Positions 1 through 64,000 of a stretch of 64,000 nt of DNA are shown one piece after another. The first letter of the stretch is position 1; every line of letters begins with the position of its first letter. Both the position numbers and the translations under genes were made by a program. The stretch comes from Cohaesibacter haloalkalitolerans (GTDB taxonomy: Bacteria > Pseudomonadota > Alphaproteobacteria > Rhizobiales > Cohaesibacteraceae), in the NCBI RefSeq assembly GCF_003574655.1, contig NZ_QNUM01000009.1, positions 1-64,000 on the forward strand, given 5' to 3'. Below the pieces are notes generated by a model. The model had not been told where the DNA came from, searched no databases, and was given only the letters and a program-made list of their open reading frames with translations.

Positions 1-9
1 TTCGTCCAT
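1..9 (-). CDS. 5' end of a gene leaving the window
   Basis: Only the first three codons (Met-Asp-Glu) are present, reading leftward off the window edge. The start is supported by a strong AGGAGG ribosome-binding site at 15-20, eight or so bases before the ATG. Its long structured leader (14-111) suggests regulated translation. The product cannot be known from this window. Confidence 0.6.
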
Positions 10-13
10 AAAA

Positions 14-62
14 ACCTCCTCATTTGATCTTCAAACCACGCCAATGGTTCAAGTGAGGAGGT
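14..62 (-). promoter_or_regulatory. leader stem that can hide a ribosome-binding site
   Basis: A perfect 9-bp inverted repeat pairs 54-62 with 14-22. On the minus-strand message the right arm contains the AGGAGG of the gene starting at 9, so the folded leader would cover that site. The 31-nt loop holds a smaller possible stem (AACCA / TGGTT). This is seen directly; a regulatory role is inferred. Confidence 0.45.
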
Positions 63-92
63 CTCTTACCGATATTGTAGAACTTGTCCAGT

Positions 93-111
93 CCTCCACC
101 GTAGGTGGAGG
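93..111 (-). promoter_or_regulatory. perfect hairpin in the same leader
   Basis: CCTCCACC and GGTGGAGG form a perfect 8-bp stem with a 3-nt loop. It lies upstream of the stem at 14-62 on the minus-strand message. No T-run follows on the minus strand, so it is more likely part of a leader structure than a terminator. Confidence 0.4.
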
Positions 112-125
112 TTTAGTGTAGATAC

Positions 126-152
126 AAAAAAAGGGAGCCCTCGGGCTCCCTT
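126..152 (-). terminator. rho-independent terminator of the pdxA-like operon
   Basis: A 10-bp GC-rich stem (131-140 with 143-152) is followed on the minus strand by a run of seven T. It lies about 40 bp after the stop codon of the pdxA-like gene and closes the leftward operon. Confidence 0.85.
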
Positions 153-190
153 GAAGGTGGATTCGGATATTTCAGGAGAGATAGTGTGCG

Positions 191-1177
191 CTATCGTTTA
201 TCGCGGGTTGCAGCAAGTTTGGCTGCGTAGTCAAGCGTGCTGAGCATGTTGACGTGATTTGCCTGTCCTGTGCCGGCGATATCAAAGGCGGTGCCGTGGT
301 CGACAGAGCAGCGGTCGATCGGCAGGCCGAGAGATACGTTGACGGCAGAATCGAAGGCGATCATCTTGATCGGGATGTGGCCCTGATCATGATACTGGGC
401 GATCACCAGATCAAAAGCACCCTTGTGGGCACGGTAGTAGGCGGTATCGGCAGGAACCGGGCCGACAACATTGATGCCTTCTTTCTGTGCCATTTCGATC
501 CCCGGCAAGGTGTGCACATCATCTTCATCGCCAAACAGGCCACCTTCGCCGCAATGCGGGTTGATCCCTGCAACGGCGATGCGTGGATTGTCATAGCCCA
601 TCCGCTTGAAGTGTCTGTAACCCATGCGAATGGTGTCGAGGACACGCTGTGGCGTGGAGCGCTCGATGGCCGTCTTCAGGGACACGTGTGTGGAGATATG
701 CAATACGTTGAGGGTCTCGGACGCCAGCAGCATGAACGAACTCTTGGAGCCGGTCAGGTGCGCCAGCATGCCGGTGTGACCGTCATAGTGATGGCCGGCG
801 GCATTGAGGGCAGCCTTGTTGATTGGCGCCGTCACGATGCAGGCGGCTTCATCCGCAGACACCATGTCGACAGCCTTCTTGATATACTGGAAGGATGCTT
901 CGCCACAGGCCGGTGACAGAACGCCGAATTCACCCGGCAGGCCTTCAATCGGCACGTGGATGACGGCCAGAGAGCCTTCTGCTCCCTTTTCCCCATAGGC
1001 ATGCAGGGGCAGATCCACCTTGCAGACAACCTTTGCCCGCTCAAGCGTATCCATGTCGCCGATCACCGCATATTGGGCCCTCTCTTCAGCAGAAAGCGCT
1101 GCCATGGCTTTTACAATGACTTCCGGGCCGACGCCGGAAGGATCGCCCATGGTGATGACTACCAGGCTGTTGGACAT
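191..1177 (-). CDS. PdxA-family 4-phosphate dehydrogenase (PdxA2-like)
   Basis: This 328-residue protein starts with the PdxA signature (TMGDPSGVGPE, from residue 10) and keeps the family's histidines in GHTGML, HISTHV and QYHDQGH, which bind the metal. Family members oxidise a 4-phosphorylated hydroxy acid with NAD. Canonical PdxA makes vitamin B6, while PdxA2 paralogues take part in breakdown of D-threonate, D-erythronate and similar acids. The setting, last in an operon with a TctABC transporter, an aldolase and a hydroxyacid dehydrogenase, favours the catabolic paralogue. The start has an AAGGAG site 7 bp upstream. No DUF1537-type kinase, the usual partner of PdxA2, is in the window, so the substrate is open. 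Confidence 0.85.
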   Translation of the reverse strand: MSNSLVVITMGDPSGVGPEVIVKAMAALSAEERAQYAVIGDMDTLERAKVVCKVDLPLHAYGEKGAEGSLAVIHVPIEGLPGEFGVLSPACGEASFQYIKKAVDMVSADEAACIVTAPINKAALNAAGHHYDGHTGMLAHLTGSKSSFMLLASETLNVLHISTHVSLKTAIERSTPQRVLDTIRMGYRHFKRMGYDNPRIAVAGINPHCGEGGLFGDEDDVHTLPGIEMAQKEGINVVGPVPADTAYYRAHKGAFDLVIAQYHDQGHIPIKMIAFDSAVNVSLGLPIDRCSVDHGTAFDIAGTGQANHVNMLSTLDYAAKLAATRDKR

Positions 1178-1235
1178 GTCTCTCTCCTTGGAATAGAAAT
1201 GGAGGGCTTGTCAGCCCTCACCTGTTTTAGTTCAT

Positions 1236-2198
1236 CTATTTCAGCTTATCGGCGTTAAGACACCGTTTTGGCATGCCACCATCCAGAATCGTCGCAATGT
1301 CTTCGACAACCATCAGGCCAACATTCTCAACCGCTTCCTTGGTGTCAGCGCCGGAATGCGGGGTAAAGATCGCATTGGGGTGGCTGAACACCGGATGAGA
1401 AGTTTCCGGTGGCTCGGTTACATAGGCATCGATGGCGACGCCGCCCAGCTGTCCGCTTTCGAGAGCTGCCGAGATGGCATCCAGATCGACCACTTCACCG
1501 CGGGCTAGGTTGATCAGCTTGGCGCCTGGCTTCATCTTGGCGATGGTGTCGGTGTTGATCAGGGCCGCATTGTCCTTGCCGCCGAAGATGTGCAGGGAGA
1601 CATAGTCTGCCTTGCCCAGCAGGTCTTCCAGAGACAGGATCTCGATGCTGTTTTCCGAAGCAAAGACCATGTCCGCGTAGGGGTCGGTTGCAACGACCTT
1701 CATGCCGACGCCGATCGCCAGTTTGGCAAGGCGCTTGCCGATGTTGCCAAGACCGACGATGCCGAGGGTCTTGCCGCCAAGCTGGGTGCCGACGCGCCGT
1801 TCCCATTTGCCGCCCGTCACACAGACATGACCCTGCGGGATGAAACGAGCCATGGCATACATGAAACCCATGGCCAGTTCGGCAACGGCGTCCGCGTTGG
1901 CCGCCGGGGTGTTGCAGACCGGAATATTCTTGGCTGTGCAGGCTGGAATGTCGATATTGTCGACCCCTACCCCGTGTTTGATGACGGCCTTGAGATTGTT
2001 AGCGCCGACCAGCGTTTCAGCGGTAACGGGAACCAGACCGACGACAAGAATGTCTGCGTCTGCGATCTCGGCGGAAACGCCACCATCCGGCTTGGAGGTG
2101 TCATCACAACGCACGAGATCCCATCCGTGCGCTGCGATTTCGTCGGGCACCCGGCCGTGCTTGCCAAAGCCGGGTGACGTGGTGATTACCTTTACCAT
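1236..2198 (-). CDS. D-2-hydroxyacid dehydrogenase (SerA-like)
   Basis: This is a 320-residue NAD-dependent D-isomer-specific 2-hydroxyacid dehydrogenase. The Rossmann motif GLGNIG lies near residue 149. The catalytic Arg (NLARGEV), a downstream Glu and the catalytic His (TPHSGAD) are all present. It lacks the C-terminal ACT domain of biosynthetic phosphoglycerate dehydrogenase. With its position inside a transporter and aldolase operon, that points to a catabolic role, reducing or oxidising a 2-keto/2-hydroxy acid. Its ATG overlaps the TAA of the upstream aldolase gene, so translation is probably coupled. Confidence 0.85.
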   Translation of the reverse strand: MVKVITTSPGFGKHGRVPDEIAAHGWDLVRCDDTSKPDGGVSAEIADADILVVGLVPVTAETLVGANNLKAVIKHGVGVDNIDIPACTAKNIPVCNTPAANADAVAELAMGFMYAMARFIPQGHVCVTGGKWERRVGTQLGGKTLGIVGLGNIGKRLAKLAIGVGMKVVATDPYADMVFASENSIEILSLEDLLGKADYVSLHIFGGKDNAALINTDTIAKMKPGAKLINLARGEVVDLDAISAALESGQLGGVAIDAYVTEPPETSHPVFSHPNAIFTPHSGADTKEAVENVGLMVVEDIATILDGGMPKRCLNADKLK

Positions 2199-3082
2199 TA
2201 CTTGATCAGCTCGTATTTCTTGAGAAGGGCTTCAACCAGTTTGTCCTGTTCCGGATCTGGCAGAAGAGCCGGCTGACGGGAGGCTCCAACGGAATGGTCC
2301 ATGACCCAGAGGGCGCGCTTGACCATGGCAGGAGGGAAGCCGAGGCCATAGAGGTCCTTGCGGAAGTTGCCATAGATTTCCTGAGCGGCAGCAGCACCGG
2401 CTTCGTCACCGGCGTTGAAGCAGGAAACGATGGTGGCCAGAACTTCAGGCATGACGTTGCCAAGACCGGAGATGCAGCCTGCTGCGCCATTCTTCAGTGC
2501 CCAGTGAACCAGATGGTCCGGACCGGAATAGACGTCGAAGCCTTCGACTTCGTTGCCGATCTTCATGTAGGCTTCCAGGGTTTCCTGAGCGCCACCAGAG
2601 TCCTTGATACCGGCAATGTTCGGATGAGCGGACAGCTTGCGGGCGGTTTCCGGTTCGATGTGGTTCTGGGTGCGGGCCGGAATGTCATAGAGATAGATTG
2701 GCGTATTCACAGCGTCCGCAATCGTCAGATAATGGCGCTCCAGGCCGTCCTGGGTGCAGGCAATGAAGAACGGAGTGATCACGGCGATGCCATCAACGCC
2801 AATGCGGTCAAATTCTTTGGCTAGCAGCTTGGTTTCAAAGGTTGCCGGCATGCCAGCATTGACGATGACCTTGCAGCGACCATTGACTTCGGAAACAACT
2901 TCTTCCGTCAGACGGACTTTTTCATCAAAGGTCAGAGCCGAAAAGTCGCCGTTCGTCCCTGCACACAGGATGTTGTTGCCGGCTGCAATCTGGCGACGTA
3001 CCTGGGCGCGGGTTGCTTCGTAGTTCAGTGTCTCGTCTTCGTTGAAACAAGTGACGAGTGCAACATATGCCTCTTTGGTCAT
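2198..3082 (-). CDS. DapA/NAL-family aldolase or dehydratase
   Basis: This 294-residue TIM-barrel enzyme belongs to the dihydrodipicolinate synthase / N-acetylneuraminate lyase superfamily. The catalytic Tyr is in YDIPAR and the Schiff-base Lys in GIKDSGG. Pyruvate is the usual shared substrate or product, through a lysine imine. The housekeeping DapA role is unlikely because the gene sits in an uptake and breakdown operon with tctA 3 bp upstream. Retro-aldol cleavage or dehydration of a sugar acid is the best guess. A GGAGT site precedes the ATG. Confidence 0.85.
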   Translation of the reverse strand: MTKEAYVALVTCFNEDETLNYEATRAQVRRQIAAGNNILCAGTNGDFSALTFDEKVRLTEEVVSEVNGRCKVIVNAGMPATFETKLLAKEFDRIGVDGIAVITPFFIACTQDGLERHYLTIADAVNTPIYLYDIPARTQNHIEPETARKLSAHPNIAGIKDSGGAQETLEAYMKIGNEVEGFDVYSGPDHLVHWALKNGAAGCISGLGNVMPEVLATIVSCFNAGDEAGAAAAQEIYGNFRKDLYGLGFPPAMVKRALWVMDHSVGASRQPALLPDPEQDKLVEALLKKYELIK

Positions 3083-3085
3083 GGT

Positions 3086-4579
3086 TTACTCCGTTGGGTT
3101 TGCGGTCCGCTTGGATTTCAGGCGTGCCTGCGAAATGAATGGCCAGGCGAGAGAAAGGATTGTCAGGCCAATGAACAGAAGGGTGATTGGTCCGGAAACG
3201 AACTCGATGACATTGTCGCCAGTCTGAAGAAGACCGCGGCGCAAGTTGGATTCCATCATTGGGCCAAGGATAAGAGCGATACACAGAGCTGCCTGTGAGA
3301 AACCGTATTTCTGCATGCCCCAGCCCAGCACACCAAATCCTACCATGGTCAACAGATCGACCTGGTTGAGGTTGATGGAGAAGGAGCCGATGAAGCAGAA
3401 GATCACGATTGAAATGGTCAGCATTCTGCGTGGAACCTTCAGGATCTTCGAGAAGAGCGGAATGAGGGCCATGCCGAAGATGAACATGAAGATGGTCGCG
3501 ATGAAGGTGCCGCCGAAGATACCGACAACCACGTCAGGGTTGGTCTGAAAAAGCATCGGTCCGGGAGCAAGACCCTGGATCATCAGGCCGCCCATGAGAA
3601 CGGCGGTCACGACGTCACCGGGAACACCGAGGGCCAGCAGCGGGATGAGAGCCGCAGCACACACCGCGTTGTTGGCGCTTTCGGTTGCTGCAACGCCCGG
3701 GATGTAGCCAGTGCCGAATTTTTCCGGAGTCTTGGAGGTGCGGCGGGCTTCGTTATAGGAAATCCAGGAGGCGGTGCCGGAGCCGGTGCCGGGGACGATA
3801 CCGATGAAGGTGCCGATGATGGAGCCGCGGATCAGTGCCGAGGTGCTTTCCTTCATTTCCTGTAAAGTTGGCCAGCGACCGGAGACGTGGGCGATGATGT
3901 TGTCATCCTTGACGGTCAGGCGTTCGAGCTGGGTGAAGACTTCGGAAAGGGCGAACAGGCCGATCAGGGCTGGCGTAAAGGCAAAGCCGGATGCGAAGCC
4001 GTTGATGCCGAAGGTGTAGCGCATGACACCGGAGATCGGGTCGGCACCGACACAGGAGATCAGAATGCCGAGAAGACCGGAAATGGCACCCTTCAGGATG
4101 TCTCCCGACAAAGAGGCAATGATCGTCAGGCCAAACAGGGCAAGGGCAAAATACTCAGGTGCGCCGAACTCAAGGGCAACACTAGCCAACTGGGGCGCGA
4201 GCGTTGCAAGCACCACGGCTGCAATGAGGCCGCCAATCGTTGAAGCGATTGTTGCCATGCCGAGCGCCTTGCCCGCCTGCCCTTTCTGGGCCAGTGGGTA
4301 GCCGTCCAGAACCGTTGCGGCAGAGGCCGGAGTGCCGGGTGTTCTAAGCAGAATGGAAGAGACACAGCCACCATAAATGCCGCCGATATAGATGCCGATC
4401 AGCATGTTGAGGCCCATGACCGGGGTCATACTGAAGGTGAGCGGGATGAGCAGAGCGACGCCCATCGTTGCGGTCAAGCCAGGCAGGGCGCCGATTACCA
4501 GCCCGCCAAGCGTGCCCATGGCGATAGTCCAGAGTACGTCGACGTGAAAAAGAGGTGCGAGATAGGAGAGCGTGTCCAT
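3086..4579 (-). CDS. tctA: tripartite tricarboxylate transporter large permease TctA
   Basis: This roughly 497-residue protein carries about a dozen hydrophobic segments and the TctA glycine/proline signatures (GALPGLTATMGVALLIP near residue 33, and IVPGTGSG). It is the main membrane channel of a TTT-type secondary transporter for carboxylates, driven by an ion gradient and loaded by a periplasmic binding protein. The ATG at 4579 is preferred to an in-frame TTG two codons earlier. The stop lies 3 bp before the aldolase start, which ties uptake to metabolism. Confidence 0.9.
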   Translation of the reverse strand: MDTLSYLAPLFHVDVLWTIAMGTLGGLVIGALPGLTATMGVALLIPLTFSMTPVMGLNMLIGIYIGGIYGGCVSSILLRTPGTPASAATVLDGYPLAQKGQAGKALGMATIASTIGGLIAAVVLATLAPQLASVALEFGAPEYFALALFGLTIIASLSGDILKGAISGLLGILISCVGADPISGVMRYTFGINGFASGFAFTPALIGLFALSEVFTQLERLTVKDDNIIAHVSGRWPTLQEMKESTSALIRGSIIGTFIGIVPGTGSGTASWISYNEARRTSKTPEKFGTGYIPGVAATESANNAVCAAALIPLLALGVPGDVVTAVLMGGLMIQGLAPGPMLFQTNPDVVVGIFGGTFIATIFMFIFGMALIPLFSKILKVPRRMLTISIVIFCFIGSFSINLNQVDLLTMVGFGVLGWGMQKYGFSQAALCIALILGPMMESNLRRGLLQTGDNVIEFVSGPITLLFIGLTILSLAWPFISQARLKSKRTANPTE

Positions 4580-4644
4580 GGTCAACTTTCAGGCAAATCT
4601 GCTGAAGTCTTCGTCTTCAGACGTGACATTTTGTTCGTTGAGGA

Positions 4645-4669
4645 CTGGAGCGCACGGGGCGCGCTCCAG
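4645..4669 (-). promoter_or_regulatory. intercistronic stem-loop between tctC and tctA
   Basis: A perfect 9-bp stem (4645-4653 with 4661-4669) with a 7-nt loop lies between the binding-protein gene and the large permease. No T-run follows, so it more likely protects the 3' end of the tctC message than stops transcription. That would fit the need for more binding protein than permease. Confidence 0.5.
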
Positions 4670-4695
4670 CAATAGTCTGCGGGGAAGCGTTTGGC

Positions 4696-5661
4696 TTACT
4701 TGTTCATGCCCAGCATGCCGAGGTCTTCAAGAACCTTCTTGGAGACTTCGCTGTCCTTTTTGACGCGAGCTTCGAAGGTTGCGGCATCTTCATAGGTCAC
4801 GAATTCGCCCATGTCGGTCATTTTCTTGATGAAGGCCGGGTCGGTTGCAATCTTCTGGACGGCAGCGCGCAGGTATTCGAGGGTTTCACCCTGAACGGTC
4901 TTCGGAGCCACGATGCCCTTCCAGGACGACCAGGTGAAGTCCACGCCTTTTTCCACGGCAGTCGGGGTGTCCGGGAACAGATCGATGCGTTTGTCTTCCA
5001 TCACAAAGATCGGAACCATCTGGCCAGAATCGGCTGCTGCCTTGGCTTCTGCCGGAGAGGCAACCATTGCATGGATGTGGCCGCCGATGCAGGCTGTGCG
5101 AGCCTTGGAAGAACCTTCGAACGGAATGGATTCGATCTTGATGCCTGCGGCTTCTGCAAATGCTTCAGCAGAAATCTGGTTGGCACCACCAGCACCGGAG
5201 TTGCCGACCTGAGGCTTGTTGGCTTTGGCATATTCAATGAAGGAATCATAATCATTGAACGGTGCGTCTTTACAAGCAACAAGCAGCTGAAGGGAACGAG
5301 CGAACAAACCAACATAGTTGAAGTCTTCCACGCCGTAGTCGGTGCCGCCGATGTGCGGTTTGATGGCGATCGGGCCCTGGGCAGCTGCACCAATCGTGTA
5401 GCCGTCCGGACGACCATGTGCCACAGCGGATGTGCCGATGCCGCCGCCACCACCTGGCTGGTTGCGGATGACCATCTGCTTGCCTTCGAAGTTCTTTTCA
5501 AAGGTGTCAGCAAAGACGCGCAGGGAAAGGTCGGTCGATCCACCGGCGGAGTAAGGCACAACGACCTGAATTGGACGTGCAGGGAAGTCTGCGGCGGAGA
5601 CTGTGCCAGCGGCCATGACGGCTGCGACTGCAACAGAAAGGGTTAGCAGGGATTTTTTCAT
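4696..5661 (-). CDS. tctC: TctC-family periplasmic solute-binding protein
   Basis: The 321-residue protein begins with a clear Sec signal peptide (MKKSLL, a hydrophobic core, then cleavage near VSAAD). It continues with the TctC/BugT signature PIQVVVPYSAGGSTD. It captures a carboxylate in the periplasm and delivers it to TctAB. Two cysteines (CKDAPF, RTACIGGH) could form a disulfide. GGGAGG precedes the ATG. The exact ligand is unknown; the operon suggests a sugar acid or hydroxy acid. Confidence 0.9.
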   Translation of the reverse strand: MKKSLLTLSVAVAAVMAAGTVSAADFPARPIQVVVPYSAGGSTDLSLRVFADTFEKNFEGKQMVIRNQPGGGGGIGTSAVAHGRPDGYTIGAAAQGPIAIKPHIGGTDYGVEDFNYVGLFARSLQLLVACKDAPFNDYDSFIEYAKANKPQVGNSGAGGANQISAEAFAEAAGIKIESIPFEGSSKARTACIGGHIHAMVASPAEAKAAADSGQMVPIFVMEDKRIDLFPDTPTAVEKGVDFTWSSWKGIVAPKTVQGETLEYLRAAVQKIATDPAFIKKMTDMGEFVTYEDAATFEARVKKDSEVSKKVLEDLGMLGMNK

Positions 5662-5697
5662 TCGTTATCCTCCCGAGAATGAACGGTGTGACTATAC

Positions 5698-6159
5698 TTA
5701 TGGGAGCCAGACCGACAGAAGTTCTGTAAAGCCGAAATAGACGGCGCAAGTCATGATCGCCGGGAACAGGACAAAGACGAGCCAGCGTCTTTCTCCAAGC
5801 AACCAGAGACCGACGAAAAAGGTCACGAGCGTGGCTGGTATGTAGCCTATTGGATAGAATGCCAGTGCATAGGCGATCAGCAGAAGCACAAAAGCCAACA
5901 TGATGACCAATGTGCGAACATCGGGCATGGAAATCGTCTTTTCTTCCTTGCCCTGTTCAGCTGCTTTTGCCCTGAAAATCATCATCAGAGCGAGGATCGC
6001 GGTGCCGCCAATCATGATCCACGGGACCATTGACGGGCCAGCGACCGAATTGATCATGCCCTGTTTGATGCTAAGGGTAAGCCAGGCTGAGATGGCGCAA
6101 AAGATCAGCAAACCACCGCCGATCCACATATCGCTTTTACGTTCCGATACAGTCGTCAT
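5698..6159 (-). CDS. tctB: TctB small permease subunit
   Basis: A 153-residue protein with four predicted membrane helices, the size and layout of TctB. The start at 6159 is chosen because GGAGG lies just upstream. The gene is first in the leftward operon (order tctB-tctC-tctA). TctB is poorly conserved, so the call leans on the neighbours. Confidence 0.8.
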   Translation of the reverse strand: MTTVSERKSDMWIGGGLLIFCAISAWLTLSIKQGMINSVAGPSMVPWIMIGGTAILALMMIFRAKAAEQGKEEKTISMPDVRTLVIMLAFVLLLIAYALAFYPIGYIPATLVTFFVGLWLLGERRWLVFVLFPAIMTCAVYFGFTELLSVWLP

Positions 6160-6583
6160 GTATTCCTCCAAATGGGGGTAGATCAGAAAGGACCCCCAAA
6201 GGTCTTCTCGGACCTTGGGTTACAAGATGCTTCCAATCTGACAATTTGTCAACATAATTGTGGCAATTAGCGATTAGTCCAAGAAACCATAAATGCGGCT
6301 GTCGTTTCTGATTGGGCGGAAATCTGTGTTTTCATGGAATTAACCTACTGAAATTACTGTATTAAAATTAAAATTCGAAAATCCGGTCAAATTTGTGGAA
6401 ACCGGATCGTGCGACGTCCAATTCTATTTTACATGTCAATACAAGATTGACAAATATCTGAATTGAGCGCAATTTAAGGTCGATCTTTGGAAAAATAGCT
6501 GCGCGCCTTGATCAAAAATTGTCAAGTGCTGCGTGTTGTCAAAAAACATGTGTGTTGAAGCGCCACGTCGGGAGGAATGATTA
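6160..6583. promoter_or_regulatory. divergent control region between tctB and the alcohol dehydrogenase
   Basis: This AT-rich 424-bp stretch must hold the promoters for both directions. A stem with arms 6195-6204 and 6211-6219 lies close to the tctB start. TTGACA-like hexamers occur on the minus strand at 6247-6252 and on the plus strand near 6448. No clear -10 partner was found for either, and no regulator gene adjoins the region. Confidence 0.4.
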
Positions 6584-7702
6584 ATGCTATCCCTTACGTC
6601 TCCATTGGAAATGCAGTTTCCGTCTGTTATCAGGTTCGGTGAAGGGACCATCCGGTCGCTGGCTGACTGGGTTGAAAAGAAGGGATACAAGGCTCCCTTC
6701 GTTGTTGCCGATGCCGTCAATGTCGCGCGCCTGGACATGCTGGGGCTGAAAAATGTCAACTGTTTTGGCGATGTTGTGCCTGAACCGGACATCGCCAACC
6801 TACAGAAGGCGGTTGAAGCTGCTGCCGGATGTGACGTGGTGATCGGCTTTGGTGGCGGCTCTGCCATGGACCTTGCCAAACTAGTTGCAGTGCTCGTCTG
6901 GCAGGATGTGGAATTCAAGGATATCTCCGGCCCGCATCGCGCCCTGCCCCGCAAGGTTGGCCTTGTGCAGATCCCGACCACAGCTGGTACAGGATCTGAA
7001 GTCGGTACCCGTGCTCTGGTGACCAACCCCGAAACCAACAGCAAGGTGGCAACGGAAAGCGTTCATATGCTGGCAGATCTTGCGATTGTTGATCCTAGCA
7101 TGACGATGACGGTGCCTGGCAAGGTGACCGCTGCCACCGGTGTTGATGCCATGGCGCACTGCGTTGAGGCTTTCACGTCCAAACGTTCTCATCCGATCAT
7201 CGATAGCTATGCTCTGCAAGGTATTGAGCTGGTTGGCAAATATCTCAAGCGTGCCGTCGAAGACGGATCCGACGCCGAAGCCCGTACGGGGCTGGCGCTG
7301 GCTGCTTTCTATGGCGGCGTTTGCCTCGGACCGGTCAACACGACGTCTGGCCATGCCATTTCCTACCCGCTGGGCACGCGCTACCATCTAGCTCACGGCA
7401 TCGCCAATGCGCTGATTTTTCCGCACACGCTGGCAGCCAACACGCCGGCGGCACCTGAAAAGACCGCCAAGATCTGTGCCGCTTTGGGCTTCTCGGGGTC
7501 GACGGTTGAAGAGGTTCTTGCCGGAGCAAAGGCATTCTGCGAGTCGCTCGGGCTCGACATGAGGCTGCGCGCCTACGGTGTTCCTGAAGAGGATCTGGCT
7601 TCCATGGCTCAGGAGGCGCACGATATCCGACGCCTGCTCGACTGGAACCCGGTTGATCTCTCTGTGGCTGATATCGAAGCCATCTACCGTCAGGCGTTCT
7701 GA
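6584..7702 (+). CDS. iron-containing alcohol dehydrogenase
   Basis: A 372-residue group III (Fe-type) dehydrogenase. It carries the nucleotide-binding GGGSAMD near residue 90 and the TTAGTGSEV motif. The metal ligands lie in GVDAMAHCVEAF and in two later histidines (SGHAISYPLG and YHLAHGIANA). It interconverts an alcohol and an aldehyde or ketone, or reduces maleylacetate-like compounds, with NAD(P). GGAGG lies 8 bp before the ATG. It diverges from the tct operon and may process an intermediate of the same pathway; that link is inferred. Confidence 0.85.
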   Translation: MLSLTSPLEMQFPSVIRFGEGTIRSLADWVEKKGYKAPFVVADAVNVARLDMLGLKNVNCFGDVVPEPDIANLQKAVEAAAGCDVVIGFGGGSAMDLAKLVAVLVWQDVEFKDISGPHRALPRKVGLVQIPTTAGTGSEVGTRALVTNPETNSKVATESVHMLADLAIVDPSMTMTVPGKVTAATGVDAMAHCVEAFTSKRSHPIIDSYALQGIELVGKYLKRAVEDGSDAEARTGLALAAFYGGVCLGPVNTTSGHAISYPLGTRYHLAHGIANALIFPHTLAANTPAAPEKTAKICAALGFSGSTVEEVLAGAKAFCESLGLDMRLRAYGVPEEDLASMAQEAHDIRRLLDWNPVDLSVADIEAIYRQAF

Positions 7703-7751
7703 TCCTCGGACACATCTCCTCCAGCGACCATCCTCCCTTGTGAGCTGGTGA

Positions 7752-7797
7752 CGCGCTCTCTTCCGTCCCCCAAGCGTGAGAGAGCGCGCTTTTTTTA
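7752..7797 (+). terminator. rho-independent terminator
   Basis: A perfect 10-bp stem (7752-7761 with 7779-7788) is followed by CT and seven T. It ends the alcohol dehydrogenase transcript about 50 bp after its stop codon. Confidence 0.8.
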
Positions 7798-7974
7798 GGC
7801 CCCGCGCGGTCCCTGTCTTTTCAGCCATCCAATTCTTCTCTGCCCCAGCATCGCCGCTCATCAGCTTGTGGCTCTATAGCGCAGGGTTTGGCCTTGTTCG
7901 TCAGGGCTCTACGTGCCAGAGTGTGCATTCTGCTGTTCAGCAGAGTTATCCAATCAATTTTCAGAGGCTTGATC

Positions 7975-8691
7975 GTGACTGAAGATCTGTTTCGCCATGA
8001 TTCCTACCTGACCAGTTGTGAAGCGACGGTCACCGGGGTACTGGACGATGGCGCCATCATTCTTGACCGTACTGTTTTTTATCCCACTGGCGGTGGACAA
8101 CCTGGCGACTCTGGTGTGTTGACATTGGCTGGCGGGGAAACGCTCCAGATTCAGACAACTGTGAAGGGCACGGACGGAGGGGAAATCCTTCATATTCCTG
8201 CGGCTGATCAAGCCCTTCAGGTGAAAGTTGGGGACTCTATCACATGTCAGATCGACTGGGAGACACGCTACAAGCATATGCGCTTCCATACGGCGCTTCA
8301 TCTTTTGTCTGTTGCGGTCCCCTTCCCGGTCACTGGCGGTCAGGTCAGCGACAAGGATGCCCGTCTGGACTTCATGTTGCCGGACCCTGATTTCACCAAG
8401 GAATCACTGACGGAGACACTCATGGGCCTGATTGAACAGGATCATGAGGTTTCCACCCGCTGGATTACCGATGAGGAGCTTGATGCACAGCCGGATCTGG
8501 TCAAGACCATGTCCGTCCAGCCGCCCAGAGGGTCGGGCAAGGTGCGGCTTGTGGCGATTGGTGATGTGGACTTGCAGCCTTGTGGCGGTAGCCATGTGCG
8601 CAAAACCTCGGAAATCGGCGCTGTTGTCGTTGCCAAGATCGAGAACAAGGGAAAACAGAATCGTCGGATTCGAATCAGGTTCGCCGACTAG
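7975..8691 (+). CDS. AlaX-type alanyl-tRNA editing protein
   Basis: A free-standing editing domain like that of AlaRS, which hydrolyses mischarged Ser- or Gly-tRNA(Ala). The zinc motifs are present: HTALH near residue 103 and CGGSH near residue 205. The GTG at 7975 is taken as the start because AGAGG lies 7 bp upstream and homology-like sequence begins there. A longer in-frame start at 7888 has no such site. The protein is then 238 residues, the usual AlaX medium size. Confidence 0.85.
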   Translation: MTEDLFRHDSYLTSCEATVTGVLDDGAIILDRTVFYPTGGGQPGDSGVLTLAGGETLQIQTTVKGTDGGEILHIPAADQALQVKVGDSITCQIDWETRYKHMRFHTALHLLSVAVPFPVTGGQVSDKDARLDFMLPDPDFTKESLTETLMGLIEQDHEVSTRWITDEELDAQPDLVKTMSVQPPRGSGKVRLVAIGDVDLQPCGGSHVRKTSEIGAVVVAKIENKGKQNRRIRIRFAD

Positions 8692-9012
8692 TCTCTGCCT
8701 TTCTCGCCTGTTTGCGTTTTGGGACGCGAGAACACGGTCGGCCTTGCGTCTCATAATTGCGGTTCTGCCAGTTCAAGACATGGTGACCGATGTCCTATTG
8801 CAGGCGAACCGCAATATACTAAGATGGTGCAGTCTGCGGAACGCAGATTGTCACCGACGCTTCCGGCCTGAGGAGCCAATGGGTTTTAAACAGGTAGCTA
8901 AAATTCCAATTTTTTATAGCTATGTATGTTTGAAACTATTGAAATAAGGACGGCGAGCGCGTAATACATTAGTCGACCATCATGGTTCACAGTTTCCAAA
9001 ATGAGGTTCGCA
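8692..9012. other. intergenic stretch of 321 bp
   Basis: It lies between alaX and the CMD-family gene. The frames crossing it look like shadows. A promoter for the downstream gene is expected here, but I could not place one with confidence. Confidence 0.3.
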
Positions 9013-9360
9013 ATGGCTTCCGATTACAAACAAATGATGAAAGACGTTTCTTCCCAGGTTGCAGTTCTGAAAAAGGACCAGCCGGACACCATCTCTGGCT
9101 TTTATGCCATGGCTGGCGGCGCAACCAAGAATGGCGCTCTTGACGAGAAAACCAAAGAGCTGATCACGCTGGCAATTGCCGTTGCCCTGCGCTGTGAACC
9201 CTGCATGGCATTCCACACGGCTGCTCTGGTTCGTCTTGGCGTGACCAAGGAAGAACTGGAAGAGACCCTCGGTTGCGCCATCTATATGGGCGGCGGCCCG
9301 GCTCTGATGTATGCTGCCCATGCCATGGAAGCATTTTCTCAGATTTCCAAAAAAGACTAA
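9013..9360 (+). CDS. carboxymuconolactone decarboxylase / AhpD-like protein
   Basis: A 115-residue all-helical protein of the CMD family. Its redox motif CEPCMAFH (near residue 58) is the CxxC...H arrangement of AhpD-type peroxidase-linked disulfide proteins, so an antioxidant or thiol role is likelier than lactone decarboxylation. The ATG at 9013 is preferred over 9001 because GAGG lies 6 bp before it. A strong terminator follows, so it is probably a single-gene unit. Confidence 0.85.
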   Translation: MASDYKQMMKDVSSQVAVLKKDQPDTISGFYAMAGGATKNGALDEKTKELITLAIAVALRCEPCMAFHTAALVRLGVTKEELEETLGCAIYMGGGPALMYAAHAMEAFSQISKKD

Positions 9361-9395
9361 TTGATCCAACCGGATCAGTCCTGAAGACAAAAGAG

Positions 9396-9422
9396 AGGCC
9401 AGCTTGACGCTGGCCTTTTTTG
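9396..9422 (+). terminator. rho-independent terminator
   Basis: An 8-bp stem (AGGCCAGC with GCTGGCCT) and 5-nt loop, followed by six or more T. It lies 35 bp after the CMD-family gene. Confidence 0.85.
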
Positions 9423-9566
9423 TTGCCAGTGGCGTTTCGTCGGAGACCTGAAACAGCTCGGCTCCCCGCTTGGTGTGCATTGTTGGGACAAAATATGGGA
9501 ACCACCTTGCATGACGTGGTTCCCGCTTCTAGCCTCGCAGCAACTGTTTCAGACGTGGAGAATATA

Positions 9567-10415
9567 ATGGCTGAACGCACAAAATGGCTGGTGGATACGG
9601 ACTGGCTGGAAGAGCACCTCGACAGCCCGGACGTGGTTGTTCTGGATGGGTCCTGGTACTTGCCGCAACTTGAACGTGACCCAAAGGCAGAATTTGCGCG
9701 TGCCCACATTCCCGGAGCCATGTTCTTCGATATCGACGAAGTTGCAGACCTGTCGACCGACTTGCCTCACATGTTGCCAAGTGCCCAGATGTTCAGCGAT
9801 GCAGTCTCGCAGATGGGAATCAGCGATGGACAAACCATCGTTGTCTATGACGGGCTCGGGCTGAGTTCTGCACCGCGATTGTGGTGGACTTTCCGTGTCA
9901 TGGGTGTCAAGGATGTCTTCATTCTCGATGGTGGGTTGCCCAAATGGAAAGCTGAAAAGAAGCCGGTGACCGATGTGCTCGCCAAGCGAGCTCCGGGGCA
10001 TTTCCATGCACAGCTCGACCATAGCGCCGTCAAGAACTTTGAGGACATGCTGAAGGCGATTCGCGACGATGGCGTGGAGATTGTTGACGCGCGGTCCGAA
10101 GAACGTTGGCGCGGAATTGCACCCGAGCCACGGCCACATCTGTCATCCGGGCGCATGCCGGGCTCCCGCAACGTACCGTTCGGAGGCTTGATCGACGAAA
10201 ACGGGCGGCTGAAGGATGCTGGTGCGCTCAAGGCACGCTTTGTCGAGGCCGGGGTTGATCTGTCCAAGCCGATCATCACGTCATGCGGGTCCGGGGCGAC
10301 GGCTGCCATTCTTTATCTGGCGCTTGATACCATCGGTCAGAAGAAACTGGCCCTCTATGACGGCTCCTGGACCGAATGGGCGTCACGGCAAGAGAGTGTC
10401 ATTGAACGGGACTAG
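9567..10415 (+). CDS. sseA: 3-mercaptopyruvate sulfurtransferase (two rhodanese domains)
   Basis: This 282-residue protein has an inactive N-terminal rhodanese domain and a catalytic C-terminal one. The active-site loop CGSGATA (near residue 236) is typical of mercaptopyruvate sulfurtransferases rather than thiosulfate rhodaneses. It moves sulfur from mercaptopyruvate to thiols or cyanide in cysteine breakdown. The start is set by GTGGAG, 6 bp before the ATG; the longer frame from 9420 runs through the preceding terminator. Confidence 0.9.
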   Translation: MAERTKWLVDTDWLEEHLDSPDVVVLDGSWYLPQLERDPKAEFARAHIPGAMFFDIDEVADLSTDLPHMLPSAQMFSDAVSQMGISDGQTIVVYDGLGLSSAPRLWWTFRVMGVKDVFILDGGLPKWKAEKKPVTDVLAKRAPGHFHAQLDHSAVKNFEDMLKAIRDDGVEIVDARSEERWRGIAPEPRPHLSSGRMPGSRNVPFGGLIDENGRLKDAGALKARFVEAGVDLSKPIITSCGSGATAAILYLALDTIGQKKLALYDGSWTEWASRQESVIERD

Positions 10416-10490
10416 ACCGGGTTTTCGAGCAACTTTTGAAGTGGGGGGATGTCCCCCTCTTCCCTTTATTCACTCAATTCTGTTGCAAAG

Positions 10491-10518
10491 TTGTCACTAT
10501 CAGGGGGTGCCATAATAT
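10491..10518 (+). promoter_or_regulatory. likely promoter of the outer-membrane protein gene
   Basis: TTGTCA (10491-10496) and TATAAT-like TAATAT (10513-10518) are separated by 16 bp, about 90 bp upstream of the porin-like gene. Confidence 0.55.
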
Positions 10519-10608
10519 TGGCTTATTTCGACCACGATAGGAACACTACTCGCTGCTAAACGTTGTTCAGTCGCATAAGTCAAAAGACATGACAACAAAC
10601 TAGCGGTG

Positions 10609-11262
10609 ATGAAAATGAAAAGAGTTATTGTATCGAGTGCAATTGTTTTGATGGCTGCAACGGGCGTCAGCATGGCTGCCGACCTGCCTCAGTCCGAGCC
10701 GGCCTATGCAGATCCGGCTCCTGCTGAAGTCATGGGAACACCATGGGCTGGTGCCTATGCCGGTGCAGCTGCTGGCTGGACCTGGAGTGGCACAGATACG
10801 AACGGTGGCGCCAACTCCGTAGACGGTGACGGCGTATCCATCGGTGCGTTTGGCGGTTACAATTTCACCTATGACCATTTCGTGTTTGGTCCGGAATTGT
10901 CCGTCAACTACAATGACATTGACAACAAGAGTGCTACCACCCGCTTTGAAAGCAGATGGGACACCGAGGCACGCGTTCGTGCAGGCTACGACATGGGCTT
11001 CTTCATGCCTTATGCAGCTGTCGGTGTTGGCTTCCAGGATGGCAAGTTGACCGATCGTGCAACCAATGTGTCTGACGACAACGTTCATACCTTTGTGGGT
11101 GCCACCGGTGGTGTTGAAGCCATGGTTGCCGACAATGTGTCCGTACGTGCTGAGGCTGGCTATCGCTGGTCCAACCACAAGAATTACAATTTCGGCGCCA
11201 CCAGCTCCAAGACCGATGTCGATGGTGCTGTAGCCAAGGTCGGCCTGTCCTACCACTTCTAG
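10609..11262 (+). CDS. outer-membrane beta-barrel protein (Omp25/Omp31 type)
   Basis: A 217-residue protein with a Sec signal peptide cleaved near SMAADLP. An alternating aromatic beta-barrel pattern follows (WAGAYAGAAAGW, GYNFTYDHF) and ends in a terminal phenylalanine (LSYHF), the outer-membrane insertion signal. This matches the Omp25/31-like porin family of Hyphomicrobiales. It probably supports envelope integrity. GTG at 10606 and ATG at 10615 are alternative starts. Its terminator is shared with the aap operon. Confidence 0.85.
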   Translation: MKMKRVIVSSAIVLMAATGVSMAADLPQSEPAYADPAPAEVMGTPWAGAYAGAAAGWTWSGTDTNGGANSVDGDGVSIGAFGGYNFTYDHFVFGPELSVNYNDIDNKSATTRFESRWDTEARVRAGYDMGFFMPYAAVGVGFQDGKLTDRATNVSDDNVHTFVGATGGVEAMVADNVSVRAEAGYRWSNHKNYNFGATSSKTDVDGAVAKVGLSYHF

Positions 11263-11313
11263 GACCGAACGCCGTCGTGAGAGGCTGAAAGCCTCGTCTG
11301 ACCCTGAATACAA

Positions 11314-11344
11314 AAAGAGCCCGGGCAATCTGTCCGGGCTCTTT
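11314..11344. terminator. bidirectional terminator
   Basis: An 11-bp stem (11314-11324 with 11334-11344) with A-run on the left and T-rich sequence on the right. It can end both the porin-like gene and the leftward aapP message. Confidence 0.85.
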
Positions 11345-11367
11345 CTTTTTGACTGCGATCACATGTC

Positions 11368-12162
11368 CTAGTGAAGGATCTGGCTTAGGAACAGCTTGGT
11401 CCGTTCGTGCTGAGGATTGGTGAAGAATTCTTCCGGCTCGTTCTGCTCGACAATCTGGCCTGCGTCCATGAAGATCACGCGGTTGGCAACCTGACGCGCA
11501 AAGCCCATTTCGTGGGTCACGCAAAGCATGGTCATGCCTTCTTCGGCGAGCGAGACCATGACGTCGAGCACTTCCTTGATCATTTCCGGGTCGAGGGCCG
11601 AGGTTGGCTCATCGAACAGCATAATGCGCGGGTTCATGCAAAGCGAACGGGCAATGGCCACACGCTGTTGCTGACCACCGGAAAGCTGGCCGGGATATTT
11701 CAGGGCCTGCTCCGGAATCTTCACGCGCTCCAGGTAGTGCATGGCAATTTCTTCGGCTTCCTTCTTGGGCATGTTGCGAACCCAGACCGGCGCCAGCGTC
11801 AGGTTTTCCAGAATCGTCAGATGCGGGAAAAGATTGAAGTGCTGGAACACCATGCCCACTTCCCTGCGGATCTCGTCGATCTTTTTAAGGTCGTTGGTCA
11901 GCTCGATGCCATCAACGATGATCTTGCCTTCCTGATGTTCTTCCAGACGGTTGATGCAGCGGATCATGGTCGATTTGCCTGAACCGGACGGACCGGCAAT
12001 AACGATACGTTCGCCGCGCATGACCTTCAGGTTGATGTCTCTGAGAACGTGGAAATCACCGTACCACTTGTTCATCTTGTCGATTTCGATTGCGACATCG
12101 GTCTCGGAGACGTGCATTTTCTTGACTTCGCTCGGTTTTGCGTCGACTGCGTTGTCACTCAT
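11368..12162 (-). CDS. aapP: general L-amino acid ABC transporter ATPase AapP
   Basis: A 264-residue polar amino acid ABC ATPase. It carries Walker [10 protein letters not shown], signature LSGGQQQR, Walker B IMLFDEP and the H-loop histidine in CVTHEMG. It powers uptake of many L-amino acids, and in rhizobia it also affects amino-acid efflux. It is the last gene of the aapJQMP operon, 18 bp after aapM, with AGGAG before its ATG. Confidence 0.93.
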
Positions 12163-12180
12163 AGTATTACTCCTGACTGC

Positions 12181-13488
12181 TTATCGTTTATGACCGGTGT
12201 GCAGCCGGTTTTCCATGAAAATTGAATAGCGGGACATACCGAAGCAGAAGATCCAGAAGACCATGGCTGCGAAGAGGTAACCCGTATGCGATGTCACTGG
12301 CGTCGACCAGGTCGGATCCGTAAAGGACGACTGAACCTGTCCCAACAGATCAAACAGACCAATGATCAGGACCAGCGTGGTGTCCTTGAATAGCCCGATA
12401 AAGGTATTCACAATGCCAGGGATGACGAGCTTCAAGGCTTGCGGCATGATGATCAGTGCCGTGGATTGCCAGAAGGTCAGTCCCAGTGCGTCGGCCCCTT
12501 CATACTGTCCTTTGGGGATGGCTTGCAAGCCACCACGAACAACTTCCGCCATATAGGCAGCGGAGAAAAGGGCAACGCCAATCAGAGCGCGCAGCAGCTT
12601 GTCGAAATTGACGCCTTCCGGCAGGAACAGCGGCAGCACGACCGAAGACATGAACAGCACGGTGATCAACGGAACGCCTCGCCAGAACTCGATGAAGATG
12701 ATCGAGACAAGACGAACGACCGGCATCTTGGAACGACGGCCAAGGGCCAGAATGATGCCGAGCGGCAGCGAGGCCACAATACCCGTGATCGCGATGACGA
12801 GAGTTACAAGGAACCCGCCCCAGTTTGCCGTTTCGACTGGCTGGAGGCCGAAGTCGATGGACATGATCGCATAGATGATGGCAATGCCGATGCCGATTGC
12901 TCCGACGGTTGTCAGAACCGGCTTCATCTTGCCTTGTGTCGCGTATGTGATGAGGGCAGCGAGCCCCATGACGACGGCGAAGATGACGACAAAGGCAATA
13001 ATGTGATCCTCGAAAGCCAGGTTGCCGCCGGTCAGCAGAATGAATGTCATGACCGGGAAGACAAGCAGCATGAAGAGGACGTTTTCCCGCTTGAACGGAA
13101 CCTTCGGAATGAGCGCTGGAATAAGGCCCAAAGCACCAACTATGAAGACGATATTGACACGCCAGATCTCGTCGACCGGATAGCGGCCATAGACGAACTG
13201 CGGGAAATAGGCCTTCACATAGGCCCAGCAGGCGCCATGAGCGGCCGCATCGGTCACAACACAGGCTTCCCGATCTTTCCCTTCCCAAACCGCATGGATG
13301 AACGCAAACGGAATGACGGCATTCAGGATCAGGTAGATGATATAGATGCCCAGGAGTGTCAGCATCGCGTTGGGAACGGATGACAGCAGGTTATGATGCA
13401 TCCAGTAAAGAGGTCCCTGAGAAGAAACCGGAGCCGGTCTCTGGTCGACCATTTCCTTGCGCACGAAGGATAAAGAGTGTTCAGACAT
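12181..13488 (-). CDS. aapM: general L-amino acid ABC transporter permease AapM
   Basis: A 435-residue inner-membrane permease with a long N-terminal extension before the HisM-type permease domain, whose EAA loop lies near GADALGLTFWQ. The long extension is typical of Aap/Bzt permeases compared with the ~230-residue HisM type. The start at 13488 is supported by AAGGAG. The gene follows aapQ by 10 bp. Confidence 0.92.
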   Translation of the reverse strand: MSEHSLSFVRKEMVDQRPAPVSSQGPLYWMHHNLLSSVPNAMLTLLGIYIIYLILNAVIPFAFIHAVWEGKDREACVVTDAAAHGACWAYVKAYFPQFVYGRYPVDEIWRVNIVFIVGALGLIPALIPKVPFKRENVLFMLLVFPVMTFILLTGGNLAFEDHIIAFVVIFAVVMGLAALITYATQGKMKPVLTTVGAIGIGIAIIYAIMSIDFGLQPVETANWGGFLVTLVIAITGIVASLPLGIILALGRRSKMPVVRLVSIIFIEFWRGVPLITVLFMSSVVLPLFLPEGVNFDKLLRALIGVALFSAAYMAEVVRGGLQAIPKGQYEGADALGLTFWQSTALIIMPQALKLVIPGIVNTFIGLFKDTTLVLIIGLFDLLGQVQSSFTDPTWSTPVTSHTGYLFAAMVFWIFCFGMSRYSIFMENRLHTGHKR

Positions 13489-13498
13489 GGTTTTCTCC

Positions 13499-14692
13499 TT
13501 ACCTTTCAACCAAGGCAATGGACCGGTTATACCAGTTCATCAGAATGGATGTGAGGAGCGAGATGCTCAGGTAAACGATCATCCAGACGGCAATGACTTC
13601 AATGGCCTGCCCCGTCTGGTTGAGCACCGTACCACCCACCGACACGATATCCGGATAGGCGATGGCAACAGCCAGAGACGAGTTTTTCGTCAGGTTGAGA
13701 TACTGGCTGGTGAGCGGCGGAATGATCACGCGCATTGCCTGTGGAATGATGACGAGGCGCAGGGTCGGTCCATTGCGAAGGCCAAGCGCGTGAGCCGCTT
13801 CGGTCTGACCATGGTTGACCGCCAGAATGCCTGCGCGCACGATTTCGGCGATGAAGGCGCCGGTATAGATGGTCAGGGCAAGGGTCAGACCAACGAACTC
13901 GGGGATAACCTTCATGCCGCCCTTGTAGTTGAAGCCCTTCAGTTCGGCATAGTCATAGCTGATCGGTCTACCGGAAAGGAAATAGGCCAACACGGGCAGC
14001 AGGATGATCAGGCCAAGACCTGTCCAGAATGCCGGGAACCGCTGACCTGTTTTCACCTGGCGCTTCCTGGCCCAGATGCTGACGCCGATGGCGCCGACAA
14101 TGCCCACGGCAAGAGCGACAAGCATCGCTTCGGAACCAGCCTCGAAAATGGGTCGAGGCATGAAGAGGCCGCGGTTGTTGAGGTGAAAGACACCGAACAG
14201 ATTGCTAGAGTCCTTGGGATTGGGCAGGTTGCGCAAAACCGCGAAATACCAGAAGAACAACTGCAGCAACAACGGAATGTTGCGCACGATCTCGATATAC
14301 ATGGTCGCGAGCTTCGAGACGACCCAGTTGTTGGACAACCGGGCAACGCCCATGACAAAGCCGACGATGGTGGCTAGAATGATGCCGATGACGGCAACAA
14401 GCAATGTGTTCAGCAAGCCTGCCAGCAGGGCCTGTCCATAGGTGGAGGTGGCCGAAAGGCTGATGAGGGTCTGGTTTGGAAGGAACCCGGCCGTGTTTTC
14501 AATGAAACCGAAGCCAGACGCAATATTTTGCTTTTCAAGGTTGTGTGCCGCGTTCTGGACGATGCTCCAGAAGAAATAGACGAGCCCGGCGACCAACACA
14601 AGCTGATAGATTATGCCCCTGACCTTGGGATCATTGAATATAGATCCCTTGGTCGAGGTTTGCCCGGTGGAATGGTGAGGTTTAGCAGCCAT
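13499..14692 (-). CDS. aapQ: general L-amino acid ABC transporter permease AapQ
   Basis: This 397-residue permease pairs with AapM. It has several membrane helices, a periplasmic insertion and a C-terminal permease domain with an EAA loop (AAHALGLRNGP). The ATG at 14692 has GAGG 6 bp upstream and is preferred to an in-frame GTG at 14710. A terminator separates it from aapJ, so it is probably made in smaller amounts. Confidence 0.92.
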   Translation of the reverse strand: MAAKPHHSTGQTSTKGSIFNDPKVRGIIYQLVLVAGLVYFFWSIVQNAAHNLEKQNIASGFGFIENTAGFLPNQTLISLSATSTYGQALLAGLLNTLLVAVIGIILATIVGFVMGVARLSNNWVVSKLATMYIEIVRNIPLLLQLFFWYFAVLRNLPNPKDSSNLFGVFHLNNRGLFMPRPIFEAGSEAMLVALAVGIVGAIGVSIWARKRQVKTGQRFPAFWTGLGLIILLPVLAYFLSGRPISYDYAELKGFNYKGGMKVIPEFVGLTLALTIYTGAFIAEIVRAGILAVNHGQTEAAHALGLRNGPTLRLVIIPQAMRVIIPPLTSQYLNLTKNSSLAVAIAYPDIVSVGGTVLNQTGQAIEVIAVWMIVYLSISLLTSILMNWYNRSIALVER

Positions 14693-14793
14693 ATTATCCT
14701 CGTGTGACACTGACTTTGTTTTCAGTCAGTCTATCGAGTGCGACATCAAAACGGTGAGAGTTTAGATTTTGTTATTCTTTAGATGTCGCTTAC

Positions 14794-14828
14794 AAAAAAC
14801 CCCGGCGGACGGATTTGTCCTGCCGGGG
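14794..14828 (-). terminator. attenuating terminator between aapJ and aapQ
   Basis: The stem pairs CCCCGGC with GCCGGGG and GGAC with GTCC, with one bulge. Six T follow on the minus strand, right after the aapJ stop codon. Partial read-through would give more binding protein than permease. Confidence 0.75.
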
Positions 14829-14842
14829 ATCTTTATTGCCTA

Positions 14843-15859
14843 TTAGCGGATAGGTGGTGCGTACTGGAAGCCACCATTGGACCACAGGGCGTTGACACCG
14901 CGAGAAATTTTCAGCGGGGTGTCCGGTCCTACGTTGTTGTCGAAGATTTCAGCGTAGTTACCAACCTGCTTGACGATCTGGTAAGCCCAGTCATTCGGAA
15001 TGCCAAGAGCTTCACCGAAGGCACCTTCGAGGCCGAGCAGACGACGAACGGCCGGGTTGGTGGACTCTTTCATTTCGTCAACGTTTGCAGAGGAAACACC
15101 GAGTTCTTCAGCGTTGATCATGGCGAACAGAGACCATTTCACAATGTTGAACCACTGGTCATCGCCCTGACGGACAACCGGGCCAAGAGGCTCTTTGGAG
15201 ATGATTTCCGGAAGAACGACATGTTCATCAGGGTTGGTGAGCTTCAGGCGCTGTGCATAGAGGCCGGATGCGTCAGTGGTGTAGACGTCGCAACGGCCGC
15301 TATCGTAGGCCTGCACAACTTCGTCAGACTTTTCGAACTGAACCAGTTCGAGCTGCATGTTGTGGGAACGGAAGTAGTCGGTAACGTTCAGCTCGGTGGT
15401 GGTGCCGGTGTTGGTGCAGACTGATGCGCCATCCAGTTCCAGAGCGGAGGTGATGCCGAGGGACTTGCGAACCATGAAGCCCTGGCCGTCATAATAGTTC
15501 ACACCAGCGAAGTTCAGGCCCAGCGAAGTGTCGCGGGTCATGGTCCAGGTGGTGTTACGGGACAGCAGGTCGATTTCACTGGACTGCAGGGCGGTGAAAC
15601 GCTCCTTGGCAGACAGCGGGGTGTATTTCACAGCTTTTGCATCGCCGAATACAGCAGCAGCAACAGCGCGGCAGACGTCAACGTCGATGCCGGTCCAGTT
15701 GCCCTGATCGTCAGGGTTGGAGAAGCCGGGCAGACCCTGGCTCACACCGCACTGAACAGCGCCTTTGGCTTTCACATCGTCAAGGGTCGCAGCGCTAGCA
15801 GCAGATGCGCCGACAGCCATTGCGGAACCCATAAGTACGGAAATAAGAACTTTCTTCAT
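14843..15859 (-). CDS. aapJ: general L-amino acid-binding protein AapJ
   Basis: A 338-residue periplasmic binding protein of the AapJ/BztA type. Its signal peptide starts MKKVLISVLMG and is cleaved near ASAATLD. The family motif follows (VQCGVSQGLPGFS, GIDVDVCRA). The start is moved to 15859, because the upstream in-frame extension does not look like protein. It is first in the operon; its promoter should lie in 15860-16190. Confidence 0.93.
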   Translation of the reverse strand: MKKVLISVLMGSAMAVGASAASAATLDDVKAKGAVQCGVSQGLPGFSNPDDQGNWTGIDVDVCRAVAAAVFGDAKAVKYTPLSAKERFTALQSSEIDLLSRNTTWTMTRDTSLGLNFAGVNYYDGQGFMVRKSLGITSALELDGASVCTNTGTTTELNVTDYFRSHNMQLELVQFEKSDEVVQAYDSGRCDVYTTDASGLYAQRLKLTNPDEHVVLPEIISKEPLGPVVRQGDDQWFNIVKWSLFAMINAEELGVSSANVDEMKESTNPAVRRLLGLEGAFGEALGIPNDWAYQIVKQVGNYAEIFDNNVGPDTPLKISRGVNALWSNGGFQYAPPIR

Positions 15860-16190
15860 TTTGCAGCCTTCGTTTGTTGCCCAAATAAGAATACGATTGT
15901 CTCGATAAAATTCAGTCGGCAATGGGTTGTCAAAAACAGTCATTGCCCCTGCCAGTTGTTTTATAGTTGGTCGAACGTCTGAAAACCGACGTCTGACAGT
16001 CGTTATCGAAGAAAATTATTGGACTTGGGTCAAGAGGCAAAATGCAGCGTTAGGCTCAATTCTTTAGATTTCGCACGAAAATTGTGCAAGATGGCTGTAA
16101 AACTGAAATATTTTGTTCTTGTTCTCGTTTTATTCAGATGATAATGCTGAATACTAAAGCTAACATCCAAGTCTGGAGAGCCTTTGGAAA
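15860..16190. promoter_or_regulatory. divergent region between aapJ and the cystathionine beta-lyase gene
   Basis: This AT-rich 331-bp stretch holds no convincing gene. GATAAT at 16140-16145 with TTGTTC 15 bp upstream is a weak promoter candidate for the rightward gene. No clear operator was found for aapJ. Confidence 0.35.
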
Positions 16191-17375
16191 ATGCAAAAGA
16201 AGAAAAACTGCACAAAAAATTATCACACTGATACACGATTAATCACCACTGGTCGTCCTACCGAAGACCATGCTTGTTTTGTCAATCCCCCCGTGATTCA
16301 TGCATCCACTGTGCTGTTCGAGTCTACAGATCATCTTTATAGTGGCAAGGCTAAGTATTCCTACGGGCGGCGCGGAACGCCAACAACAAATGCGCTTTGT
16401 GATGCATTGACCGATCTTGAGGGAGCTGCGGGGACTGTTTTGACTCCTTCCGGCTTGGCCGCCTGCTCTCTTGCCCTGCTCTCTGCCTGCAAAAGTGGCG
16501 ACCATGTTCTGATTACGGACAGTGTCTACGAGCCAACCCGGAATTTTGCGGCGCAGGTGCTGACGCCTATGGGCGTGGACGTAGAATACTATGACCCTCG
16601 GATCGGAGGCGAAATAAATGAACTTCTTCGGCCGAACACCAGTGCAATATTCACTGAATCCCCGGGCTCGCAGACTTTCGAGATGCAGGACATTCCGGCG
16701 ATCGTTGAAGCTGCTCACGCGCGGGATATTCTTGTGCTGCTCGACAACACATGGGCAACGCCTTTGTTCTTTGACAGCATGGGCCACGGGATCGACATCA
16801 CCATTCAGGCTGGAACAAAATATATCGTCGGGCATTCGGATGTCATGCTGGGAACGATCTCGGCCAATGAACGCGCCTGGTCCCGGCTTTATGAGGTCCA
16901 TGGGGCGATGGGCTATCATGTCGGGCCGGATGATGTCTATCTGGCGCTGCGTGGCCTGAGAACCATGTCTGTGCGCCTCAAACAGCATCAGGCAAGCGCC
17001 ATGGCGTTGGCCAAATGGTTACAGGCCCGTCCTGAGGTGGATCGTGTTCTCTATCCGGCGCTGGAGAGTGATCCCGGCCATGCGATCTGGAAACGGGACT
17101 TCACCGGAGCTTGCGGGCTGCTTGGCTTTGTGCTCAGGGACTGCAGCCAGAAACAGGCCTTTGCCTTTATCGATGCGCTGGAGCTGTTCGGGCTTGGCTA
17201 TTCCTGGGGCGGCTTCGAAAGCCTTGTCACTTATGTAGATCCACGCGGCTACAGAACGGCAACGACATGGGACGAACCGGGACGGCTGTTGCGGCTGCAT
17301 ATCGGTCTTGAGGATGCTGACGACCTGAAGGCCGATCTGGAAAAGGGCTTTGCAGCCCTTGTGACGCCCCGATAG
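16191..17375 (+). CDS. metC: cystathionine beta-lyase
   Basis: This 394-residue PLP enzyme belongs to the Cys/Met metabolism family. The PLP lysine sits in QAGTKYIVGHSD, followed by the family's SDVMLG. The motif YSYGRRGTPT near residue 56 is characteristic. It splits cystathionine into homocysteine, pyruvate and ammonia in methionine synthesis. Cystathionine gamma-synthase-like activity cannot be excluded, but the sequence pattern fits MetC best. A strong terminator follows. Confidence 0.88.
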   Translation: MQKKKNCTKNYHTDTRLITTGRPTEDHACFVNPPVIHASTVLFESTDHLYSGKAKYSYGRRGTPTTNALCDALTDLEGAAGTVLTPSGLAACSLALLSACKSGDHVLITDSVYEPTRNFAAQVLTPMGVDVEYYDPRIGGEINELLRPNTSAIFTESPGSQTFEMQDIPAIVEAAHARDILVLLDNTWATPLFFDSMGHGIDITIQAGTKYIVGHSDVMLGTISANERAWSRLYEVHGAMGYHVGPDDVYLALRGLRTMSVRLKQHQASAMALAKWLQARPEVDRVLYPALESDPGHAIWKRDFTGACGLLGFVLRDCSQKQAFAFIDALELFGLGYSWGGFESLVTYVDPRGYRTATTWDEPGRLLRLHIGLEDADDLKADLEKGFAALVTPR

Positions 17376-17407
17376 CCGGCTCTTCCTTATTGATATCAAT
17401 TGAAACG

Positions 17408-17434
17408 AAAAGACGGGCCGTGCGCCCGTCTTTT
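17408..17434. terminator. bidirectional terminator
   Basis: An 11-bp perfect stem (AAAAGACGGGC with its complement) around a 5-nt loop, with A- and T-runs at its two ends. It lies between the convergent metC and LAB_N genes and can serve both. Confidence 0.85.
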
Positions 17435-17459
17435 CAATTGCTGCGACTGTAAGCAAATC

Positions 17460-17807
17460 CTACTCGACCGGTGTATTTTCCATGAGCTTGTCGGCCTTGT
17501 GCTCCTTGATGATCAGCCAGACGTTACGCACATAGATCAGCAGGCCAGCCCCCTGCCCGACGATAAACACAGGATCAGCGCGTTTCAGGGCATAGATGAA
17601 CAATAAGGCACCGCCGCCGATTGAGAAGAACCAGAAGGCAACGGGCATGATGGATTTGCCTGCGCGTTCACTGGCAATCCACTGGACTACAAAGCGCATG
17701 GTGAACATGGCTTGCGCGACAAAGCCAAGCACCAGCCAGACATCCCACTGCGCAACAAAAACGGTATTGAGCCAGGATTGAATATCATTCCAGAGTGACG
17801 AGTGCAT
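17460..17807 (-). CDS. lipid A biosynthesis N-terminal domain (LAB_N) membrane protein
   Basis: A 115-residue protein with three or four membrane helices and the LAB_N pattern (MRFVVQWIASE, then SIGGGALLFIYA). Small LAB_N proteins commonly sit beside GT2 and ArnT-like genes and are thought to act in lipid A or undecaprenyl-phosphate sugar modification. It is the last gene of that set here. The ribosome site is weak, and a tandem repeat lies just upstream. Confidence 0.8.
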   Translation of the reverse strand: MHSSLWNDIQSWLNTVFVAQWDVWLVLGFVAQAMFTMRFVVQWIASERAGKSIMPVAFWFFSIGGGALLFIYALKRADPVFIVGQGAGLLIYVRNVWLIIKEHKADKLMENTPVE

Positions 17808-17841
17808 ATGTTGGTCTTTCCAATCGGCAATTGAGGGCCGG

Positions 17842-17906
17842 AGTTATCTTGGGTCGTTATCTTGGGGCGTTATCTTGGGGCGTTATCTTGGGTCGTTATC
17901 GTGGTT
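17842..17906. repeat. 13-bp tandem repeat, five units
   Basis: Five consecutive 13-bp units (consensus CGTTATCTTGGGG) start at 17842, 17855, 17868, 17881 and 17894. The two middle units are identical and the outer ones differ by one to three bases. On the minus strand each unit holds a TAA; the one in the last unit (17896-17898) is the stop codon of the GT2 gene. The array fills the space before LAB_N. Confidence 0.9.
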
Positions 17907-18669
17907 CTGTGGTGCCGCCGAGGTCGATCTCGGAGATGATCGGGATTTTCTTGCGGCGCTTGCGCAGCCAGAGAACGCCGAAAAGGTCGATGATGCCGAC
18001 CCAGAGGCGATCGAAAATGCCATATTTGGAGGTGCCGTGGCTGCGACCGCGGTCAAGGACGTCGATATGAACAACCTGAAGCCCCTCACGCACCACCAGA
18101 GCCGGCAGAAAACGGTGCCAGGCTTCAAAGAACGGCAGGTTGAGGAAGACCTGCCGGCGGATGACTTTCAGCCCACAGCCGGAATCCCGGGTGTTGTCCT
18201 TGAGCATCGACTGGCGGATCTTGTTGGCGAGGCGGGAGCCATATTTCTTGACGAAACCATCGGTCCGCTTGGTTCGCTGACCGGCGGCAAGGGCGCAGGA
18301 CGGTCCGCCTGCCTTCAAGGCGTCGATCATCTGGGGGAAGAAGGCCGGGTCGTTCTGGCCGTCGCCGTCCAGCGTTGCGATGAACTCGCCCTTGGCGAAC
18401 AGCAGACCGGTGCGCACGGCGTTGGACTGGCCGCAGGATTTTTCATGCCGGATATGGCGCAACCATGGTCTGGTTGTCGCAGCTTGCTTGAGGAACAGGT
18501 CCGTGCCGTCATCGGATCCGTCATCGACGACGATCAATTCGAAGCTGCGGCCAACAAGTGCTGTGCCGACTTCATCGATCAGGAAGGCCAGATTGTCTTT
18601 TTCGTTCTTGCAAGGGATAACCACGCTGACTTCAAGGGCATGGTGCAACGGGGGCAAGGTGGATAGCAT
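17896..18669 (-). CDS. family 2 glycosyltransferase (ArnC / dolichyl-phosphate mannose synthase-like)
   Basis: This 257-residue GT-A enzyme has the start VSVVIPCKNE, the nucleotide-sugar motif VVDDGSDDGT and the metal-binding DGDGQNDP. It has no long C-terminal membrane pair, so it resembles the short DPM1-type enzymes. The likely reaction is transfer of a sugar to undecaprenyl phosphate on the inner leaflet. That lipid would feed the GT39 enzyme encoded upstream. Its stop codon lies inside a 13-bp tandem repeat. Confidence 0.85.
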   Translation of the reverse strand: MLSTLPPLHHALEVSVVIPCKNEKDNLAFLIDEVGTALVGRSFELIVVDDGSDDGTDLFLKQAATTRPWLRHIRHEKSCGQSNAVRTGLLFAKGEFIATLDGDGQNDPAFFPQMIDALKAGGPSCALAAGQRTKRTDGFVKKYGSRLANKIRQSMLKDNTRDSGCGLKVIRRQVFLNLPFFEAWHRFLPALVVREGLQVVHIDVLDRGRSHGTSKYGIFDRLWVGIIDLFGVLWLRKRRKKIPIISEIDLGGTTEPR

Positions 18670-18822
18670 GGCGCATTCCTGACGCTGAGCATGGTTTCAA
18701 TTGGTCTGGCATCATTTCATGCGGCAGACCGGTGCGTTCAATAGCCTTTGGAATGCGACAGAATGATGATGTCGTGGCCTTGGACGCGAATAAGCGACGG
18801 AAAGGGCCGAGTTGCTCACTCT

Positions 18823-19647
18823 TTAGGCTTTTTGGATCAGCATGTGAAGGGCTTTCATCACTCGGGAAAGCGAAAGTCCGCCAGTTTTGGGCAATCTGAT
18901 GAATCCCTCGCGAACACGGAACAACAGGCGGCGGTTTGTGCAGTATTTTGCCAGCAGCCAGGTAAAGGCAGCGCCATAGAGGAATCCGGCCACAATGTCG
19001 GACGGATAATGCGCACCGACCACCACCCGCGAAAAGGCAATCCAGAAGCCGATGGCTACCCAGAGCCACTTGAAGCGCGGGAACAGCAGCGTCAAGGCTA
19101 TGGCCATTGCGCCTGCCGTTGTGGAATGCCCCGACGGGAAACTCTGGAAGCCGGAGGCCCATCCGGGGGAATTGAAATAATGTGCGCCGAACTCCTCGAA
19201 ATAGCGCGGGCGTGCCCGGCCAATGGCGATCTTGATCACGTTGTTGGATAGCCCAGCGCCCGCAACGGCTACAAAGACGAATAGGCCCATCATCTGCACC
19301 TGAAATAGAGCCGCCTTGGCGGAAAGGGTCAGCCGTTCCCAAGGCGCAAAGGCCAGACCGAGCACGATGATGCCGGAGGGAACCAGATAGTTCTCCGATT
19401 TGCCAAGCCGTGTAATGGTACGGAAAAGATCAAGGGTCTCTTTGGGTAATGATGCCTTCCACTGCGCGGCAGATTCATCCACGAACAGGAAGCCAAGCGC
19501 CATCAGGCTACAGGCGACAACAAGGATCAGCAGCCAGTCCGGACCGGCTGCTTGCGGCACCGCCTTGTAGGACCGGTATTGAAAAGCCCGCTGCGCACGT
19601 AGGTTCCTGAACGCGGTATAGCGTTCCCCTGCCCTGTGGCAGGCCAT
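18823..19647 (-). CDS. PAP2-family membrane phosphatase
   Basis: A 274-residue multi-helix protein with all three PAP2 signatures: KIAIGRARP, PSGHST and SRVVVGAHYPSD. Such enzymes remove phosphate from lipid A or polyprenyl pyrophosphate at the periplasmic face. Its place between GT39 and GT2 genes suggests lipid A dephosphorylation or carrier recycling. In-frame coding-like sequence continues a few codons upstream of this ATG (CTG CTG GAT CAG) next to a GAGGAG. A rare non-ATG start is therefore possible. Confidence 0.85.
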   Translation of the reverse strand: MACHRAGERYTAFRNLRAQRAFQYRSYKAVPQAAGPDWLLILVVACSLMALGFLFVDESAAQWKASLPKETLDLFRTITRLGKSENYLVPSGIIVLGLAFAPWERLTLSAKAALFQVQMMGLFVFVAVAGAGLSNNVIKIAIGRARPRYFEEFGAHYFNSPGWASGFQSFPSGHSTTAGAMAIALTLLFPRFKWLWVAIGFWIAFSRVVVGAHYPSDIVAGFLYGAAFTWLLAKYCTNRRLLFRVREGFIRLPKTGGLSLSRVMKALHMLIQKA

Positions 19648-19698
19648 CTTGATCTGATCCAGCAGTGTTCTGTCTCCTCGTCCGCTTATCGCCGGATG

Positions 19699-21450
19699 CT
19701 ACATCTTGTAGCGATAAAGCCCGAAGGTCTGCCATTTGCCACCGTTCAGCTTGTAGCCTTCGACGGTAGTGGCCTCTTCAATTTTCTCACGGCTGTCGCC
19801 GAGCCCATCAAGGAATGCCTGTTGCTGTCGCTTTTCAACAATGGCGAGGCGGCATCCGGCTTCCAGCAGAAAGCTTGCAGCCCCCTTGCCGTCTGTGAGG
19901 ACGGTGTCTGTTCCGGTCAGGAACACAAGGCTTGGCTCGCTGTATCCGGCGCTGGCAATCTCGGAGCTCTCACAGGGTTTGACCTTCCAGGCGGCTTCCT
20001 GCAACTGGTTTGATATCCAGACAGAACGCAGTTCCGGGAAAATGGTTCCATGCAGGGAGAGATAGAGGATCGGCGCAACGAGGCAGGCCAGAACAAACGC
20101 CGCCATGACGCGTCCACGGGTCAACACGGCATAACTGAGCAGCCCAAGACCCGAAGCGACCAGACCGAGGCCGAAGGCGGCCGGATTGATGGTGCCCTCA
20201 AGGAAGATCAGACCGATGGGGGCACCCAGCCCCATGACCACGGCGACAATCGGGATCAACAGAGCTACGATCTTGCCCCAAAGGCTTGCCCAACTCGTGG
20301 CTCTGGCTTCGAGAGCTTCGGCCATGAGGATTGCCAGTGCGGGCATGGCGGGAAGGACATAATGGGGCAATTTGGTTGGCACGATTTCGAAAATGATCCA
20401 GCTCGGGATGATCCATGCCAGAGCGAAAAACACCGTCTTCTGCTTGCGCTGCTTCCAGATCCAGACCACCGAGAGTATGAAGAAGACAGAGATCGGCCAG
20501 AAGGTGCCGATGCTGGCGGCCAGATAGGTGCCCGGAGGAGCACCATGGGATTCCTTGCCCGTGGCGACCTTGGCCATCATGTCCTTGCCGACGGAATCGA
20601 AGAAGAAGCCCCAGTCGGTCTTGATGCCAATGGCGATAAACCATGGCACGGTAATGAGGATGAACAGTGGAACGCCATATTTCCAGCCGTTGCCTTTGAG
20701 CCAGCCAATGGAGCGCTCACGAATGGCCAGAACAATCAGCGTCAGGCTGCTGACCATGAGAATGATGGGCCCCTTGATAAGCACGCCAACGCCGAGCGCA
20801 ATCCACAACAGGGCGCCCTTGGGTTTGCTGAGGCCGCTGCGCAGGTCATAAAGCTCCCAGATGAGCCATTGCACGGCCAATATGGTGGCCAGAAGCATGG
20901 CGTCAGTCTTGGCGAGACGGGCCTCGACCCCAAGCAGGATAGCGGCGGCCATGCCCAACCCTGCCAGCATGCCGCTACGAACGGAGCCCATGCGCATGCC
21001 GATGAGGAAGGTCAACCCGACGCTCAGAAGCGCGCCCGCGAGAGACGGAATGCGGTAGGCCCAGATCGGAGCATCAACGCCTTTCCCCGTCAGCTTGGCG
21101 CTTGCTACCTGCAGCCAATAGATGCCGACCGGCTTCTTGTAGCGGGTGCCGTCCTGAAACCGGATGTCAATATAGTCGCCCGATTCCATCATCTGCTTGG
21201 ACGCCTGGGCGAAGCGGGCTTCGTCCCGGTCAACAGGCGGAATGGAGTTGAACCCTGGCAGGAAGCAGACGAGCGCGAAGAGCATGAGCGCGATGAAGGA
21301 TTTCGTCCGCGACGAGCACAGCCTGCTGAGGCCTGCTTCGATGGAATCACTAAGCGATGTGATCCAGTCGACTTCGGGGGGCGTTGCGTTCTGACGCGGG
21401 TAGCCGGGAGGACTCTGGGGATCCAAAGGGAATGGGCCAAGATCTGACAT
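19699..21450 (-). CDS. family 39 glycosyltransferase (ArnT-like)
   Basis: This 583-residue integral membrane protein has about a dozen helices. It carries the GT39 periplasmic-loop motif PPVDRDEARFA near residue 71, whose acidic pair is catalytic in ArnT/PMT enzymes. YKKPVGIYWLQ follows. It moves a sugar from undecaprenyl phosphate to lipid A or another acceptor. It leads the operon GT39-PAP2-GT2-LAB_N. GGAGAG precedes the ATG. The transferred sugar is unknown: no Ara4N synthesis genes are nearby. Confidence 0.87.
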   Translation of the reverse strand: MSDLGPFPLDPQSPPGYPRQNATPPEVDWITSLSDSIEAGLSRLCSSRTKSFIALMLFALVCFLPGFNSIPPVDRDEARFAQASKQMMESGDYIDIRFQDGTRYKKPVGIYWLQVASAKLTGKGVDAPIWAYRIPSLAGALLSVGLTFLIGMRMGSVRSGMLAGLGMAAAILLGVEARLAKTDAMLLATILAVQWLIWELYDLRSGLSKPKGALLWIALGVGVLIKGPIILMVSSLTLIVLAIRERSIGWLKGNGWKYGVPLFILITVPWFIAIGIKTDWGFFFDSVGKDMMAKVATGKESHGAPPGTYLAASIGTFWPISVFFILSVVWIWKQRKQKTVFFALAWIIPSWIIFEIVPTKLPHYVLPAMPALAILMAEALEARATSWASLWGKIVALLIPIVAVVMGLGAPIGLIFLEGTINPAAFGLGLVASGLGLLSYAVLTRGRVMAAFVLACLVAPILYLSLHGTIFPELRSVWISNQLQEAAWKVKPCESSEIASAGYSEPSLVFLTGTDTVLTDGKGAASFLLEAGCRLAIVEKRQQQAFLDGLGDSREKIEEATTVEGYKLNGGKWQTFGLYRYKM

Positions 21451-21980
21451 CGGTGTCTCTCCATGGGCTTATGCTGTATCGCAATGATACCGCAGTGTCT
21501 GATACGAACCTATTAGCGGATTTGGCCAGTGATGCACAGACTTGCGACGCAAACTGGTGTGAAAAGTTTTGTCATTCCGACTGCGCTGTAGCTTGCAATC
21601 TCCCGCTTTGTCGGCTTTTTTTGAACCCTGAAGGTGCGACCAAATGCGGGCACGGCAACGCCCCTTTCCCGTTTGAGGGAAAGGATGCCGACGAAACGGG
21701 AAAAAAGAAAAATATTTCCATCAGTGTGACCTTCCTGTTTTGTCGTTAGGGGAAGATCGTGGTTTTGATTATATACCAATGGCTTACGGAACTCTTGCTG
21801 TAAACCGGCGGCAGCTAGCCTTGTGCGATGCTGAATATGCGGACGACTTTTGTATAATCTGAAACAGAATTGATCATCAAATGGTAATTTTTGTTTTCTA
21901 TCTCCTTGGGAGACGCAGTGTCGCCAATACTCAAATGACCAAATATATTCTTTCCGCCCGGTATACGCAGAGCAATTGAT
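21451..21980. other. 530-bp intergenic region
   Basis: The promoters of the GT39 operon and of the response regulator must lie here. A weak stem (21578-21582 with 21610-21614) is followed by seven T on the plus strand, although no gene precedes it on that strand. It could end a small RNA. The open frames crossing the region look non-coding. Confidence 0.3.
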
Positions 21981-22847
21981 ATGATCGCCAGTCGAAAATC
22001 TTCAGAACAGACCGTTGTTCACAAAATGCTCCGAGTGCTTGTCGCTGATGACAGCTCTGTAACGCGGGATGTGATCCGGCGAGGCATTCAGGTCTACAAG
22101 GATCATCGCTATCTTGATGTGACCTATGTGGCGGATGGGGCTGCGGCGCTTGGCGTCTTCAAGACGCAGAAAATCGATGTCGCCTTCATTGATATCAACA
22201 TGCCGGGCCTGACAGGGCCGCAGTTGGTCTCCGAGTTGCCGGACACGATATCAAAGGACTGTCTGACGATTGCTGTTTCGGGGCAGATGGACCAGCAGGC
22301 CGAAGCGGTACTCAAGGAGTATGGTGCCTATCATTTCATGAAGAAGCCGTTCAAGGCGCAGGACGCGGCGGATGTCTTCATGACCTATATCGTGATGACG
22401 GAGACATATCGCATCCTGATTGTCGATGACTCAGCGACCATGCGAAAACTGACCCGCAAAATTTTGAATAAAAGCCGCTTTTCCTTCGAAATCTGCGAGG
22501 CGGACAGTGCCAAGGAAGCAATCAAGGTGATTGTCGCCGAACGTCCGCACATTGTTTTGACGGACTTCCATATGCCGGATGTCGATGGCATCGAGCTGGC
22601 GGGCGTGATCCGTAGCGTATCCGATCGCATTGGCATCTACATGATGTCAACGAGTGACACCGACCATCTCGAACGCTCCGCGGCCTTCGTGGGCATCACA
22701 GGGTTTCTCAAAAAGCCGTTCAATGCGGATGACATCGACAGCATCATGCATAAGCGTCTGGGGCTCGATACGCCGAAATTCGGCAAGACCCGGCCGATGT
22801 TCGGCTTTCTGGATCATTATGTCGAAAGCAATCAGGTGATGATCTGA
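21981..22847 (+). CDS. response regulator with two receiver domains
   Basis: This 288-residue protein is two CheY-like receiver domains in tandem with no output domain. The first has acidic pocket ADDSS and phospho-Asp in FIDINMPG (about residue 71). The second has VDDSA and LTDFHMPD (about residue 195). Both keep the conserved Lys (MKKPF, KKPFN). It may act as a phosphate sink or relay, or bind other proteins. No kinase adjoins it. The start lacks a clear ribosome site; ATG at 22026 is an alternative. Confidence 0.85.
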   Translation: MIASRKSSEQTVVHKMLRVLVADDSSVTRDVIRRGIQVYKDHRYLDVTYVADGAAALGVFKTQKIDVAFIDINMPGLTGPQLVSELPDTISKDCLTIAVSGQMDQQAEAVLKEYGAYHFMKKPFKAQDAADVFMTYIVMTETYRILIVDDSATMRKLTRKILNKSRFSFEICEADSAKEAIKVIVAERPHIVLTDFHMPDVDGIELAGVIRSVSDRIGIYMMSTSDTDHLERSAAFVGITGFLKKPFNADDIDSIMHKRLGLDTPKFGKTRPMFGFLDHYVESNQVMI

Positions 22848-22893
22848 CGCACTATGTGTGTTAAATCCTGATCTTCCCCACCCGACCTCATTG

Positions 22894-24228
22894 CTATCCA
22901 AGATAGATCCTGCCAGCAGGGTAGGAAATCCGTTTTGGTCTCTGCGCGGCGAGAAGGAAGCCAATCGTCAAGGGGCCAACGCGCCCGATGAACATGATGA
23001 TCATGATGATGAGGCGCCCGATACTGTCAAAATCGGCGGTGGTGCCTCGCGAGAGGCCGACGGTGCCGAAGGCTGACAGGGTTTCGAAAGTGACGTCGAG
23101 GAAGCGGCCCTCGTGAAAGATCAGCATGGTGAACAGGCCCGTGAGGATGATCGACAGGGAGACCATGACCAGAGCGAGGACCTTGACGATCTGCTCTGGC
23201 CCGACCCTGCGGCCAAAGACATCAATCGTGGTCTGACGTTTGAAAAAGGCAAGGGTCGCCAGAACGAGGACGATGAAGGTGGTGACCTTGATGCCTCCGC
23301 CCGTTGAGGTACTGCCCGAGCCGATGACCATCAGGATCATGAACATCAGGCTGCTGGCATCGGTCAGCCCGGCCATGTCCACGGTGTTGAAGCCTGCGGT
23401 TCGGGTGGTTGCCCCCTGAAACCAGCTGGCCCAGAGTTTGGCGGACCAGTCGAGCCCGCCCAGAGTTGCAGGATTGTTCCATTCCAGTACCGCAAAGGCG
23501 GCAAAGGATAGAAAGAGCAAAAGTGCCGTTCCAATCAGCATTAGTTTGCTGTGCAGGGAGTATTTCTGCCACGACCGAAGGCGCCAGATATCGGCGATGA
23601 CGGTGAATCCCAATCCGCCAAGAATGAAAAGGAAAGGCACCGTGATGTTGATCAGCGGATTGCCGACCCAGTGGCTGAGGCTGTCCGCATAGAGCGAAAA
23701 CCCAGCATTGTTGAAGGCCGACACCGCATGGAAAACCGCACTCCAGAGGCCGAGGTAAACACCGAACTCAGGAACGAAGACAATCGCCAGAATGGCCGCG
23801 CCAATTATTTCGCACAGCAGAACGACGCGCAGGATTGTCTTGGTCAAGGCCAGAAGATCGGTTGCCGAGGTCTGGTTGAGATCCTCACGCAGATAGAGAC
23901 GATTGGTAAAACCAATGGGGATTCCGAGCATGGAAAGGATCAGAACCGCGAAGGTCATCAGCCCCAATCCGCCAAGCTGGATCAGGAGGCAGATAAGGGC
24001 CTGACCAAAGAAGGTGAACCCCTGCCCGGTATCGACAACCGCAAGGCCTGTTACGGTTACCGCCGAAGTCGCGGTAAACATGGCATCAGACCAGCTAATG
24101 GGAGCTGTTGTTGCAATCGGTAGTTTCAGGCCGAAGGTGCCGACAAGGATCAGCGACGCATAGAGCATGACGAGCACCAGAGGTGGCGGATAACCGGCCA
24201 CTTTGCGCTTTGGTTTTCCGACTGCCAT
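22894..24228 (-). CDS. potassium uptake channel subunit (KtrB/TrkH family)
   Basis: This 444-residue membrane protein has the four-fold M1-P-M2 layout of TrkH/KtrB. The selectivity-loop glycines are visible in ATSAVTVTGLAV, HAVSAFNNAGFS, TTRTAGFNT and SAFGTVGLSRG. At this length it is nearer to KtrB than to the longer TrkH. It conducts K+ with the RCK protein encoded 3 bp upstream, which probably shares its message. GGAGC precedes the ATG. Confidence 0.87.
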   Translation of the reverse strand: MAVGKPKRKVAGYPPPLVLVMLYASLILVGTFGLKLPIATTAPISWSDAMFTATSAVTVTGLAVVDTGQGFTFFGQALICLLIQLGGLGLMTFAVLILSMLGIPIGFTNRLYLREDLNQTSATDLLALTKTILRVVLLCEIIGAAILAIVFVPEFGVYLGLWSAVFHAVSAFNNAGFSLYADSLSHWVGNPLINITVPFLFILGGLGFTVIADIWRLRSWQKYSLHSKLMLIGTALLLFLSFAAFAVLEWNNPATLGGLDWSAKLWASWFQGATTRTAGFNTVDMAGLTDASSLMFMILMVIGSGSTSTGGGIKVTTFIVLVLATLAFFKRQTTIDVFGRRVGPEQIVKVLALVMVSLSIILTGLFTMLIFHEGRFLDVTFETLSAFGTVGLSRGTTADFDSIGRLIIMIIMFIGRVGPLTIGFLLAAQRPKRISYPAGRIYLG

Positions 24229-24231
24229 CGT

Positions 24232-24924
24232 TCAGCTCCGGCCTCTGAGAGCGTCTCCGAAGCGACGCAGGTCGGGGCGCTTGCCCAGCAACAAGAGCTT
24301 GTCGTCTTCCTTGAGGGGTTCGCTCTGGTTGACGCCAGAATAATACTGACTATCGCGCATGAAACCCAGAACGCGCAGATCGTCGACATCAAACCATTTC
24401 GGGTCGGAGACTGCAACGCCATCGAGCAGCTTTGGCACCTTGAAGTCGACGACATGATAGCCATTGCCGAGGCTGACATAGTCCCGCACCTGCGGGTTAT
24501 GCAGCATCTGGGCGATATGCTGGCCCACTTCCTGTTCGGGCAGAATGACACGGTCCGCCCCCAGCCGGGAAAGGATCCGATGATGCGTCTTGTTGAGCGC
24601 CTTGACCCAGATGGTCTTCACACCGAGGAGCTTGGTGTTCATCGTGCAGAGAATGTTGGCTTCCAGATCTTCGCCGATGGCAATAATGGCAACATCATAG
24701 TCACCGACGCCGGCTTCCTTAAGTGCCACCTCGTCACGCCCGTCTGCTATGATCGCTTCAGACAGGGTGTCAGCCAGCGCGGCAACATTCTGTTCCCTTG
24801 AGTCGATACCAAGAACCGGGTTGCCGAAATTGGCCAATTCTCTGGCAACAGTGCTGCCGAATGTGCCAAGGCCGATGACGGCAAAGCTGCGGTTATTCAT
24901 GACACGCCCCCAAGTCTGTTTCAT
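24232..24924 (-). CDS. potassium channel regulatory subunit (KtrA/TrkA family)
   Basis: A 230-residue cytosolic protein with an RCK_N Rossmann domain (FAVIGLGTFGSTVA, acidic LGIDS after strand 2) and a C-terminal RCK_C domain. It forms the ring that gates the membrane subunit in response to nucleotides. The gene lies directly upstream of that subunit. ATG at 24900, behind a GGGGG stretch, is an alternative start that gives 222 residues. Confidence 0.87.
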   Translation of the reverse strand: MKQTWGRVMNNRSFAVIGLGTFGSTVARELANFGNPVLGIDSREQNVAALADTLSEAIIADGRDEVALKEAGVGDYDVAIIAIGEDLEANILCTMNTKLLGVKTIWVKALNKTHHRILSRLGADRVILPEQEVGQHIAQMLHNPQVRDYVSLGNGYHVVDFKVPKLLDGVAVSDPKWFDVDDLRVLGFMRDSQYYSGVNQSEPLKEDDKLLLLGKRPDLRRFGDALRGRS

Positions 24925-25001
24925 CCGCCTATCTTAGCGTCAGGCAAGTGCAAAATACAATCGTTGTCGATAGCCTGCCCTATGTCCTGATGCTGCTGTG
25001 A

Positions 25002-26035
25002 TCAGACATTGTCTCCCGGGCGACCGGACAGCAGGCGCAGGGCATTGCGCGTTGACAACTCGCCAACGGTCTGGCCATTGCGGATCACTCCGAGCGGGCT
25101 GGTCGACTTCACGAGCAGATCGAGGCTGTCTGACAGAAGAATGTCCGCACCAATGGTTGTTTCATACTGTTCACTTGTCGGGCTGACCATGCCATCGCAA
25201 ACGCGCAGAACGCCAAGCGGGTTCATGTTGGCGACAAATTCGGAGACATAGTCATCCGCCGGGTTGGAAAAGATCGCCTGCGGGGTGCCGATCTGCTTGA
25301 TGTGGCCGCCTTCCATGATGGCAATGCGGTTGCCCAGCTTGAAGGCCTCGTCCAGATCGTGGCTGACAAACAGGATCGTCCGCTTGAGCTTTTTCTGCAG
25401 GTCGAGCAGTTCATCCTGCAGCTTGCAGCGGATAAGCGGATCGAGCGCGGAAAAGGGTTCGTCCATCAGCAGGATCGGCGCCTTCGTTGCAAAGGCGCGG
25501 GCGAGCCCTACCCGCTGCTGCATGCCGCCGGACAGCTCGCTGACCTGATTGTCTGCCCAGCCCTCAAGTCCCACCAGCGCCAGTTGTTCCATGGCAGCTT
25601 CTCGGCGCAGACGCCGCGGCATGCCCGACAGCTCCAGCCCGAGGCCAACATTTTCCGCCACCGTGCGCCATGGCAACAGCGCGAATTGCTGGAAGACCAT
25701 GGCGACCCGGTTGCGCCGGATATTGCGTAGTTTCTGGGCTGAGGCTTTCGTTACATTCAACAGCTTGTCGCCGGTGTTGACATGAACCGCTCCCCGCACG
25801 ACCGGGTTGAGGCCATTGACAGCGCGCAGCAGGGTCGATTTGCCAGAACCGGACAATCCCATCAGCACAAAGATCTCGCCCTCCTCAACGTCAAAGGAGC
25901 AGTCCTGAACAGCCATGATCTGGTTGGATTTGTCCTGAATTTCGGCGCGCGCAAGCCCCTGATCCATATAGGGCAAGGCAGATTCGGGTTTGTCACCAAA
26001 AACGATGGAGACTTTTTCGAGTTTGATGGCGGTCG

Positions 26036-26039
<4 letters not shown>
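25002..26039 (-). CDS. choV: choline / glycine betaine ABC transporter ATPase ChoV
   Basis: A 345-residue ATPase of the ProV/OpuAA family. It has Walker A GLSGSGKST, signature LSGGMQQR, Walker B ILLMDEPFSALDP and a CBS-like C-terminal part. ChoV has this length. The start is a TTG whose last two bases form the choW TGA stop, so translation is coupled. It drives choline uptake, which feeds osmoprotection and carbon use. Confidence 0.87.
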
Positions 26040-26872
<833 letters not shown>

Positions 26873-26927
26873 GTTCGGCGTTCCTTTTGTCTCAATCCAC
26901 CGACACGCTCAGAACAGGGCGGCAGAA

Positions 26928-26951
26928 ATGGTCCCATTTCAATGGGACCAT
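26928..26951 (-). promoter_or_regulatory. stem-loop between choX and choW
   Basis: A perfect 10-bp inverted repeat (ATGGTCCCAT with its complement, 4-nt loop). Only three T follow on the minus strand. It is probably a weak attenuator or a 3'-end protector that favours the binding-protein message. Confidence 0.55.
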
Positions 26952-26964
26952 GATTTTGGTATGG

Positions 26965-27885
26965 TCAAAGCCCCAAGGCGGACTTTGCTGCTGGCAATGC
27001 GGGTTTGCCATCGAGTGTTTCTACACCATCGAGCCATTTATCCAAAACGGAAGGATTGGCTTTTAGCCAGATCTTTGCAGCGTCTTCTGCCTTTTTTCCG
27101 TCGTTGAGGATATAGCCCATGATCTCATTTTCCATTTTGAGGGAAAACTCAAGGTTTTTTAGCAGTTTGCCAACATTCGGGCACTCTTTGGCATACCCGG
27201 CGCGGGTGTTGGTATAGACCGTTGCACCGCCAAAGTCTGGCCCGAAGAACTCGTCCCCACCGCTCAGATAGGTCAATTCGAAGCTGGAATTCATCGGATG
27301 CGGTTCCCAGCCAAGAAAGACGATCGGCTGGTCCCGTTTCGAGAGCCGCTGGACCTGGCTGAGCATACCCTGCTCCGAGCTTTCGCGGATCTTGAAATCC
27401 TTGAGGTTGAAAGCGTTCTTCTCGATCATCGTCATGATCAGCCGATTGCCATCATTGCCCGGCTCGATGCCATAGATGGAGCTCTTCAACTCGTCGGCAT
27501 GCGTGGCAATAGACGCGAAATCTGTGATGCCCAGCTTTGCACCGGCAGCGTTGGTGGCAAGGGTGTATTTTGCCCCCGTCAGATTGGCGCGGACGGTGTC
27601 GATGGTGCCCTTTTCACGATAGGGCTTGATGTCCGATTCCATGCTGGGCAACCAGGTGCCAAGAAAGACGTCCACCTTACCCTCTTCGAGCGAGATATAG
27701 GTGACGGGCAAGGAAAGAATACGGGTGTCGGTCTTGTAGCCAAGCGCCTGAAGAATGGTGCTTGTTGCGGCTGTTGTTGCCGTGATGTCGGTCCAACCCA
27801 CATCGGAGAAGGTCACCATTGAGCAGTCTGCAAAGGCAGCTGAGGTGGACAAGGCAAGAACGGTTGCTGCGGCTGCCAGTTTCAT
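26965..27885 (-). CDS. choX: choline-binding periplasmic protein ChoX
   Basis: A 306-residue type II binding protein. The signal peptide is cleaved near AAFADCS, and the ChoX/ProX-like start MVTFSDVGWTDI follows. Choline is held by aromatic residues in this family; conserved-looking tryptophan and tyrosine stretches (FLGTWLPS, FLGWEPHPM) are present. It is first in the cho operon, with GGGAGAG before the ATG. Confidence 0.88.
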   Translation of the reverse strand: MKLAAAATVLALSTSAAFADCSMVTFSDVGWTDITATTAATSTILQALGYKTDTRILSLPVTYISLEEGKVDVFLGTWLPSMESDIKPYREKGTIDTVRANLTGAKYTLATNAAGAKLGITDFASIATHADELKSSIYGIEPGNDGNRLIMTMIEKNAFNLKDFKIRESSEQGMLSQVQRLSKRDQPIVFLGWEPHPMNSSFELTYLSGGDEFFGPDFGGATVYTNTRAGYAKECPNVGKLLKNLEFSLKMENEIMGYILNDGKKAEDAAKIWLKANPSVLDKWLDGVETLDGKPALPAAKSALGL

Positions 27886-28210
27886 TTCACACTCTCCCGA
27901 ATGGTTTGACTATCCTGTCGCGATTTGGCGCCATGCTATTGATTGACCGGTGTCGAGGCAAGATGCGGATTTGCATTTTCATGCCATGACGATTGTTTCC
28001 AAACGCATTTAATTGCGTATTTTCACCGATACTCAGCATTGAGTTCATCTGCAGTGAAAACGGAGCTGGAACAATATGGTGATGGCCGTAGTGTCTGGCG
28101 CGCAGTTTGCCGAGGCAAAGAGGCCCTGCAGAGGTGTATCTCTAGGAAGGAATCAGTTTCGCAGCAAGCGCAATGTTGAGCGGAAAAAAGATGTATCGTC
28201 TCAAGGAAAG
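27886..28210. promoter_or_regulatory. upstream region of choX at the host side of the prophage junction
   Basis: This 325-bp stretch must carry the choX promoter. It is the last host DNA before the attachment site. A short rightward frame (27943-28179) lacks coding character. I see no clear operator. Confidence 0.35.
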
Positions 28211-28231
28211 TGGCGACCCCTGCAGGATTCG
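28211..28231 (-). other. attachment-site core: 3' end of a tRNA gene
   Basis: On the minus strand these 21 bp read as the second half of a T-loop and T-stem (CGAATCCTGC), a 7-nt acceptor strand (AGGGGTC), a discriminator G and CCA. That is exactly how a tRNA gene ends, and the pattern resembles tRNA-Arg(CCT). No 5' part of a tRNA lies beside it, so this is the fragment left at one end when a phage integrates into a tRNA 3' end. Confidence 0.7.
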
Positions 28232-28296
28232 TGGTCACTTTGACTTATTTCTAACTATTTGAAATATTTATCATTACCTATTTTCCGAAACTTTGT

Positions 28297-28329
28297 GTAG
28301 TACAATCTGTAGTACAATTGGTAGTACAA
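28297..28329. repeat. three direct repeats, probable integrase arm sites
   Basis: GTAGTACAA occurs at 28297, 28309 and 28321, exactly 12 bp apart. They lie about 65 bp inside the prophage from the tRNA-like core. This spacing and position fit arm-type binding sites of a tyrosine integrase. Confidence 0.6.
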
Positions 28330-28330
28330 A

Positions 28331-28359
28331 ATAAGGAGCCAAATTTTCTTGGCTCCTTT
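28331..28359 (-). terminator. terminator of the phage late operon
   Basis: A 10-bp stem (AAGGAGCCAA with its complement, 6-nt loop) is followed on the minus strand by a T-rich tail. It lies right after the last lysis-region gene and would stop late transcription before host DNA. Confidence 0.7.
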
Positions 28360-28362
28360 ATG

Positions 28363-28554
28363 TCACTTGTCCGCCTTTCCGTCCAGCTTTTCTTCTATCC
28401 GGCTCAGGCTTTCGAAGATGCGTTTCATGGCTTCGGAATAGCCCTTGATTCGCTCTTCCAGCACCATGACGCGGGCGCGCAACATGAAGTGTGAGCCCGC
28501 AACGGCCACAACAATTCCCCCAATATAGACCAGATCCTTAATTTCAGTGCTCAC
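28363..28554 (-). CDS. small membrane protein of the lysis region
   Basis: This 63-residue protein has one N-terminal membrane helix (VYIGGIVVAVAGSHF) and a charged, coiled-coil-like tail (EERIKGYSEAMKRIFESLSR). The start is GTG at 28554, overlapping the upstream stop as GTGA. It is the last late gene. A holin, anti-holin or spanin helper role is possible; I do not recognise the family. Confidence 0.6.
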   Translation of the reverse strand: MSTEIKDLVYIGGIVVAVAGSHFMLRARVMVLEERIKGYSEAMKRIFESLSRIEEKLDGKADK

Positions 28555-28817
28555 TGCCCTGCCCCTTTGCTGCAATAGTGTCTTATCAGGTCATTGTTGG
28601 CCTTCAGGCCCTTCAGGAAGTCCGCCGCCCCCATTGGGGCATTGGCCTTGAGTTTGCCGTCAGGCGTTAGCCAGGCGCGAAACTGCGCCTTGATTTCCGG
28701 CGATACCGGCACGGCCCGCGCTTCGCAAAGGCTGTCGAGCGTGACTGTCTGCGAAGGACAGCCAGCGAGAAACAGGCTACAGCCCGTCAATAACAGCGTT
28801 AAGGTCAGTTTCTGCAT
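28551..28817 (-). CDS. outer-membrane lipoprotein, candidate o-spanin (Rz1-like)
   Basis: This 88-residue protein starts with a lipoprotein signal and lipobox LAGC at about residues 18-21. The mature part is short. Its gene overlaps the end of the upstream small coiled-coil membrane protein gene by 41 bp in another frame, the layout of Rz/Rz1 pairs. Spanins fuse inner and outer membranes at the end of lysis. It is less proline-rich than lambda Rz1. Confidence 0.6.
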   Translation of the reverse strand: MQKLTLTLLLTGCSLFLAGCPSQTVTLDSLCEARAVPVSPEIKAQFRAWLTPDGKLKANAPMGAADFLKGLKANNDLIRHYCSKGAGQ

Positions 28818-28998
28818 TGGCCTTGTCCCTGATGGCTTGCGCCTCTTTGCTGATGGTGATTTGCTTTTCAAGGTTGGCCTTCTGCTCTTCCAGCCTGCCA
28901 ACCTCTTTCATGGACTGGTTGGCGGTGTAGGTCTCATAGAGCGAGCGCAACAGCTCCCCCAGAAAGCCCAACGCCGCCCCGATGATCCATTCCCACAT
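28777..28998 (-). CDS. small coiled-coil membrane protein, candidate i-spanin (Rz-like)
   Basis: A 73-residue protein: an N-terminal hydrophobic segment (IIGAALGFLGELL) followed by a charged heptad-like region (LEEQKANLEKQITISKEAQ). That is the layout of an inner-membrane spanin. AGGAGG lies 9 bp before the ATG at 28998. It overlaps the lipoprotein gene downstream. The short membrane segment keeps confidence moderate. Confidence 0.6.
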   Translation of the reverse strand: MWEWIIGAALGFLGELLRSLYETYTANQSMKEVGRLEEQKANLEKQITISKEAQAIRDKANAETDLNAVIDGL

Positions 28999-29016
28999 GC
29001 CGCCAACCCTCCTCAT

Positions 29017-29502
29017 TTATGCGCTGGCGCTAGGCTGCGCAGTGAGATCCAGCTCCATCATCAGGCGTTCGCCAAACTTGGCCCGGATCAGATCGGCCAG
29101 CGCATCAGGCGTGAGATTGAAGTATTTTACGGCGCCGGGGCTGAGCTTGATAACGTAATTGGCAACCAGCGCCACCGTCTCATTGTCAATCTCAATGCTG
29201 GTCTTGCCGTCCATCTTTTTGAGCAAGGTTTCGAGCGCCGCGCCGATACCACGCACAATAGCCCCGTGCAGGCTTTCGCGCTGCTTGGCGTCCACCTGCA
29301 GGCCAAACCATTTCTTGGCCGCCCAGGCAGCGGCCCCGACGATCACCGAGGCCAGCAGGCCGACAAAGGACTGCATGAATTCGTTGAAAAGGGTCGAGAC
29401 CGGCGAAAGGTCAATGGTCGCAGCACTGGCAGGCATGGCGAACAGGCAAGCCAGGGCGATGCCAATGGCGACAGTGGGGTGAAATGCAATTCGGGAAGTC
29501 AT
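29017..29502 (-). CDS. holin-like phage membrane protein
   Basis: A 161-residue protein with two hydrophobic stretches, one signal-like (GIALACLFAMPASAA) and one clear helix (FVGLLASVIVGAAAWAAKKW). A basic and acidic helical C-terminal half follows. Position between endolysin and spanins and the membrane layout suggest a holin. A family match is not certain. GGAGC precedes the ATG at 29502. Confidence 0.6.
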   Translation of the reverse strand: MTSRIAFHPTVAIGIALACLFAMPASAATIDLSPVSTLFNEFMQSFVGLLASVIVGAAAWAAKKWFGLQVDAKQRESLHGAIVRGIGAALETLLKKMDGKTSIEIDNETVALVANYVIKLSPGAVKYFNLTPDALADLIRAKFGERLMMELDLTAQPSASA

Positions 29503-29576
29503 GATATTGCTCCATTTGAGAGTTGATAAACCGTCAAACAAAGGGTCTCATGACTTTCCGATCCGTTGATATCTTT

Positions 29577-30326
29577 TCACGCTTCGTTGGTTGAGAGCAT
29601 GCCGTTGGAGTCCACCACCGGCAGCGATGAGAAGCCGATAGCGCTCTTGATGGCCACACCAGCCGGGTAGTGATAGGACAAGACACGGTCCATCGAGAAT
29701 GGCCGGATGGTCACCGCATCGCCCTGATTGCCGCCCAGCACCATCAGGTTGCCATGCTGGTCGCGCCCGACCACAAACCCGACATGACCATTTGCACCCG
29801 TCTTGCTGCCCCGCCAGAAGACAACCACAGCGCCAACAGCAGGCCCGCTGAGCCGCGTTCCCCAATTCTGCCAGAGGTAAGAGCGTGCGCCCGCCGATCT
29901 GGTCGAGCGAATGCCGCACTCTTCCAGAACGCCGCCCACAAACCCGGCGCACCATGGGGTTTCATCATCGGTGAATGGCATGCGGATCTTAACCCACCAT
30001 TCAAGGATTTTCGGGTTGTGCCGGTTGCCCTTGTATTCGCGCAAACCAAGGTAAGACCGGCCCACCTGCAGCCATGCCGGTTCATCAAACACAGCGAGCG
30101 CCTTGGCCGATGGTGTGCGCGCTGCCGTCACCGGATCAACGCGCCCATCGAACAGCGCCGCCTTGGTCAGCGGCCCCACGTAGTCGCGCCCGCGATAACC
30201 GATAGATTTTTTGAAGTCGATGATGGCCCGATTGGTCAGCCTGCCGCGCAGGCCGTCAATTGCCCCATTGTAAAAGCCCTTGGCCTTCAGCGCCTTTTGA
30301 ATGGCCTTGATTTCTGCCTTGTCCAT
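29577..30326 (-). CDS. phage endolysin: peptidoglycan-binding plus TIGR02594-type hydrolase
   Basis: A 249-residue protein. Residues 1-60 match a PG_binding_1 helical domain (AIQKALKAKGFYNG, AIDGLRG). The C-terminal domain has a CHAP/NlpC-like pair: Cys in TPWCAGFVGG and His in GHVGFVVG. It cuts cell-wall peptides or the amide bond during lysis. There is no signal peptide, so it needs the holin. The start at 30326 follows a GAGGGT site that lies inside a hairpin. Confidence 0.82.
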   Translation of the reverse strand: MDKAEIKAIQKALKAKGFYNGAIDGLRGRLTNRAIIDFKKSIGYRGRDYVGPLTKAALFDGRVDPVTAARTPSAKALAVFDEPAWLQVGRSYLGLREYKGNRHNPKILEWWVKIRMPFTDDETPWCAGFVGGVLEECGIRSTRSAGARSYLWQNWGTRLSGPAVGAVVVFWRGSKTGANGHVGFVVGRDQHGNLMVLGGNQGDAVTIRPFSMDRVLSYHYPAGVAIKSAIGFSSLPVVDSNGMLSTNEA

Positions 30327-30331
30327 AAAAA

Positions 30332-30368
30332 TACCCTCGGTTGGTTTCAGTCCATCCGAGGGTAAGGG
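30332..30368 (-). repeat. 37-bp hairpin repeat, copy A (covers the endolysin ribosome site)
   Basis: ACCCTCGG (30333-30340) pairs with CCGAGGGT (30356-30363). On the message the downstream arm is the GAGGGT ribosome-binding site of the endolysin gene. A second copy at 32378-32414 agrees at 32 of 37 positions by my alignment. Confidence 0.75.
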
Positions 30369-30390
30369 CTGTTTTGATCCGGTTGATTTG

Positions 30391-30813
30391 TTACGGCCAC
30401 ACAATGCCATCTTCAACGCTCGTAACGGCGTCCAGCGTTTCCGCCGCGCCGATATCAGCCTTTGCCTTGAGCCGGATCGCTTCAAGGATCGCTGCCGTCT
30501 GTCGCCACTGATCGGCCATGGAAAGCCAGAGCGCGGCCAATGCGTCCGCATCGTCAGCGGTAATGCCAACTTCAGCCGCCAAAAGCGGATAATCGGCAAG
30601 ATCAGGATTGGTTGCCGCCTGCCAAGCCTTGGCTTCCGCTTCCTTGGCAAGATAAATCATCTCTTGCCCTACCATGTCCGTCAGCAGGGCGGCCCGTTTC
30701 TTTTCAATCCGGGTGTTAATGACATCAAGCGCAATGCTCTTTGCTCTCTCAAGGGAAAACGCCTGTTTCGCCTCCGGGGTGATCAATTGGCCAAGATCAA
30801 TGGTAATACTCAT
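30391..30813 (-). CDS. phage protein of unknown function downstream of the tail fibre gene
   Basis: A 140-residue, largely helical, acidic protein rich in Ala, Leu and Glu, with no signal or membrane segment. Its ATG overlaps the stop of the gene before it (ATGA). Position after a DUF2793 protein and before lysis suggests a tail-fibre assembly or accessory role; not recognised. Confidence 0.7.
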   Translation of the reverse strand: MSITIDLGQLITPEAKQAFSLERAKSIALDVINTRIEKKRAALLTDMVGQEMIYLAKEAEAKAWQAATNPDLADYPLLAAEVGITADDADALAALWLSMADQWRQTAAILEAIRLKAKADIGAAETLDAVTSVEDGIVWP

Positions 30814-31145
30814 TCTTCAATTCCTTCCTCTTCATGGGCTGGCAAGGTGATTTCCCCGTCTTCGGTAACTTCAAGCGGGGCAGGATAAAGCACGGCCCTT
30901 GCCGCGTCCGTCGAAGGATCTGCAATGAAACCATGAGGCAGAATAAGCGAGAGAGACAATTGGCCGTCTTTGTCGCGCTCGATATCGGATGCCAGCCAAG
31001 CGCAGCCCACCGCTTTGCGCGGCAAGGTGGCCCCGGCCGGAATGCCGGAAAGGTCCAGCGCTTCGCCGTTGATGGTCAGCACGTCACCCGCAAGCGACAG
31101 GGCAAGCGCATCGTCGCGCCGTTGCGGAATCAGAGTGAGTTTCAT
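30810..31145 (-). CDS. phage protein of unknown function
   Basis: A 111-residue protein starting MKLTLIPQRRDD. Its beta-rich N-terminal part (LSLAGDVLTINGEALDLSGI) and acidic end are typical of small tail-accessory proteins. GGGAG lies upstream of the ATG at 31145. It lies 11 bp after the DUF2793 gene and overlaps the next gene by 4 bp. Confidence 0.7.
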   Translation of the reverse strand: MKLTLIPQRRDDALALSLAGDVLTINGEALDLSGIPAGATLPRKAVGCAWLASDIERDKDGQLSLSLILPHGFIADPSTDAARAVLYPAPLEVTEDGEITLPAHEEEGIEE

Positions 31146-31156
31146 GGAGTGTCTCC

Positions 31157-32371
31157 CTAGTACCAGCGGCCAAGCCAAAGCTTGTCACTGTCGATTTTGG
31201 TGATGGTGCCGGTGAAGGCCGCCGCCGCTGTCGTGATTGCTGCATTGCCATTGGTGCAAATCTGGAAGCCATCGGCAAAGCGCACATATTCACCGTTGGC
31301 GTTGCTGCCGCGCTCGATAATGGCCCCTGTTGGAACGCCCGACGATTGCGCCACCGTTCCGATGATGTTTCTTTGACCGTATATGAGCTGCCAGCTTTCC
31401 CAACCTGCCGAGCGATACCAGCGCTCGAACACCTTGGCATCATTGGCAACCGTCGACCAAACGATTTGCCGGACGCGGGATGAACTGTATTTTTCCATCA
31501 TCAGCATGCCGAATTTTGAACCAGCCGTTCCGGCAAGACCAGCAGGCAAGCTGGCGTTGTTCGCCGTCGATCCACCCAACACGCCCCAAAGGCCGCAAGG
31601 GGTGTTCGGGTCGTCAACATCAGCGAGCGGGGGCACACTTCCCGCTTCCCCAAGCCCGAATGCACCAACGGTCAAAAGCCTTCCGCTTGTCGCATCACTG
31701 GCGGATGATTGCACCGCCGCGCCGGTGAGAAGCCCGGTTGCCCGAGCGATCTTGAGCGCCGTGGTCCAGCTGGAACCATCAGCGCTCACCTTGAATGAAA
31801 AGTCATCTTCCCCGGCACACCCCATTTCAGCACGGCCTGACCAGTTGGTCTGAAACAACAGGCTGTTGGTGTCGGCAACCGCCGCCTTGTTGACCTTGAT
31901 CTGATGGCCATTGCCAGCATGGTTGAAAAGACTGGCAGCAGAGGCAAGGGCTAGGCGGTTTGTCGTGTCCGCCGTGGCGTTGATCCCGATCTTGTCGAAT
32001 GTTCCCCCCGCCAGAGCCGCGCCGAGGCTTGTTGAAATGAAATCCGACCAGCCCGCCCCGTCATAGCAAAGCAGCTTGCCTTCATCGACAAGCCACGCCA
32101 GCCATCCGGCCAGCGGCTGAAACCGCATCCAGGCCCCGTCAAGATAGGCGGCAATGCTGCCCTCCCATCCGGTCCAGGCCCCGCTTGCCCCATCGGCGAC
32201 AATGTAGCGAGTGCCCTCTTCCGGTTCTGCCGGTGGCGCTGACAAATCCCGATCAGCAACGGACAGCTGGACCAGTGCGTCCAGCATCCGCAGGGCTTCG
32301 TTATGGGTGATATGCTTCTGGTTCTGATTGCTCGCAATATAAGGCAACCGCAAAAGCGCTGTTTCAGTCAT
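31157..32371 (-). CDS. DUF2793 phage tail fibre or tail-tip protein
   Basis: This 404-residue protein opens with the DUF2793 pattern (LPYIASNQNQKHITHNEAL, then a Trp-rich YIVADGASGAWTGWEG). The domain is found at the tail tip of alphaproteobacterial phages and gene transfer agents. The C-terminal part is Gly, Ala and Asn rich and probably contacts the host surface. The ribosome site is covered by a hairpin, as for the endolysin. Confidence 0.8.
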   Translation of the reverse strand: MTETALLRLPYIASNQNQKHITHNEALRMLDALVQLSVADRDLSAPPAEPEEGTRYIVADGASGAWTGWEGSIAAYLDGAWMRFQPLAGWLAWLVDEGKLLCYDGAGWSDFISTSLGAALAGGTFDKIGINATADTTNRLALASAASLFNHAGNGHQIKVNKAAVADTNSLLFQTNWSGRAEMGCAGEDDFSFKVSADGSSWTTALKIARATGLLTGAAVQSSASDATSGRLLTVGAFGLGEAGSVPPLADVDDPNTPCGLWGVLGGSTANNASLPAGLAGTAGSKFGMLMMEKYSSSRVRQIVWSTVANDAKVFERWYRSAGWESWQLIYGQRNIIGTVAQSSGVPTGAIIERGSNANGEYVRFADGFQICTNGNAAITTAAAAFTGTITKIDSDKLWLGRWY

Positions 32372-32377
32372 GAAATT

Positions 32378-32414
32378 TACCCTCGGTTGATTTCACTCAA
32401 CACGAGGGTAAGGG
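32378..32414 (-). repeat. 37-bp hairpin repeat, copy B (covers the DUF2793 ribosome site)
   Basis: ACCCTCG (32379-32385) pairs with CGAGGGT (32403-32409). The latter on + is the anti-site; the former gives the GAGGGT site 7 bp before the DUF2793 ATG. It is the partner of the copy at 30332-30368. Confidence 0.75.
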
Positions 32415-32511
32415 ATGGTGTGAGGTGGTTGAGAAGTCGTCTCGGCACATTTACCGACTGCATATTGTGTGGACATAAAAGACTTCTACGTTGCAGCGAC
32501 TAGAATCTTTG

Positions 32512-33141
32512 ATGAAAATTCATTCAAACTTTTTTAAAGTTGGGAGCACCCCGGCACGGTTCACACAGTTTGGCGCAGAAGGGAAACTAATTTTGGATGG
32601 TATAATTAAAACTATAAAAGAAATAAAAGTATACGAGAATGAATTCATCGATGTTTACGATGATATAGTTTCCTTCCCGTCCGGAAAAGTTGGCACATAC
32701 TTTCGATCTCGGTGGAGAGCACCTTATGGTGTTGCAATATTGCCTGTAATAAACAATACCGCATTATTAGTTAAGAACTACAGATATTCGGAAAAAGCGT
32801 TTTCATATGAGGTGCCACAAGGTTTCGGTAGTAAAGATTCAACCCCATTTGATGATGCCTTACGAGAACTGAGTGAAGAAACAGGCCTCAAACCCAACAG
32901 CATCCAAAGCTACGGCACAGTTGGGCACGACTTTGTAACGCACCTATTTTTGGCAATTATCTCAGATTCAAAAGAGTTATCAACCGAGCACAAGGAAGAT
33001 ACTGAAGCAATAAGCGGGTTTCACTATTTTAATTTAAAAGAAATAGTTGACGAAGAAAAATCAAAATTTATCTACGATCAAAACACGAAGATACTAATTC
33101 AAAAATACTGTTTAAGAAATTACTCCAACATTTTCGGGTGA
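32512..33141 (+). CDS. Nudix hydrolase in phage cargo
   Basis: This roughly 209-residue protein resembles the ADP-ribose pyrophosphatase branch. The Nudix box is recognisable in ALRELSEETGL with the leading Gly. The first box Glu appears replaced by Ser (GSKDSTPF), while the REL-EE metal core is kept. It would hydrolyse a nucleoside diphosphate linked to another group, such as ADP-ribose. The gene is AT-rich and opposite to the tail genes. Its last 30 bp overlap the convergent neighbour. ATG at 32512 is taken as start; the ribosome site is weak. Confidence 0.82.
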   Translation: MKIHSNFFKVGSTPARFTQFGAEGKLILDGIIKTIKEIKVYENEFIDVYDDIVSFPSGKVGTYFRSRWRAPYGVAILPVINNTALLVKNYRYSEKAFSYEVPQGFGSKDSTPFDDALRELSEETGLKPNSIQSYGTVGHDFVTHLFLAIISDSKELSTEHKEDTEAISGFHYFNLKEIVDEEKSKFIYDQNTKILIQKYCLRNYSNIFG

Positions 33142-34470
33142 ACTAACAACTTCATTTCCAACAACGTTCATTAAAGCTGGTGTATCAAAATCTATTTTTT
33201 TATTTTCTCCTACATTTTCCATATGTTGATTTACCTTTTCTTGCTGAAGGTGCCAATTGGCCATCTCCCGTGCGCGTTTATCTTCGGGGGATGGAAGCGT
33301 TTTTCGTATGTTTCGATTGAATAAACTTGTTATCGCGAAGCCAATGCCCGGAAAAAGAAAATGCAATCCAAGAACTTCGACTAAAAATCCCAAAGAATTC
33401 TCAATCATATAAACTCTTTTACTTAATCTCACATCCTCAGATACAGATATTGTCGATTTAGTTAAGGGATTTTTATCAACCATAGTTTCAAATATTCTTG
33501 CATACAATTCCTCTAAGTTATTCTTATACTCTTCGATCAAATATTCAGTACATACGCCATTTCGGACCAACTCACGTATTCTCTTTGAACTTCTGCTATC
33601 CCTAAGTCTCACAACATCTAATATATCAAAATCAGCGATAGAATCGACTAAGAATTTCGATTTTGTTGGAATTCTGAGAATTTCTGTCTCTCCTATACTC
33701 TCCCACATTGGTGAACGCTGGCAATTCAGTGAAAAGCACTTTGCATGATTATCGGAAAAATAGGTATCCAAATGCATTAATGAAGGTAGGGCTGTTTGAT
33801 AGGCTGCATCAGAACATTCTTTTAAGAGGGTAGTCAGATCAAATTCAGGCACACCAATTCGTTTATAAAGTTTCTCAGGAAGAACATTGTACATAAATAC
33901 ACCAGTTAATCCCTTGATGCCGTTTCTTCTTTGACTAATTTCGGCAGCAAATTCCTCTTTCACGATATCAATCTCACGAGCACTAACGAGAGAAGAAAGT
34001 CGCTCCATCGTATAAAACATTACTTTGTTCGTATAGATTTCACTTATCTCATCAATTTTCCATTCATTGCAGTTAGAAAACTGTTCAAAGAAGGAAATAT
34101 CGTCATCTTTCTCGAAGAAGTCCTGTTTTAGATTTGATATTTTCCTTCCAACATCTAAATTTCCATTTGCAATAAATTTTCTATTCAATTGATTCAAAGA
34201 CTTGACGATTTCGCCATCATAACGGTCTCGAATAGCCAGCTTAAAATATCCTTTCTTCAAAAGCTCCCTAATAACTCCATCTTTCCTTAATAGATTTCTG
34301 AAATTCCCAGAGGTTACGGCTTGGGTATCAGATACCATAACCTTGTCACGAACAAGTAACGTTAAAATTATATGGGACTTAAGCTTTTTCAAATACTCAG
34401 GTGCAGACGATATTTTTGTAGAATCATCAAAAAAATGTGAAAATGCGGTAGTTTCAATATTTTTGGGCAT
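33112..34470 (-). CDS. unknown AT-rich cargo protein with one hydrophobic segment
   Basis: A 452-residue protein, mostly charged and helical, with a hydrophobic stretch near residue 380 (LGFLVEVLGLHFLFPGIGFAI) and a polar C-terminal tail. I do not recognise the family. It is AT-rich compared with the tail genes on either side and has its own upstream dyad and TATATT-like element. It converges on the Nudix gene with a 30-bp overlap of the 3' ends. The pair looks like a transferred cargo unit; a defence or exclusion role is only a guess. Confidence 0.75.
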   Translation of the reverse strand: MPKNIETTAFSHFFDDSTKISSAPEYLKKLKSHIILTLLVRDKVMVSDTQAVTSGNFRNLLRKDGVIRELLKKGYFKLAIRDRYDGEIVKSLNQLNRKFIANGNLDVGRKISNLKQDFFEKDDDISFFEQFSNCNEWKIDEISEIYTNKVMFYTMERLSSLVSAREIDIVKEEFAAEISQRRNGIKGLTGVFMYNVLPEKLYKRIGVPEFDLTTLLKECSDAAYQTALPSLMHLDTYFSDNHAKCFSLNCQRSPMWESIGETEILRIPTKSKFLVDSIADFDILDVVRLRDSRSSKRIRELVRNGVCTEYLIEEYKNNLEELYARIFETMVDKNPLTKSTISVSEDVRLSKRVYMIENSLGFLVEVLGLHFLFPGIGFAITSLFNRNIRKTLPSPEDKRAREMANWHLQQEKVNQHMENVGENKKIDFDTPALMNVVGNEVVSSPENVGVIS

Positions 34471-34500
34471 ATCAATACAACAATGATAAAGAGTTACGGT

Positions 34501-34527
34501 GATAGTATTGAATATATATTAACTATC
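34501..34527 (-). promoter_or_regulatory. dyad over a probable promoter of the cargo gene
   Basis: GATAGT and ACTATC form a 6-bp dyad with a 15-bp TA-rich centre (TATATATT) that can serve as a -10 element. It lies 30 to 57 bp upstream of the 34470 start and looks like an operator-promoter overlap. Confidence 0.4.
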
Positions 34528-34617
34528 TACGATTCTCAATTAGGAATAATACAGAATTCTTTATTACACCTCATTGTGTTTTAAAGTTCACGGAATTCAT
34601 CCTATTTGCAACGAGCC

Positions 34618-37600
34618 TCAGCTACCCGAGGAGTTTTTCTTCCATTCCGCCTCAAGCGCATCGCCGCGCCCGAGCGTTTGGCTGATTTGATAAATCGCCA
34701 CGTCATAGCCAGCCGTTGCGCTGCCGAGATCGGCGAGGCGTTCTGCTGCGCTGTAACTGGCTTGTGGTGCACTGGTCGTGATGGTGCGCACAACTGCACC
34801 GCCGCTGATGATATCGACCTCATAAGCCTCCTGCTCTTCACCCAGCGGCACTTGATAGAGATCCCAGCTATCACCATCGAGCCGCGTGCGCCTTATCCAT
34901 GTGATTGTGTGATTGTCCGCGTCATCGATCGACCACCGGGCATGAACCGGCGCATAGGGCTTGAGCGCCCGCCCGGTGAAAGCGTGCTGCTCCGTCGTGA
35001 AGCGATCCGAGCCAACTGTTTCGCCTTCCGGCCCATAGCGCCAATAATAGTCCTTGCCGACATCTGACAGCGTCATGTCTGCCTGCGCGATCCCTTGCGC
35101 CAGATAGACGATAGCGGCCCCCGCCGCCACAGTGTCGAGCATGGCGCTTTCTGTGCCGAGCTGGCCACGCAACAGGGTGGAAAGGCGATAGCGGTTTGTG
35201 CCGATCAGCTCCACAGTCTGCGCCTGGATGATTTCCCATGTCCCTGCGCTGGTCTCGATGGCAAAGGCGTTGGCACCGGCCAGCAACTCGTCCTCTGTGA
35301 CCGACAGCAGCGAGCCGCTGAATATCTCGATATCAAGGCTATTCCCCCGGTCAAGGACATAAAGCGGCCCCTTGTCCAAAGCGGTCAACGTTTCGCCGAT
35401 GATGGCGGAATTGGATATTTCGATGTTGGTTTGCCAGTTGCTTTCTGTTGCTGAGCGCAGCACCAGCCCCGCCCCCGGCCAACGCTTGGCCGCAAGAGCC
35501 ACATAGCCCGCATTCGGGTCGTGATCGGGCTGCAGCAACGGCAGGTCCATAAACCGCGCCAGAATGCGCGTGAGGCTTCCAGTCGTTGAGGCCGCCCGAA
35601 TGCTCAAGGTGGCCCCGGAAACAGACAGGGCAGCATCGATAAAGCCGCTTGCTTCGCAGCTGCGCCCCTCCCCGTCCTTGACGTCCGTCAGGCGCATTTC
35701 CCTTGCGCCATTGTCTGTTGCCACCTCGATAACGTCCCCCGGTTCCAGAGCCAGCAGGGACGGCATGAGGGCAAATTTTCCGGTTTCCCGTGCCGCCCAG
35801 ACATCCTGCAATAGATAGTCGGCCACCGCGCTTGCCCTGTCTTCGTCCATCACGATTGCAAGCTGGCTTTCCGAAACACTGGTCGCACCGGTGAAATTGG
35901 CCCATGCGCTCACCGTGCCGGAATTATAGGCCTTGTTGGCGTTGAGGTATGTAATGCGCACCGCCCGTGCCAGCTCGCTTTCCTGCGCCCGCGTCAGGGT
36001 AACCAGCTCGCCCACCTTGTCGCCGTTGCCGTCCTGCAGGCTGCTCTTGTCAACTGCAGCGCAAAGCGGAATGGCCTTGCGCGAAACCGCCTTGATGATG
36101 CCGCCTGTTTCGATCAAGTCAAAGCCGAACGCCAGTTCCAGCGGTTGCCAGGCACTGCGCAAGCTCATGGTGCTATCGATCACATAGCCATCGCAGGCCC
36201 CGTAAGCAGCATCAAAATCATAAGTGGCAAAACCATATTCGTCCGAGATATGGCGCATCAGGTCCGGCATGTAGACCATGCCGACGCGGGAAGACAGCCA
36301 GTGCCCGAAGGCCCAGTTGTCCGCATCCGCCCATGTCGCCCCATCCAGCGGCCAGGAGGGAAAAGGCCGGGCGTCCCAACTCCAAACATGCACCCGATCC
36401 ATGTCGATCATCGCGCCGTCATAAAGGCTCGATGCCGGGTTGTTGGCCGCGTCGGCCCAATAGTCAATTGTCGCCTTCAGATGGCAATGCTGTTGCACGT
36501 CATCCCGCGCCCCGCTGGAGAAATAGGGCAAGGCGCTTTCGCTTGATTTCGGGTCAAAGAAAACATTCGGCTGGTTGCTGCCGAGATCCAGCGCAGGGCA
36601 TCCCAATTCGGTAAACCAGATAGGCTTGCTTTGTGGCGTCCAGCCGGTTGCCTCGCTGTCGCGCACCCCGCCCGGCCTGTTGTGGTGGCTATTGCTCCAC
36701 CAGCCCTTGAGGTCTTTTTGCCGGAAGATCCAGTCTTCCCCGTGCGCCCCGTCACTGATGGCCGTGCGCGTCTGCGCCACCCGCGCCGCATTGTCAGCAT
36801 AATAGAAGTCGTAATACTCGCCGCCCTCAATGTTGGCCTGAAGATAGTCGAGACTATAGGGCGTCACAAAGCCGCGTTCCTGATCATAATCAAGATGCTC
36901 CCTGCCCCGCCGCCAGTCACTGAGCGGGAAATAATTATCAATTCCAATGAAATCGATATTGGCGTCAGACCATAGCGGGTCCATGTTGAAAATCACATCG
37001 CCCGACCCGTCCCCCGGCCTGTGCGAGTGATATTCACTCCAGTCCGCCGCATAGCCGATCTTGACCGCAGCGCCAAGAATGGTGCGCACATCAGCAGCAA
37101 GTGTCTTGAGCCCCGTCACAAAGGGATAGCTGGTTGCGCTGTCGCGCACCGTGGTAAGGCCGACCATTTCCGAGCCAATGCAGATCGAAGCGACACCACC
37201 GGCAGCGCTCGCCAGTGTGGCGAGGTGCAACACGAACCGCCTGTACCCCCAATCCTCCGCACCCGCATAAGTAATTGTTTCATCTGAAATGGAAAAATCG
37301 GCAACAGACGCCGAACCGAGAAAGGCCCAGACCTGATCAGCCGCCGCGCTGGTCTGGTCCGGGCTATCCGCCATCCCCGGAGCCGGGTAACAGGTGATCC
37401 GCCCACGCCAAGGGAAAGCAGATTGTTCCTCCCCGCCCCAAGGGTCGGCAAGGCCATTGCCTTTGGGAATATCGCCCATGATGAACGGGTATAGCATTAC
37501 CTCATAGCCGCGATTCTTCAATTCGCCAATGGCATGAATGACAGATCGGTCTGAAGGCGTGCCCCCATAGACCGGATAGGCGTTGCCATTGTCATCGCTT

Positions 37601-38580
37601 AGCTGCGTAATCAGCAGGGCCGTGTCTCGCGTCAGGCCTGCAACCTGCCAGTTATAGGGCGAGGTTGGCTTGCTGGCCGTTTCCACCTTTGGCCGGATGC
37701 TGCAGGCACCACAGCGCAGGTCGTCAAAGAACCATGCCACGACCAGACAGACGCTTTTCACATTCGGCAAGGCACTGGCGAGTTGATCAAGAGAGACAGA
37801 CAGATCAGACGCGCCCTGCTTCTGGTGGACGTTTTCATAGTCTTCCGAGGTCACAGCCCCGCTGGATGAGAGCGTCTGCTTGAGCATGACATCCGGCTCA
37901 TATCCGAATTCTGTTGACCCCGGAATGAGATTGACGCCCATGATGGCAGTTTCCAACTGACGGTTTGGCGAGGGCCGGAAAATCTCGAAGGTAAATTGCG
38001 GAATGCGGTTGCCGTAGTCGGTCAGCTCCAGCCGGTCAAAGACGATATAGCAAAGCCCGCGATAGGCCGGGGCAAGCCCTTCCCCTTCGATGCTTTCAAT
38101 CAGACTGTCCGGCTCTTGGGTTTCGCTGCCGTCATAGAACCGGAAGTCGATTTTCGACATGTCAATTTCGGTGCCATCGGCAAAGATCCGGTTGAGATAG
38201 ACCCCCGGCCCCTCACAGATCCCAATCGCGAAATTGGCATAATAGGTGTAATTGGTCGTCTTGGCTGTCGCGCCACCGCCCTTGCCGCCCTGCTTGCTGG
38301 TGCTGGCGACCTCTTCAAGGGTCGTCGCCCAGATCACCTGCCCGCCAATCCGCACACGCCCATAGGCCCGGTTGATCGCGCTTCCCTCGGTCGAGCTGGT
38401 CACCTGCAGGCTGTCGAGCCTTGGCCCCGTTGTGTGGGTGTCCCGGCCCCCGGCCAAAAGCATGTTGTCGATGACAGCGCCGCCGAGCGCCCCGAGTGTC
38501 CCGCCGATCATCGCGCCCAGCGGCCCCAGCAAGGCCCCGCCGACCACACTTCCGACCTTGGACAAAACCAGCGTTGACAT
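34618..38580 (-). CDS. megatron-type baseplate multidomain protein (GTA TIM-barrel tail-tip protein)
   Basis: This 1,320-residue protein is the tail-tip hub of GTA-like phages. The N-terminal part has a hydrophobic glycine-rich stretch (GGALLGPLGAMIGGTLG). A TIM-barrel-like hydrolase domain follows (FIGIDNYFPLSDWR, IWFTELGCPALD). The last third is the tail-hub and fibronectin-like region. It probably cuts peptidoglycan and holds receptor-binding proteins. The start at 38580 has GAGG upstream and fits the NlpC gene's end. The length matches the Rhodobacter capsulatus GTA orfg15 product. Confidence 0.9.
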   Translation of the reverse strand: MSTLVLSKVGSVVGGALLGPLGAMIGGTLGALGGAVIDNMLLAGGRDTHTTGPRLDSLQVTSSTEGSAINRAYGRVRIGGQVIWATTLEEVASTSKQGGKGGGATAKTTNYTYYANFAIGICEGPGVYLNRIFADGTEIDMSKIDFRFYDGSETQEPDSLIESIEGEGLAPAYRGLCYIVFDRLELTDYGNRIPQFTFEIFRPSPNRQLETAIMGVNLIPGSTEFGYEPDVMLKQTLSSSGAVTSEDYENVHQKQGASDLSVSLDQLASALPNVKSVCLVVAWFFDDLRCGACSIRPKVETASKPTSPYNWQVAGLTRDTALLITQLSDDNGNAYPVYGGTPSDRSVIHAIGELKNRGYEVMLYPFIMGDIPKGNGLADPWGGEEQSAFPWRGRITCYPAPGMADSPDQTSAAADQVWAFLGSASVADFSISDETITYAGAEDWGYRRFVLHLATLASAAGGVASICIGSEMVGLTTVRDSATSYPFVTGLKTLAADVRTILGAAVKIGYAADWSEYHSHRPGDGSGDVIFNMDPLWSDANIDFIGIDNYFPLSDWRRGREHLDYDQERGFVTPYSLDYLQANIEGGEYYDFYYADNAARVAQTRTAISDGAHGEDWIFRQKDLKGWWSNSHHNRPGGVRDSEATGWTPQSKPIWFTELGCPALDLGSNQPNVFFDPKSSESALPYFSSGARDDVQQHCHLKATIDYWADAANNPASSLYDGAMIDMDRVHVWSWDARPFPSWPLDGATWADADNWAFGHWLSSRVGMVYMPDLMRHISDEYGFATYDFDAAYGACDGYVIDSTMSLRSAWQPLELAFGFDLIETGGIIKAVSRKAIPLCAAVDKSSLQDGNGDKVGELVTLTRAQESELARAVRITYLNANKAYNSGTVSAWANFTGATSVSESQLAIVMDEDRASAVADYLLQDVWAARETGKFALMPSLLALEPGDVIEVATDNGAREMRLTDVKDGEGRSCEASGFIDAALSVSGATLSIRAASTTGSLTRILARFMDLPLLQPDHDPNAGYVALAAKRWPGAGLVLRSATESNWQTNIEISNSAIIGETLTALDKGPLYVLDRGNSLDIEIFSGSLLSVTEDELLAGANAFAIETSAGTWEIIQAQTVELIGTNRYRLSTLLRGQLGTESAMLDTVAAGAAIVYLAQGIAQADMTLSDVGKDYYWRYGPEGETVGSDRFTTEQHAFTGRALKPYAPVHARWSIDDADNHTITWIRRTRLDGDSWDLYQVPLGEEQEAYEVDIISGGAVVRTITTSAPQASYSAAERLADLGSATAGYDVAIYQISQTLGRGDALEAEWKKNSSGS

Positions 38581-38582
38581 GC

Positions 38583-39023
38583 TCAGACCTCCAGATCGGG
38601 AAAGCGGAAAGCAGCGGCAATCATCCGCCGCCAGTGAGGGGAAAGGGTCACCTCGACCACACCACATTTTTCATAGGCGTGGATAAATCGCGTCTCACCG
38701 GTCAGGATGCCAAGGTGTTTGGCGCTCTTTGCCCCGCGCCATCGGATGGCAAACACATCCCCCGGCCCCATATCGGCAATCGCGATTTCCTGCATGTAGG
38801 TCCGACCGGCAACCAGCAGACTGTCTGCATTGCTGGCGTCTCCCCAATCGGGCGAATAGGCTGGAACTGGCCCGACCTCTGCCCCATAAAGCTCGCGCCA
38901 GACCCCGCGTATCAGCCCCAGACAATCGCAGCCTATACCCTTGTTGCTGGCCTGATGGTGATAAGGCGTGCCAAGCCAGCCCCGAGCGCTGGCAATGATC
39001 TGTTGCCGCTCAATACTGGTCAT
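38583..39023 (-). CDS. NlpC/P60-family tail-tip peptidase (TIGR02219)
   Basis: A 146-residue papain-fold peptidase with catalytic Cys in IGCDCLGL and His in KHLGIL. Phage forms sit at the tail tip and cut peptidoglycan stem peptides during DNA entry, as GTA orfg14 does. The start is set at MTSIERQ (39023), overlapping the previous gene by 14 bp. Confidence 0.88.
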   Translation of the reverse strand: MTSIERQQIIASARGWLGTPYHHQASNKGIGCDCLGLIRGVWRELYGAEVGPVPAYSPDWGDASNADSLLVAGRTYMQEIAIADMGPGDVFAIRWRGAKSAKHLGILTGETRFIHAYEKCGVVEVTLSPHWRRMIAAAFRFPDLEV

Positions 39024-39909
39024 AACGAATGGCCCCCGACAGGTCGTCATCATCCGGGCTTGGATAGGTCGTCACATAGTCGTTGCCCGGCATGTGCGGA
39101 CAGCCGCGAAAATTCACCCCGTTGGCGAATTTCTTGACGCATGTTGCAAACCGCTTGTCGCACCCGGCGACCAGATCCAGCGTATCCCCGATGGCAACCG
39201 CCTTGAGGAATGGCGACCAGATGCCAATCGTCACGAGGCCACTTGTCACCACGTGGCTTTGAAGCTGATAGGAAAGTCCGTTGTTTGCACCGCTGGTAAA
39301 GGTCAACGTGCCCCGGTTGAACCAACCGGCCCCGAAATCTTCCGCGCCGGATATCTGCAGCACCTGCCCGCCAGAATAGCCGGAAACGGTCACACTGGCC
39401 GAGAAGGCCGGGTCCGAGATATCGACCCCACAGCGTTCATCCCCCAGAACCGCATCGCAACCGGCCTGATAGACCCGGCCCTGCTTTTGCTGAAGCTCAG
39501 CCGCCAGCCCCCGAACCTCGGCGCTGAAATAGGTGTCCCCTCGCGTGATTTCGCCAAGGTTGCCCGCCCGCATCAGGACGCGTTGGTCAAGGTCCATCCA
39601 GTTGACCCGCCAGACCTCGACCCCGGCCCCGTCATAAAGCCCTGCCGATATATCCTCTTCCGTGATGAAATCCGCCGACAAGGCCCCGTCAACGTCGACA
39701 TTGTCAACCGACAGCCCAAGACTTGATTGCAGCTCTGTTGCGGTAAAGCCGCTGTCTGCCGAATAGGTGACACCATCAAAAACAACATCGGCATCATGAT
39801 CGGTAAAGCCATAGACCGCACCATCGCGCCTTATGAGTTTCCAGCACCAGCAGAGGGTCGTTGCCCCGCTGTCAAGGTGGGCTTGCATGCCATCGGGCAA
39901 AGTCTTCAT
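39010..39909 (-). CDS. DUF2163 / TIGR02218 tail-tip protein (GTA gp13-like)
   Basis: A 299-residue protein of the BR0599 type. It has the family's cysteine sets (QAGCDAVLGDERCGV and GCDKRFATCVKKF, then FRGCPHMPG), which in the GTA homologue bind an iron-sulfur cluster at the tail hub. The ATG overlaps the previous stop (ATGA). Confidence 0.9.
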   Translation of the reverse strand: MKTLPDGMQAHLDSGATTLCWCWKLIRRDGAVYGFTDHDADVVFDGVTYSADSGFTATELQSSLGLSVDNVDVDGALSADFITEEDISAGLYDGAGVEVWRVNWMDLDQRVLMRAGNLGEITRGDTYFSAEVRGLAAELQQKQGRVYQAGCDAVLGDERCGVDISDPAFSASVTVSGYSGGQVLQISGAEDFGAGWFNRGTLTFTSGANNGLSYQLQSHVVTSGLVTIGIWSPFLKAVAIGDTLDLVAGCDKRFATCVKKFANGVNFRGCPHMPGNDYVTTYPSPDDDDLSGAIRYDQY

Positions 39910-40535
39910 TGGATCAGCTCCACAATGGGAATGGAAGGCACCGAGATAAGCCGGTTGTTTTCCCAGGCAATCGAAAGGCTGTCGGTGTCAAAGCGCACCG
40001 GCACAAAAAATTCATAGCCAGCGGTCACCGCCGCGCCAGCAGCCGGCGCATTGACAAGGGTCACAAGCCCCGTTGCGTGATTGACCGTGTAGTCTGCCGC
40101 ATCGAGCGCCACGCCACCCACGGCCACAAGCACCGAGCCCGCTTTGGGCTTGCGGATTGTGCGCGTGTAGGGATTGGTGCTGCCGTAGATCTTGGTAAGC
40201 TGATAGCTGGCGGTCAGCCCGTCGCCGGTGCCGATCCTCTGGTCTGTTGCGGCGGGCGTTGCGAGGATGGCGCATGAGCGCAAGTCGAATGGATCGCAGA
40301 AACGGAAGCCGGAAAGCCGCCCGCGCACCTCTTCAAAGAAGGCAATCACCGTTTCGGCCTCCCAGATATCGCGGATACCGGTGCCGACATCCCAGGTGCG
40401 CCGTGAATTGGCCCATTGCTGATTGCGCTCTTCGGTGCCGGACCCGCTTTGCACGACCTGTGTCTTGCGTTGCGGTCCACCAGTCGCGCCAAGGCCGATG
40501 GCAACGGGAAATGTGATTTCAAGAAATGCCGCCAT
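39906..40535 (-). CDS. DUF2460 / TIGR02217 distal tail protein (GTA gp12-like)
   Basis: A 209-residue protein. The start MAAFLEITFPVAIGLG is typical, and the motif FRFCDPFD is central to the family. It forms the distal tail ring that joins tube and hub. GGGGG precedes the start at 40535. A longer frame from 40796 overlaps the tape measure and is not used. Confidence 0.9.
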   Translation of the reverse strand: MAAFLEITFPVAIGLGATGGPQRKTQVVQSGSGTEERNQQWANSRRTWDVGTGIRDIWEAETVIAFFEEVRGRLSGFRFCDPFDLRSCAILATPAATDQRIGTGDGLTASYQLTKIYGSTNPYTRTIRKPKAGSVLVAVGGVALDAADYTVNHATGLVTLVNAPAAGAAVTAGYEFFVPVRFDTDSLSIAWENNRLISVPSIPIVELIQ

Positions 40536-40545
40536 GTCCGGCCCC

Positions 40546-42522
40546 CTATTGATTGCGCCCGCCACGTGCCACAAGGCGCGCCATATTGGCGGCAATCTGG
40601 CCCTGAGACTGCTTGAAGCCCTGCACATCAGGCGTCGAAACATACCAATTGTGTGTGTCGCCCGCCCGGCTTGCATTGCCGCTGACCGAGCCGAAAGGCT
40701 GGTATGGCTCGATGCGCCCGGCCACGTTGGGCGAAAACAGTTCCGGCCCGTTCTCGTTGACCTGATAGAGATTGCCGGGCAACACGATGCCGCCACCTGC
40801 GCGGGCGCCGGTTACAAAGGAAGACAGATCAAGCGCAGCTCTGCTTGATGTGATCGACCCGGCCAGAGAGGTGAACAGCCCTGTGAGGGCACCGCCAGAA
40901 CTGCCGGTGAGCGCTGTCATGATGGACGCCATCGGCCCGGTGCCAAACAGCGCCGCTTGCGCCGCCGCATTGGCGATCTGCAGGGCAAAGGAGCGCATGG
41001 CATCCTCAGCCGAACTCGCGCCGCTGACGATATCGGTCAACATGTCGACACCAGACTGCCCGAGATATTCGAAATTCTGGGTCAGCTCTTGGGTCTGCAT
41101 TTGCATGGCTTTCGCCGTGCTGGCTGCTTCCTGCATGGCGAGGCGCTTTGCCTGCAGGCCATTGACCGCCGCTGCGATAGCCTGCCCCTGATCACTCTCA
41201 AGGTTCACACCGGCCTTTGCCAGAGCGTTGTAAAGCTCCTGCTCACCGGACGTCCGGCCAAGCTGCGCCGCTTCCTGCTCCAGTGCCAGAATGACTTCGT
41301 GCACCTTGTCGACCTGTTCTGTTCTTGTCTTCTTGTCGTCTCCCTTGTCAGGTTTGGTCGATGGTGACCCCGGTGCCGGTTTCGGGATCATTGGCGAGGC
41401 TGGCGGGATAAGGCCCATTTCGCGCTGTTTGGACTTGATATCAAGCCCGGCAACGCTGATGGCACCCCCGCCCAGATCATAATCGGCCCGTGCGATCAGC
41501 TCGGAATATTTCCTGATCTGGTCCTCAGCCTTTTTGACCTCTTCAACAAGCGAAGCCTCAAACGTGTTGCCCGTGCTGCCAGCATTGCGCCGCGATGTAT
41601 CGAGCGCCCCGCGCGCCTTTTCAAGCTGGTCCTTTGCTTCCCGATAGCGGTCAGCCAGCCGGAACACCGTGTCTACCTGTCCGCCTGCAGAGTCCCCCAG
41701 AACGCTATCGTCAAAACTGTTCTTGAGTTGGAGAAGTGCCGCCGTAACGGTCACAACTGCCCCCTTGACCTTGGTCCCGATGGTGGTTGAGAGGGTTTCA
41801 AATTCCTGATTGATCTGTTGGGCCTGTCTGGCGACAGTCTCGTCAAGCACAATCCCGAGCCGCCGCGCTTCTTCCCTTGCGTCTCTGAGCCCCTTTTGGC
41901 CGCGTTCGATCATCTGGACAAATTGTTCGCCACCCGTGCCGCCGAAGACCTCGTCAGCAATGCGAATTTGCGCCGCTTTGTCAAACTGTTGCAATCGTCC
42001 GATAATGTCGTCAAACAGCTTGTCCGGCTCCTTGAGCCGATTTTTCAGGTCATCAGCGGAATAGCCAAGCCGCTTGAATGCATCCGCACCACCGCCGCTA
42101 CCCGTCGTGATAAACTCGTCAGCTCGAAGCTGCAGCTCCTTGAGGCCATCGGTCAGCGCATCAATGGAAACATTGCTTTTGCGCGCAGCATAGTCCAGCT
42201 CCTGAAAGGCCTCAAAGCTCACCCCTGCCCGTTTGGCTTCCGTTGCAAGGTCCGCTACCTGTTCGGCTGAAGTCTTGGCAAGGGCAGCAATCCCCGCAAG
42301 GCCACCACCAACAGCAATACCGGCAAAGCCGCCGACAGCCGTCACGGCCCCCTTTGCGGCTTTGCCAAGGCTTCCAAGGCTCGATGTGAATTTGACAACG
42401 CTCTTTTCACTTTTGCCGAGGCTGGTCTCGGTGTTCTTCTCGATTTTCTTCAGCGCCTTGTTGAACTGGGTGGTGTTCGCCTCAATTCGCAAGACCAGCT
42501 TTTCAAGATCCTTCTCAGCCAT
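40546..42522 (-). CDS. tail tape measure protein
   Basis: A 658-residue, mostly helical protein. It has a glycine- and alanine-rich hydrophobic patch (VGGFAGIAVGGGLAGIAALA, about residues 61-80) and long coiled-coil-like stretches. A further Gly-Ala-rich region appears near the end. It sets tail length. It follows the two chaperone frames, as is usual, and its ATG overlaps the -1 frame's TGA by 8 bp. Confidence 0.88.
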   Translation of the reverse strand: MAEKDLEKLVLRIEANTTQFNKALKKIEKNTETSLGKSEKSVVKFTSSLGSLGKAAKGAVTAVGGFAGIAVGGGLAGIAALAKTSAEQVADLATEAKRAGVSFEAFQELDYAARKSNVSIDALTDGLKELQLRADEFITTGSGGGADAFKRLGYSADDLKNRLKEPDKLFDDIIGRLQQFDKAAQIRIADEVFGGTGGEQFVQMIERGQKGLRDAREEARRLGIVLDETVARQAQQINQEFETLSTTIGTKVKGAVVTVTAALLQLKNSFDDSVLGDSAGGQVDTVFRLADRYREAKDQLEKARGALDTSRRNAGSTGNTFEASLVEEVKKAEDQIRKYSELIARADYDLGGGAISVAGLDIKSKQREMGLIPPASPMIPKPAPGSPSTKPDKGDDKKTRTEQVDKVHEVILALEQEAAQLGRTSGEQELYNALAKAGVNLESDQGQAIAAAVNGLQAKRLAMQEAASTAKAMQMQTQELTQNFEYLGQSGVDMLTDIVSGASSAEDAMRSFALQIANAAAQAALFGTGPMASIMTALTGSSGGALTGLFTSLAGSITSSRAALDLSSFVTGARAGGGIVLPGNLYQVNENGPELFSPNVAGRIEPYQPFGSVSGNASRAGDTHNWYVSTPDVQGFKQSQGQIAANMARLVARGGRNQ

Positions 42523-42733
42523 AGCGCGCCTTTAACTCTTCGTATCGGTCCCGCGACATGGTCGGCTTTTCCGGCTCTCCATATCGCTCGTTGAAGCCTG
42601 CAATTGCGTCGATATAATCGCGCAAGGTTGCCTGACTGAAGTCGCACGGCCCCCAGCCAAGGAAGGCAAAGGCAATCTGCCTTATGCGTCGCCAGGGGAT
42701 GCGGTCGCTTCCGTCTCCCCCGGCTGCTGTGGC
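42515..42733 (-). CDS. tail assembly chaperone frame reached by -1 frameshift (TIGR02216-like)
   Basis: This open frame has no in-frame ATG, GTG or TTG between the upstream TGA near 42828 and the body of the domain. It encodes a recognisable chaperone domain (IPWRRIRQIAFAFLGWGP, then FSQATLRDYIDAI) like rcc01693 of the GTA. It is in the -1 frame relative to the gene starting at 43044, which has GGGAAAG in the right phase. The extended product would be about 176 residues. This matches the G/GT arrangement of lambda. TTG at a late position is the only alternative start and would lose the domain. Confidence 0.75.
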   Translation of the reverse strand, partial: ATAAGGDGSDRIPWRRIRQIAFAFLGWGPCDFSQATLRDYIDAIAGFNERYGEPEKPTMSRDRYEELKARYG

Positions 42734-43044
42734 TTTCCCGGCTGTCGGCTCTTTTCCGGCATGCCCGCCGCCAAAGCCGCAATGACAGCGCCTTCGGCCT
42801 CTTCCGAGACCTTGCCAAACAGCATGCCATCAGCAGCGGCGCTGTTGCCCGAGGCACAAAGACACTTGAGCCCCGAATAGGTCAGACGCGGGTCATGCAC
42901 CGCCGCCATGAAATGCAACTGCCTTAGCCCGGTGATTTGCAGCTCAGCCATCAGAGCGGCCACCCGTGGCAAGGTCGCATGCAGCACAAAGCCCTTGCCA
43001 TCAAGTGTGACCGAGACTTCCCCGGTCAGTTCATTGACTTGCAT
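42682..43044 (-). CDS. GTA gp10-like tail chaperone (short form)
   Basis: A 120-residue protein starting MQVNELTGEVSVTLDGKGF, the pattern of GTA_gp10. It probably coats the tape measure during tail assembly. AGGGG lies before the ATG at 43044. Codons 103-104 (GGA AAG) form the slip site by which about 72 further residues can be added in the -1 frame. Confidence 0.82.
   Translation of the reverse strand: MQVNELTGEVSVTLDGKGFVLHATLPRVAALMAELQITGLRQLHFMAAVHDPRLTYSGLKCLCASGNSAAADGMLFGKVSEEAEGAVIAALAAGMPEKSRQPGKPQQPGETEATASPGDA
42733..42739 (-). promoter_or_regulatory. programmed -1 frameshift site GGGAAAG
   Basis: Read in the frame of the gp10-like gene the heptamer is G GGA AAG, so both tRNAs can re-pair one base back on GGG AAA. 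This is the slippery heptamer used by lambda genes G/T. The phase was checked from the start at 43044: position 42739 is the third base of codon 102. Confidence 0.72.
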
Positions 43045-43054
43045 GGTCCACCCC

Positions 43055-43480
43055 TTAAGCCGCAACCGCGAAGGCTGGCACGCTCTCCCAACCGAACTCA
43101 GCCGAGATTGCAAGGTCTTCATTGGTGTTGCCGGTAAAGGTAATTTTTACATAGGCCGGTCCGGTAAAGCTGCCATAGGCTGGCACAATGACCTTGAACT
43201 TGAGGGTGACCCCGGTGCGCGCCGCGTCAAAAATGGCTTTGGTGCGGGTGTTCAGTTCGGCGATACCGGAGCCGGAAAAGCTCAGATCGATATTGCCAGC
43301 CCGCTTTGTGACGCTGGCGGGCTTTGTCCGGTCGCCGTCGCATTCAGGTACGACCCGGTCGACCATTTCCGGCCCCATGGAAAAGTCCGTTGACGTGATC
43401 CCGCAAAAGTCGACATAGGTGCCGACATTCTCCGGGTCTTCAACCTGAATATACAGCTCTTGGCCAAGATGCTTTGTCAT
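43055..43480 (-). CDS. major tail tube protein
   Basis: A 141-residue beta-rich protein (ELYIQVEDPENVG, then SFSGSGIAELN and VIVPAYGSF) of the TP901/GTA major tail family. It builds the tail tube. GAGG lies 7 bp before the ATG at 43480. The start overlaps the previous stop as ATGA. Confidence 0.85.
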   Translation of the reverse strand: MTKHLGQELYIQVEDPENVGTYVDFCGITSTDFSMGPEMVDRVVPECDGDRTKPASVTKRAGNIDLSFSGSGIAELNTRTKAIFDAARTGVTLKFKVIVPAYGSFTGPAYVKITFTGNTNEDLAISAEFGWESVPAFAVAA

Positions 43481-43902
43481 GTGCAAGCCTCATAGAGTTT
43501 GATTTCAAAACGCATGTCGCAAAAATAGACCCGGTTTTCAGGTCCGTTGATATCTTCCCCGCGCCAGATAACGCGCATGCTCGCCCCATCGGCCAGCGTG
43601 AAAAGCTGTTTGTGCAGCGCCGCCCGGATCTTGGCGGCAATCGCCATGGCTTCCGCCTTGCCCCTGTCGCGGCTGTGAACCTCCAGCATCTGGAAAACCA
43701 CTTCGCCAAGCTGGTTGCCCACGTCATTTTCATCCCCGGCATAGCTGCCCAGAATGCAAAAGGGATAAACCTGCCCGACATGCCCCGGATTGGCCTTTGA
43801 CGGACTTTCCGGCAGAAAGTCATAAATCCGCCCGTCACAGATCGCTGCAGCCTTCAGGGTGCTGACCAGCATCTCTTGCGCCTTGGTAAAGTCGAGCGCC
43901 AT
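43477..43902 (-). CDS. DUF3168 tail completion protein
   Basis: A 141-residue protein (MALDFTKAQEMLVSTLKA, then DGRIYDFLP) of the DUF3168 / gp17-like tail terminator family. It caps the tail tube where it meets the head. The start at 43902 follows GGGGGAACC. Confidence 0.82.
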   Translation of the reverse strand: MALDFTKAQEMLVSTLKAAAICDGRIYDFLPESPSKANPGHVGQVYPFCILGSYAGDENDVGNQLGEVVFQMLEVHSRDRGKAEAMAIAAKIRAALHKQLFTLADGASMRVIWRGEDINGPENRVYFCDMRFEIKLYEACT

Positions 43903-43910
43903 GGTTCCCC

Positions 43911-44369
43911 CTATCCGGCCCGTTTGATGGCCTTGTTGATGCTGCGCGTAATCCGCGACATCATCCGGCGCTTGACCACCCGATAGGCTGGCCAGAGATG
44001 CGGTTGCGCAGGATTGCCCGGATGTGTGCGATAGCTCCGCCGCCCGAGTGTCTTGTGCTGTTTGACATCGCTTTTGCGCATACCGACTCGGGCAAGATAG
44101 CGCCCGGATTTGGTGCCGAATTCGATAAATCGCCAGATATAGCTTGCAAATACGCCCCACGATGGCAGGCCGTTTGCGGTGGCGCGCTCTTTTGCTGTAA
44201 TGGTTCGGGCATATTTTCCCGTCCGTTTGGGCGCAAATAGACGCGCCAGATCGGCAACCTCGACAGCCCCCATTTCAAGTGCATCTTTCAGGTCATCCTC
44301 GACCGCAGGCACAACCCGCTTGAGTTGACGGAAGGCGCGCTCTTTGCCGATCCATTTGACTTTGGCCAT
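43911..44369 (-). CDS. HK97 gp10-family head-tail protein
   Basis: A 152-residue basic protein. The family's central pattern is present (DLARLFAPKRTGKYARTI, then FIEFGTKSGRY). It acts at the neck or tail-top during joining. It directly follows the head-closure gene (stop and start share a base). Confidence 0.85.
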   Translation of the reverse strand: MAKVKWIGKERAFRQLKRVVPAVEDDLKDALEMGAVEVADLARLFAPKRTGKYARTITAKERATANGLPSWGVFASYIWRFIEFGTKSGRYLARVGMRKSDVKQHKTLGRRSYRTHPGNPAQPHLWPAYRVVKRRMMSRITRSINKAIKRAG

Positions 44370-44701
44370 CAGATCAACTCCCCTCGGGTTACCGTGATCT
44401 GCAATTCCCGCCCGCGCTGGTCCGGGTTGATGATGCCGCCGATGCTGTAAATCTGGCCATCAATCAGCACCCGCCAGTCTTCGCCAATGGCCATGGTTGC
44501 GCTCGATCCACGCACCCGCAGCACACCGGTAACGCTTGCTTCAAACCGCCCGCCGCCGTCCTTCTCGCCCGCCCGATCTGGACGGAACCCGCCCCAGACG
44601 GTCAGGTCATTGCCCCACAGTTCAGTCTGCCCGCCGCTTGCCGTGTCGGTATGCATGGGAGCCTGAAACGTCACCCGCTTGTTAAGCTTGCCCGCCTGCA
44701 T
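44369..44701 (-). CDS. head closure / head-tail adaptor protein
   Basis: A 110-residue protein (MQAGKLNKRVTFQAP, then GQIYSIGGIINPDQRGRELQI) of the SPP1 gp16 / Phage_H_T_join type. It seals the portal channel. The second of two adjacent ATGs (44701) has the better spacing to GGGGG. It overlaps the small gene before it by 20 bp. Confidence 0.82.
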   Translation of the reverse strand: MQAGKLNKRVTFQAPMHTDTASGGQTELWGNDLTVWGGFRPDRAGEKDGGGRFEASVTGVLRVRGSSATMAIGEDWRVLIDGQIYSIGGIINPDQRGRELQITVTRGELI

Positions 44702-44873
44702 CATGGCCCCCTTTGATTTCTTCCAGTTCAAACTTGGTATGCCGTGCGATGAAATTGGCCGCGACATCCGGATCGATCCCGCCAATCGTGGCTTCAAAGA
44801 ACATGGCTCCAGCCATGTAGAGCCGCCACCACCAGGGATATTTGATTTTCAGCGCCACCCGAACATTGGCCAT
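44682..44873 (-). CDS. small phage protein of unknown function
   Basis: A 63-residue protein with a Trp-rich start (KYPWWWRLYMAGAMFF) and an acidic tail. It lies between two connector genes and overlaps both. Not recognised; it may be a minor neck protein. Confidence 0.6.
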   Translation of the reverse strand: MANVRVALKIKYPWWWRLYMAGAMFFEATIGGIDPDVAANFIARHTKFELEEIKGGHDAGGQA

Positions 44874-45451
44874 CACAAGACCTTTCTGTGTGGTGCCAGA
44901 AGTGCATCGACAGCAATCGGCACCTGATTGGCAGCAACACCGACCAACACAGCCTCACGGTTTTCAAACCAGTGGCCGACAAGCAGTTTGATTGCATGGC
45001 GGATCCCGGCAGGAACCACAGCCGCGCTTTCATGGCCTGCCCGCCAGGTGACAGTGATCGGCCCCGCGTCCGGGTCAGCGTCCGGCCAGCTCGCCCCTAC
45101 CTTGAGACAAGCAAAGGTGCCGAGGACGCGCCGCTCGATGCGCACGGTCGAAAGGTCGACCACCTGGCTTTCCCCGTCCGCATCGAAATAGGAGATCGAG
45201 GTCAGGTCGATGACCGGCCCGAGACAAAGCGGGAAGTCGCCCCACCATTCAAATTCCTGCGCCCATTCCTGCACCATCAGGCACTTGCCCAGAATGCCGC
45301 CATAGCCATCCAGATAACTGACAGCGGCTTCGACAAGTCCGGTCAAATAGTCATCGTCTGTTCCATCATCAACGCGGCAATGCGTCTTGATTTCTTCCAG
45401 CGTGACCGGAAGGCTGGCCGGTGCCGTTATCTGGTATGGCTCGAATTTCAT
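44873..45451 (-). CDS. head-tail connector protein (HK97 gp6-like)
   Basis: A 192-residue protein with the gp6 pattern (VTLEEIKTHCRVDDGTDDDY, then LVEAAVSYLDGYGG) and a later beta domain (ITVTWRAGHE). It forms the ring below the portal. Confidence 0.85.
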   Translation of the reverse strand: MKFEPYQITAPASLPVTLEEIKTHCRVDDGTDDDYLTGLVEAAVSYLDGYGGILGKCLMVQEWAQEFEWWGDFPLCLGPVIDLTSISYFDADGESQVVDLSTVRIERRVLGTFACLKVGASWPDADPDAGPITVTWRAGHESAAVVPAGIRHAIKLLVGHWFENREAVLVGVAANQVPIAVDALLAPHRKVL

Positions 45452-45747
45452 TTCGCGGCCCCGCTTTCAGCCTTGCCGGTCTTCGCATCTGCGTCAGCCT
45501 TTGGCGCTTCACCGGTCAACGTCGCAAGCAATGGAGCCTTGGTGTCGGGCACACTATTAGCTTTGGCATCGGCTGCGGCCTTGTCTGCGGCCTCTTTGGC
45601 CTTGGCTTCTTCCGTGATTGCCTCAGACAACACCCCGGCCTTGATCAGGTGACGCACCTGCGCCTCTTCAGCCACGCGGGTGTCGCCCTTGTCATACATT
45701 TTGTCGCCCAGATGCGGGCGTAACACCTTGAATTCTCGCTTTGCCAT
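45448..45747 (-). CDS. small phage head protein with Ala/Lys-rich tail
   Basis: This 99-residue protein has a short globular start (KREFKVLRPHLGDKMYDKGD) and a low-complexity tail rich in Ala, Lys, Asp and Glu. It lies between capsid and connector genes and may be a head-accessory or decoration protein. Its start follows a stem-loop after the capsid gene. Confidence 0.7.
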   Translation of the reverse strand: MAKREFKVLRPHLGDKMYDKGDTRVAEEAQVRHLIKAGVLSEAITEEAKAKEAADKAAADAKANSVPDTKAPLLATLTGEAPKADADAKTGKAESGAAK

Positions 45748-45772
45748 GTTCGTTCCTCGTTGTGTGATGAAA

Positions 45773-45795
45773 GAGGGGCAGATCCCCCGCCCCTC
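45773..45795 (-). terminator. stem-loop after the capsid gene
   Basis: A 7-bp GC-rich stem (GAGGGGC with GCCCCTC, 9-nt loop) with only three T after it on the minus strand. A weak terminator here would let the capsid be made in excess over the connector genes. Confidence 0.45.
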
Positions 45796-45812
45796 CCTTT
45801 GATCAGAAGCGA

Positions 45813-47012
45813 TTAGGCAACATTGCCAAAGTCGCCGTAGATGAAGGCTTCCGGGCGATAGACAGCCAGCGCCAGGCGCTCTTCACCCAAGATGGTGACA
45901 AGGTTTTTGGTGAAGTCGTCATTCTCGAAGCCGACCTCAACCCGGGCCTGCCAGAGGTCAAAGACCTGTGCGCCGAGCTTGAATGCACCGGTCAGGAACT
46001 TGTCGACGGCCATGGCCTGCGTCTGCACCACTGGCAGATTCCAAAGGGTCGGGGTCAGGGAACCCTGCGGCTGGCCAATGATGTATTTGCCCTGCGCGTC
46101 CTTGGTCAGCTCGATGCGCGCCCAGTCAATCGGGTTGAGCACATGACCGGTTGCCGGATATTCGGCCAATACCGCCTGCAGCATGGCAAGGCGCAAGGCG
46201 TCAATGTTGGTGCCATCTACTGGCGCAAATGGCGCCACATAGGCCGTGGCCTGCGGGATGAGGCCATGCAGGTTCTGGCCGGTGCCGTCGCCGCTCAAAA
46301 GCTGCAGCTCTTCCTGAAAGGCGAGGCCATACAGCAGGCGATTGTCGATCAGCGAACGCAACTGCGATACATCGTCGAGCGACTGGCGCGATGCCTTGAA
46401 CCAGTGGGCAATGACCTTGGCGCTTGTGGTCACCAGATCAAGCTGAATGTCGGAAGACGGTTTTGCCGCTCCTTCGGCCACCGGTGCCGCGTTGTTGGTG
46501 AAGCCGGTTTCCTGCACATACTCAAGGCTTGGCGAGGTCATGTCGCCCGGCGACAGCAGGTCGCGCACGGTCATGCGGCGCTGTGGCAGTTCCTGAATGC
46601 CCGGCATGCGTTGCGGTGCAATGGCAGCCCCAACCGAACCGGCAGCGTCAGCCGTTGACGTGGTAATCGTGGCCTTGATCTTCAGGTCTGCCTTGCCCTT
46701 GGTCGGGCTGTCACCGATCCATGCCTTGACCTGTTCGCTTTCGGTAAACTGTTCACCGATGCTCTTGGCCGGTTCATCGTGACCGGTGCCGATCCGCGCC
46801 ATCTTCTGTTCAAATTCGCTAAACTGGCCTTTCAGCTCGTTCATTTTGAGTAGGGCTTCGTCTGCCGTTTCCTTGATGGTCGCGGTCAGTTTCTCGCCCT
46901 TGGCTGCCTTGCCAAGCGCCTCTTCGGCCACTTCCTTGACCTTGTCGATTGCAGTGTCAAAACCGGCTTTGACTTCTTTGGCCAGGTCTTCAGGGGATTT
47001 TGGTTCAGCCAT
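45813..47012 (-). CDS. major capsid protein (HK97 fold)
   Basis: A 399-residue protein. About 100 N-terminal residues are a charged coiled-coil scaffold domain (AKEVKAGFDTAIDKVKEVAE) that the protease should remove. An HK97-fold body follows (RRMTVRDLLSPGDMTS, GLIPQATAYVAPFA, and ALAVYRPEAFIYGDF near the end). It forms the icosahedral shell. Confidence 0.92.
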   Translation of the reverse strand: MAEPKSPEDLAKEVKAGFDTAIDKVKEVAEEALGKAAKGEKLTATIKETADEALLKMNELKGQFSEFEQKMARIGTGHDEPAKSIGEQFTESEQVKAWIGDSPTKGKADLKIKATITTSTADAAGSVGAAIAPQRMPGIQELPQRRMTVRDLLSPGDMTSPSLEYVQETGFTNNAAPVAEGAAKPSSDIQLDLVTTSAKVIAHWFKASRQSLDDVSQLRSLIDNRLLYGLAFQEELQLLSGDGTGQNLHGLIPQATAYVAPFAPVDGTNIDALRLAMLQAVLAEYPATGHVLNPIDWARIELTKDAQGKYIIGQPQGSLTPTLWNLPVVQTQAMAVDKFLTGAFKLGAQVFDLWQARVEVGFENDDFTKNLVTILGEERLALAVYRPEAFIYGDFGNVA

Positions 47013-47037
47013 AAGATTTTCTCCTGTGCGTGCTGAA

Positions 47038-47712
47038 TTAACTCAACAGAGCCTGCAAGAAGGCCCGTTCATTGTCCGCTGTGGCAGGCCCCGCCTGCCC
47101 TTTCAGGTGAAGACGCACGGCACGCTCCGCCTGTGAGTTTGAAAAGCCCAATCCCTTGAGCCACAATTCAAACTCGCGCTCCTGCAGCTGGTCCCCAGCC
47201 TTGAGCCGTTCTGTCAAATCGTGAGATTGTTTGAGCGCCTTGACGCTGCCAATCAGCGCGTCCGGGTTGGCCCCAATCGAGACAACCGAGATTTCGCGCA
47301 GGTCGAGCTTTTCCAGCGTCCAGACGCCGGTTTCGGTATCGACCGAATATGCCTTGATGCGGTATCCAATCGACAGGCCGTCGATGTCGCCCTCTTTCAA
47401 AAGCTCATGCGCTTCCCTTGCGCACTGAACACCCATATTGAGCTTGCCGACACCGTACAGGCCCTTGTCGTCTTCCTTCAGCTCAAGCCAACGGCCAATC
47501 GGCTGGTCGCGGTTATGCTGCCAGAACAACTTCGGCATGGTCTTGTTTGCGGCATGGTCAGCAAGGCTTTCTGCATAGGCCCCCGGCGCAATGATATCGC
47601 CATAATCGTCAGGCTCACCGCCGAAGGTGCTGGCGTATCCTTCAAACTCGCCCTTTTCCGTGAGCGCTTTGATTTGCAAAACGGGAGATGTAACCTTTGT
47701 GTCAATTTGCAT
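47038..47712 (-). CDS. HK97-family prohead protease
   Basis: A 224-residue serine protease (GEFEGYASTFGGEPDDYGDI, then MPKLFWQHNRDQPIGRW and DGLSIGYRIKA). The His and Ser of those motifs are the catalytic pair in the family. It trims the capsid scaffold domain. The start at 47712 follows GGAGG and lies 11 bp inside the portal gene's end. Confidence 0.9.
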   Translation of the reverse strand: MQIDTKVTSPVLQIKALTEKGEFEGYASTFGGEPDDYGDIIAPGAYAESLADHAANKTMPKLFWQHNRDQPIGRWLELKEDDKGLYGVGKLNMGVQCAREAHELLKEGDIDGLSIGYRIKAYSVDTETGVWTLEKLDLREISVVSIGANPDALIGSVKALKQSHDLTERLKAGDQLQEREFELWLKGLGFSNSQAERAVRLHLKGQAGPATADNERAFLQALLS

Positions 47713-48901
47713 TGCCTGCCTCCGTGATCGGCACATTCTGCATTTGCATGCGCGGCACATCGCCACCCGCTACAGGGGGCAGGTTTTCGCGCCGCCGCAC
47801 TTCGTTGATGGTCAGCCAGCCGTTGGACAGGCCGGATTGGTAGAAGGTTGCGCGCCCTTGGCTGTCACCGCGCAAAAGCCCCTCAAGATTGAATTCGACA
47901 TAGATTCCCGCTGCCCGGTCAGCCGCAGACAGAAGCTGCTTAATCAAGGCCTGCTCGATGCGCTTCAAGCGCCGCCGTAAGGTGAATTTGATGAAACTGA
48001 GGGTCTGTTGCTCAAGGCCGGTGCCGAAAGACGTGGTCTTCTCTGTGTGGCCGATCATGTGAGGCGGCACACCGAAAAAGCGGCAAATCTCTTCGACCGA
48101 GAATTTGCGGCTTTCCAGCATCTGCGCGTCTTCAGGGTTGAGCGAAAGGGATTGCCATTTGGTCCCACCCTCAAGGATCAGCGGACGGCCAGTATTCACC
48201 GCACCGAGAAATTTCTCGGTCAGGATCTCGTTGGCCTTGGCCCGCTGGTCATCGGTCAGAAACTTTTCAAAGGTCAGCGTGCCACTCGGGCGCAAGCCGT
48301 TTTTGAACGTCGCGCCCGCCGATCTGTCGACCGCCCGCGCAATGCCGAAGGAATGGCGGGCAAAATGCAGGGTCGAGAAACCGCCAAGCGCATTGCCGCC
48401 AAAGCCGCGAATATGAAGGACTTCTGTTTCTGGTAGATCATGGCTCTTGCCATCTTCCGTCCAGCGATAGCGCAAACTGCCATCCGTGTTCTTGGTGACA
48501 GAAACCGGCACATGAATTGGCTCAAGCGAGACAATGCGCCCGCCCGTCCTGATCTTCTGCGCAAAGGCATTGCCTTTCAGTTCCAGCGATGCGGCCACGA
48601 ATTCCCAGAAGTCAACTGCCGTCTGGATATAGTTCGGGCTGTCATGCAGCACCGAATAGAGCGGGTGGCCTGTGGCCTCTGTCCGGTTGTCGCCGGTCTT
48701 GCGATAGAGCGACAGCGGCAATGTCCCGATGGTGCCGGACAGCAGATTGACGCAAGCCCAGACAGCCGAAAGCGCCATGGCCGTTTCAAAGGTCACCGCT
48801 TCACCGCTATCCGAAAATGCTCCTTCAGCCAACCAGCCGTCAGGCTCCCTGATGGTGAGCTGTCGGATAGGTGCTGATTTGGTACGAACCGAAAATTTCA
48901 C
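47702..48901 (-). CDS. phage portal protein (HK97 family)
   Basis: A 399-residue portal (ALSAVWACVNLLSGTIGTLPL, HPLYSVLHDSPN and the helical end RLKRIEQALIKQLLS). Twelve copies form the DNA channel. The start is GTG at 48901 with GGAGG 7 bp upstream. Confidence 0.92.
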   Translation of the reverse strand: MKFSVRTKSAPIRQLTIREPDGWLAEGAFSDSGEAVTFETAMALSAVWACVNLLSGTIGTLPLSLYRKTGDNRTEATGHPLYSVLHDSPNYIQTAVDFWEFVAASLELKGNAFAQKIRTGGRIVSLEPIHVPVSVTKNTDGSLRYRWTEDGKSHDLPETEVLHIRGFGGNALGGFSTLHFARHSFGIARAVDRSAGATFKNGLRPSGTLTFEKFLTDDQRAKANEILTEKFLGAVNTGRPLILEGGTKWQSLSLNPEDAQMLESRKFSVEEICRFFGVPPHMIGHTEKTTSFGTGLEQQTLSFIKFTLRRRLKRIEQALIKQLLSAADRAAGIYVEFNLEGLLRGDSQGRATFYQSGLSNGWLTINEVRRRENLPPVAGGDVPRMQMQNVPITEAGNAN

Positions 48902-49049
48902 GCGGCACCTCCGATTGATGCACTTTCGCTTTCCATGCTGCGTTTCCGTGTGGCGGGCCGACGCAGCGGCAAATCAAAGGCTAACACCGGCCCGCTTTTG
49001 GTTGATATCTCTTGCAGGCACAGCGCCAAGAGTGGCGAAAACCTGCGAT

Positions 49050-50762
49050 TTACAGCGAAGCAAAATAGCCATCCATGTCACCGTCTTCGTTCTGGTCTTC
49101 GGCCATGGCCAGCCCTAGTGCCATGATCAGCGCCACGGCCCCGTCTATCTTCTTTTCTGGCGTTGGCTTGCGCGGGAAAACATTGTCATTGGCGTCCGGC
49201 TTGGCGATGACGTTGGAAATCATCCAGGTCAAAACCGGGTTGCCGTCGTGGTGCAACCGGCCATCTTTCAAAAGCGCCTCGACCCATTTCATCGGCTCGG
49301 ACAGATGCGAGGTCCGTTGCGGATACTCGACCACCTCGATATTCAATTCATTCTGGATCTGCAGCGAAAGCTGCACCGCTCCCCAAGGGTCAAAGCCGAT
49401 GCGCTCGAACGGAAAGTCCGCGTGATCCTCTTCGATATCGTCCTTGATGACGTCATAATCGATGATATTGCCATCGGTGACCGTCAGCGCCCCGGTCTCG
49501 GCCCATTCCAGATAGTGCTTTTTCTCCGGGTCTTCCGCTGTCTTTTCCGGCAGATAGAAGCGCGGCGCGATCACATAGTAATGATGCTTGCCGTTGATCG
49601 GCTTGCGCCAGAGATCCACGCGCGCCGTAATGTCCAGCTTGGCCGAAAGGTCGAGCGAGCCGAACCGCGCCACGTCATCCCCTTCGGGAATGCAAAGCTC
49701 TTTGTCGGCCTGCTTGTGCCAGTCTTCCATGTTGTAATAGGCAGATCTGGCCGAGATCCAGACATTGAGATGCTTTGTCTTGAATCGCGCCTGATTGCGT
49801 GGCGTCCGGATCGCCTTTTGCTGCTCGGAGCGCAAAAACTCGTCGCCGACCGACACCCCGAAATTCGGGTTTGCCTTGATCAGGTTGGCCGGGTCGGTCC
49901 AGTCGTCGCCCTCGTCAATCGTGTAGATCAGCCCGAACAGTTCGTCGTCTTCGATCACACCCTCAAGCACGTTTTTCAGCTCATCAAACGCCAGGTAACA
50001 CGGCCCGGCGATGTTGTCGCCCGCCGTGGTGATCACCAGCATAAGCGGCTGGTCTCGCGCCCCCATACCGGTTTTGAGAGTATCGTAAAGCTTGTCTGAT
50101 GTGTGTTCGTGATATTCATCAACGATGCCGCAGGAGGGGGACGCCCCGTCGCCCGGATCGCCGACCAGCGGTTCAAACCGGCCACCTGTCCGGGTTGTGA
50201 GCTTCTGCGCCGAAACCTCCACCCCGAGCGAGCGCCGGTAGAGCGGCGTATTCTTGGCCATCAGCCGCGCCGGGGTGAACACCTCGAAGGCCTGCTTCTG
50301 CGTCGTCGCGCCCGAATAGACCTCCGCACCATATTCGCCATCGGCAGACAGCATGTAATTGCCAATGCCAGCGGCCAGCGCCGACTTGCCGTTCTTGCGC
50401 GGCACCATGAGCCGCCCTTCGCGGTAGCGCCGGAACCCATCCTGTTTGCGGACCCAACCGAACAGGGACGCCACAAAAAAGCGCTGCCACGGCTCAAGCG
50501 TCAGGCTCTTGCGTTGTGCTGCCCACTTGCCCTTTGTATGCGGCATCGCCTCGATAAACTTCAGGACCTTTTCGGATTTGGCCGGATCGAAGGCAAAGCC
50601 GAAGAGATCCCCCGCCGCCTGCTCCAGATCGTGCTTGTGTCTCTCACAGGCCAGCCGCACCCACCGGCAGGAAGGAAGATCCCCGCTGACGATATCCTCT
50701 GCATACTGGAAGGCCGAGGCAGTGCGCGGGTATAGCTCAGCGTCGATCACAAGCGCACTCAT
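49050..50762 (-). CDS. terL: terminase large subunit
   Basis: A 570-residue packaging motor. The ATPase Walker A-like motif is MVPRKNGKS (about residues 118-126), and Walker B is GIVDEYHE. The C-terminal nuclease domain has acidic clusters (DYDVIKDDIEED, FDPWGA). It is of the Terminase_1 type, usual for cos phages with HK97-like heads. The ATG overlaps the small subunit's TGA. Confidence 0.93.
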   Translation of the reverse strand: MSALVIDAELYPRTASAFQYAEDIVSGDLPSCRWVRLACERHKHDLEQAAGDLFGFAFDPAKSEKVLKFIEAMPHTKGKWAAQRKSLTLEPWQRFFVASLFGWVRKQDGFRRYREGRLMVPRKNGKSALAAGIGNYMLSADGEYGAEVYSGATTQKQAFEVFTPARLMAKNTPLYRRSLGVEVSAQKLTTRTGGRFEPLVGDPGDGASPSCGIVDEYHEHTSDKLYDTLKTGMGARDQPLMLVITTAGDNIAGPCYLAFDELKNVLEGVIEDDELFGLIYTIDEGDDWTDPANLIKANPNFGVSVGDEFLRSEQQKAIRTPRNQARFKTKHLNVWISARSAYYNMEDWHKQADKELCIPEGDDVARFGSLDLSAKLDITARVDLWRKPINGKHHYYVIAPRFYLPEKTAEDPEKKHYLEWAETGALTVTDGNIIDYDVIKDDIEEDHADFPFERIGFDPWGAVQLSLQIQNELNIEVVEYPQRTSHLSEPMKWVEALLKDGRLHHDGNPVLTWMISNVIAKPDANDNVFPRKPTPEKKIDGAVALIMALGLAMAEDQNEDGDMDGYFASL

Positions 50763-51229
50763 GCGCCCATCCCGGCGAAAGGATTTTCGCCACCAGGTGG
50801 GAACAGATCTCCCTGCCCGGCAGCAAGGCCCCGTTCATCAACTGGTGTCAGGCCAAGCGCTGCAGTCAGGTTGCGCCACTGCCGCCAAGTCTCGTTGAGC
50901 TGCGCCACTTCTGGTCGGGATTTGTACTGCTTGCCGTTGCGCCCTTCGACCACATAGGTTTCGCCCTCATCCAGCAACGTCGAGCGCAACGCCCGCATGC
51001 GGATCAGCGCCCGGCAATATTCGGCCACCGTATCGACAAAATGCGCCTTGAGCCTTTGCTGTTCTGCCAACTGTGGCGCAATCCTGTCCCAGATCAACGC
51101 CTCATACTCGGTCAAATCAAACGGCTTCAGCTCCGCCGCCAGTTGCTCGCACTGCTCTTCGAACGGAATCCCGCCGTCGTTCTTGAACCGAACGACATTT
51201 TCAAAATCAGGTTTTCTGCCTCTAGCCAT
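50759..51229 (-). CDS. terS: terminase small subunit (P27 family)
   Basis: A 156-residue DNA-recognition subunit (MARGRKPDFENVVRFKND, then a helical middle RMRALRSTLLDEG and LGLTPVDERG near the end) of the P27 family. The start is set at 51229. Its first codons and leader are duplicated about 1,360 bp away, on the far side of a cargo gene. Confidence 0.88.
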   Translation of the reverse strand: MARGRKPDFENVVRFKNDGGIPFEEQCEQLAAELKPFDLTEYEALIWDRIAPQLAEQQRLKAHFVDTVAEYCRALIRMRALRSTLLDEGETYVVEGRNGKQYKSRPEVAQLNETWRQWRNLTAALGLTPVDERGLAAGQGDLFPPGGENPFAGMGA

Positions 51230-51357
51230 ACCAATTCCATACAGCCCGCCCGGCCCCATGGGTGCAAGGAACCGAACAGGCCTTCCCAGTCACAAGAAAG
51301 GGCCAGCAGTTACCCGCCAGCCCTCACATGATGGAATTGGTTTTGATTTGGTTGATA
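51217..51357. repeat. diverged direct repeat, copy 1 (terS start and leader)
   Basis: About 140 bp that recur at 52577-52719 in the same orientation. The best-kept block (51271-51302) matches 28 of 32 positions, and the blocks TCTAGCCA and GATTTGGTTGA are also shared. It includes the first codons of terS. Confidence 0.8.
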
Positions 51358-51424
51358 AGTTGATTTTTTCGAGAACTATTGCCAAGTTGCGAATTGCCTG
51401 ACGGCATCCATACGCTACATTCTG

Positions 51425-51453
51425 TTGAAATCCATTTATATGATATTTATAGC
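51425..51453 (+). promoter_or_regulatory. probable promoter of the 51.5-kb cargo gene
   Basis: TTGAAA (51425-51430), 17 bp, TATAGC (51448-51453), about 43 bp before the ATG. It would let this gene be expressed from the prophage independently of the late genes. Confidence 0.5.
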
Positions 51454-51495
51454 AGATTTAGGTGTGAAAACTTTTAGCCATGAAGGACAGCTTGA

Positions 51496-52473
51496 ATGCA
51501 AACTCTATTTGCGAAGCTTTCTCAAAAATTCATTCAAAGCATAAATTCTGGATCAATTGGATCCATAATCATTTTATTGTGCACCTCGGTTTTCGGAATA
51601 TTTTTTCTAATTCTATCCACTTTATCCATTAATATACTTTTGTATATTTTTAGCGGAAATTCCGTCAACTTTTTATCTTCATATTTTGAAATTGATAAAT
51701 TTAGTATAAACGGAGATATAAAGCCGCTTATATCAATACTTTCCTCAATTTCTAGTGTAAATTCTGTTTTCTCTTCAGTGTTTATCGTTTTGGTTGCGTC
51801 TGTTGTTTTTGCGAGAATTAGTGAAAAAAACAAAATAAAACAAGAAAAAAGAGAAATACTTGCTAATGTGTCAAATAATTTCTATTCATATATAAATTAT
51901 CTTCAGGTAATTCTTCCATCTTGGGACATAGCAACGAAATGGTTAAGCTGGGAAGGAGAAGATGGTGATTTATATAGATATGACCTAATAGGCGCGCTTT
52001 TGTTATACGAACAAAGACCGTTTAAGAATCATGATGAATGCAGAAAAGTACCCTTTCAAAATGATATTTCATTTAGAGGACATTTTGACCTAATATCCGA
52101 AAATGACATTATGAATAGAACTAATGAACACATGATTATGACAATATTCCTACGATTTTGGCTTCATTTAGATACCCTAATGGAAAGCTCTTCCGTCTCT
52201 GAAAACGAAGCTATTAGCCGTTTTGCGGATATGCATGCCTGGTACAAGAATTTTCTTCAGCAAGTGTGGCTGGTACAAAAAGAGATTACATCTGTTGGAT
52301 TGGATAAGTATCCTGCAGAAAAGAACCTCGAATTCGATTGTCTCGAGAATCTCGACAAGCGCTTTTACGGAAGTAATTACTTAAGAGAGGAAAATAAGTT
52401 GCGAGCTGCTTTGATTGCCGAAGATATTGTTTCCCGTTTTAAAAAAGATATTGTTAGTTTCGAAAAATGTTAA
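51496..52473 (+). CDS. unknown membrane protein, AT-rich cargo gene
   Basis: A 325-residue protein with two N-terminal hydrophobic blocks (about residues 20-52 and 85-107) and a large soluble part with a short basic linker (ISEKNKIKQEKREIL). I do not recognise it. It is much richer in A and T than terS next door, opposite in direction, has its own promoter and is bracketed by direct repeats. Superinfection exclusion or defence at the membrane would fit such a cargo gene, but nothing proves it. Confidence 0.75.
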   Translation: MQTLFAKLSQKFIQSINSGSIGSIIILLCTSVFGIFFLILSTLSINILLYIFSGNSVNFLSSYFEIDKFSINGDIKPLISILSSISSVNSVFSSVFIVLVASVVFARISEKNKIKQEKREILANVSNNFYSYINYLQVILPSWDIATKWLSWEGEDGDLYRYDLIGALLLYEQRPFKNHDECRKVPFQNDISFRGHFDLISENDIMNRTNEHMIMTIFLRFWLHLDTLMESSSVSENEAISRFADMHAWYKNFLQQVWLVQKEITSVGLDKYPAEKNLEFDCLENLDKRFYGSNYLREENKLRAALIAEDIVSRFKKDIVSFEKC

Positions 52474-52576
52474 TTTCATGATTCTTGCTAATACTAAGTT
52501 ACTATCTCCCCGTTCTAATTCGAATTATCTCTATTTTTGGGGAGCCGCTGCCCAACATAATCTACACCATCTTTCC

Positions 52577-52719
52577 TTCCTCTAGCCACGCAATTTCCCT
52601 ACGGAACTACCCGCCCTATAGATAAGCAGAACCGAACAGGCCGTTTCAGTAACAAGAAAGGGCTTGCAAGATACTCCTCTGGCCCTCGTCTGATAGAATT
52701 TATTGTGATTTGGTTGAAA
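52577..52719. repeat. diverged direct repeat, copy 2 (with a terS start remnant)
   Basis: The partner of 51217-51357. On the minus strand at 52571-52589 it still reads GTG then Ala-Arg-Gly-Arg-Lys, the same residues that follow the terS start codon. The frame then no longer matches. So it is a degraded duplicate of the terS 5' end. The rest of 52474-52781 holds nothing else I can name. Confidence 0.75.
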
Positions 52720-52781
52720 AGCGACAGTCATTCATCTTTAAAGTGCTATAGTCTGACAGACACCATCTAGGGGGAAATGAA

Positions 52782-52985
52782 ATGACGGAAGACAAAATAC
52801 TTTTAAGAAATCTTGAAACCTGTTTTGAATCCATAAAGCTCAATCATCAAGAATTACAATCCAAAGAAATGACTACTGAAGAAAGTGCCAAAATCAATGA
52901 AAACAACAGAGTTCTGTTTGCACAAGCTGAAGAGATTAGTGCAAGGCTTGAAAAGCTCCCAGAACAGAGAGAAAAGCAAAAATAG
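52782..52985 (+). CDS. small hydrophilic protein
   Basis: A 67-residue, highly charged, helical protein (ETCFESIKLNHQELQSKEM, then LEKLPEQREKQK), likely a coiled coil. A strong AGGGGG site lies before the ATG, which supports real translation. It follows the duplicated terS remnant and shares the direction of the cargo gene. Function unknown; an antitoxin- or regulator-like role is possible. Confidence 0.6.
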   Translation: MTEDKILLRNLETCFESIKLNHQELQSKEMTTEESAKINENNRVLFAQAEEISARLEKLPEQREKQK

Positions 52986-53048
52986 CCATCTTTAAAAGGC
53001 CATAGAAACATATTAAGTTCAATATCTTAATGGGTTTTCTCTTTTAAT

Positions 53049-53105
53049 TTTCTACACCGTAGAAATCTAACTACCCCGCCGGTCCGCGCGCTGTCGGGGT
53101 GTAGA
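53049..53105. other. paired hairpins after the HNH gene, possible cos region
   Basis: A perfect stem TTTCTAC-ACC-GTAGAAA (53049-53065) adjoins a GC-rich imperfect stem, CTACCCCG with CGGGGTGTAG, around 53070-53105. In cos phages of this type the packaging site often lies between HNH and terS. Otherwise it may be a terminator for the leftward early genes. Undecided. Confidence 0.35.
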
Positions 53106-53125
53106 GATTTGACCGCCCCCACCCC

Positions 53126-53506
53126 TCAGCGGCAGGCCCCCGGCTCGGCCGATGCCGGTGGGCTTTGGGTTTCGCCGCTGGCTTCCAGCCGCTGCTTGTC
53201 CCGGTTGTGATGCGTCTCGCATAGACTTTGCGTGTTGGCGTAGCTGAAGAACATCTCACGATTGCCCCGGTGCGGCTCGATGTGGTCAACCACGGTTGCC
53301 GCCATCGTATTGCCCTCAGCCAGGCACATCACGCACAGCGGATCAGCCGACAGCCGCAACGCCCGTATCCGCTTCCACGCCGCCAGCTTGTACCAGTTCC
53401 GCCACGGGTGACGCTTGCGCCGGTTCATGTCGTTGTCGCGTTCCCTGTCCTGTTTGCTCCGCACAGGAGCCCATGGCGCTTTGAACGTGCTTGGTGCCTT
53501 TGGCAT
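53126..53506 (-). CDS. HNH endonuclease
   Basis: A 126-residue nuclease with two zinc CxxC-like pairs (PLCVMCLAEG and LCETHHNRD) and the catalytic VDHIEPHRG. HNH proteins beside terminase genes are needed for cos cleavage and packaging in HK97-like phages. Here about 1.9 kb of cargo separates it from terS. It starts behind a purine repeat. Confidence 0.85.
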   Translation of the reverse strand: MPKAPSTFKAPWAPVRSKQDRERDNDMNRRKRHPWRNWYKLAAWKRIRALRLSADPLCVMCLAEGNTMAATVVDHIEPHRGNREMFFSYANTQSLCETHHNRDKQRLEASGETQSPPASAEPGACR

Positions 53507-53511
53507 GGTCG

Positions 53512-53547
53512 CTTCCCCTTCCCCTTCCCCTTCCCCTTCCCCTTTCC
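53512..53547. repeat. hexanucleotide repeat (GGGGAA on the minus strand)
   Basis: Five to six near-perfect GGGGAA units on the minus strand end 6 bp before the HNH start codon. Each unit resembles a ribosome-binding site. Change in unit number by slippage is plausible. Confidence 0.75.
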
Positions 53548-53563
53548 CTGTTCTGCCGAGCCC

Positions 53564-54265
53564 TTACGATGCCTCCGCGTAACCGGGCGGCCAGAGAGTA
53601 TCAAACCACCATCCGGTCAGGTAACGCCCTGTTTCGGGATCTCGATAATTGCCCGTTGGAACGGTGTTGCCACGGTGCCGCACCCAAGCCTCCCACTGTG
53701 GCGAGTACTGCACGACAAACACCCGTTGCTGCTCAGCAGGCAAGGGAGTACCGTTAGAGCGCTTCTTGCGTCGTTTGACTGTCGTTTGGGGTAAGGGGTT
53801 TTTATTTATTCCGGTTATTATTCCTATTAAAGGGGTGACAGCAGTGTCACCCTCGGGGGTGTCACCTGTGTCACCCTCCTCCGTGTCAATCTGACACCCC
53901 GGGGTGTCAATTTGACACCCTCCCCCTTCAACAAAATCAATGGCTTCCTTGGAGGGTGCCAATTTGTCACCCTCCCTAGACTGTTCTTCAGGACGATTGA
54001 AATTTAGCCTGTATCGGTTCGAAGTCTGACGGCTCGTCACATCATAGGAAGCCTCAACAATCAGATACTGCTGATCCTCAAGCCACTTGATATGACGCTG
54101 CACTGACCGCCTAGACATGCTGGCTTCTTCTGCCAGATTGTCGATAGACGGGAATGCATAGTCCATCTTGCTATGAATGTGATTGGCAATGCTTACCAAA
54201 ACAAGCTTGGCACCGGTGTTAACAATATTCTGCCCAAGTACCCATCCAACGTCCTGAATGCTCAT
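53564..54265 (-). CDS. helix-turn-helix phage replication protein
   Basis: A 233-residue protein. The first ~95 residues form a winged-helix domain of the HTH_36 type (FPSIDNLAEEASMSRRSVQRH, recognition helix included). A low-complexity linker with repeated QIDT and GDT follows. A C-terminal part of lambda-O or phage-replication type has aromatic residues (WEAWVRHRG, GWWFDTLWPPGY). The linker-coding DNA carries the origin-like repeats, as in lambda O. ATGA overlap with the previous gene. Confidence 0.75.
   Translation of the reverse strand: MSIQDVGWVLGQNIVNTGAKLVLVSIANHIHSKMDYAFPSIDNLAEEASMSRRSVQRHIKWLEDQQYLIVEASYDVTSRQTSNRYRLNFNRPEEQSREGDKLAPSKEAIDFVEGGGCQIDTPGCQIDTEEGDTGDTPEGDTAVTPLIGIITGINKNPLPQTTVKRRKKRSNGTPLPAEQQRVFVVQYSPQWEAWVRHRGNTVPTGNYRDPETGRYLTGWWFDTLWPPGYAEAS
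53797..53971. other. candidate phage replication origin inside the replication gene
   Basis: GTGTCA occurs at 53844, 53859, 53868, 53883 and 53904 and its complement TGACAC at 53892 and 53913. Among them is an 18-bp perfect palindrome (53892-53909) and a dyad with 8-bp arms (53902-53920). Immediately left lies an AT-rich stretch (53797-53831). Iterons plus an AT-rich unwinding region within an initiator gene is the layout of the lambda origin. Confidence 0.6.
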
Positions 54266-54585
54266 GCTTCACCCTTTGCTTTCAAAGTTCGGCAAACATG
54301 GAGTTCAATCGCGCCAAAGGTTTTCGTTGAATGATCTCGCGGCTGATGGCGGATCACCCATCCTGACGTCAACAATTCACGCATCAAGCGGTTGTATTTA
54401 TCTCGTCCGAGATTAATTGCCGCCCGAAGGTCTTCAGGTTCAAAGTGGCCGGTTTCAGCGTAGTGGGTTAAATAGCAAAGCAACCCTAGCGCCTCAACGC
54501 TCAGCGATGAAGCCTCTGTAATCTCCTTGCTAATCTTCACGACACTATCTTGGACCAAACCAGGTTCAAATCTGATAGCTACCAT
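54262..54585 (-). CDS. small winged-helix protein of the replication operon
   Basis: A roughly 107-residue helical protein (ISKEITEASSLSVEALGLL, then GRDKYNRLMRELLTSGWV), of the winged-helix type, probably DNA-binding. It lies between two other winged-helix genes. The start is taken at ATG 54585; a TTG at 54603 is the alternative. Confidence 0.7.
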   Translation of the reverse strand: MVAIRFEPGLVQDSVVKISKEITEASSLSVEALGLLCYLTHYAETGHFEPEDLRAAINLGRDKYNRLMRELLTSGWVIRHQPRDHSTKTFGAIELHVCRTLKAKGEA

Positions 54586-54586
54586 C

Positions 54587-54865
54587 CTACCTAGTCTCCG
54601 CAATCAAGGTGAAAGATATGGCCTCTTCGTCCTTCGCAAACGAAAGACGTCTGTCTGTGCGAACTAGCCCGCGCTGTTCTAAATCGTCCAAGGCAAGACG
54701 GCATGCTTCGGAACTTTCTTGACAGTATTTTGCGATCTCGCTCATGCTGAAAGAGGTTGGCCCCTCAATCCCGCCGCCATTGTCTGCCAACAACAGAAGC
54801 ACCAGCTTCTGAAGAGCACCGCCACACTGTTGCTTACCGACCCACGTCATCAATTCTGCACTCAT
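54587..54865 (-). CDS. small winged-helix (MarR-like) protein
   Basis: A 92-residue protein (KLVLLLLADNGGG, SFSMSEIAKYCQESSEACRL, GLVRTDRR) with a winged-helix pattern. The start at 54865 has AAGGA upstream. It is first in a three-gene leftward set ending in the replication protein and probably acts as a regulator or loader. Confidence 0.7.
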   Translation of the reverse strand: MSAELMTWVGKQQCGGALQKLVLLLLADNGGGIEGPTSFSMSEIAKYCQESSEACRLALDDLEQRGLVRTDRRLSFAKDEEAISFTLIAETR

Positions 54866-54939
54866 GCCAAAATCCTTTTTCTGTTTATCAATGAAGTTGA
54901 TTCCATCTTCATGATAGCACCCCCTTGCGCGCTCTTGCG

Positions 54940-55003
54940 TGCGCATAATAATGCTCTCAACCCTTGACAAATTTCCCTGAAATACACATTATAATGCGCA
55001 TAA
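54940..55003 (+). promoter_or_regulatory. hicAB promoter with flanking direct repeats
   Basis: TTGACA (54964-54969) is followed by CATTAT at 17 bp or a perfect TATAAT at 20 bp (54990-54995). The 9-mer TGCGCATAA lies on both sides (54940 and 54995), 55 bp apart, and could be the HicB operator for autoregulation. Confidence 0.55.
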
Positions 55004-55044
55004 AAGAACACCGGGCCACACTTCAAACCACCATGGGAACCGCG

Positions 55045-55227
55045 ATGGAAACAAACAGCCGAGAGATCATAAAGAGGCTCAAGGCCGAAGGGTTTGAGGA
55101 AATGTCGGTGAAGGGCTCGCACCATAAATTGAGGAAGGGAGACAAGGTTGTCATTGTCCCGCACCCCAAGAAAGACCTTCCCCTTGGAACGGCCCGCAAA
55201 ATAGCCAAAATGGCAGGATGGCTTTAA
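55045..55227 (+). CDS. hicA: HicA toxin
   Basis: A 60-residue mRNA interferase of the HicA family (SREIIKRLKAEGFEEM, catalytic His in KGSHHKLRK, and PLGTARKIAKMAG). It cuts mRNA when not bound by HicB. The start at 55045 gives the normal family length; a longer frame upstream is not needed. It is followed by hicB 39 bp on. Confidence 0.88.
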   Translation: METNSREIIKRLKAEGFEEMSVKGSHHKLRKGDKVVIVPHPKKDLPLGTARKIAKMAGWL

Positions 55228-55266
55228 ACCCATCCTCACCAAACCGCAGCATGAGAGAGACCCGTC

Positions 55267-55665
55267 ATGATCCACTATATCGCTGTGATCGAGAAAGACC
55301 CTGATAGCGCCTATGGAGTGAGCTTTCCGCAGTTGGAAGGCGTCTTCTCCGCAGGTGACAGCTTTGATGAAGCCACGCGCAACGCCAGCGAGGCCTTGCA
55401 GCTCTTCTTTGAAGACAATCCCGCCGAGCGTCCTGCCCCTTGGTCTATGGAGCAAGTGCGCGCGCTGGAAGATGTTCAAGCCGATCTGGCCGAAGGCGCC
55501 ACTCTGGTGGCCATTCCCTACATCGAGCTGACCGGGCGCACCGTCCGCGCCAATCTCACGTTTGATGCAGGCTTGTTGACCGCCATTGATGAAGAGGCCA
55601 AGGCGAGAGGCATTTCCCGCTCTGCCTTTGTTGCCAGCGCCAGCCAAGCCATGCTCAACGCTTGA
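55267..55665 (+). CDS. hicB: HicB antitoxin
   Basis: A 132-residue protein. The N-terminal HicB fold is clear (AVIEKDPDSAYGVSFPQLEG), and a C-terminal ribbon-helix-helix DNA-binding part follows (RANLTFDAGLLTAIDEEA). It blocks HicA and represses the pair. GAGAGAG lies before the ATG. The order hicA-hicB is standard. Confidence 0.9.
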   Translation: MIHYIAVIEKDPDSAYGVSFPQLEGVFSAGDSFDEATRNASEALQLFFEDNPAERPAPWSMEQVRALEDVQADLAEGATLVAIPYIELTGRTVRANLTFDAGLLTAIDEEAKARGISRSAFVASASQAMLNA

Positions 55666-55696
55666 ACAAGTGATGAATTTGACCTCGGAAACAATG

Positions 55697-55722
55697 AGGC
55701 TCGCCCTGTGGCGGGCCTTTTT
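55697..55722 (+). terminator. rho-independent terminator of hicAB
   Basis: A 9-bp stem with one G-T pair (55697-55705 with 55710-55718), a 4-nt loop and five T. It isolates the toxin-antitoxin unit from the convergent genes. Confidence 0.8.
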
Positions 55723-55763
55723 GGTTTGAGGTAAACGACAAGCCCATTTAGAAACCTTCACAC

Positions 55764-55985
55764 TCATTGTGCGCCCTCCTTATGAACCCGCAGATAAACC
55801 TCAGTGCCAAGCAGCCAGAGCACAAAGACACCGTAGCCAACCAACCGGACAACGCCAGTTACCCACTCAGGCTCGCTCAGCAGCCCGTCAGGGCAGAAGA
55901 ACACCACAACAGGAACGCCGATCAGCACAGCCGCAAGAAAGCCCCACAGCAGCACCACAGAAACCACAATCACTGCATTGCGCAT
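55764..55985 (-). CDS. small two-helix membrane protein
   Basis: A 73-residue protein with two membrane helices (IVVSVVLLWGFLAAVLIG and VRLVGYGVFVLWLLG). The start overlaps the preceding gene by 16 bp. Unknown function; last in a leftward set. Confidence 0.65.
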   Translation of the reverse strand: MRNAVIVVSVVLLWGFLAAVLIGVPVVVFFCPDGLLSEPEWVTGVVRLVGYGVFVLWLLGTEVYLRVHKEGAQ

Positions 55986-56203
55986 TCCAGCTCGCCTTTC
56001 CTGAATGTGTGAACCTCAGTGAACAGCCGCACGGCATCGTCACCAAACAGCCTCACAGTGCCCAGGTGAGCCGAAAACACACTGCCAAGGTCAACCAGTG
56101 TCCGGGCGTCCAAAACCTCTTGGCAGGCATCCAGAAACGCCGCCTCGGTGACAACCCCGATCCGGTTGGCCCGCTGCACAAGCCCCGCGTTGTAGCTCTT
56201 CAT
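55970..56203 (-). CDS. small phage protein of unknown function
   Basis: A 77-residue soluble, helical protein (LDACQEVLDARTLVDLGSVF). The ATG overlaps the previous stop (ATGA), which supports a real gene. Not recognised. Confidence 0.6.
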   Translation of the reverse strand: MKSYNAGLVQRANRIGVVTEAAFLDACQEVLDARTLVDLGSVFSAHLGTVRLFGDDAVRLFTEVHTFRKGELECAMQ

Positions 56204-56463
56204 GCCGACGCCCTCGCGGCTCTTTGCTCTCTCAAGGCTCTATGGGCTTCTGAGGCGGCTTGTTCGGTCTTGGCTTGGTGTTCGCTGAGGAGGTAGAGCA
56301 GACCGTGCAGCATCTGGCTTTCGCGGCCCGTAAAGGGCGTTTCATTGGCAACGAACAGCATCGCGTCAATCAGCGTGCGTTCGGCCTCCAGCGCAAGGTC
56401 TATCTGGTCTAGGGAATGAGACAGAGCGCAAGCGCGCCTCTGCCTTGAGGAATGGCAAGTCAT
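56200..56463 (-). CDS. small helical phage protein
   Basis: An 87-residue helical protein (DQIDLALEAERTLIDAMLF, LLYLLSEHQAKTEQAASEA). The ATG at 56463 has AGAGGC 7 bp upstream. The open frame extends far upstream antisense to the next genes, but that part does not look like protein. Function unknown. Confidence 0.6.
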   Translation of the reverse strand: MTCHSSRQRRACALSHSLDQIDLALEAERTLIDAMLFVANETPFTGRESQMLHGLLYLLSEHQAKTEQAASEAHRALREQRAARASA

Positions 56464-56760
56464 CATAAAAGCCTCTAGCATGGCGTTTAAACACCACTCC
56501 CAGAAAGCTTCTGATGACCCACTGGTGAGCGGGAGGTTCAGAACCTGTGCTAGACAGGCGGGCTTATTCCCCTTTCGGGTATTGTATTCACCGCCCTCCC
56601 GCCCATAGGCGAGTGCGCACGCAATCCGGCCATTTTCCGGATTCCGAACACAAAAATACCGCTGACTTTCGGGTGCGGTGTCCGCTAGCAAAAGAGGTTC
56701 TGACGCCTCACCCTGAATCATGCTCTGTTTTGATAGGATTGTCAAATCGAGCGAAGCTAA

Positions 56761-56782
56761 GTACAACAATTTATAATTGTAC
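56761..56782 (+). promoter_or_regulatory. promoter within a dyad upstream of the membrane-protein pair
   Basis: GTACAA and TTGTAC form a dyad with a 10-bp centre that contains a perfect TATAAT (56772-56777). The next gene starts 36 bp further on. A bound repressor would cover the -10 element. Confidence 0.5.
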
Positions 56783-56817
56783 AAATTAGATTTTCTTTTG
56801 CCTCGGAAATTAGCAGA

Positions 56818-58260
56818 ATGAGCTTCGACACCCAAATAATCACCTTCATCGCCAAAATGAATGATGGAATATTGCGCTTCACAGGTGACATACTTGTAAG
56901 TCTTATAGAGAAGAGCAAGGGAGCAGAATATGTTGAGAGCTTTCCAAACCTTGAGCCGCCAACACCTATCACTGATTGGCAAAAAACTCCCAAGTTTCCA
57001 GCTTTCCTTGAAATTACAGGACGGCCATTTTACAAGCAATTTTCGAGTGCTGAAGAGCTTTTGGATTGGCTTGAAGGTTTCTCCAATAGAACAGCAAGTT
57101 TGAAAAGCCTTACAGATGATGGCCAATGGGGCCAACTTGTTGACCACGCAGCAAATTTTATCAACAAAGCTCGACTGGAGCTCAAGCAAAACTCTGGAAC
57201 GGAAGGATGCCGAAGCCTCGCCCAAATTATAAAAGATAACGGCATTATATTGCCAGACACTCTGGTTGGAAACTACGTTTTTGACCAGCGCATTCCAGCG
57301 ATTAAACGTTTGATTACCGTGGCTAATTTGTCGAGAATAGACTTCAGCAAAGCGAGCCAACATGGAGGGTGGCCCCATTCTCCGATAGATACTATCGAAG
57401 TGGCAAAGTCTGCTTTGCGGGAGAAGCTCACTAAAGTTAGCGGAAGCGAAATTTCCACATTGATCGGACAAGTGACCGTTGAACTGGCTTCGAACGATTT
57501 TGACCGAAACGAGGCGAACATTTATTATAATGCAGATCTGGCCGAAGCAAGAATTGCTGCTATTACAGCAATTCAACGTGCTGAAAACAAATTGAAGCTT
57601 CGCCCAGCAAACCAAAGCTGGCAAACTAACGCAAGAAACAATGCATTCATGGCTTTGATCGGACTTTCTCCCTTCATCATCATTCCAATCATGCTTCTGT
57701 GGAATTGGGGAAGCATCGGTGAATTTTTGACCGGCTTGACACAATCGCCATTGGACAAAGTCGTCACTGCTAGCGATCAACTCTGGAAACTGTCCAACAT
57801 AACGGGGGCGCCTAAAGAACTCGCTCCTCAAATCGAACAAGCAGAAAGAACCCTTAGAGAAACCAAAGATGCTCTTCTGCTTCTCTCCAAAAGTGATAGC
57901 AGCAAGGAAATCTTCGCCACTCCTTTGCAGCATTACGCGATGATGCTCAAAGACGCCCCATGGACAAGTTTGGTGTTTGTTACTGTTCCTGCGCTGTTCT
58001 TTATGTGGATACTCAAGCACTTCAGCAGAATTTTCGTTCAGAGCTTCAACATTCGGAATGATGCAAACTACCGTGCAGCCTTGTCTGAAATTTATTCTTA
58101 CATTGATACCGACAACAAACTGACAGCAGATCAAAAGCGGATAGTCTTTGAAGCCATGTTCAAACCTCGAAACGTTACTCACAATGATGATGGCGTCCCC
58201 ATATCCGTGCTTGAAAGTGCGGTCAGCGCCGCAACTCAAGCGGCAAAACGAAGCAGCTAA
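56818..58260 (+). CDS. unknown two-helix membrane protein (cargo gene A)
   Basis: A 480-residue protein with a ~275-residue soluble N-terminal region, helices at about 277-296 and 382-400, and a coiled-coil-like loop between them (QIEQAERTLRETKDALLLLS). The conserved-looking C-terminal segment (RIVFEAMFKPRN, DDGVPISVLE) reminds me of DUF6161, from memory only. It is opposite to the phage genes around it and has its own promoter. It forms a pair with the next gene, 3 bp away. Function unknown; a phage-defence or exclusion pair is a fair hypothesis. Confidence 0.78.
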   Translation: MSFDTQIITFIAKMNDGILRFTGDILVSLIEKSKGAEYVESFPNLEPPTPITDWQKTPKFPAFLEITGRPFYKQFSSAEELLDWLEGFSNRTASLKSLTDDGQWGQLVDHAANFINKARLELKQNSGTEGCRSLAQIIKDNGIILPDTLVGNYVFDQRIPAIKRLITVANLSRIDFSKASQHGGWPHSPIDTIEVAKSALREKLTKVSGSEISTLIGQVTVELASNDFDRNEANIYYNADLAEARIAAITAIQRAENKLKLRPANQSWQTNARNNAFMALIGLSPFIIIPIMLLWNWGSIGEFLTGLTQSPLDKVVTASDQLWKLSNITGAPKELAPQIEQAERTLRETKDALLLLSKSDSSKEIFATPLQHYAMMLKDAPWTSLVFVTVPALFFMWILKHFSRIFVQSFNIRNDANYRAALSEIYSYIDTDNKLTADQKRIVFEAMFKPRNVTHNDDGVPISVLESAVSAATQAAKRSS

Positions 58261-58263
58261 CCT

Positions 58264-58965
58264 ATGTTCAAACCCTCCCACATATACGCCTTCAGCCTTG
58301 GCGCTGGCGTGACGCTCATCTTGATGCTGTTCATCGGCTATGGGCTGGATGGCAACATGGGCTTCTGCAAACTCGAAGCAGCAGGAAGCCCCACCGAAAC
58401 GCCGGTCACCTGCGCCCGAGAGTGGATTGGCGCTCTGAGCGGTTGGGTAGCTGCTATTGTTGCTTATCTTGTTGTCAGGCCTCAGCTTAAGATGATGCAG
58501 CTTCAGGCCGCGAGTGTAAGAGCCGCAGATCGACTTGAAACTATCGGGGTACAAATCGAGGTTATGGCGAATATCATTCAAAAAATCATGCGTATCGAAC
58601 CGCCAGTCTTTCAGATTGGAGTATCGCCACAAGAGGTTTTCAATGGGTATGGCTCGTACACTAACAAAGTGATTGATGTTTTTGAGGAACTCGATCCTAG
58701 CTCTACAAATGATTTCGTTCAGTATCTGCACATTCAGTTGGTCGGCCTGACCGCTAGCCAGGTTGAGGCTCTTGAGAAACTGGCTCTTGACGCTCAGCAA
58801 TGTACAGGAGACGAACTCAGTATTGTGAATGCCGCACTTAACAAAGCAGTACGGCACGCGAGAGGTGAAGTTGTTAGCGCATTCGAGTCGGTTTCTCTTC
58901 AACTCTGGAAACAGCGCTCCGATTTGCAGATGATTGCGGATAGGCCTTTGAATTTTGTTCTTTAG
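58264..58965 (+). CDS. unknown two-helix membrane protein (cargo gene B)
   Basis: A 233-residue protein with helices near residues 7-27 and 54-72, a periplasmic loop with two Cys (GFCKLEAAG, VTCAREW) that could pair, and a cytosolic helical tail. It follows cargo gene A by 3 bp, so the two are surely co-expressed. Not recognised. Confidence 0.75.
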   Translation: MFKPSHIYAFSLGAGVTLILMLFIGYGLDGNMGFCKLEAAGSPTETPVTCAREWIGALSGWVAAIVAYLVVRPQLKMMQLQAASVRAADRLETIGVQIEVMANIIQKIMRIEPPVFQIGVSPQEVFNGYGSYTNKVIDVFEELDPSSTNDFVQYLHIQLVGLTASQVEALEKLALDAQQCTGDELSIVNAALNKAVRHARGEVVSAFESVSLQLWKQRSDLQMIADRPLNFVL

Positions 58966-58970
58966 TTGCA

Positions 58971-59600
58971 TCACGCCACCCTCCTTGCCGCTTTATCGAT
59001 CTCTGGCCCCCATTGCACTGCCATCGCCTCAGCAACGCCAGTAAAGAAGCGCGACCGCTCTCTTGCCCTGTTTGGTCCCGGTGGCATGCGATGCACCCGC
59101 GCCACCCGCTCATTGACGATATCGGTCGGTTCAAGATTGGGCAGGTTGCGCAGCCAAAGGCAGGTGCGTTTGACCTCTCCATGGCCAAACTGCCAAGGCT
59201 GGATTGACTGGCTGAATTCCTGATAGTTCACGATCAGCTTTTTGGCGTGCTTGTGCATCACCGGGTTTTCAACGGCCACATGAGGGATAGGCGCGTTCCA
59301 CATGGCCGAGAACAGCGCCGCGCCCTCTTCCAGCTCCTGCCACATCTCAGCCAGCGTCTTGCCCTTTGGTGGCTTGCTCAGCCAGCGCACACCGCTATTG
59401 CAAAGCCGGGTGCAAGGCGGATGCGCCACGATCAGACAATCCCAACCATCGTGCAGCACGTCGCGCACATCGCCGGTAATGTGCCTATTCGGCCTGTTCT
59501 CGGTCGGCAACAGATCGCAAGACCAGGCATCATGACCCCGGTCTAGAAAGGCATTGCGCACAATCCCAGAATACTCGCAGGCAACAAGCACCTTCGCCAT
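58971..59600 (-). CDS. phage DNA cytosine methyltransferase-like protein
   Basis: A 209-residue protein with a Rossmann-type start (KVLVACEYSGIVRNAF), LIVAHPPCTRLCN in place of the usual PCQ loop, and VAVENPVMHKH like the ENV motif. It is short and seems to lack a clear target-recognition domain. It may modify phage DNA or be a diverged relative without activity. AGG lies upstream of the ATG at 59600. Confidence 0.72.
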   Translation of the reverse strand: MAKVLVACEYSGIVRNAFLDRGHDAWSCDLLPTENRPNRHITGDVRDVLHDGWDCLIVAHPPCTRLCNSGVRWLSKPPKGKTLAEMWQELEEGAALFSAMWNAPIPHVAVENPVMHKHAKKLIVNYQEFSQSIQPWQFGHGEVKRTCLWLRNLPNLEPTDIVNERVARVHRMPPGPNRARERSRFFTGVAEAMAVQWGPEIDKAARRVA

Positions 59601-59704
59601 CACGCCACCTCGCAAAAGGCTGGTGACGCACTGCGCCTTCCAGTTGCAAACGTGGACAGATTGTCGTTTGCTGGTTCAAGACGATCAGCAAAGGCAAAAG
59701 CACG

Positions 59705-60679
59705 ATGAATGACAGGGAAATCATCAAGTTCCTTACACCAGCCGGAATTTGGCTGAGAAGGCATTTGATCTACTTGGGCGCTTTTGTTTTGCTTTTCTCG
59801 GGCTTTGGCTTGTGGCTCATTTTCAACGATGTAGCAAGCGCAGAAGCGAGCGTTTGGAAGGAGTTTAGCGAGATAGCAAGAAATCTCGGTCTTCTTTTGC
59901 TCGGCGTCATCGGCTTGCCTCTCGCGATCTGGCGCTCTGTCGTTGCTTCCAGCCAAGCAAAAACAGCCATTGAACAATCTAAACACACCGCAAAGCAAAT
60001 TGAATTGCTTCAAGAAGGACAGCTCGCTGACCGTTTCACAAAAGCGGCAGCGATGCTGACCGAAAAAGACGTAGCAGGCGGGGAAGCCGGAATATTTGCT
60101 TTGCGGGAAATTGCCAGCGCAGACCCAGAAGCTTACTACCAAACCGTACAAGACGTGCTCTGCTCGTTCATTCGGAACTATAGCCGTCGCTACAAAAGTG
60201 AATATGATGCCTCCAGCAGCCTTAAAACCGCTATGAGAGTGATTTCGCAACTGCGCAACGATCTGGGAAAAGACAGAGATATAGGATGGAGACCTCCACT
60301 GGGAAGAGCACATTTCAAACGGTTTTATGAAGACAGGATCCGCCTCAACTTTTCGAATGCAGATTTGTTTAAAAGTTGCTTTGTGAATTCGAGGATTGAA
60401 TGTGCAACCTTTGAGAACGCCAACTTTCTCGAATCTGATCTCAGAGGGGCTGACTTCAAAAGAACCAATTTCAGTGGTGCAACATTCGATGACGCGAGAC
60501 TGGAATGCATGATCATCGATCACCAAACACTGGCTACACTTTCTCTTGATCGCACTATGTGGAAAGCCACTAATAAAGGCGACTATTTCCTGATCGAATG
60601 CATTAATCCATTTCGTAACAGTCTCTTGCATTCTACACATCCCGCACCCGACCCAGCGCCACAAAGCGCGGAAGAGTAA
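59705..60679 (+). CDS. pentapeptide-repeat membrane protein (cargo gene)
   Basis: A 324-residue protein with helices near residues 18-40 and 57-77 and a coiled-coil linker (TAIEQSKHTAKQIELLQEG). A helical domain with the family-typical DRFTKAAAML and GIFALREIA follows. Pentapeptide repeats come last (about 215-275; NANFLESDLRGADFKRTNF). It is opposite to the early genes, so it is probably expressed from the prophage. Similar proteins occur widely in bacteria without known function. Confidence 0.8.
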   Translation: MNDREIIKFLTPAGIWLRRHLIYLGAFVLLFSGFGLWLIFNDVASAEASVWKEFSEIARNLGLLLLGVIGLPLAIWRSVVASSQAKTAIEQSKHTAKQIELLQEGQLADRFTKAAAMLTEKDVAGGEAGIFALREIASADPEAYYQTVQDVLCSFIRNYSRRYKSEYDASSSLKTAMRVISQLRNDLGKDRDIGWRPPLGRAHFKRFYEDRIRLNFSNADLFKSCFVNSRIECATFENANFLESDLRGADFKRTNFSGATFDDARLECMIIDHQTLATLSLDRTMWKATNKGDYFLIECINPFRNSLLHSTHPAPDPAPQSAEE

Positions 60680-60893
60680 CCCTGTTTACCCCGCCGCCGT
60701 TGCCGCATTGCATGCGGGTGTAGCAGAGCTGAACCCGGCCTTTGTCGTCGTGGCTGCGGCCTGTGCCTTGTGCGCGCTCGCGCCTCACCTGCTCCTGCAC
60801 CCGCTTTGGAGCAACCCCGTTCAGATCCGGCCCCATCAGCGGCACGCCGCCAGACTGCAGCGCAGACGCGTAGCACCCTCGGTCCCTACTCAT
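60633..60893 (-). CDS. small early protein of unknown function
   Basis: An 86-residue basic protein (PKRVQEQVRRERAQGTG, then VQLCYTRMQCGNGGGVNRV). The start ATG at 60893 lies inside the end of the previous gene. Its 3' end overlaps the convergent pentapeptide gene by 47 bp, so it is less certain. Confidence 0.45.
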   Translation of the reverse strand: MSRDRGCYASALQSGGVPLMGPDLNGVAPKRVQEQVRRERAQGTGRSHDDKGRVQLCYTRMQCGNGGGVNRVTLPRFVALGRVRDV

Positions 60894-61122
60894 CGGCCAA
60901 ACTCCCTTGCTCTGGCGGCAACAGCTCGTTGAGCCGGTCCCGCACCGCGATTGCTTCATGTAAAAAGAGATTGCGCTCGCGCCAGTCTGGCGAATTCCAT
61001 GGCCCGTGCATGGTCACCACTGGCGGGTTGAACCCGCGCCGTTCGATCAGGTTGATCTGAATGCGCCGCGTTTCCAGCCGGTCGACAGGAGGGCGATATG
61101 GGCGCCGGTTTGTTTTCAGCAT
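60886..61122 (-). CDS. small early protein of unknown function
   Basis: A 78-residue basic protein (TNRRPYRPPVDRLETRRIQ, then DWRERNLFLHEAIAVRDRL). The start overlaps the previous gene's end by 7 bp. Not recognised. Confidence 0.6.
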   Translation of the reverse strand: MLKTNRRPYRPPVDRLETRRIQINLIERRGFNPPVVTMHGPWNSPDWRERNLFLHEAIAVRDRLNELLPPEQGSLADE

Positions 61123-61439
61123 CGTCCACGCCCCTCAACGGCTCGCTGCGCAAGCTGATCGACAAAGGCCTCGCAGGCTGTCCTGCTATCAAACCGCAGC
61201 GCCTTTTCTTCGCGGTTTCCAAGCCCGCTTTGCACATAGGAAACGTCAACAGAAAACCCGCTCACATTGGTTATTTTGGGCTCCAGCAAATAATGAAAAT
61301 GCTCTATTGCCGCGTCGATATCGACCCCAAAATCGGCGATGCAGCTCTGATGGTCGCTCTCACACATTGCGTTGCAATGCTCGGCGTCGGCCAAAGGCCT
61401 TGCCTGTGTTGGTGCTGGCATGGTCGGCTCTCGTTTCAC
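61116..61439 (-). CDS. small early protein of unknown function
   Basis: A roughly 107-residue protein with His/Cys-rich start (AEHCNAMCESDHQSCIADF) and a mixed alpha/beta end (FSVDVSYVQSG). GTG at 61439 has GGGAGG 8 bp upstream; GTG 61457 and ATG 61421 are alternatives. Not recognised. Confidence 0.6.
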   Translation of the reverse strand: MKREPTMPAPTQARPLADAEHCNAMCESDHQSCIADFGVDIDAAIEHFHYLLEPKITNVSGFSVDVSYVQSGLGNREEKALRFDSRTACEAFVDQLAQRAVEGRGRC

Positions 61440-61453
61440 TCGTTTGACCTCCC

Positions 61454-62077
61454 TCACGCAATCACGGCAATGCGCTTGCGAAGGCTTTCGCCCTCGTCAG
61501 CCAAGGCCCAAAGGTCAAGAATGACGTTTTCCAGATTGTTGACTTCCGCTTCCAGCGCCGGGCTTGCCAGCCGCAAAACGGCCACCCGGTCCACCGCGTT
61601 GCGCACGCTGGCGTGATGCCGGTCAAACACCTGCCCCACCATCACAGTCGAGCACCGGCCAATCTCCACCGCCAGGTGCTGCGCTATGTGCCGCGCCCCG
61701 CTGATCTCGACCAGATCCCGCCGTTCAACGAAAATTTCGTCCGGCTTGAGAAAATACCGCCCGGCCACGGCATAGGCAGCAATCACGCAATAGGCAAAAT
61801 CGCGAAAGCGCTTGCCCTCTGGCAAGGCGGTGTGTTGCAGCGCCGCCGAGGCATATTCGCCCAGCGAGTAGGAGCGACGAAACCCAAGCTGGCGCTGGCA
61901 GCGCAAGGCGCACAGCCCGTAAGGGTCGGCCATGCAGGTGCGAGAAATGCCCGTTGTCCGGCTGCGCTTGCGCTTGAACTCATGCGGAACGGTGCCGAGC
62001 ATGTCCGGCCCGAACCCGAGTGCATCAAAGCTCAGTTGCAGCTCCAGCGGCTTTGTCTTCAGCGGCTCAATCGTCAT
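61454..62077 (-). CDS. DnaA domain IV-like early protein
   Basis: A 207-residue protein. Its middle and end resemble the DNA-binding domain IV of DnaA: ISGARHIAQHLAVEIG, then QVFDRHHASVRNAVDRV, which matches the DnaA GRDHTTV region. There is no ATPase domain. It may bind DnaA-box-like sites in host or phage DNA, or act as a transcription regulator. The start at 62077 overlaps the previous gene by 11 bp. Confidence 0.72.
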   Translation of the reverse strand: MTIEPLKTKPLELQLSFDALGFGPDMLGTVPHEFKRKRSRTTGISRTCMADPYGLCALRCQRQLGFRRSYSLGEYASAALQHTALPEGKRFRDFAYCVIAAYAVAGRYFLKPDEIFVERRDLVEISGARHIAQHLAVEIGRCSTVMVGQVFDRHHASVRNAVDRVAVLRLASPALEAEVNNLENVILDLWALADEGESLRKRIAVIA

Positions 62078-62621
62078 CCCCACCCCCGCATCCAGTGTCC
62101 CCGCTTCTTGCTTTTGCCACCCGCGCCTTGAAGCTTTCCTTCAGCGATAGCGCATCGATGTGCAGCCGGTCCGCCGCTTCAATCAGGTCAAATTTCAGGA
62201 TTTCCGAAACCGAGATTTGCGCGTCATCTTCAAGCGCCTTGCTCATGCCAGCCAGCAGCCCGGCAAAGTCCGAGCTGACCCCGGCCACAGCCCCAACCCC
62301 GGCAGGCACCGGATTGCAATCCGAACGCGGCACAGCCTGAAGCCCGGCCAGCTCCAGAAGCAGCCGCAGCACCCGCAAGGCTTCACCATCGGAAAAGACG
62401 ATCAGGTCCGCCAGCATGAACAGCGAAAGCGACTGTTGCCGCATGTCATCCTGACCGGAGCGGTGCCGCAAGCAGCGGTCAACGCTCTGCTTGCGATAGC
62501 CGGTCACCTCTGAAAGCGCATCGCTGCCAACGGTTTTCACGTCCAGCTTGCTTGCTGCCAGCAACTCGCCATAAATGTCGCGCCCGTTGAAATTCGCCAA
62601 AAGCCTGTGTTCGCCGCTCAT
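62067..62621 (-). CDS. early regulatory protein, possibly CII-like
   Basis: A 184-residue protein with an HTH-like start (LDVKTVGSDALSEVTGYRKQ), a helical middle (MLADLIVFSDGEALRVLRLL) and an acidic tail. Position second after the switch suits a CII-like activator or replication regulator; the family is not certain. ATGA overlap with the Cro-like gene. Confidence 0.6.
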   Translation of the reverse strand: MSGEHRLLANFNGRDIYGELLAASKLDVKTVGSDALSEVTGYRKQSVDRCLRHRSGQDDMRQQSLSLFMLADLIVFSDGEALRVLRLLLELAGLQAVPRSDCNPVPAGVGAVAGVSSDFAGLLAGMSKALEDDAQISVSEILKFDLIEAADRLHIDALSLKESFKARVAKARSGDTGCGGGDDD

Positions 62622-62878
62622 GAGCCATCCGCCGCGCTTGAAACATGGAAACGCACCTCACAGTCTTGCAGACTGTGAGCATCAACCGAGCGCCAGCGGA
62701 AAAGGGAAACAGGAACAGAAACGCCCTGCTCCAACCCCATAAGAAAGAGAGGAACGAACCAGGACGCGGGAAAGGAACCGATGACAACATTGTTGGAAAC
62801 GGCAGACGCACCAACGCCCAACCGAACCGCCACGGCCCCTGCCCCCAAATCACTCACAATGGATCTAGCTGTGCTCAT
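62618..62878 (-). CDS. Cro-like repressor
   Basis: An 86-residue protein with a compact HTH (SDLGAGAVAVRLGVGASAVS, then IGSFPASWF) as in Cro-type proteins. It is the first leftward early gene, starting next to two operators. The frame continues upstream without coding character, so the start is set at 62878. Confidence 0.7.
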   Translation of the reverse strand: MSTARSIVSDLGAGAVAVRLGVGASAVSNNVVIGSFPASWFVPLFLMGLEQGVSVPVSLFRWRSVDAHSLQDCEVRFHVSSAADGS

Positions 62879-62887
62879 GCATAACAA

Positions 62888-62946
62888 TTTCCAAAATTTG
62901 TGGAAATTGTCAACACCACAACTCATTAATTTCCAAATTTTGTGGA
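62888..62946. promoter_or_regulatory. lysogeny-switch operators
   Basis: Two copies of TTTCCA-N7-TGGA lie at 62888-62906 (full arms TTTCCA/TGGAAA) and 62930-62946, with starts 42 bp apart, about four helical turns. A minus-strand TTGACA (62913-62908) lies between them. They sit between the divergent Cro-like and XRE genes. Confidence 0.75.
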
Positions 62947-62964
62947 GCGTGTAACTTTTACGAC

Positions 62965-63279
62965 ATGGAACAGAGAGATAACCCTTCTGCCGAGTCGGTC
63001 GCGCTTCGCCTCCAATGGCTTCGCGATTATCTTGGCCTTTCACAGACCGAGATAGCTTCAAGCATCGGCGTCAAGACCACTCAATGGAACAACTGGGAGC
63101 GCGCGCACAATCGCCTTTCCCTGACAGGAGGGTTGCGTCTTGGTCAGGTTTATGGGGTATCTTTGGATTTTCTATTTCTAGGAAGAGTTGACACATTACA
63201 ACACACGATGCGGACAGCATGGCTTTCAAGTCCGCGTGTCAACAGCTCCAAAAAATCCAGCGAAAACCCTGACACCTGA
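62965..63279 (+). CDS. XRE-family repressor
   Basis: A 104-residue protein with a classic HTH_XRE domain (LRDYLGLSQTEIASSIGVK, then WNNWERAHNRLS). There is no protease-like C-terminal domain, so it is not a LexA/CI-type self-cleaving repressor. It diverges from the Cro-like gene across the two operators and is the likely lysogeny repressor. Confidence 0.8.
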   Translation: MEQRDNPSAESVALRLQWLRDYLGLSQTEIASSIGVKTTQWNNWERAHNRLSLTGGLRLGQVYGVSLDFLFLGRVDTLQHTMRTAWLSSPRVNSSKKSSENPDT

Positions 63280-63580
63280 CAGGCATCAATCATCATTTGC
63301 AATCTGGCTTCGCTCTCACACATACCACGCCTTTCAATTGTCGACAGTATGAGAACAAAATAGAAACATTGCAACTTGGGATTTTCCGCTATCCAACAGA
63401 TTTACAAAACCACACCAACTGCAAACCAATGAAACAACAACGATCCAACCCCAATTCTCGCAGAAATCAGCCACAACCAGTCATCAACTTATGGTGAAAC
63501 GAGGCGTAAATATTGCAACCCTATCGTTATAGGAATAATCTATAACTCCTTCCATCAGCTCAGTCTCCAGGTCTAGTCAA
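63280..63580. other. 301-bp region downstream of the repressor
   Basis: AT-rich. A frame at 63297-63497 looks non-coding. It holds the dyad at 63526-63546. Confidence 0.35.
63526..63546. promoter_or_regulatory. perfect dyad, possible operator
   Basis: GTTATAG-N7-CTATAAC, 35 bp before the next start codon. TTGCAA (63513-63518) and TAATCT at 17 bp spacing form a weak promoter that the dyad would overlap. Confidence 0.45.
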
Positions 63581-63940
63581 TTGCTTTTCATTTCATTGGA
63601 AATTGCCGCTCTCTTGTGCGCCCTGTTGTTGGTCTACCTGATCCTGAAAGACCCCAAAGAGCCGACCGCCGCAGCGGTAAAGGACCAGAACAGTTTGCCG
63701 TATGCATCGCTCCAGAATGAAAGCCACTCAGGGAACGACCCCATGTCAAACAAGGACAAGAAAAGGCTGCACGATCTGGAAAAGCTGATCAAAGAAGCCT
63801 GCAGCGAAGCCGAAGCCTTGGAAGAGCCCATTCTGACCTACGCGCTCCACACGGCGCTTCAGGAAATCAAGGCTATTCAAGACAGAATTCAGATTAACAC
63901 GCCTCAAGCCCAAACAGACAGTCGCTCTGGCAACAACTAG
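63581..63940 (+). CDS. small membrane-anchored protein
   Basis: A 119-residue protein if started at TTG 63581: one N-terminal helix (ISLEIAALLCALLLVYLIL) and a charged helical tail. A second start at ATG 63743 with AGGGAA upstream would give a soluble 65-residue form. Function unknown. Confidence 0.5.
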   Translation: MLFISLEIAALLCALLLVYLILKDPKEPTAAAVKDQNSLPYASLQNESHSGNDPMSNKDKKRLHDLEKLIKEACSEAEALEEPILTYALHTALQEIKAIQDRIQINTPQAQTDSRSGNN

Positions 63941-64000
63941 CCCTTCTCCTGCGCACCATACAGCAACACCCCATCAGGCAACGCGAGTTATAAATCCACA

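Follow-up and report, generated by a model that had tools for sequence, protein, structure and literature searches.

A predicted −1 frameshift in a tail-assembly chaperone locus of a Cohaesibacter haloalkalitolerans prophage and candidate counterparts in alphaproteobacterial gene transfer agents

In a stretch of 64,000 nucleotides from Cohaesibacter haloalkalitolerans (contig NZ_QNUM01000009.1, positions 1 to 64,000; hereafter the window), we found a minus-strand locus that is very probably (roughly 0.9) a tail-assembly chaperone pair of the phage lambda G/GT type, predicted to be made by −1 frameshifting. The observation of an earlier note on this DNA was confirmed as a whole, on the minus strand, which the note had left unnamed. 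Judged by sequence comparison, the same arrangement is found at the putative gp10/TAC_6 slip sites of many gene transfer agents (GTAs) of the RcGTA type; the alternative in these agents is an ATG or GTG start that overlaps the stop of gp10. The window locus alone adds a clear-cut new example to a familiar kind of system, and the GTA comparison that it prompted matters more. We consider it rather probable that alphaproteobacterial GTAs widely use programmed −1 frameshifting for the tail chaperone, that this trait is ancient and had gone unrecognised, that it uses three heptamer classes (E. coli data would not predict one of them, A AAC CCY, to be efficient), and that it has repeatedly been swapped with a start–stop overlap, so that selection would have continued to act on the stoichiometry of gp10 and TAC_6 in these carriers of packaged host DNA.

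A candidate slip site between the tail tube and tape-measure genes

The slippery heptamer of phage lambda is GGGAAAG. In the window, the chaperone ORF sits between the tail tube gene (PF06199) upstream and the tape-measure gene downstream (Table 1), and GGGAAAG was found in it in the phase G GGA AAG, as the earlier note had described; it is the sole X XXY YYZ heptamer, in any phase, within the scanned stretch. No ATG, GTG or TTG precedes the domain in the −1 frame, which agrees with the claim of a frame with no usable start; this frame overlaps the tape-measure gene by 8 nt, and the computed products have the short and long lengths that had been given. GGGAAAG by itself is common in the window (16 occurrences against 10.6 expected), and in-phase X XXY YYZ heptamers number 12 per 4638 codons in 11 structural ORFs. 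The weight of the heptamer comes from its position, phase and conservation.

Table 1. Features of the tail chaperone locus in the window
Feature	Position	Strand	Details
Short tail-assembly chaperone ORF, gp10-like, predicted lambda gpG counterpart, 120 aa	42682..43044	minus	ATG 43044, TAA 42684-42682
Slippery heptamer GGGAAAG, read as G GGA AAG, 0-frame codons GGA AAG	42733..42739	minus	X at codon position 3
Open −1 frame; past the slip, a 72-aa Phage_TAC_6-like domain (T-like)	42515..42826	minus	TGA 42517-42515
Predicted fusion product after the −1 slip, 104+72 = 176 aa, computed	42515..43044	minus	
Tape-measure gene, 658 aa	40546..42522	minus	ATG 42522..42520; phrog_10574 E 7e-129
Major tail tube gene (Phage_tail_2), immediately upstream of the chaperone ORF	43055..43486	minus	PF06199 E 4.5e-9; phrog_1407
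GTA-type tail-tip module, downstream: TIGR02217, TIGR02218, TIGR02219 (NlpC/P60), GTA megatron	34618..40796	minus	

An RcGTA-type element would be expected to have a short tape measure (about 220 aa) that reaches the NCBIfam cut-off. That of the window is 658 aa long and matched the RcGTA_tape domain at E 2e-8 with 34 bits, under the cut-off of 220, and we class the element as a prophage that carries a GTA-type tail tip, and not as a GTA. Seven tape-measure proteins from the GTA loci surveyed below also stayed under this cut-off, at 40–206 bits; 10 loci had been picked, and L064 and L116, for which another ORF had been selected, and L026, with an unconvincing one, were left out.

We infer the slip event, the slip frequency and the roles of both products as follows. 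Most ribosomes would read the gp10-like chaperone through to its TAA, and a minority would move one base back on G GGA AAG, yielding the longer protein with the C-terminal Phage_TAC_6-like domain. The gpG/gpGT proteins of lambda are tail-assembly chaperones made by programmed −1 frameshift, of which the G part binds the tape measure and the T part binds the tail tube (PMC5009743). By analogy, many copies of the short form would bind to the tape measure, and tail-tube subunits would be brought in by the long form. In E. coli, G_GGA_AAG is one of the motifs most prone to shifting (PMC4066793).

Conservation of the slip site among prophage copies

We compared seven distinct prophage copies, including that of the window. 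The results showed that the heptamer is in slip phase in all seven, 43–61 nt upstream of the 0-frame stop, and that none of them offers the −1 frame an ATG, GTG or TTG start of its own; the alignment of relatives proposed in the earlier note thus found both features kept. The slip codons CCG GGA AAG are identical in 7/7 copies. Among 40 invariant columns other than Met and Trp, only 7 have a single codon in all seven copies, and three of these are CCG GGA AAG. GGA is rare (6% of Gly codons; P(GGA|Gly) 0.058), and the remaining invariant Gly columns are filled by GGG, GGC or GGT, with one GGA across the 7 copies. Pro-Gly-Lys is invariant in the 0-frame, which, with the frequency of GGGAAAG in the window, would fit a heptamer that is a by-product of this motif and of composition, the −1 domain being a decayed or mis-sequenced second gene. 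This explanation is hardly credible, since the slip codons do not vary as the other invariant Gly columns do, and the −1 domain is open in all seven copies with 23 invariant columns.

Another explanation is that TAC_6 is produced on its own, with no frameshift, by re-initiation at a non-AUG codon over or near the stop. The rare codon ATA overlaps the 0-frame stop in the −1 frame in six copies (L001, L002, L003, L004, L005 and L007), and the authors of a reporter study suspected low initiation at AUA close to an SD-like run (PMC4066793). However, L006 carries TTA at this place, and in L002 the stop and the overlapping ATA lie three codons further on, where ATA encodes another residue. Because shifting the reading of TAA or TAG back by one base always gives NTA, a conserved Ile there forces ATA with no need of a role as a start. 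Moreover, the conserved IPW motif (invariant I12 and P13) precedes the 0-frame stop, so that initiation on the stop or beyond it would shorten the domain and lose the motif. ATA is unlikely as a start on these grounds, namely its absence in L006, its shift in L002, dual coding and the loss of IPW, and re-initiation, which also leaves the fixed rare GGA codon and the heptamer phase unexplained, is very improbable. The lambda-type −1 slip claimed in the earlier note is supported by the phase, the missing start, the codon-level conservation of the heptamer in 7/7 copies and the identity of the −1 domain.

Folding of the 65 nt behind the heptamer gave a z of −4.1 (mononucleotide shuffles) for the window and +0.1 to −2.0 for the other six copies; a conserved downstream RNA structure was not found in the seven copies, low folding energy occurring only in the window sequence. 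A stimulatory GGGGA/UCCCC stem is possible in some copies, is missing in L005 and L006, and is not claimed.

Domain identities and comparison with known systems

The −1 domain matched Phage_TAC_6 (PF09550), the family through which we checked the domain called TIGR02216-like in the earlier note, in 7/7 prophage copies, each at E ≤ 1 and the best of them at 6.7e-6; the domain in the window scored 18.1–19.5 bits, under the Pfam cut-off of 23.4. By hhalign, it matched GTA TAC_6 at 96.7% and E 3.3e-10. The first domain matched GTA gp10, a family which we take to be Phage_TAC_11 (PF11836), at 75.8% and E 2.3e-5 over 45 columns only, and had no significant Pfam match in any of the seven copies. The first domain is probably related to GTA gp10, and the gp10-like label given earlier stands with moderate support, backed by hhalign but not by Pfam. 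The two domains were modelled with mean pLDDT values of 62.7 and 73.9, and Foldseek searches of both models against the PDB returned nothing at E ≤ 0.001. A profile search of PDB sequences gave no match for the first domain and, with GTA gp10, one unrelated match (E 0.18).

In its organisation, the window locus is like lambda G/GT: the order tail tube, chaperone, tape measure, the heptamer and its phase are the same, and a short and a long product are predicted, the second domain having no start. It differs in that its second domain belongs to Phage_TAC_6 and its first is probably related to GTA gp10. With RcGTA it shares the gene order, a GTA-type tail-tip module, a −1 domain homologous to GTA TAC_6 and, with moderate support, a gp10-like first domain. 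The RcGTA genes g10 and g10.1/g10.5 were named tail chaperone 1 and 2 (PMC11409702), and the name g10.1 was also used in PMC9765227. In contrast to the fusion predicted for the window, these papers treat g10 and g10.1 as separate genes, and our literature search turned up no mention of frameshifting at GTA g10/g10.1. The second GTA gene, g10.1, is short. Annotated −1 frameshifts have been described in tail chaperone or tail assembly genes of the Caulobacter phages phiCbK (gp93/gp94) and Colossus (PMC3556154) and of the R. capsulatus phages RcSaxon, RcCronus and RcRhea (PMC4882933). These five alphaproteobacterial phages, likened to the window locus by description, are free phages, not chromosomal GTAs, and the heptamers described for phiCbK-like phages, AAAAAAC and GGGAAAC, differ from that of the window.

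Slippery heptamers in GTA loci

We surveyed 209 GTA loci, mostly of the RcGTA type, and dropped six with no gp10 (L011, L035, L058, L067, L072 and L133), which left 203. In 185 of them, TAC_6 is encoded in the −1 frame relative to gp10; the other 18, in the +1 frame (12) or the same frame (6), were left out of the further counts. The survey had also left out 25 listed matches, of which 24 were at E 4.6e-10 or weaker (the prophage of L002 being one) and one was strong and near a contig end, as well as some further weaker matches. The no-start class refers to ATG and GTG only, TTG being tallied separately, and heptamers were counted in a fixed interval.

The results showed that a slippery heptamer in phase occurs in 100 of the 116 loci with no ATG or GTG before the domain (the two other phases give 6 and 9), against 28 (18–41) expected from codon shuffles, and that 16 have none. 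Among the 69 loci with such a start, the heptamer is present in 13 (8 expected, 1–18), and in several of these 13 the ATG or GTG is only a distant one. The difference between the classes has a Fisher p of 3e-20, not corrected for phylogeny. When the interval was tied to the end of the gp10 profile instead, which misses some 20 loci belonging to one family as well as the three GGGAAAG sites in L026, the counts were 80/116 and 11/69. Two replicates, each of the best 80 matches and partly overlapping the survey, gave 37/42 no-start against 4/29 start loci (genome_contigs) and 41/52 against 7/23 (viral_contigs); one of the 160 loci (L238) gave no pair, and 13 of the 159 others are not in the −1 frame.

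The GTA heptamers fall into three lineage-specific classes, G GGA AAG, C CCU UUN and A AAC CCY. At A AAC CCN, N is U in 30 of 33 loci and C in the other 3, whereas CCU makes up 0 of 17 Pro codons in the same gp10 bodies. In E. coli, motifs with CCN in the A site shift more weakly, and A_AAC_CCA is listed as one of three motifs never above threshold (PMC4066793). C CCU UUN could be partly protein-driven through the PF.W motif. The Phe codon of FxW is TTT in 48/62 cases inside gp10 and in 62/82 outside it, so TTT alone is not diagnostic of a slip site; a CCC preceding TTT is diagnostic, with 54/62 inside against 14/82 outside.

For the GTA loci, it may also be that TAC_6 translation always begins at an ATG, GTG or TTG that overlaps the gp10 stop and that the heptamers are due to chance or to the protein sequence. 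Overlap starts alone account for 54 of the 203 loci and TTGA for 8 more, and some heptamer loci have an ATG or GTG at the conserved Met within the domain. On the other hand, in many heptamer loci, such as L044, L045, L047, L049, L053, L056, L063, L064 and L068, no ATG, GTG or TTG lies near the start of the domain or ahead of it, the predominance of the slip phase in the no-start class noted above is not accounted for, and G GGA AAG directly adjoins the gp10 stop in 5/5 examined loci of one family and in 3/4 of another. We regard this explanation as unlikely, although tests on trees, which were not significant, speak on its side. From three trees (185, 110 and 68 rows), 9, 7 and 5 pairs could be drawn that are independent and lie on supported branches, and paired tests of start presence against heptamer presence went in the expected direction with median p values of 0.125, 0.25 and 0.5; these kinship-corrected tests, having few independent pairs, were too weak to reach significance. 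The minimum numbers of mode changes, which rest partly on unsupported branches, were 22 and 14 on the FastTree trees, and 17 for the start and 18 for the heptamer on a quick IQ-TREE tree.

The suggestion in the earlier note that a slip would link two separately annotated GTA genes was upheld by this comparison, more widely than foreseen. Relatives with an ATG for the downstream frame and no heptamer, which the note had named as evidence against its claim, were 0/7 among the prophage copies but are many among the GTA loci. If many GTAs do frameshift, the true N-terminus of TAC_6 and its fused form have so far been mis-annotated. Selection that keeps a slip site for a fixed chaperone ratio would then indicate, as a separate line of evidence, that GTAs persist because they produce functional particles and are more than prophages in decay. 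The natural exchange of slip for start–stop overlap, and the reverse, would also offer a ready system for asking whether the fusion or the ratio is needed for tail assembly.

Among five loci, TAC_6 was found by pattern in two and by eye from the sequence in L390, L391 and L393. Paracoccus ferrooxidans (Rhodobacterales) has an ATGA overlap and no heptamer, its TAC_6 start having been read by eye. In two related phage records, the second gene is annotated from an internal ATG that lies 18 nt inside the domain.

Sequence anatomy and conservation of the window locus

In the earlier note, GGGAAAG was placed in the phase G GGA AAG within a gp10-like gene, followed by a -1 frame that has no usable start and ends 8 nt into the tape-measure gene. 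Reading of the ORFs reproduced this arrangement, and the proposed short and long products (120 and about 176 aa) were borne out as computed reading frames, the predicted slip product having 104 + 72 = 176 aa. The heptamer begins on the last base of a CCG codon; the 0-frame reading is therefore CCG GGA AAG, with GGG AAA open to re-pairing by a slipping ribosome. GGGAAAG was the sole X XXY YYZ heptamer in the scanned stretch at the locus; the sequence alone is not rare (16 matches in the window versus 10.6 expected). No ATG, GTG or TTG was found ahead of the domain in the -1 frame. We predict a lambda-type -1 frameshift here, with a probability of about 0.9.

Features of the window locus and its surroundings
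Feature	Position in the window	Strand	Remark
gp10-like first ORF	ATG 43044 to TAA 42684-42682	minus	120 aa
Slippery heptamer GGGAAAG	42739..42733	minus	first G is the third base of a CCG codon
Open -1 frame	42826 to TGA 42517-42515	minus	overlaps the first 8 nt of the tape-measure ORF
Tape-measure ORF start	ATG begins 42522	minus	
DUF2793 protein	31157-32371	minus	PF10983, E 1e-34; outside the prophage tail genes, past their distal end
924-aa ORF	56200-58974	minus	no Pfam match at E <= 0.001
DnaA C-terminal-like protein	61454-62083		
tRNA-Cys	62624-62703	minus	terminase side of the element; possible attachment site

A search of 101 genomes showed the first domain in 7, one of them the window's own and all from the window's genus. 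Two more copies in viral contigs and three from a profile scan were identical in these proteins to copies already counted, and seven distinct prophage sequences, window included, were compared. First-domain identity of the six others to the window was 54-76%. The alignment of related prophages, which the earlier note had proposed as a check, showed that heptamer and missing start are kept in all seven: GGGAAAG lies in slip phase 43-61 nt ahead of the 0-frame stop, and the -1 frame is open without ATG, GTG or TTG ahead of the domain. Leaving M and W aside, 40 columns were invariant; only seven of them used a single codon in all sequences, and the slip-site CCG, GGA and AAG are three consecutive columns of these seven; GGA makes up 25 of 434 Gly codons in 11 structural ORFs. 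A conserved stimulatory structure at the slip site was not found in the seven copies.

Six of the seven copies have, in the -1 frame, an ATA that overlaps the 0-frame stop; re-initiation at this non-AUG codon could yield a separate TAC_6 protein without frameshifting. However, one copy has TTA instead, and in another the stop and its ATA are displaced together three codons downstream. One base back, a TAA or TAG stop can only be read as NTA, and conservation of Ile at this place is thus enough to force ATA. Moreover, an IPW motif (I and P invariant) precedes the 0-frame stop, so a ribosome must have entered the -1 frame earlier to make the whole domain, which makes re-initiation very improbable.

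The window's -1 domain matched PF09550 (Phage_TAC_6) with 18.1 bits (E 0.0037), under the curated cut-off of 23.4; all seven copies matched it (best E 6.7e-6), and profile-profile comparison with 15 GTA TAC_6 domains gave 96.7%, E 3.3e-10. The name gp10-like fared less clearly: the first domain had no significant Pfam match, and hhalign against 12 GTA gp10 proteins gave 75.8%, E 2.3e-5 over 45 columns, so by sequence comparison kinship with gp10 is likely, not proven.

The tube gene (Phage_tail_2) adjoins the first ORF directly upstream. The 658-aa tape measure matched phrog_10574 (7e-129) and the RcGTA_tape domain (2e-8). Nearby are an HK97-type head module (portal, protease, capsid, terminase) and a GTA-type tail tip (TIGR02217, TIGR02218, TIGR02219, GTA megatron at 1692 bits). 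The element is called a prophage here; no integrase matched among 10 ORFs scanned in the window.

Slippery heptamers at the gp10/TAC_6 junction of gene-transfer agents

We searched PF09550 in alphaproteobacterial genome sets that overlap one another, and it matched 37/289, 44/385, 34/96, 31/40, 1/4, 126/198, 12/61 and 5/6 genomes. Among 209 loci examined (L010-L218), profiles built for this analysis placed gp10 upstream of TAC_6 in 203 and an RcGTA-type tape measure downstream in 174 of these 203. From 10 loci picked, all seven downstream ORFs tested matched RcGTA_tape (NCBIfam; six at E 7.3e-46 or better, one at 3e-10), all under the model cut-off of 220 bits. TAC_6 lay in the -1 frame relative to gp10 in 185 loci, +1 in 12 and the same frame in 6; the -1 bias alone proves nothing, because an ATGA overlap gives -1 too.

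The loci were of two kinds. Those of the first have, as the TAC_6 start, an ATG or GTG that overlaps the gp10 stop; those of the second have neither codon ahead of the domain but a heptamer in slip phase, and their gp10 in many cases extends 13-40 nt into the TAC_6 domain. Counted within one fixed interval in the 185 -1-frame loci, in-phase heptamers occurred in 100/116 no-start loci (6 and 9 in phases 0 and 1; codon-shuffle expectation 28, 18-41) versus 13/69 start loci (5 and 4; expectation 8, 1-18), with Fisher p 3e-20, kinship ignored. By family group, no-start loci gave 30/34 in phase versus 5 and 7. The best 80 loci of each of two further searches, partly shared with the survey, gave 37/42 no-start versus 4/29 start (genome contigs) and 41/52 versus 7/23 (viral contigs); the 310 pooled loci, duplicates removed, gave 168/198 versus 24/112. 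Tree-corrected paired tests pointed in the expected direction, far from significance, and TTT at FxW was favoured also where no slip is needed, which counts against the heptamer reading. Finer sorting of 203 loci gave 109 slip (including a few doubtful rows, such as family f225 with poly-A far upstream), 54 overlap start, 8 TTGA, 18 other frames, 10 none and 4 both. These distributions suggest that GTAs likely use a -1 frameshift at gp10/TAC_6 widely, a more interesting result than the window locus itself.

Sixteen of the 116 no-start loci lacked a heptamer; in some of these a TTG overlaps the gp10 stop. Such a TTG without any X XXY YYZ heptamer was seen at L107, L108, L112, L160, L179, L217, L239, L240 and L292, with the form CCCTTGA in 7/9; these nine junctions may work either by weak re-initiation at the TTG or by a P-site slip ahead of the stop.

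In the portions consulted of the GTA and phage literature, frameshifts in tail genes are described for alphaproteobacterial phages and a +1 site is proposed for a Wolbachia hydrolase. The same portions (PMC8601537, PMC9765227, PMC10299305, PMC9022992, PMC11409702, PMC3556154, PMC8718954, PMC4882933, PMC10127595, PMC10783043; subscription literature mostly outside this scope) contain no g10/g10.1 frameshift in GTAs.

Heptamer classes and individual loci

In GTA loci, C CCU UUN lies mostly where the PF.W motif begins; G GGA AAG is often found immediately ahead of the gp10 stop, and A AAC CCY mostly 7-28 nt ahead of it. According to an E. coli study (PMC4066793), G_GGA_AAG ranks with the most efficient motifs, A-site UUN and AAN codons outdo CCN and GGN, all-purine or all-pyrimidine motifs are by and large better, and A_AAC_CCA is one of three motifs never above threshold; two classes agree with these rules, A AAC CCY being unusual. 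The last base of A AAC CCN (n=33) was U in 30, C in 3 and never A or G, while CCU accounted for 0/17 Pro codons in the gp10 bodies of these loci; part of this U bias may come from the codon that follows in the -1 frame.

CCCTTTC was found in Hyphomicrobium sp. CS1BSMeth3, AAACCCT in Bosea sp. 117, Methylocystis rosea and Shinella sp. PSBB067, and AAACCCT plus a TTG overlapping the stop in Ochrobactrum teleogrylli and Nitratireductor. Three Ancylobacter had CCCTTTG and/or GGGCCCT (in one of them a TTG overlap too), and a GTG overlap stood beside these in a fourth. Parvibaculum (4/4 named loci), Nitrobacter winogradskyi, Afipia and Paracoccus ferrooxidans had an ATG or GTG overlap without a heptamer. 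In two phage records, the downstream CDS is annotated from an ATG 44 and 68 nt past the gp10 CDS end, 18 nt inside the domain in both (L393 read by eye).

The window's own genome holds, beside the G GGA AAG prophage, a separate RcGTA-type cluster (L022, contig C20, about 41913-42086); at its gp10/TAC_6 junction stands A AAC CCC, and an ATG/GTG start is lacking. One GTA gp10 tail (L026) carries three in-phase GGGAAAG, 76, 64 and 40 nt ahead of the stop.
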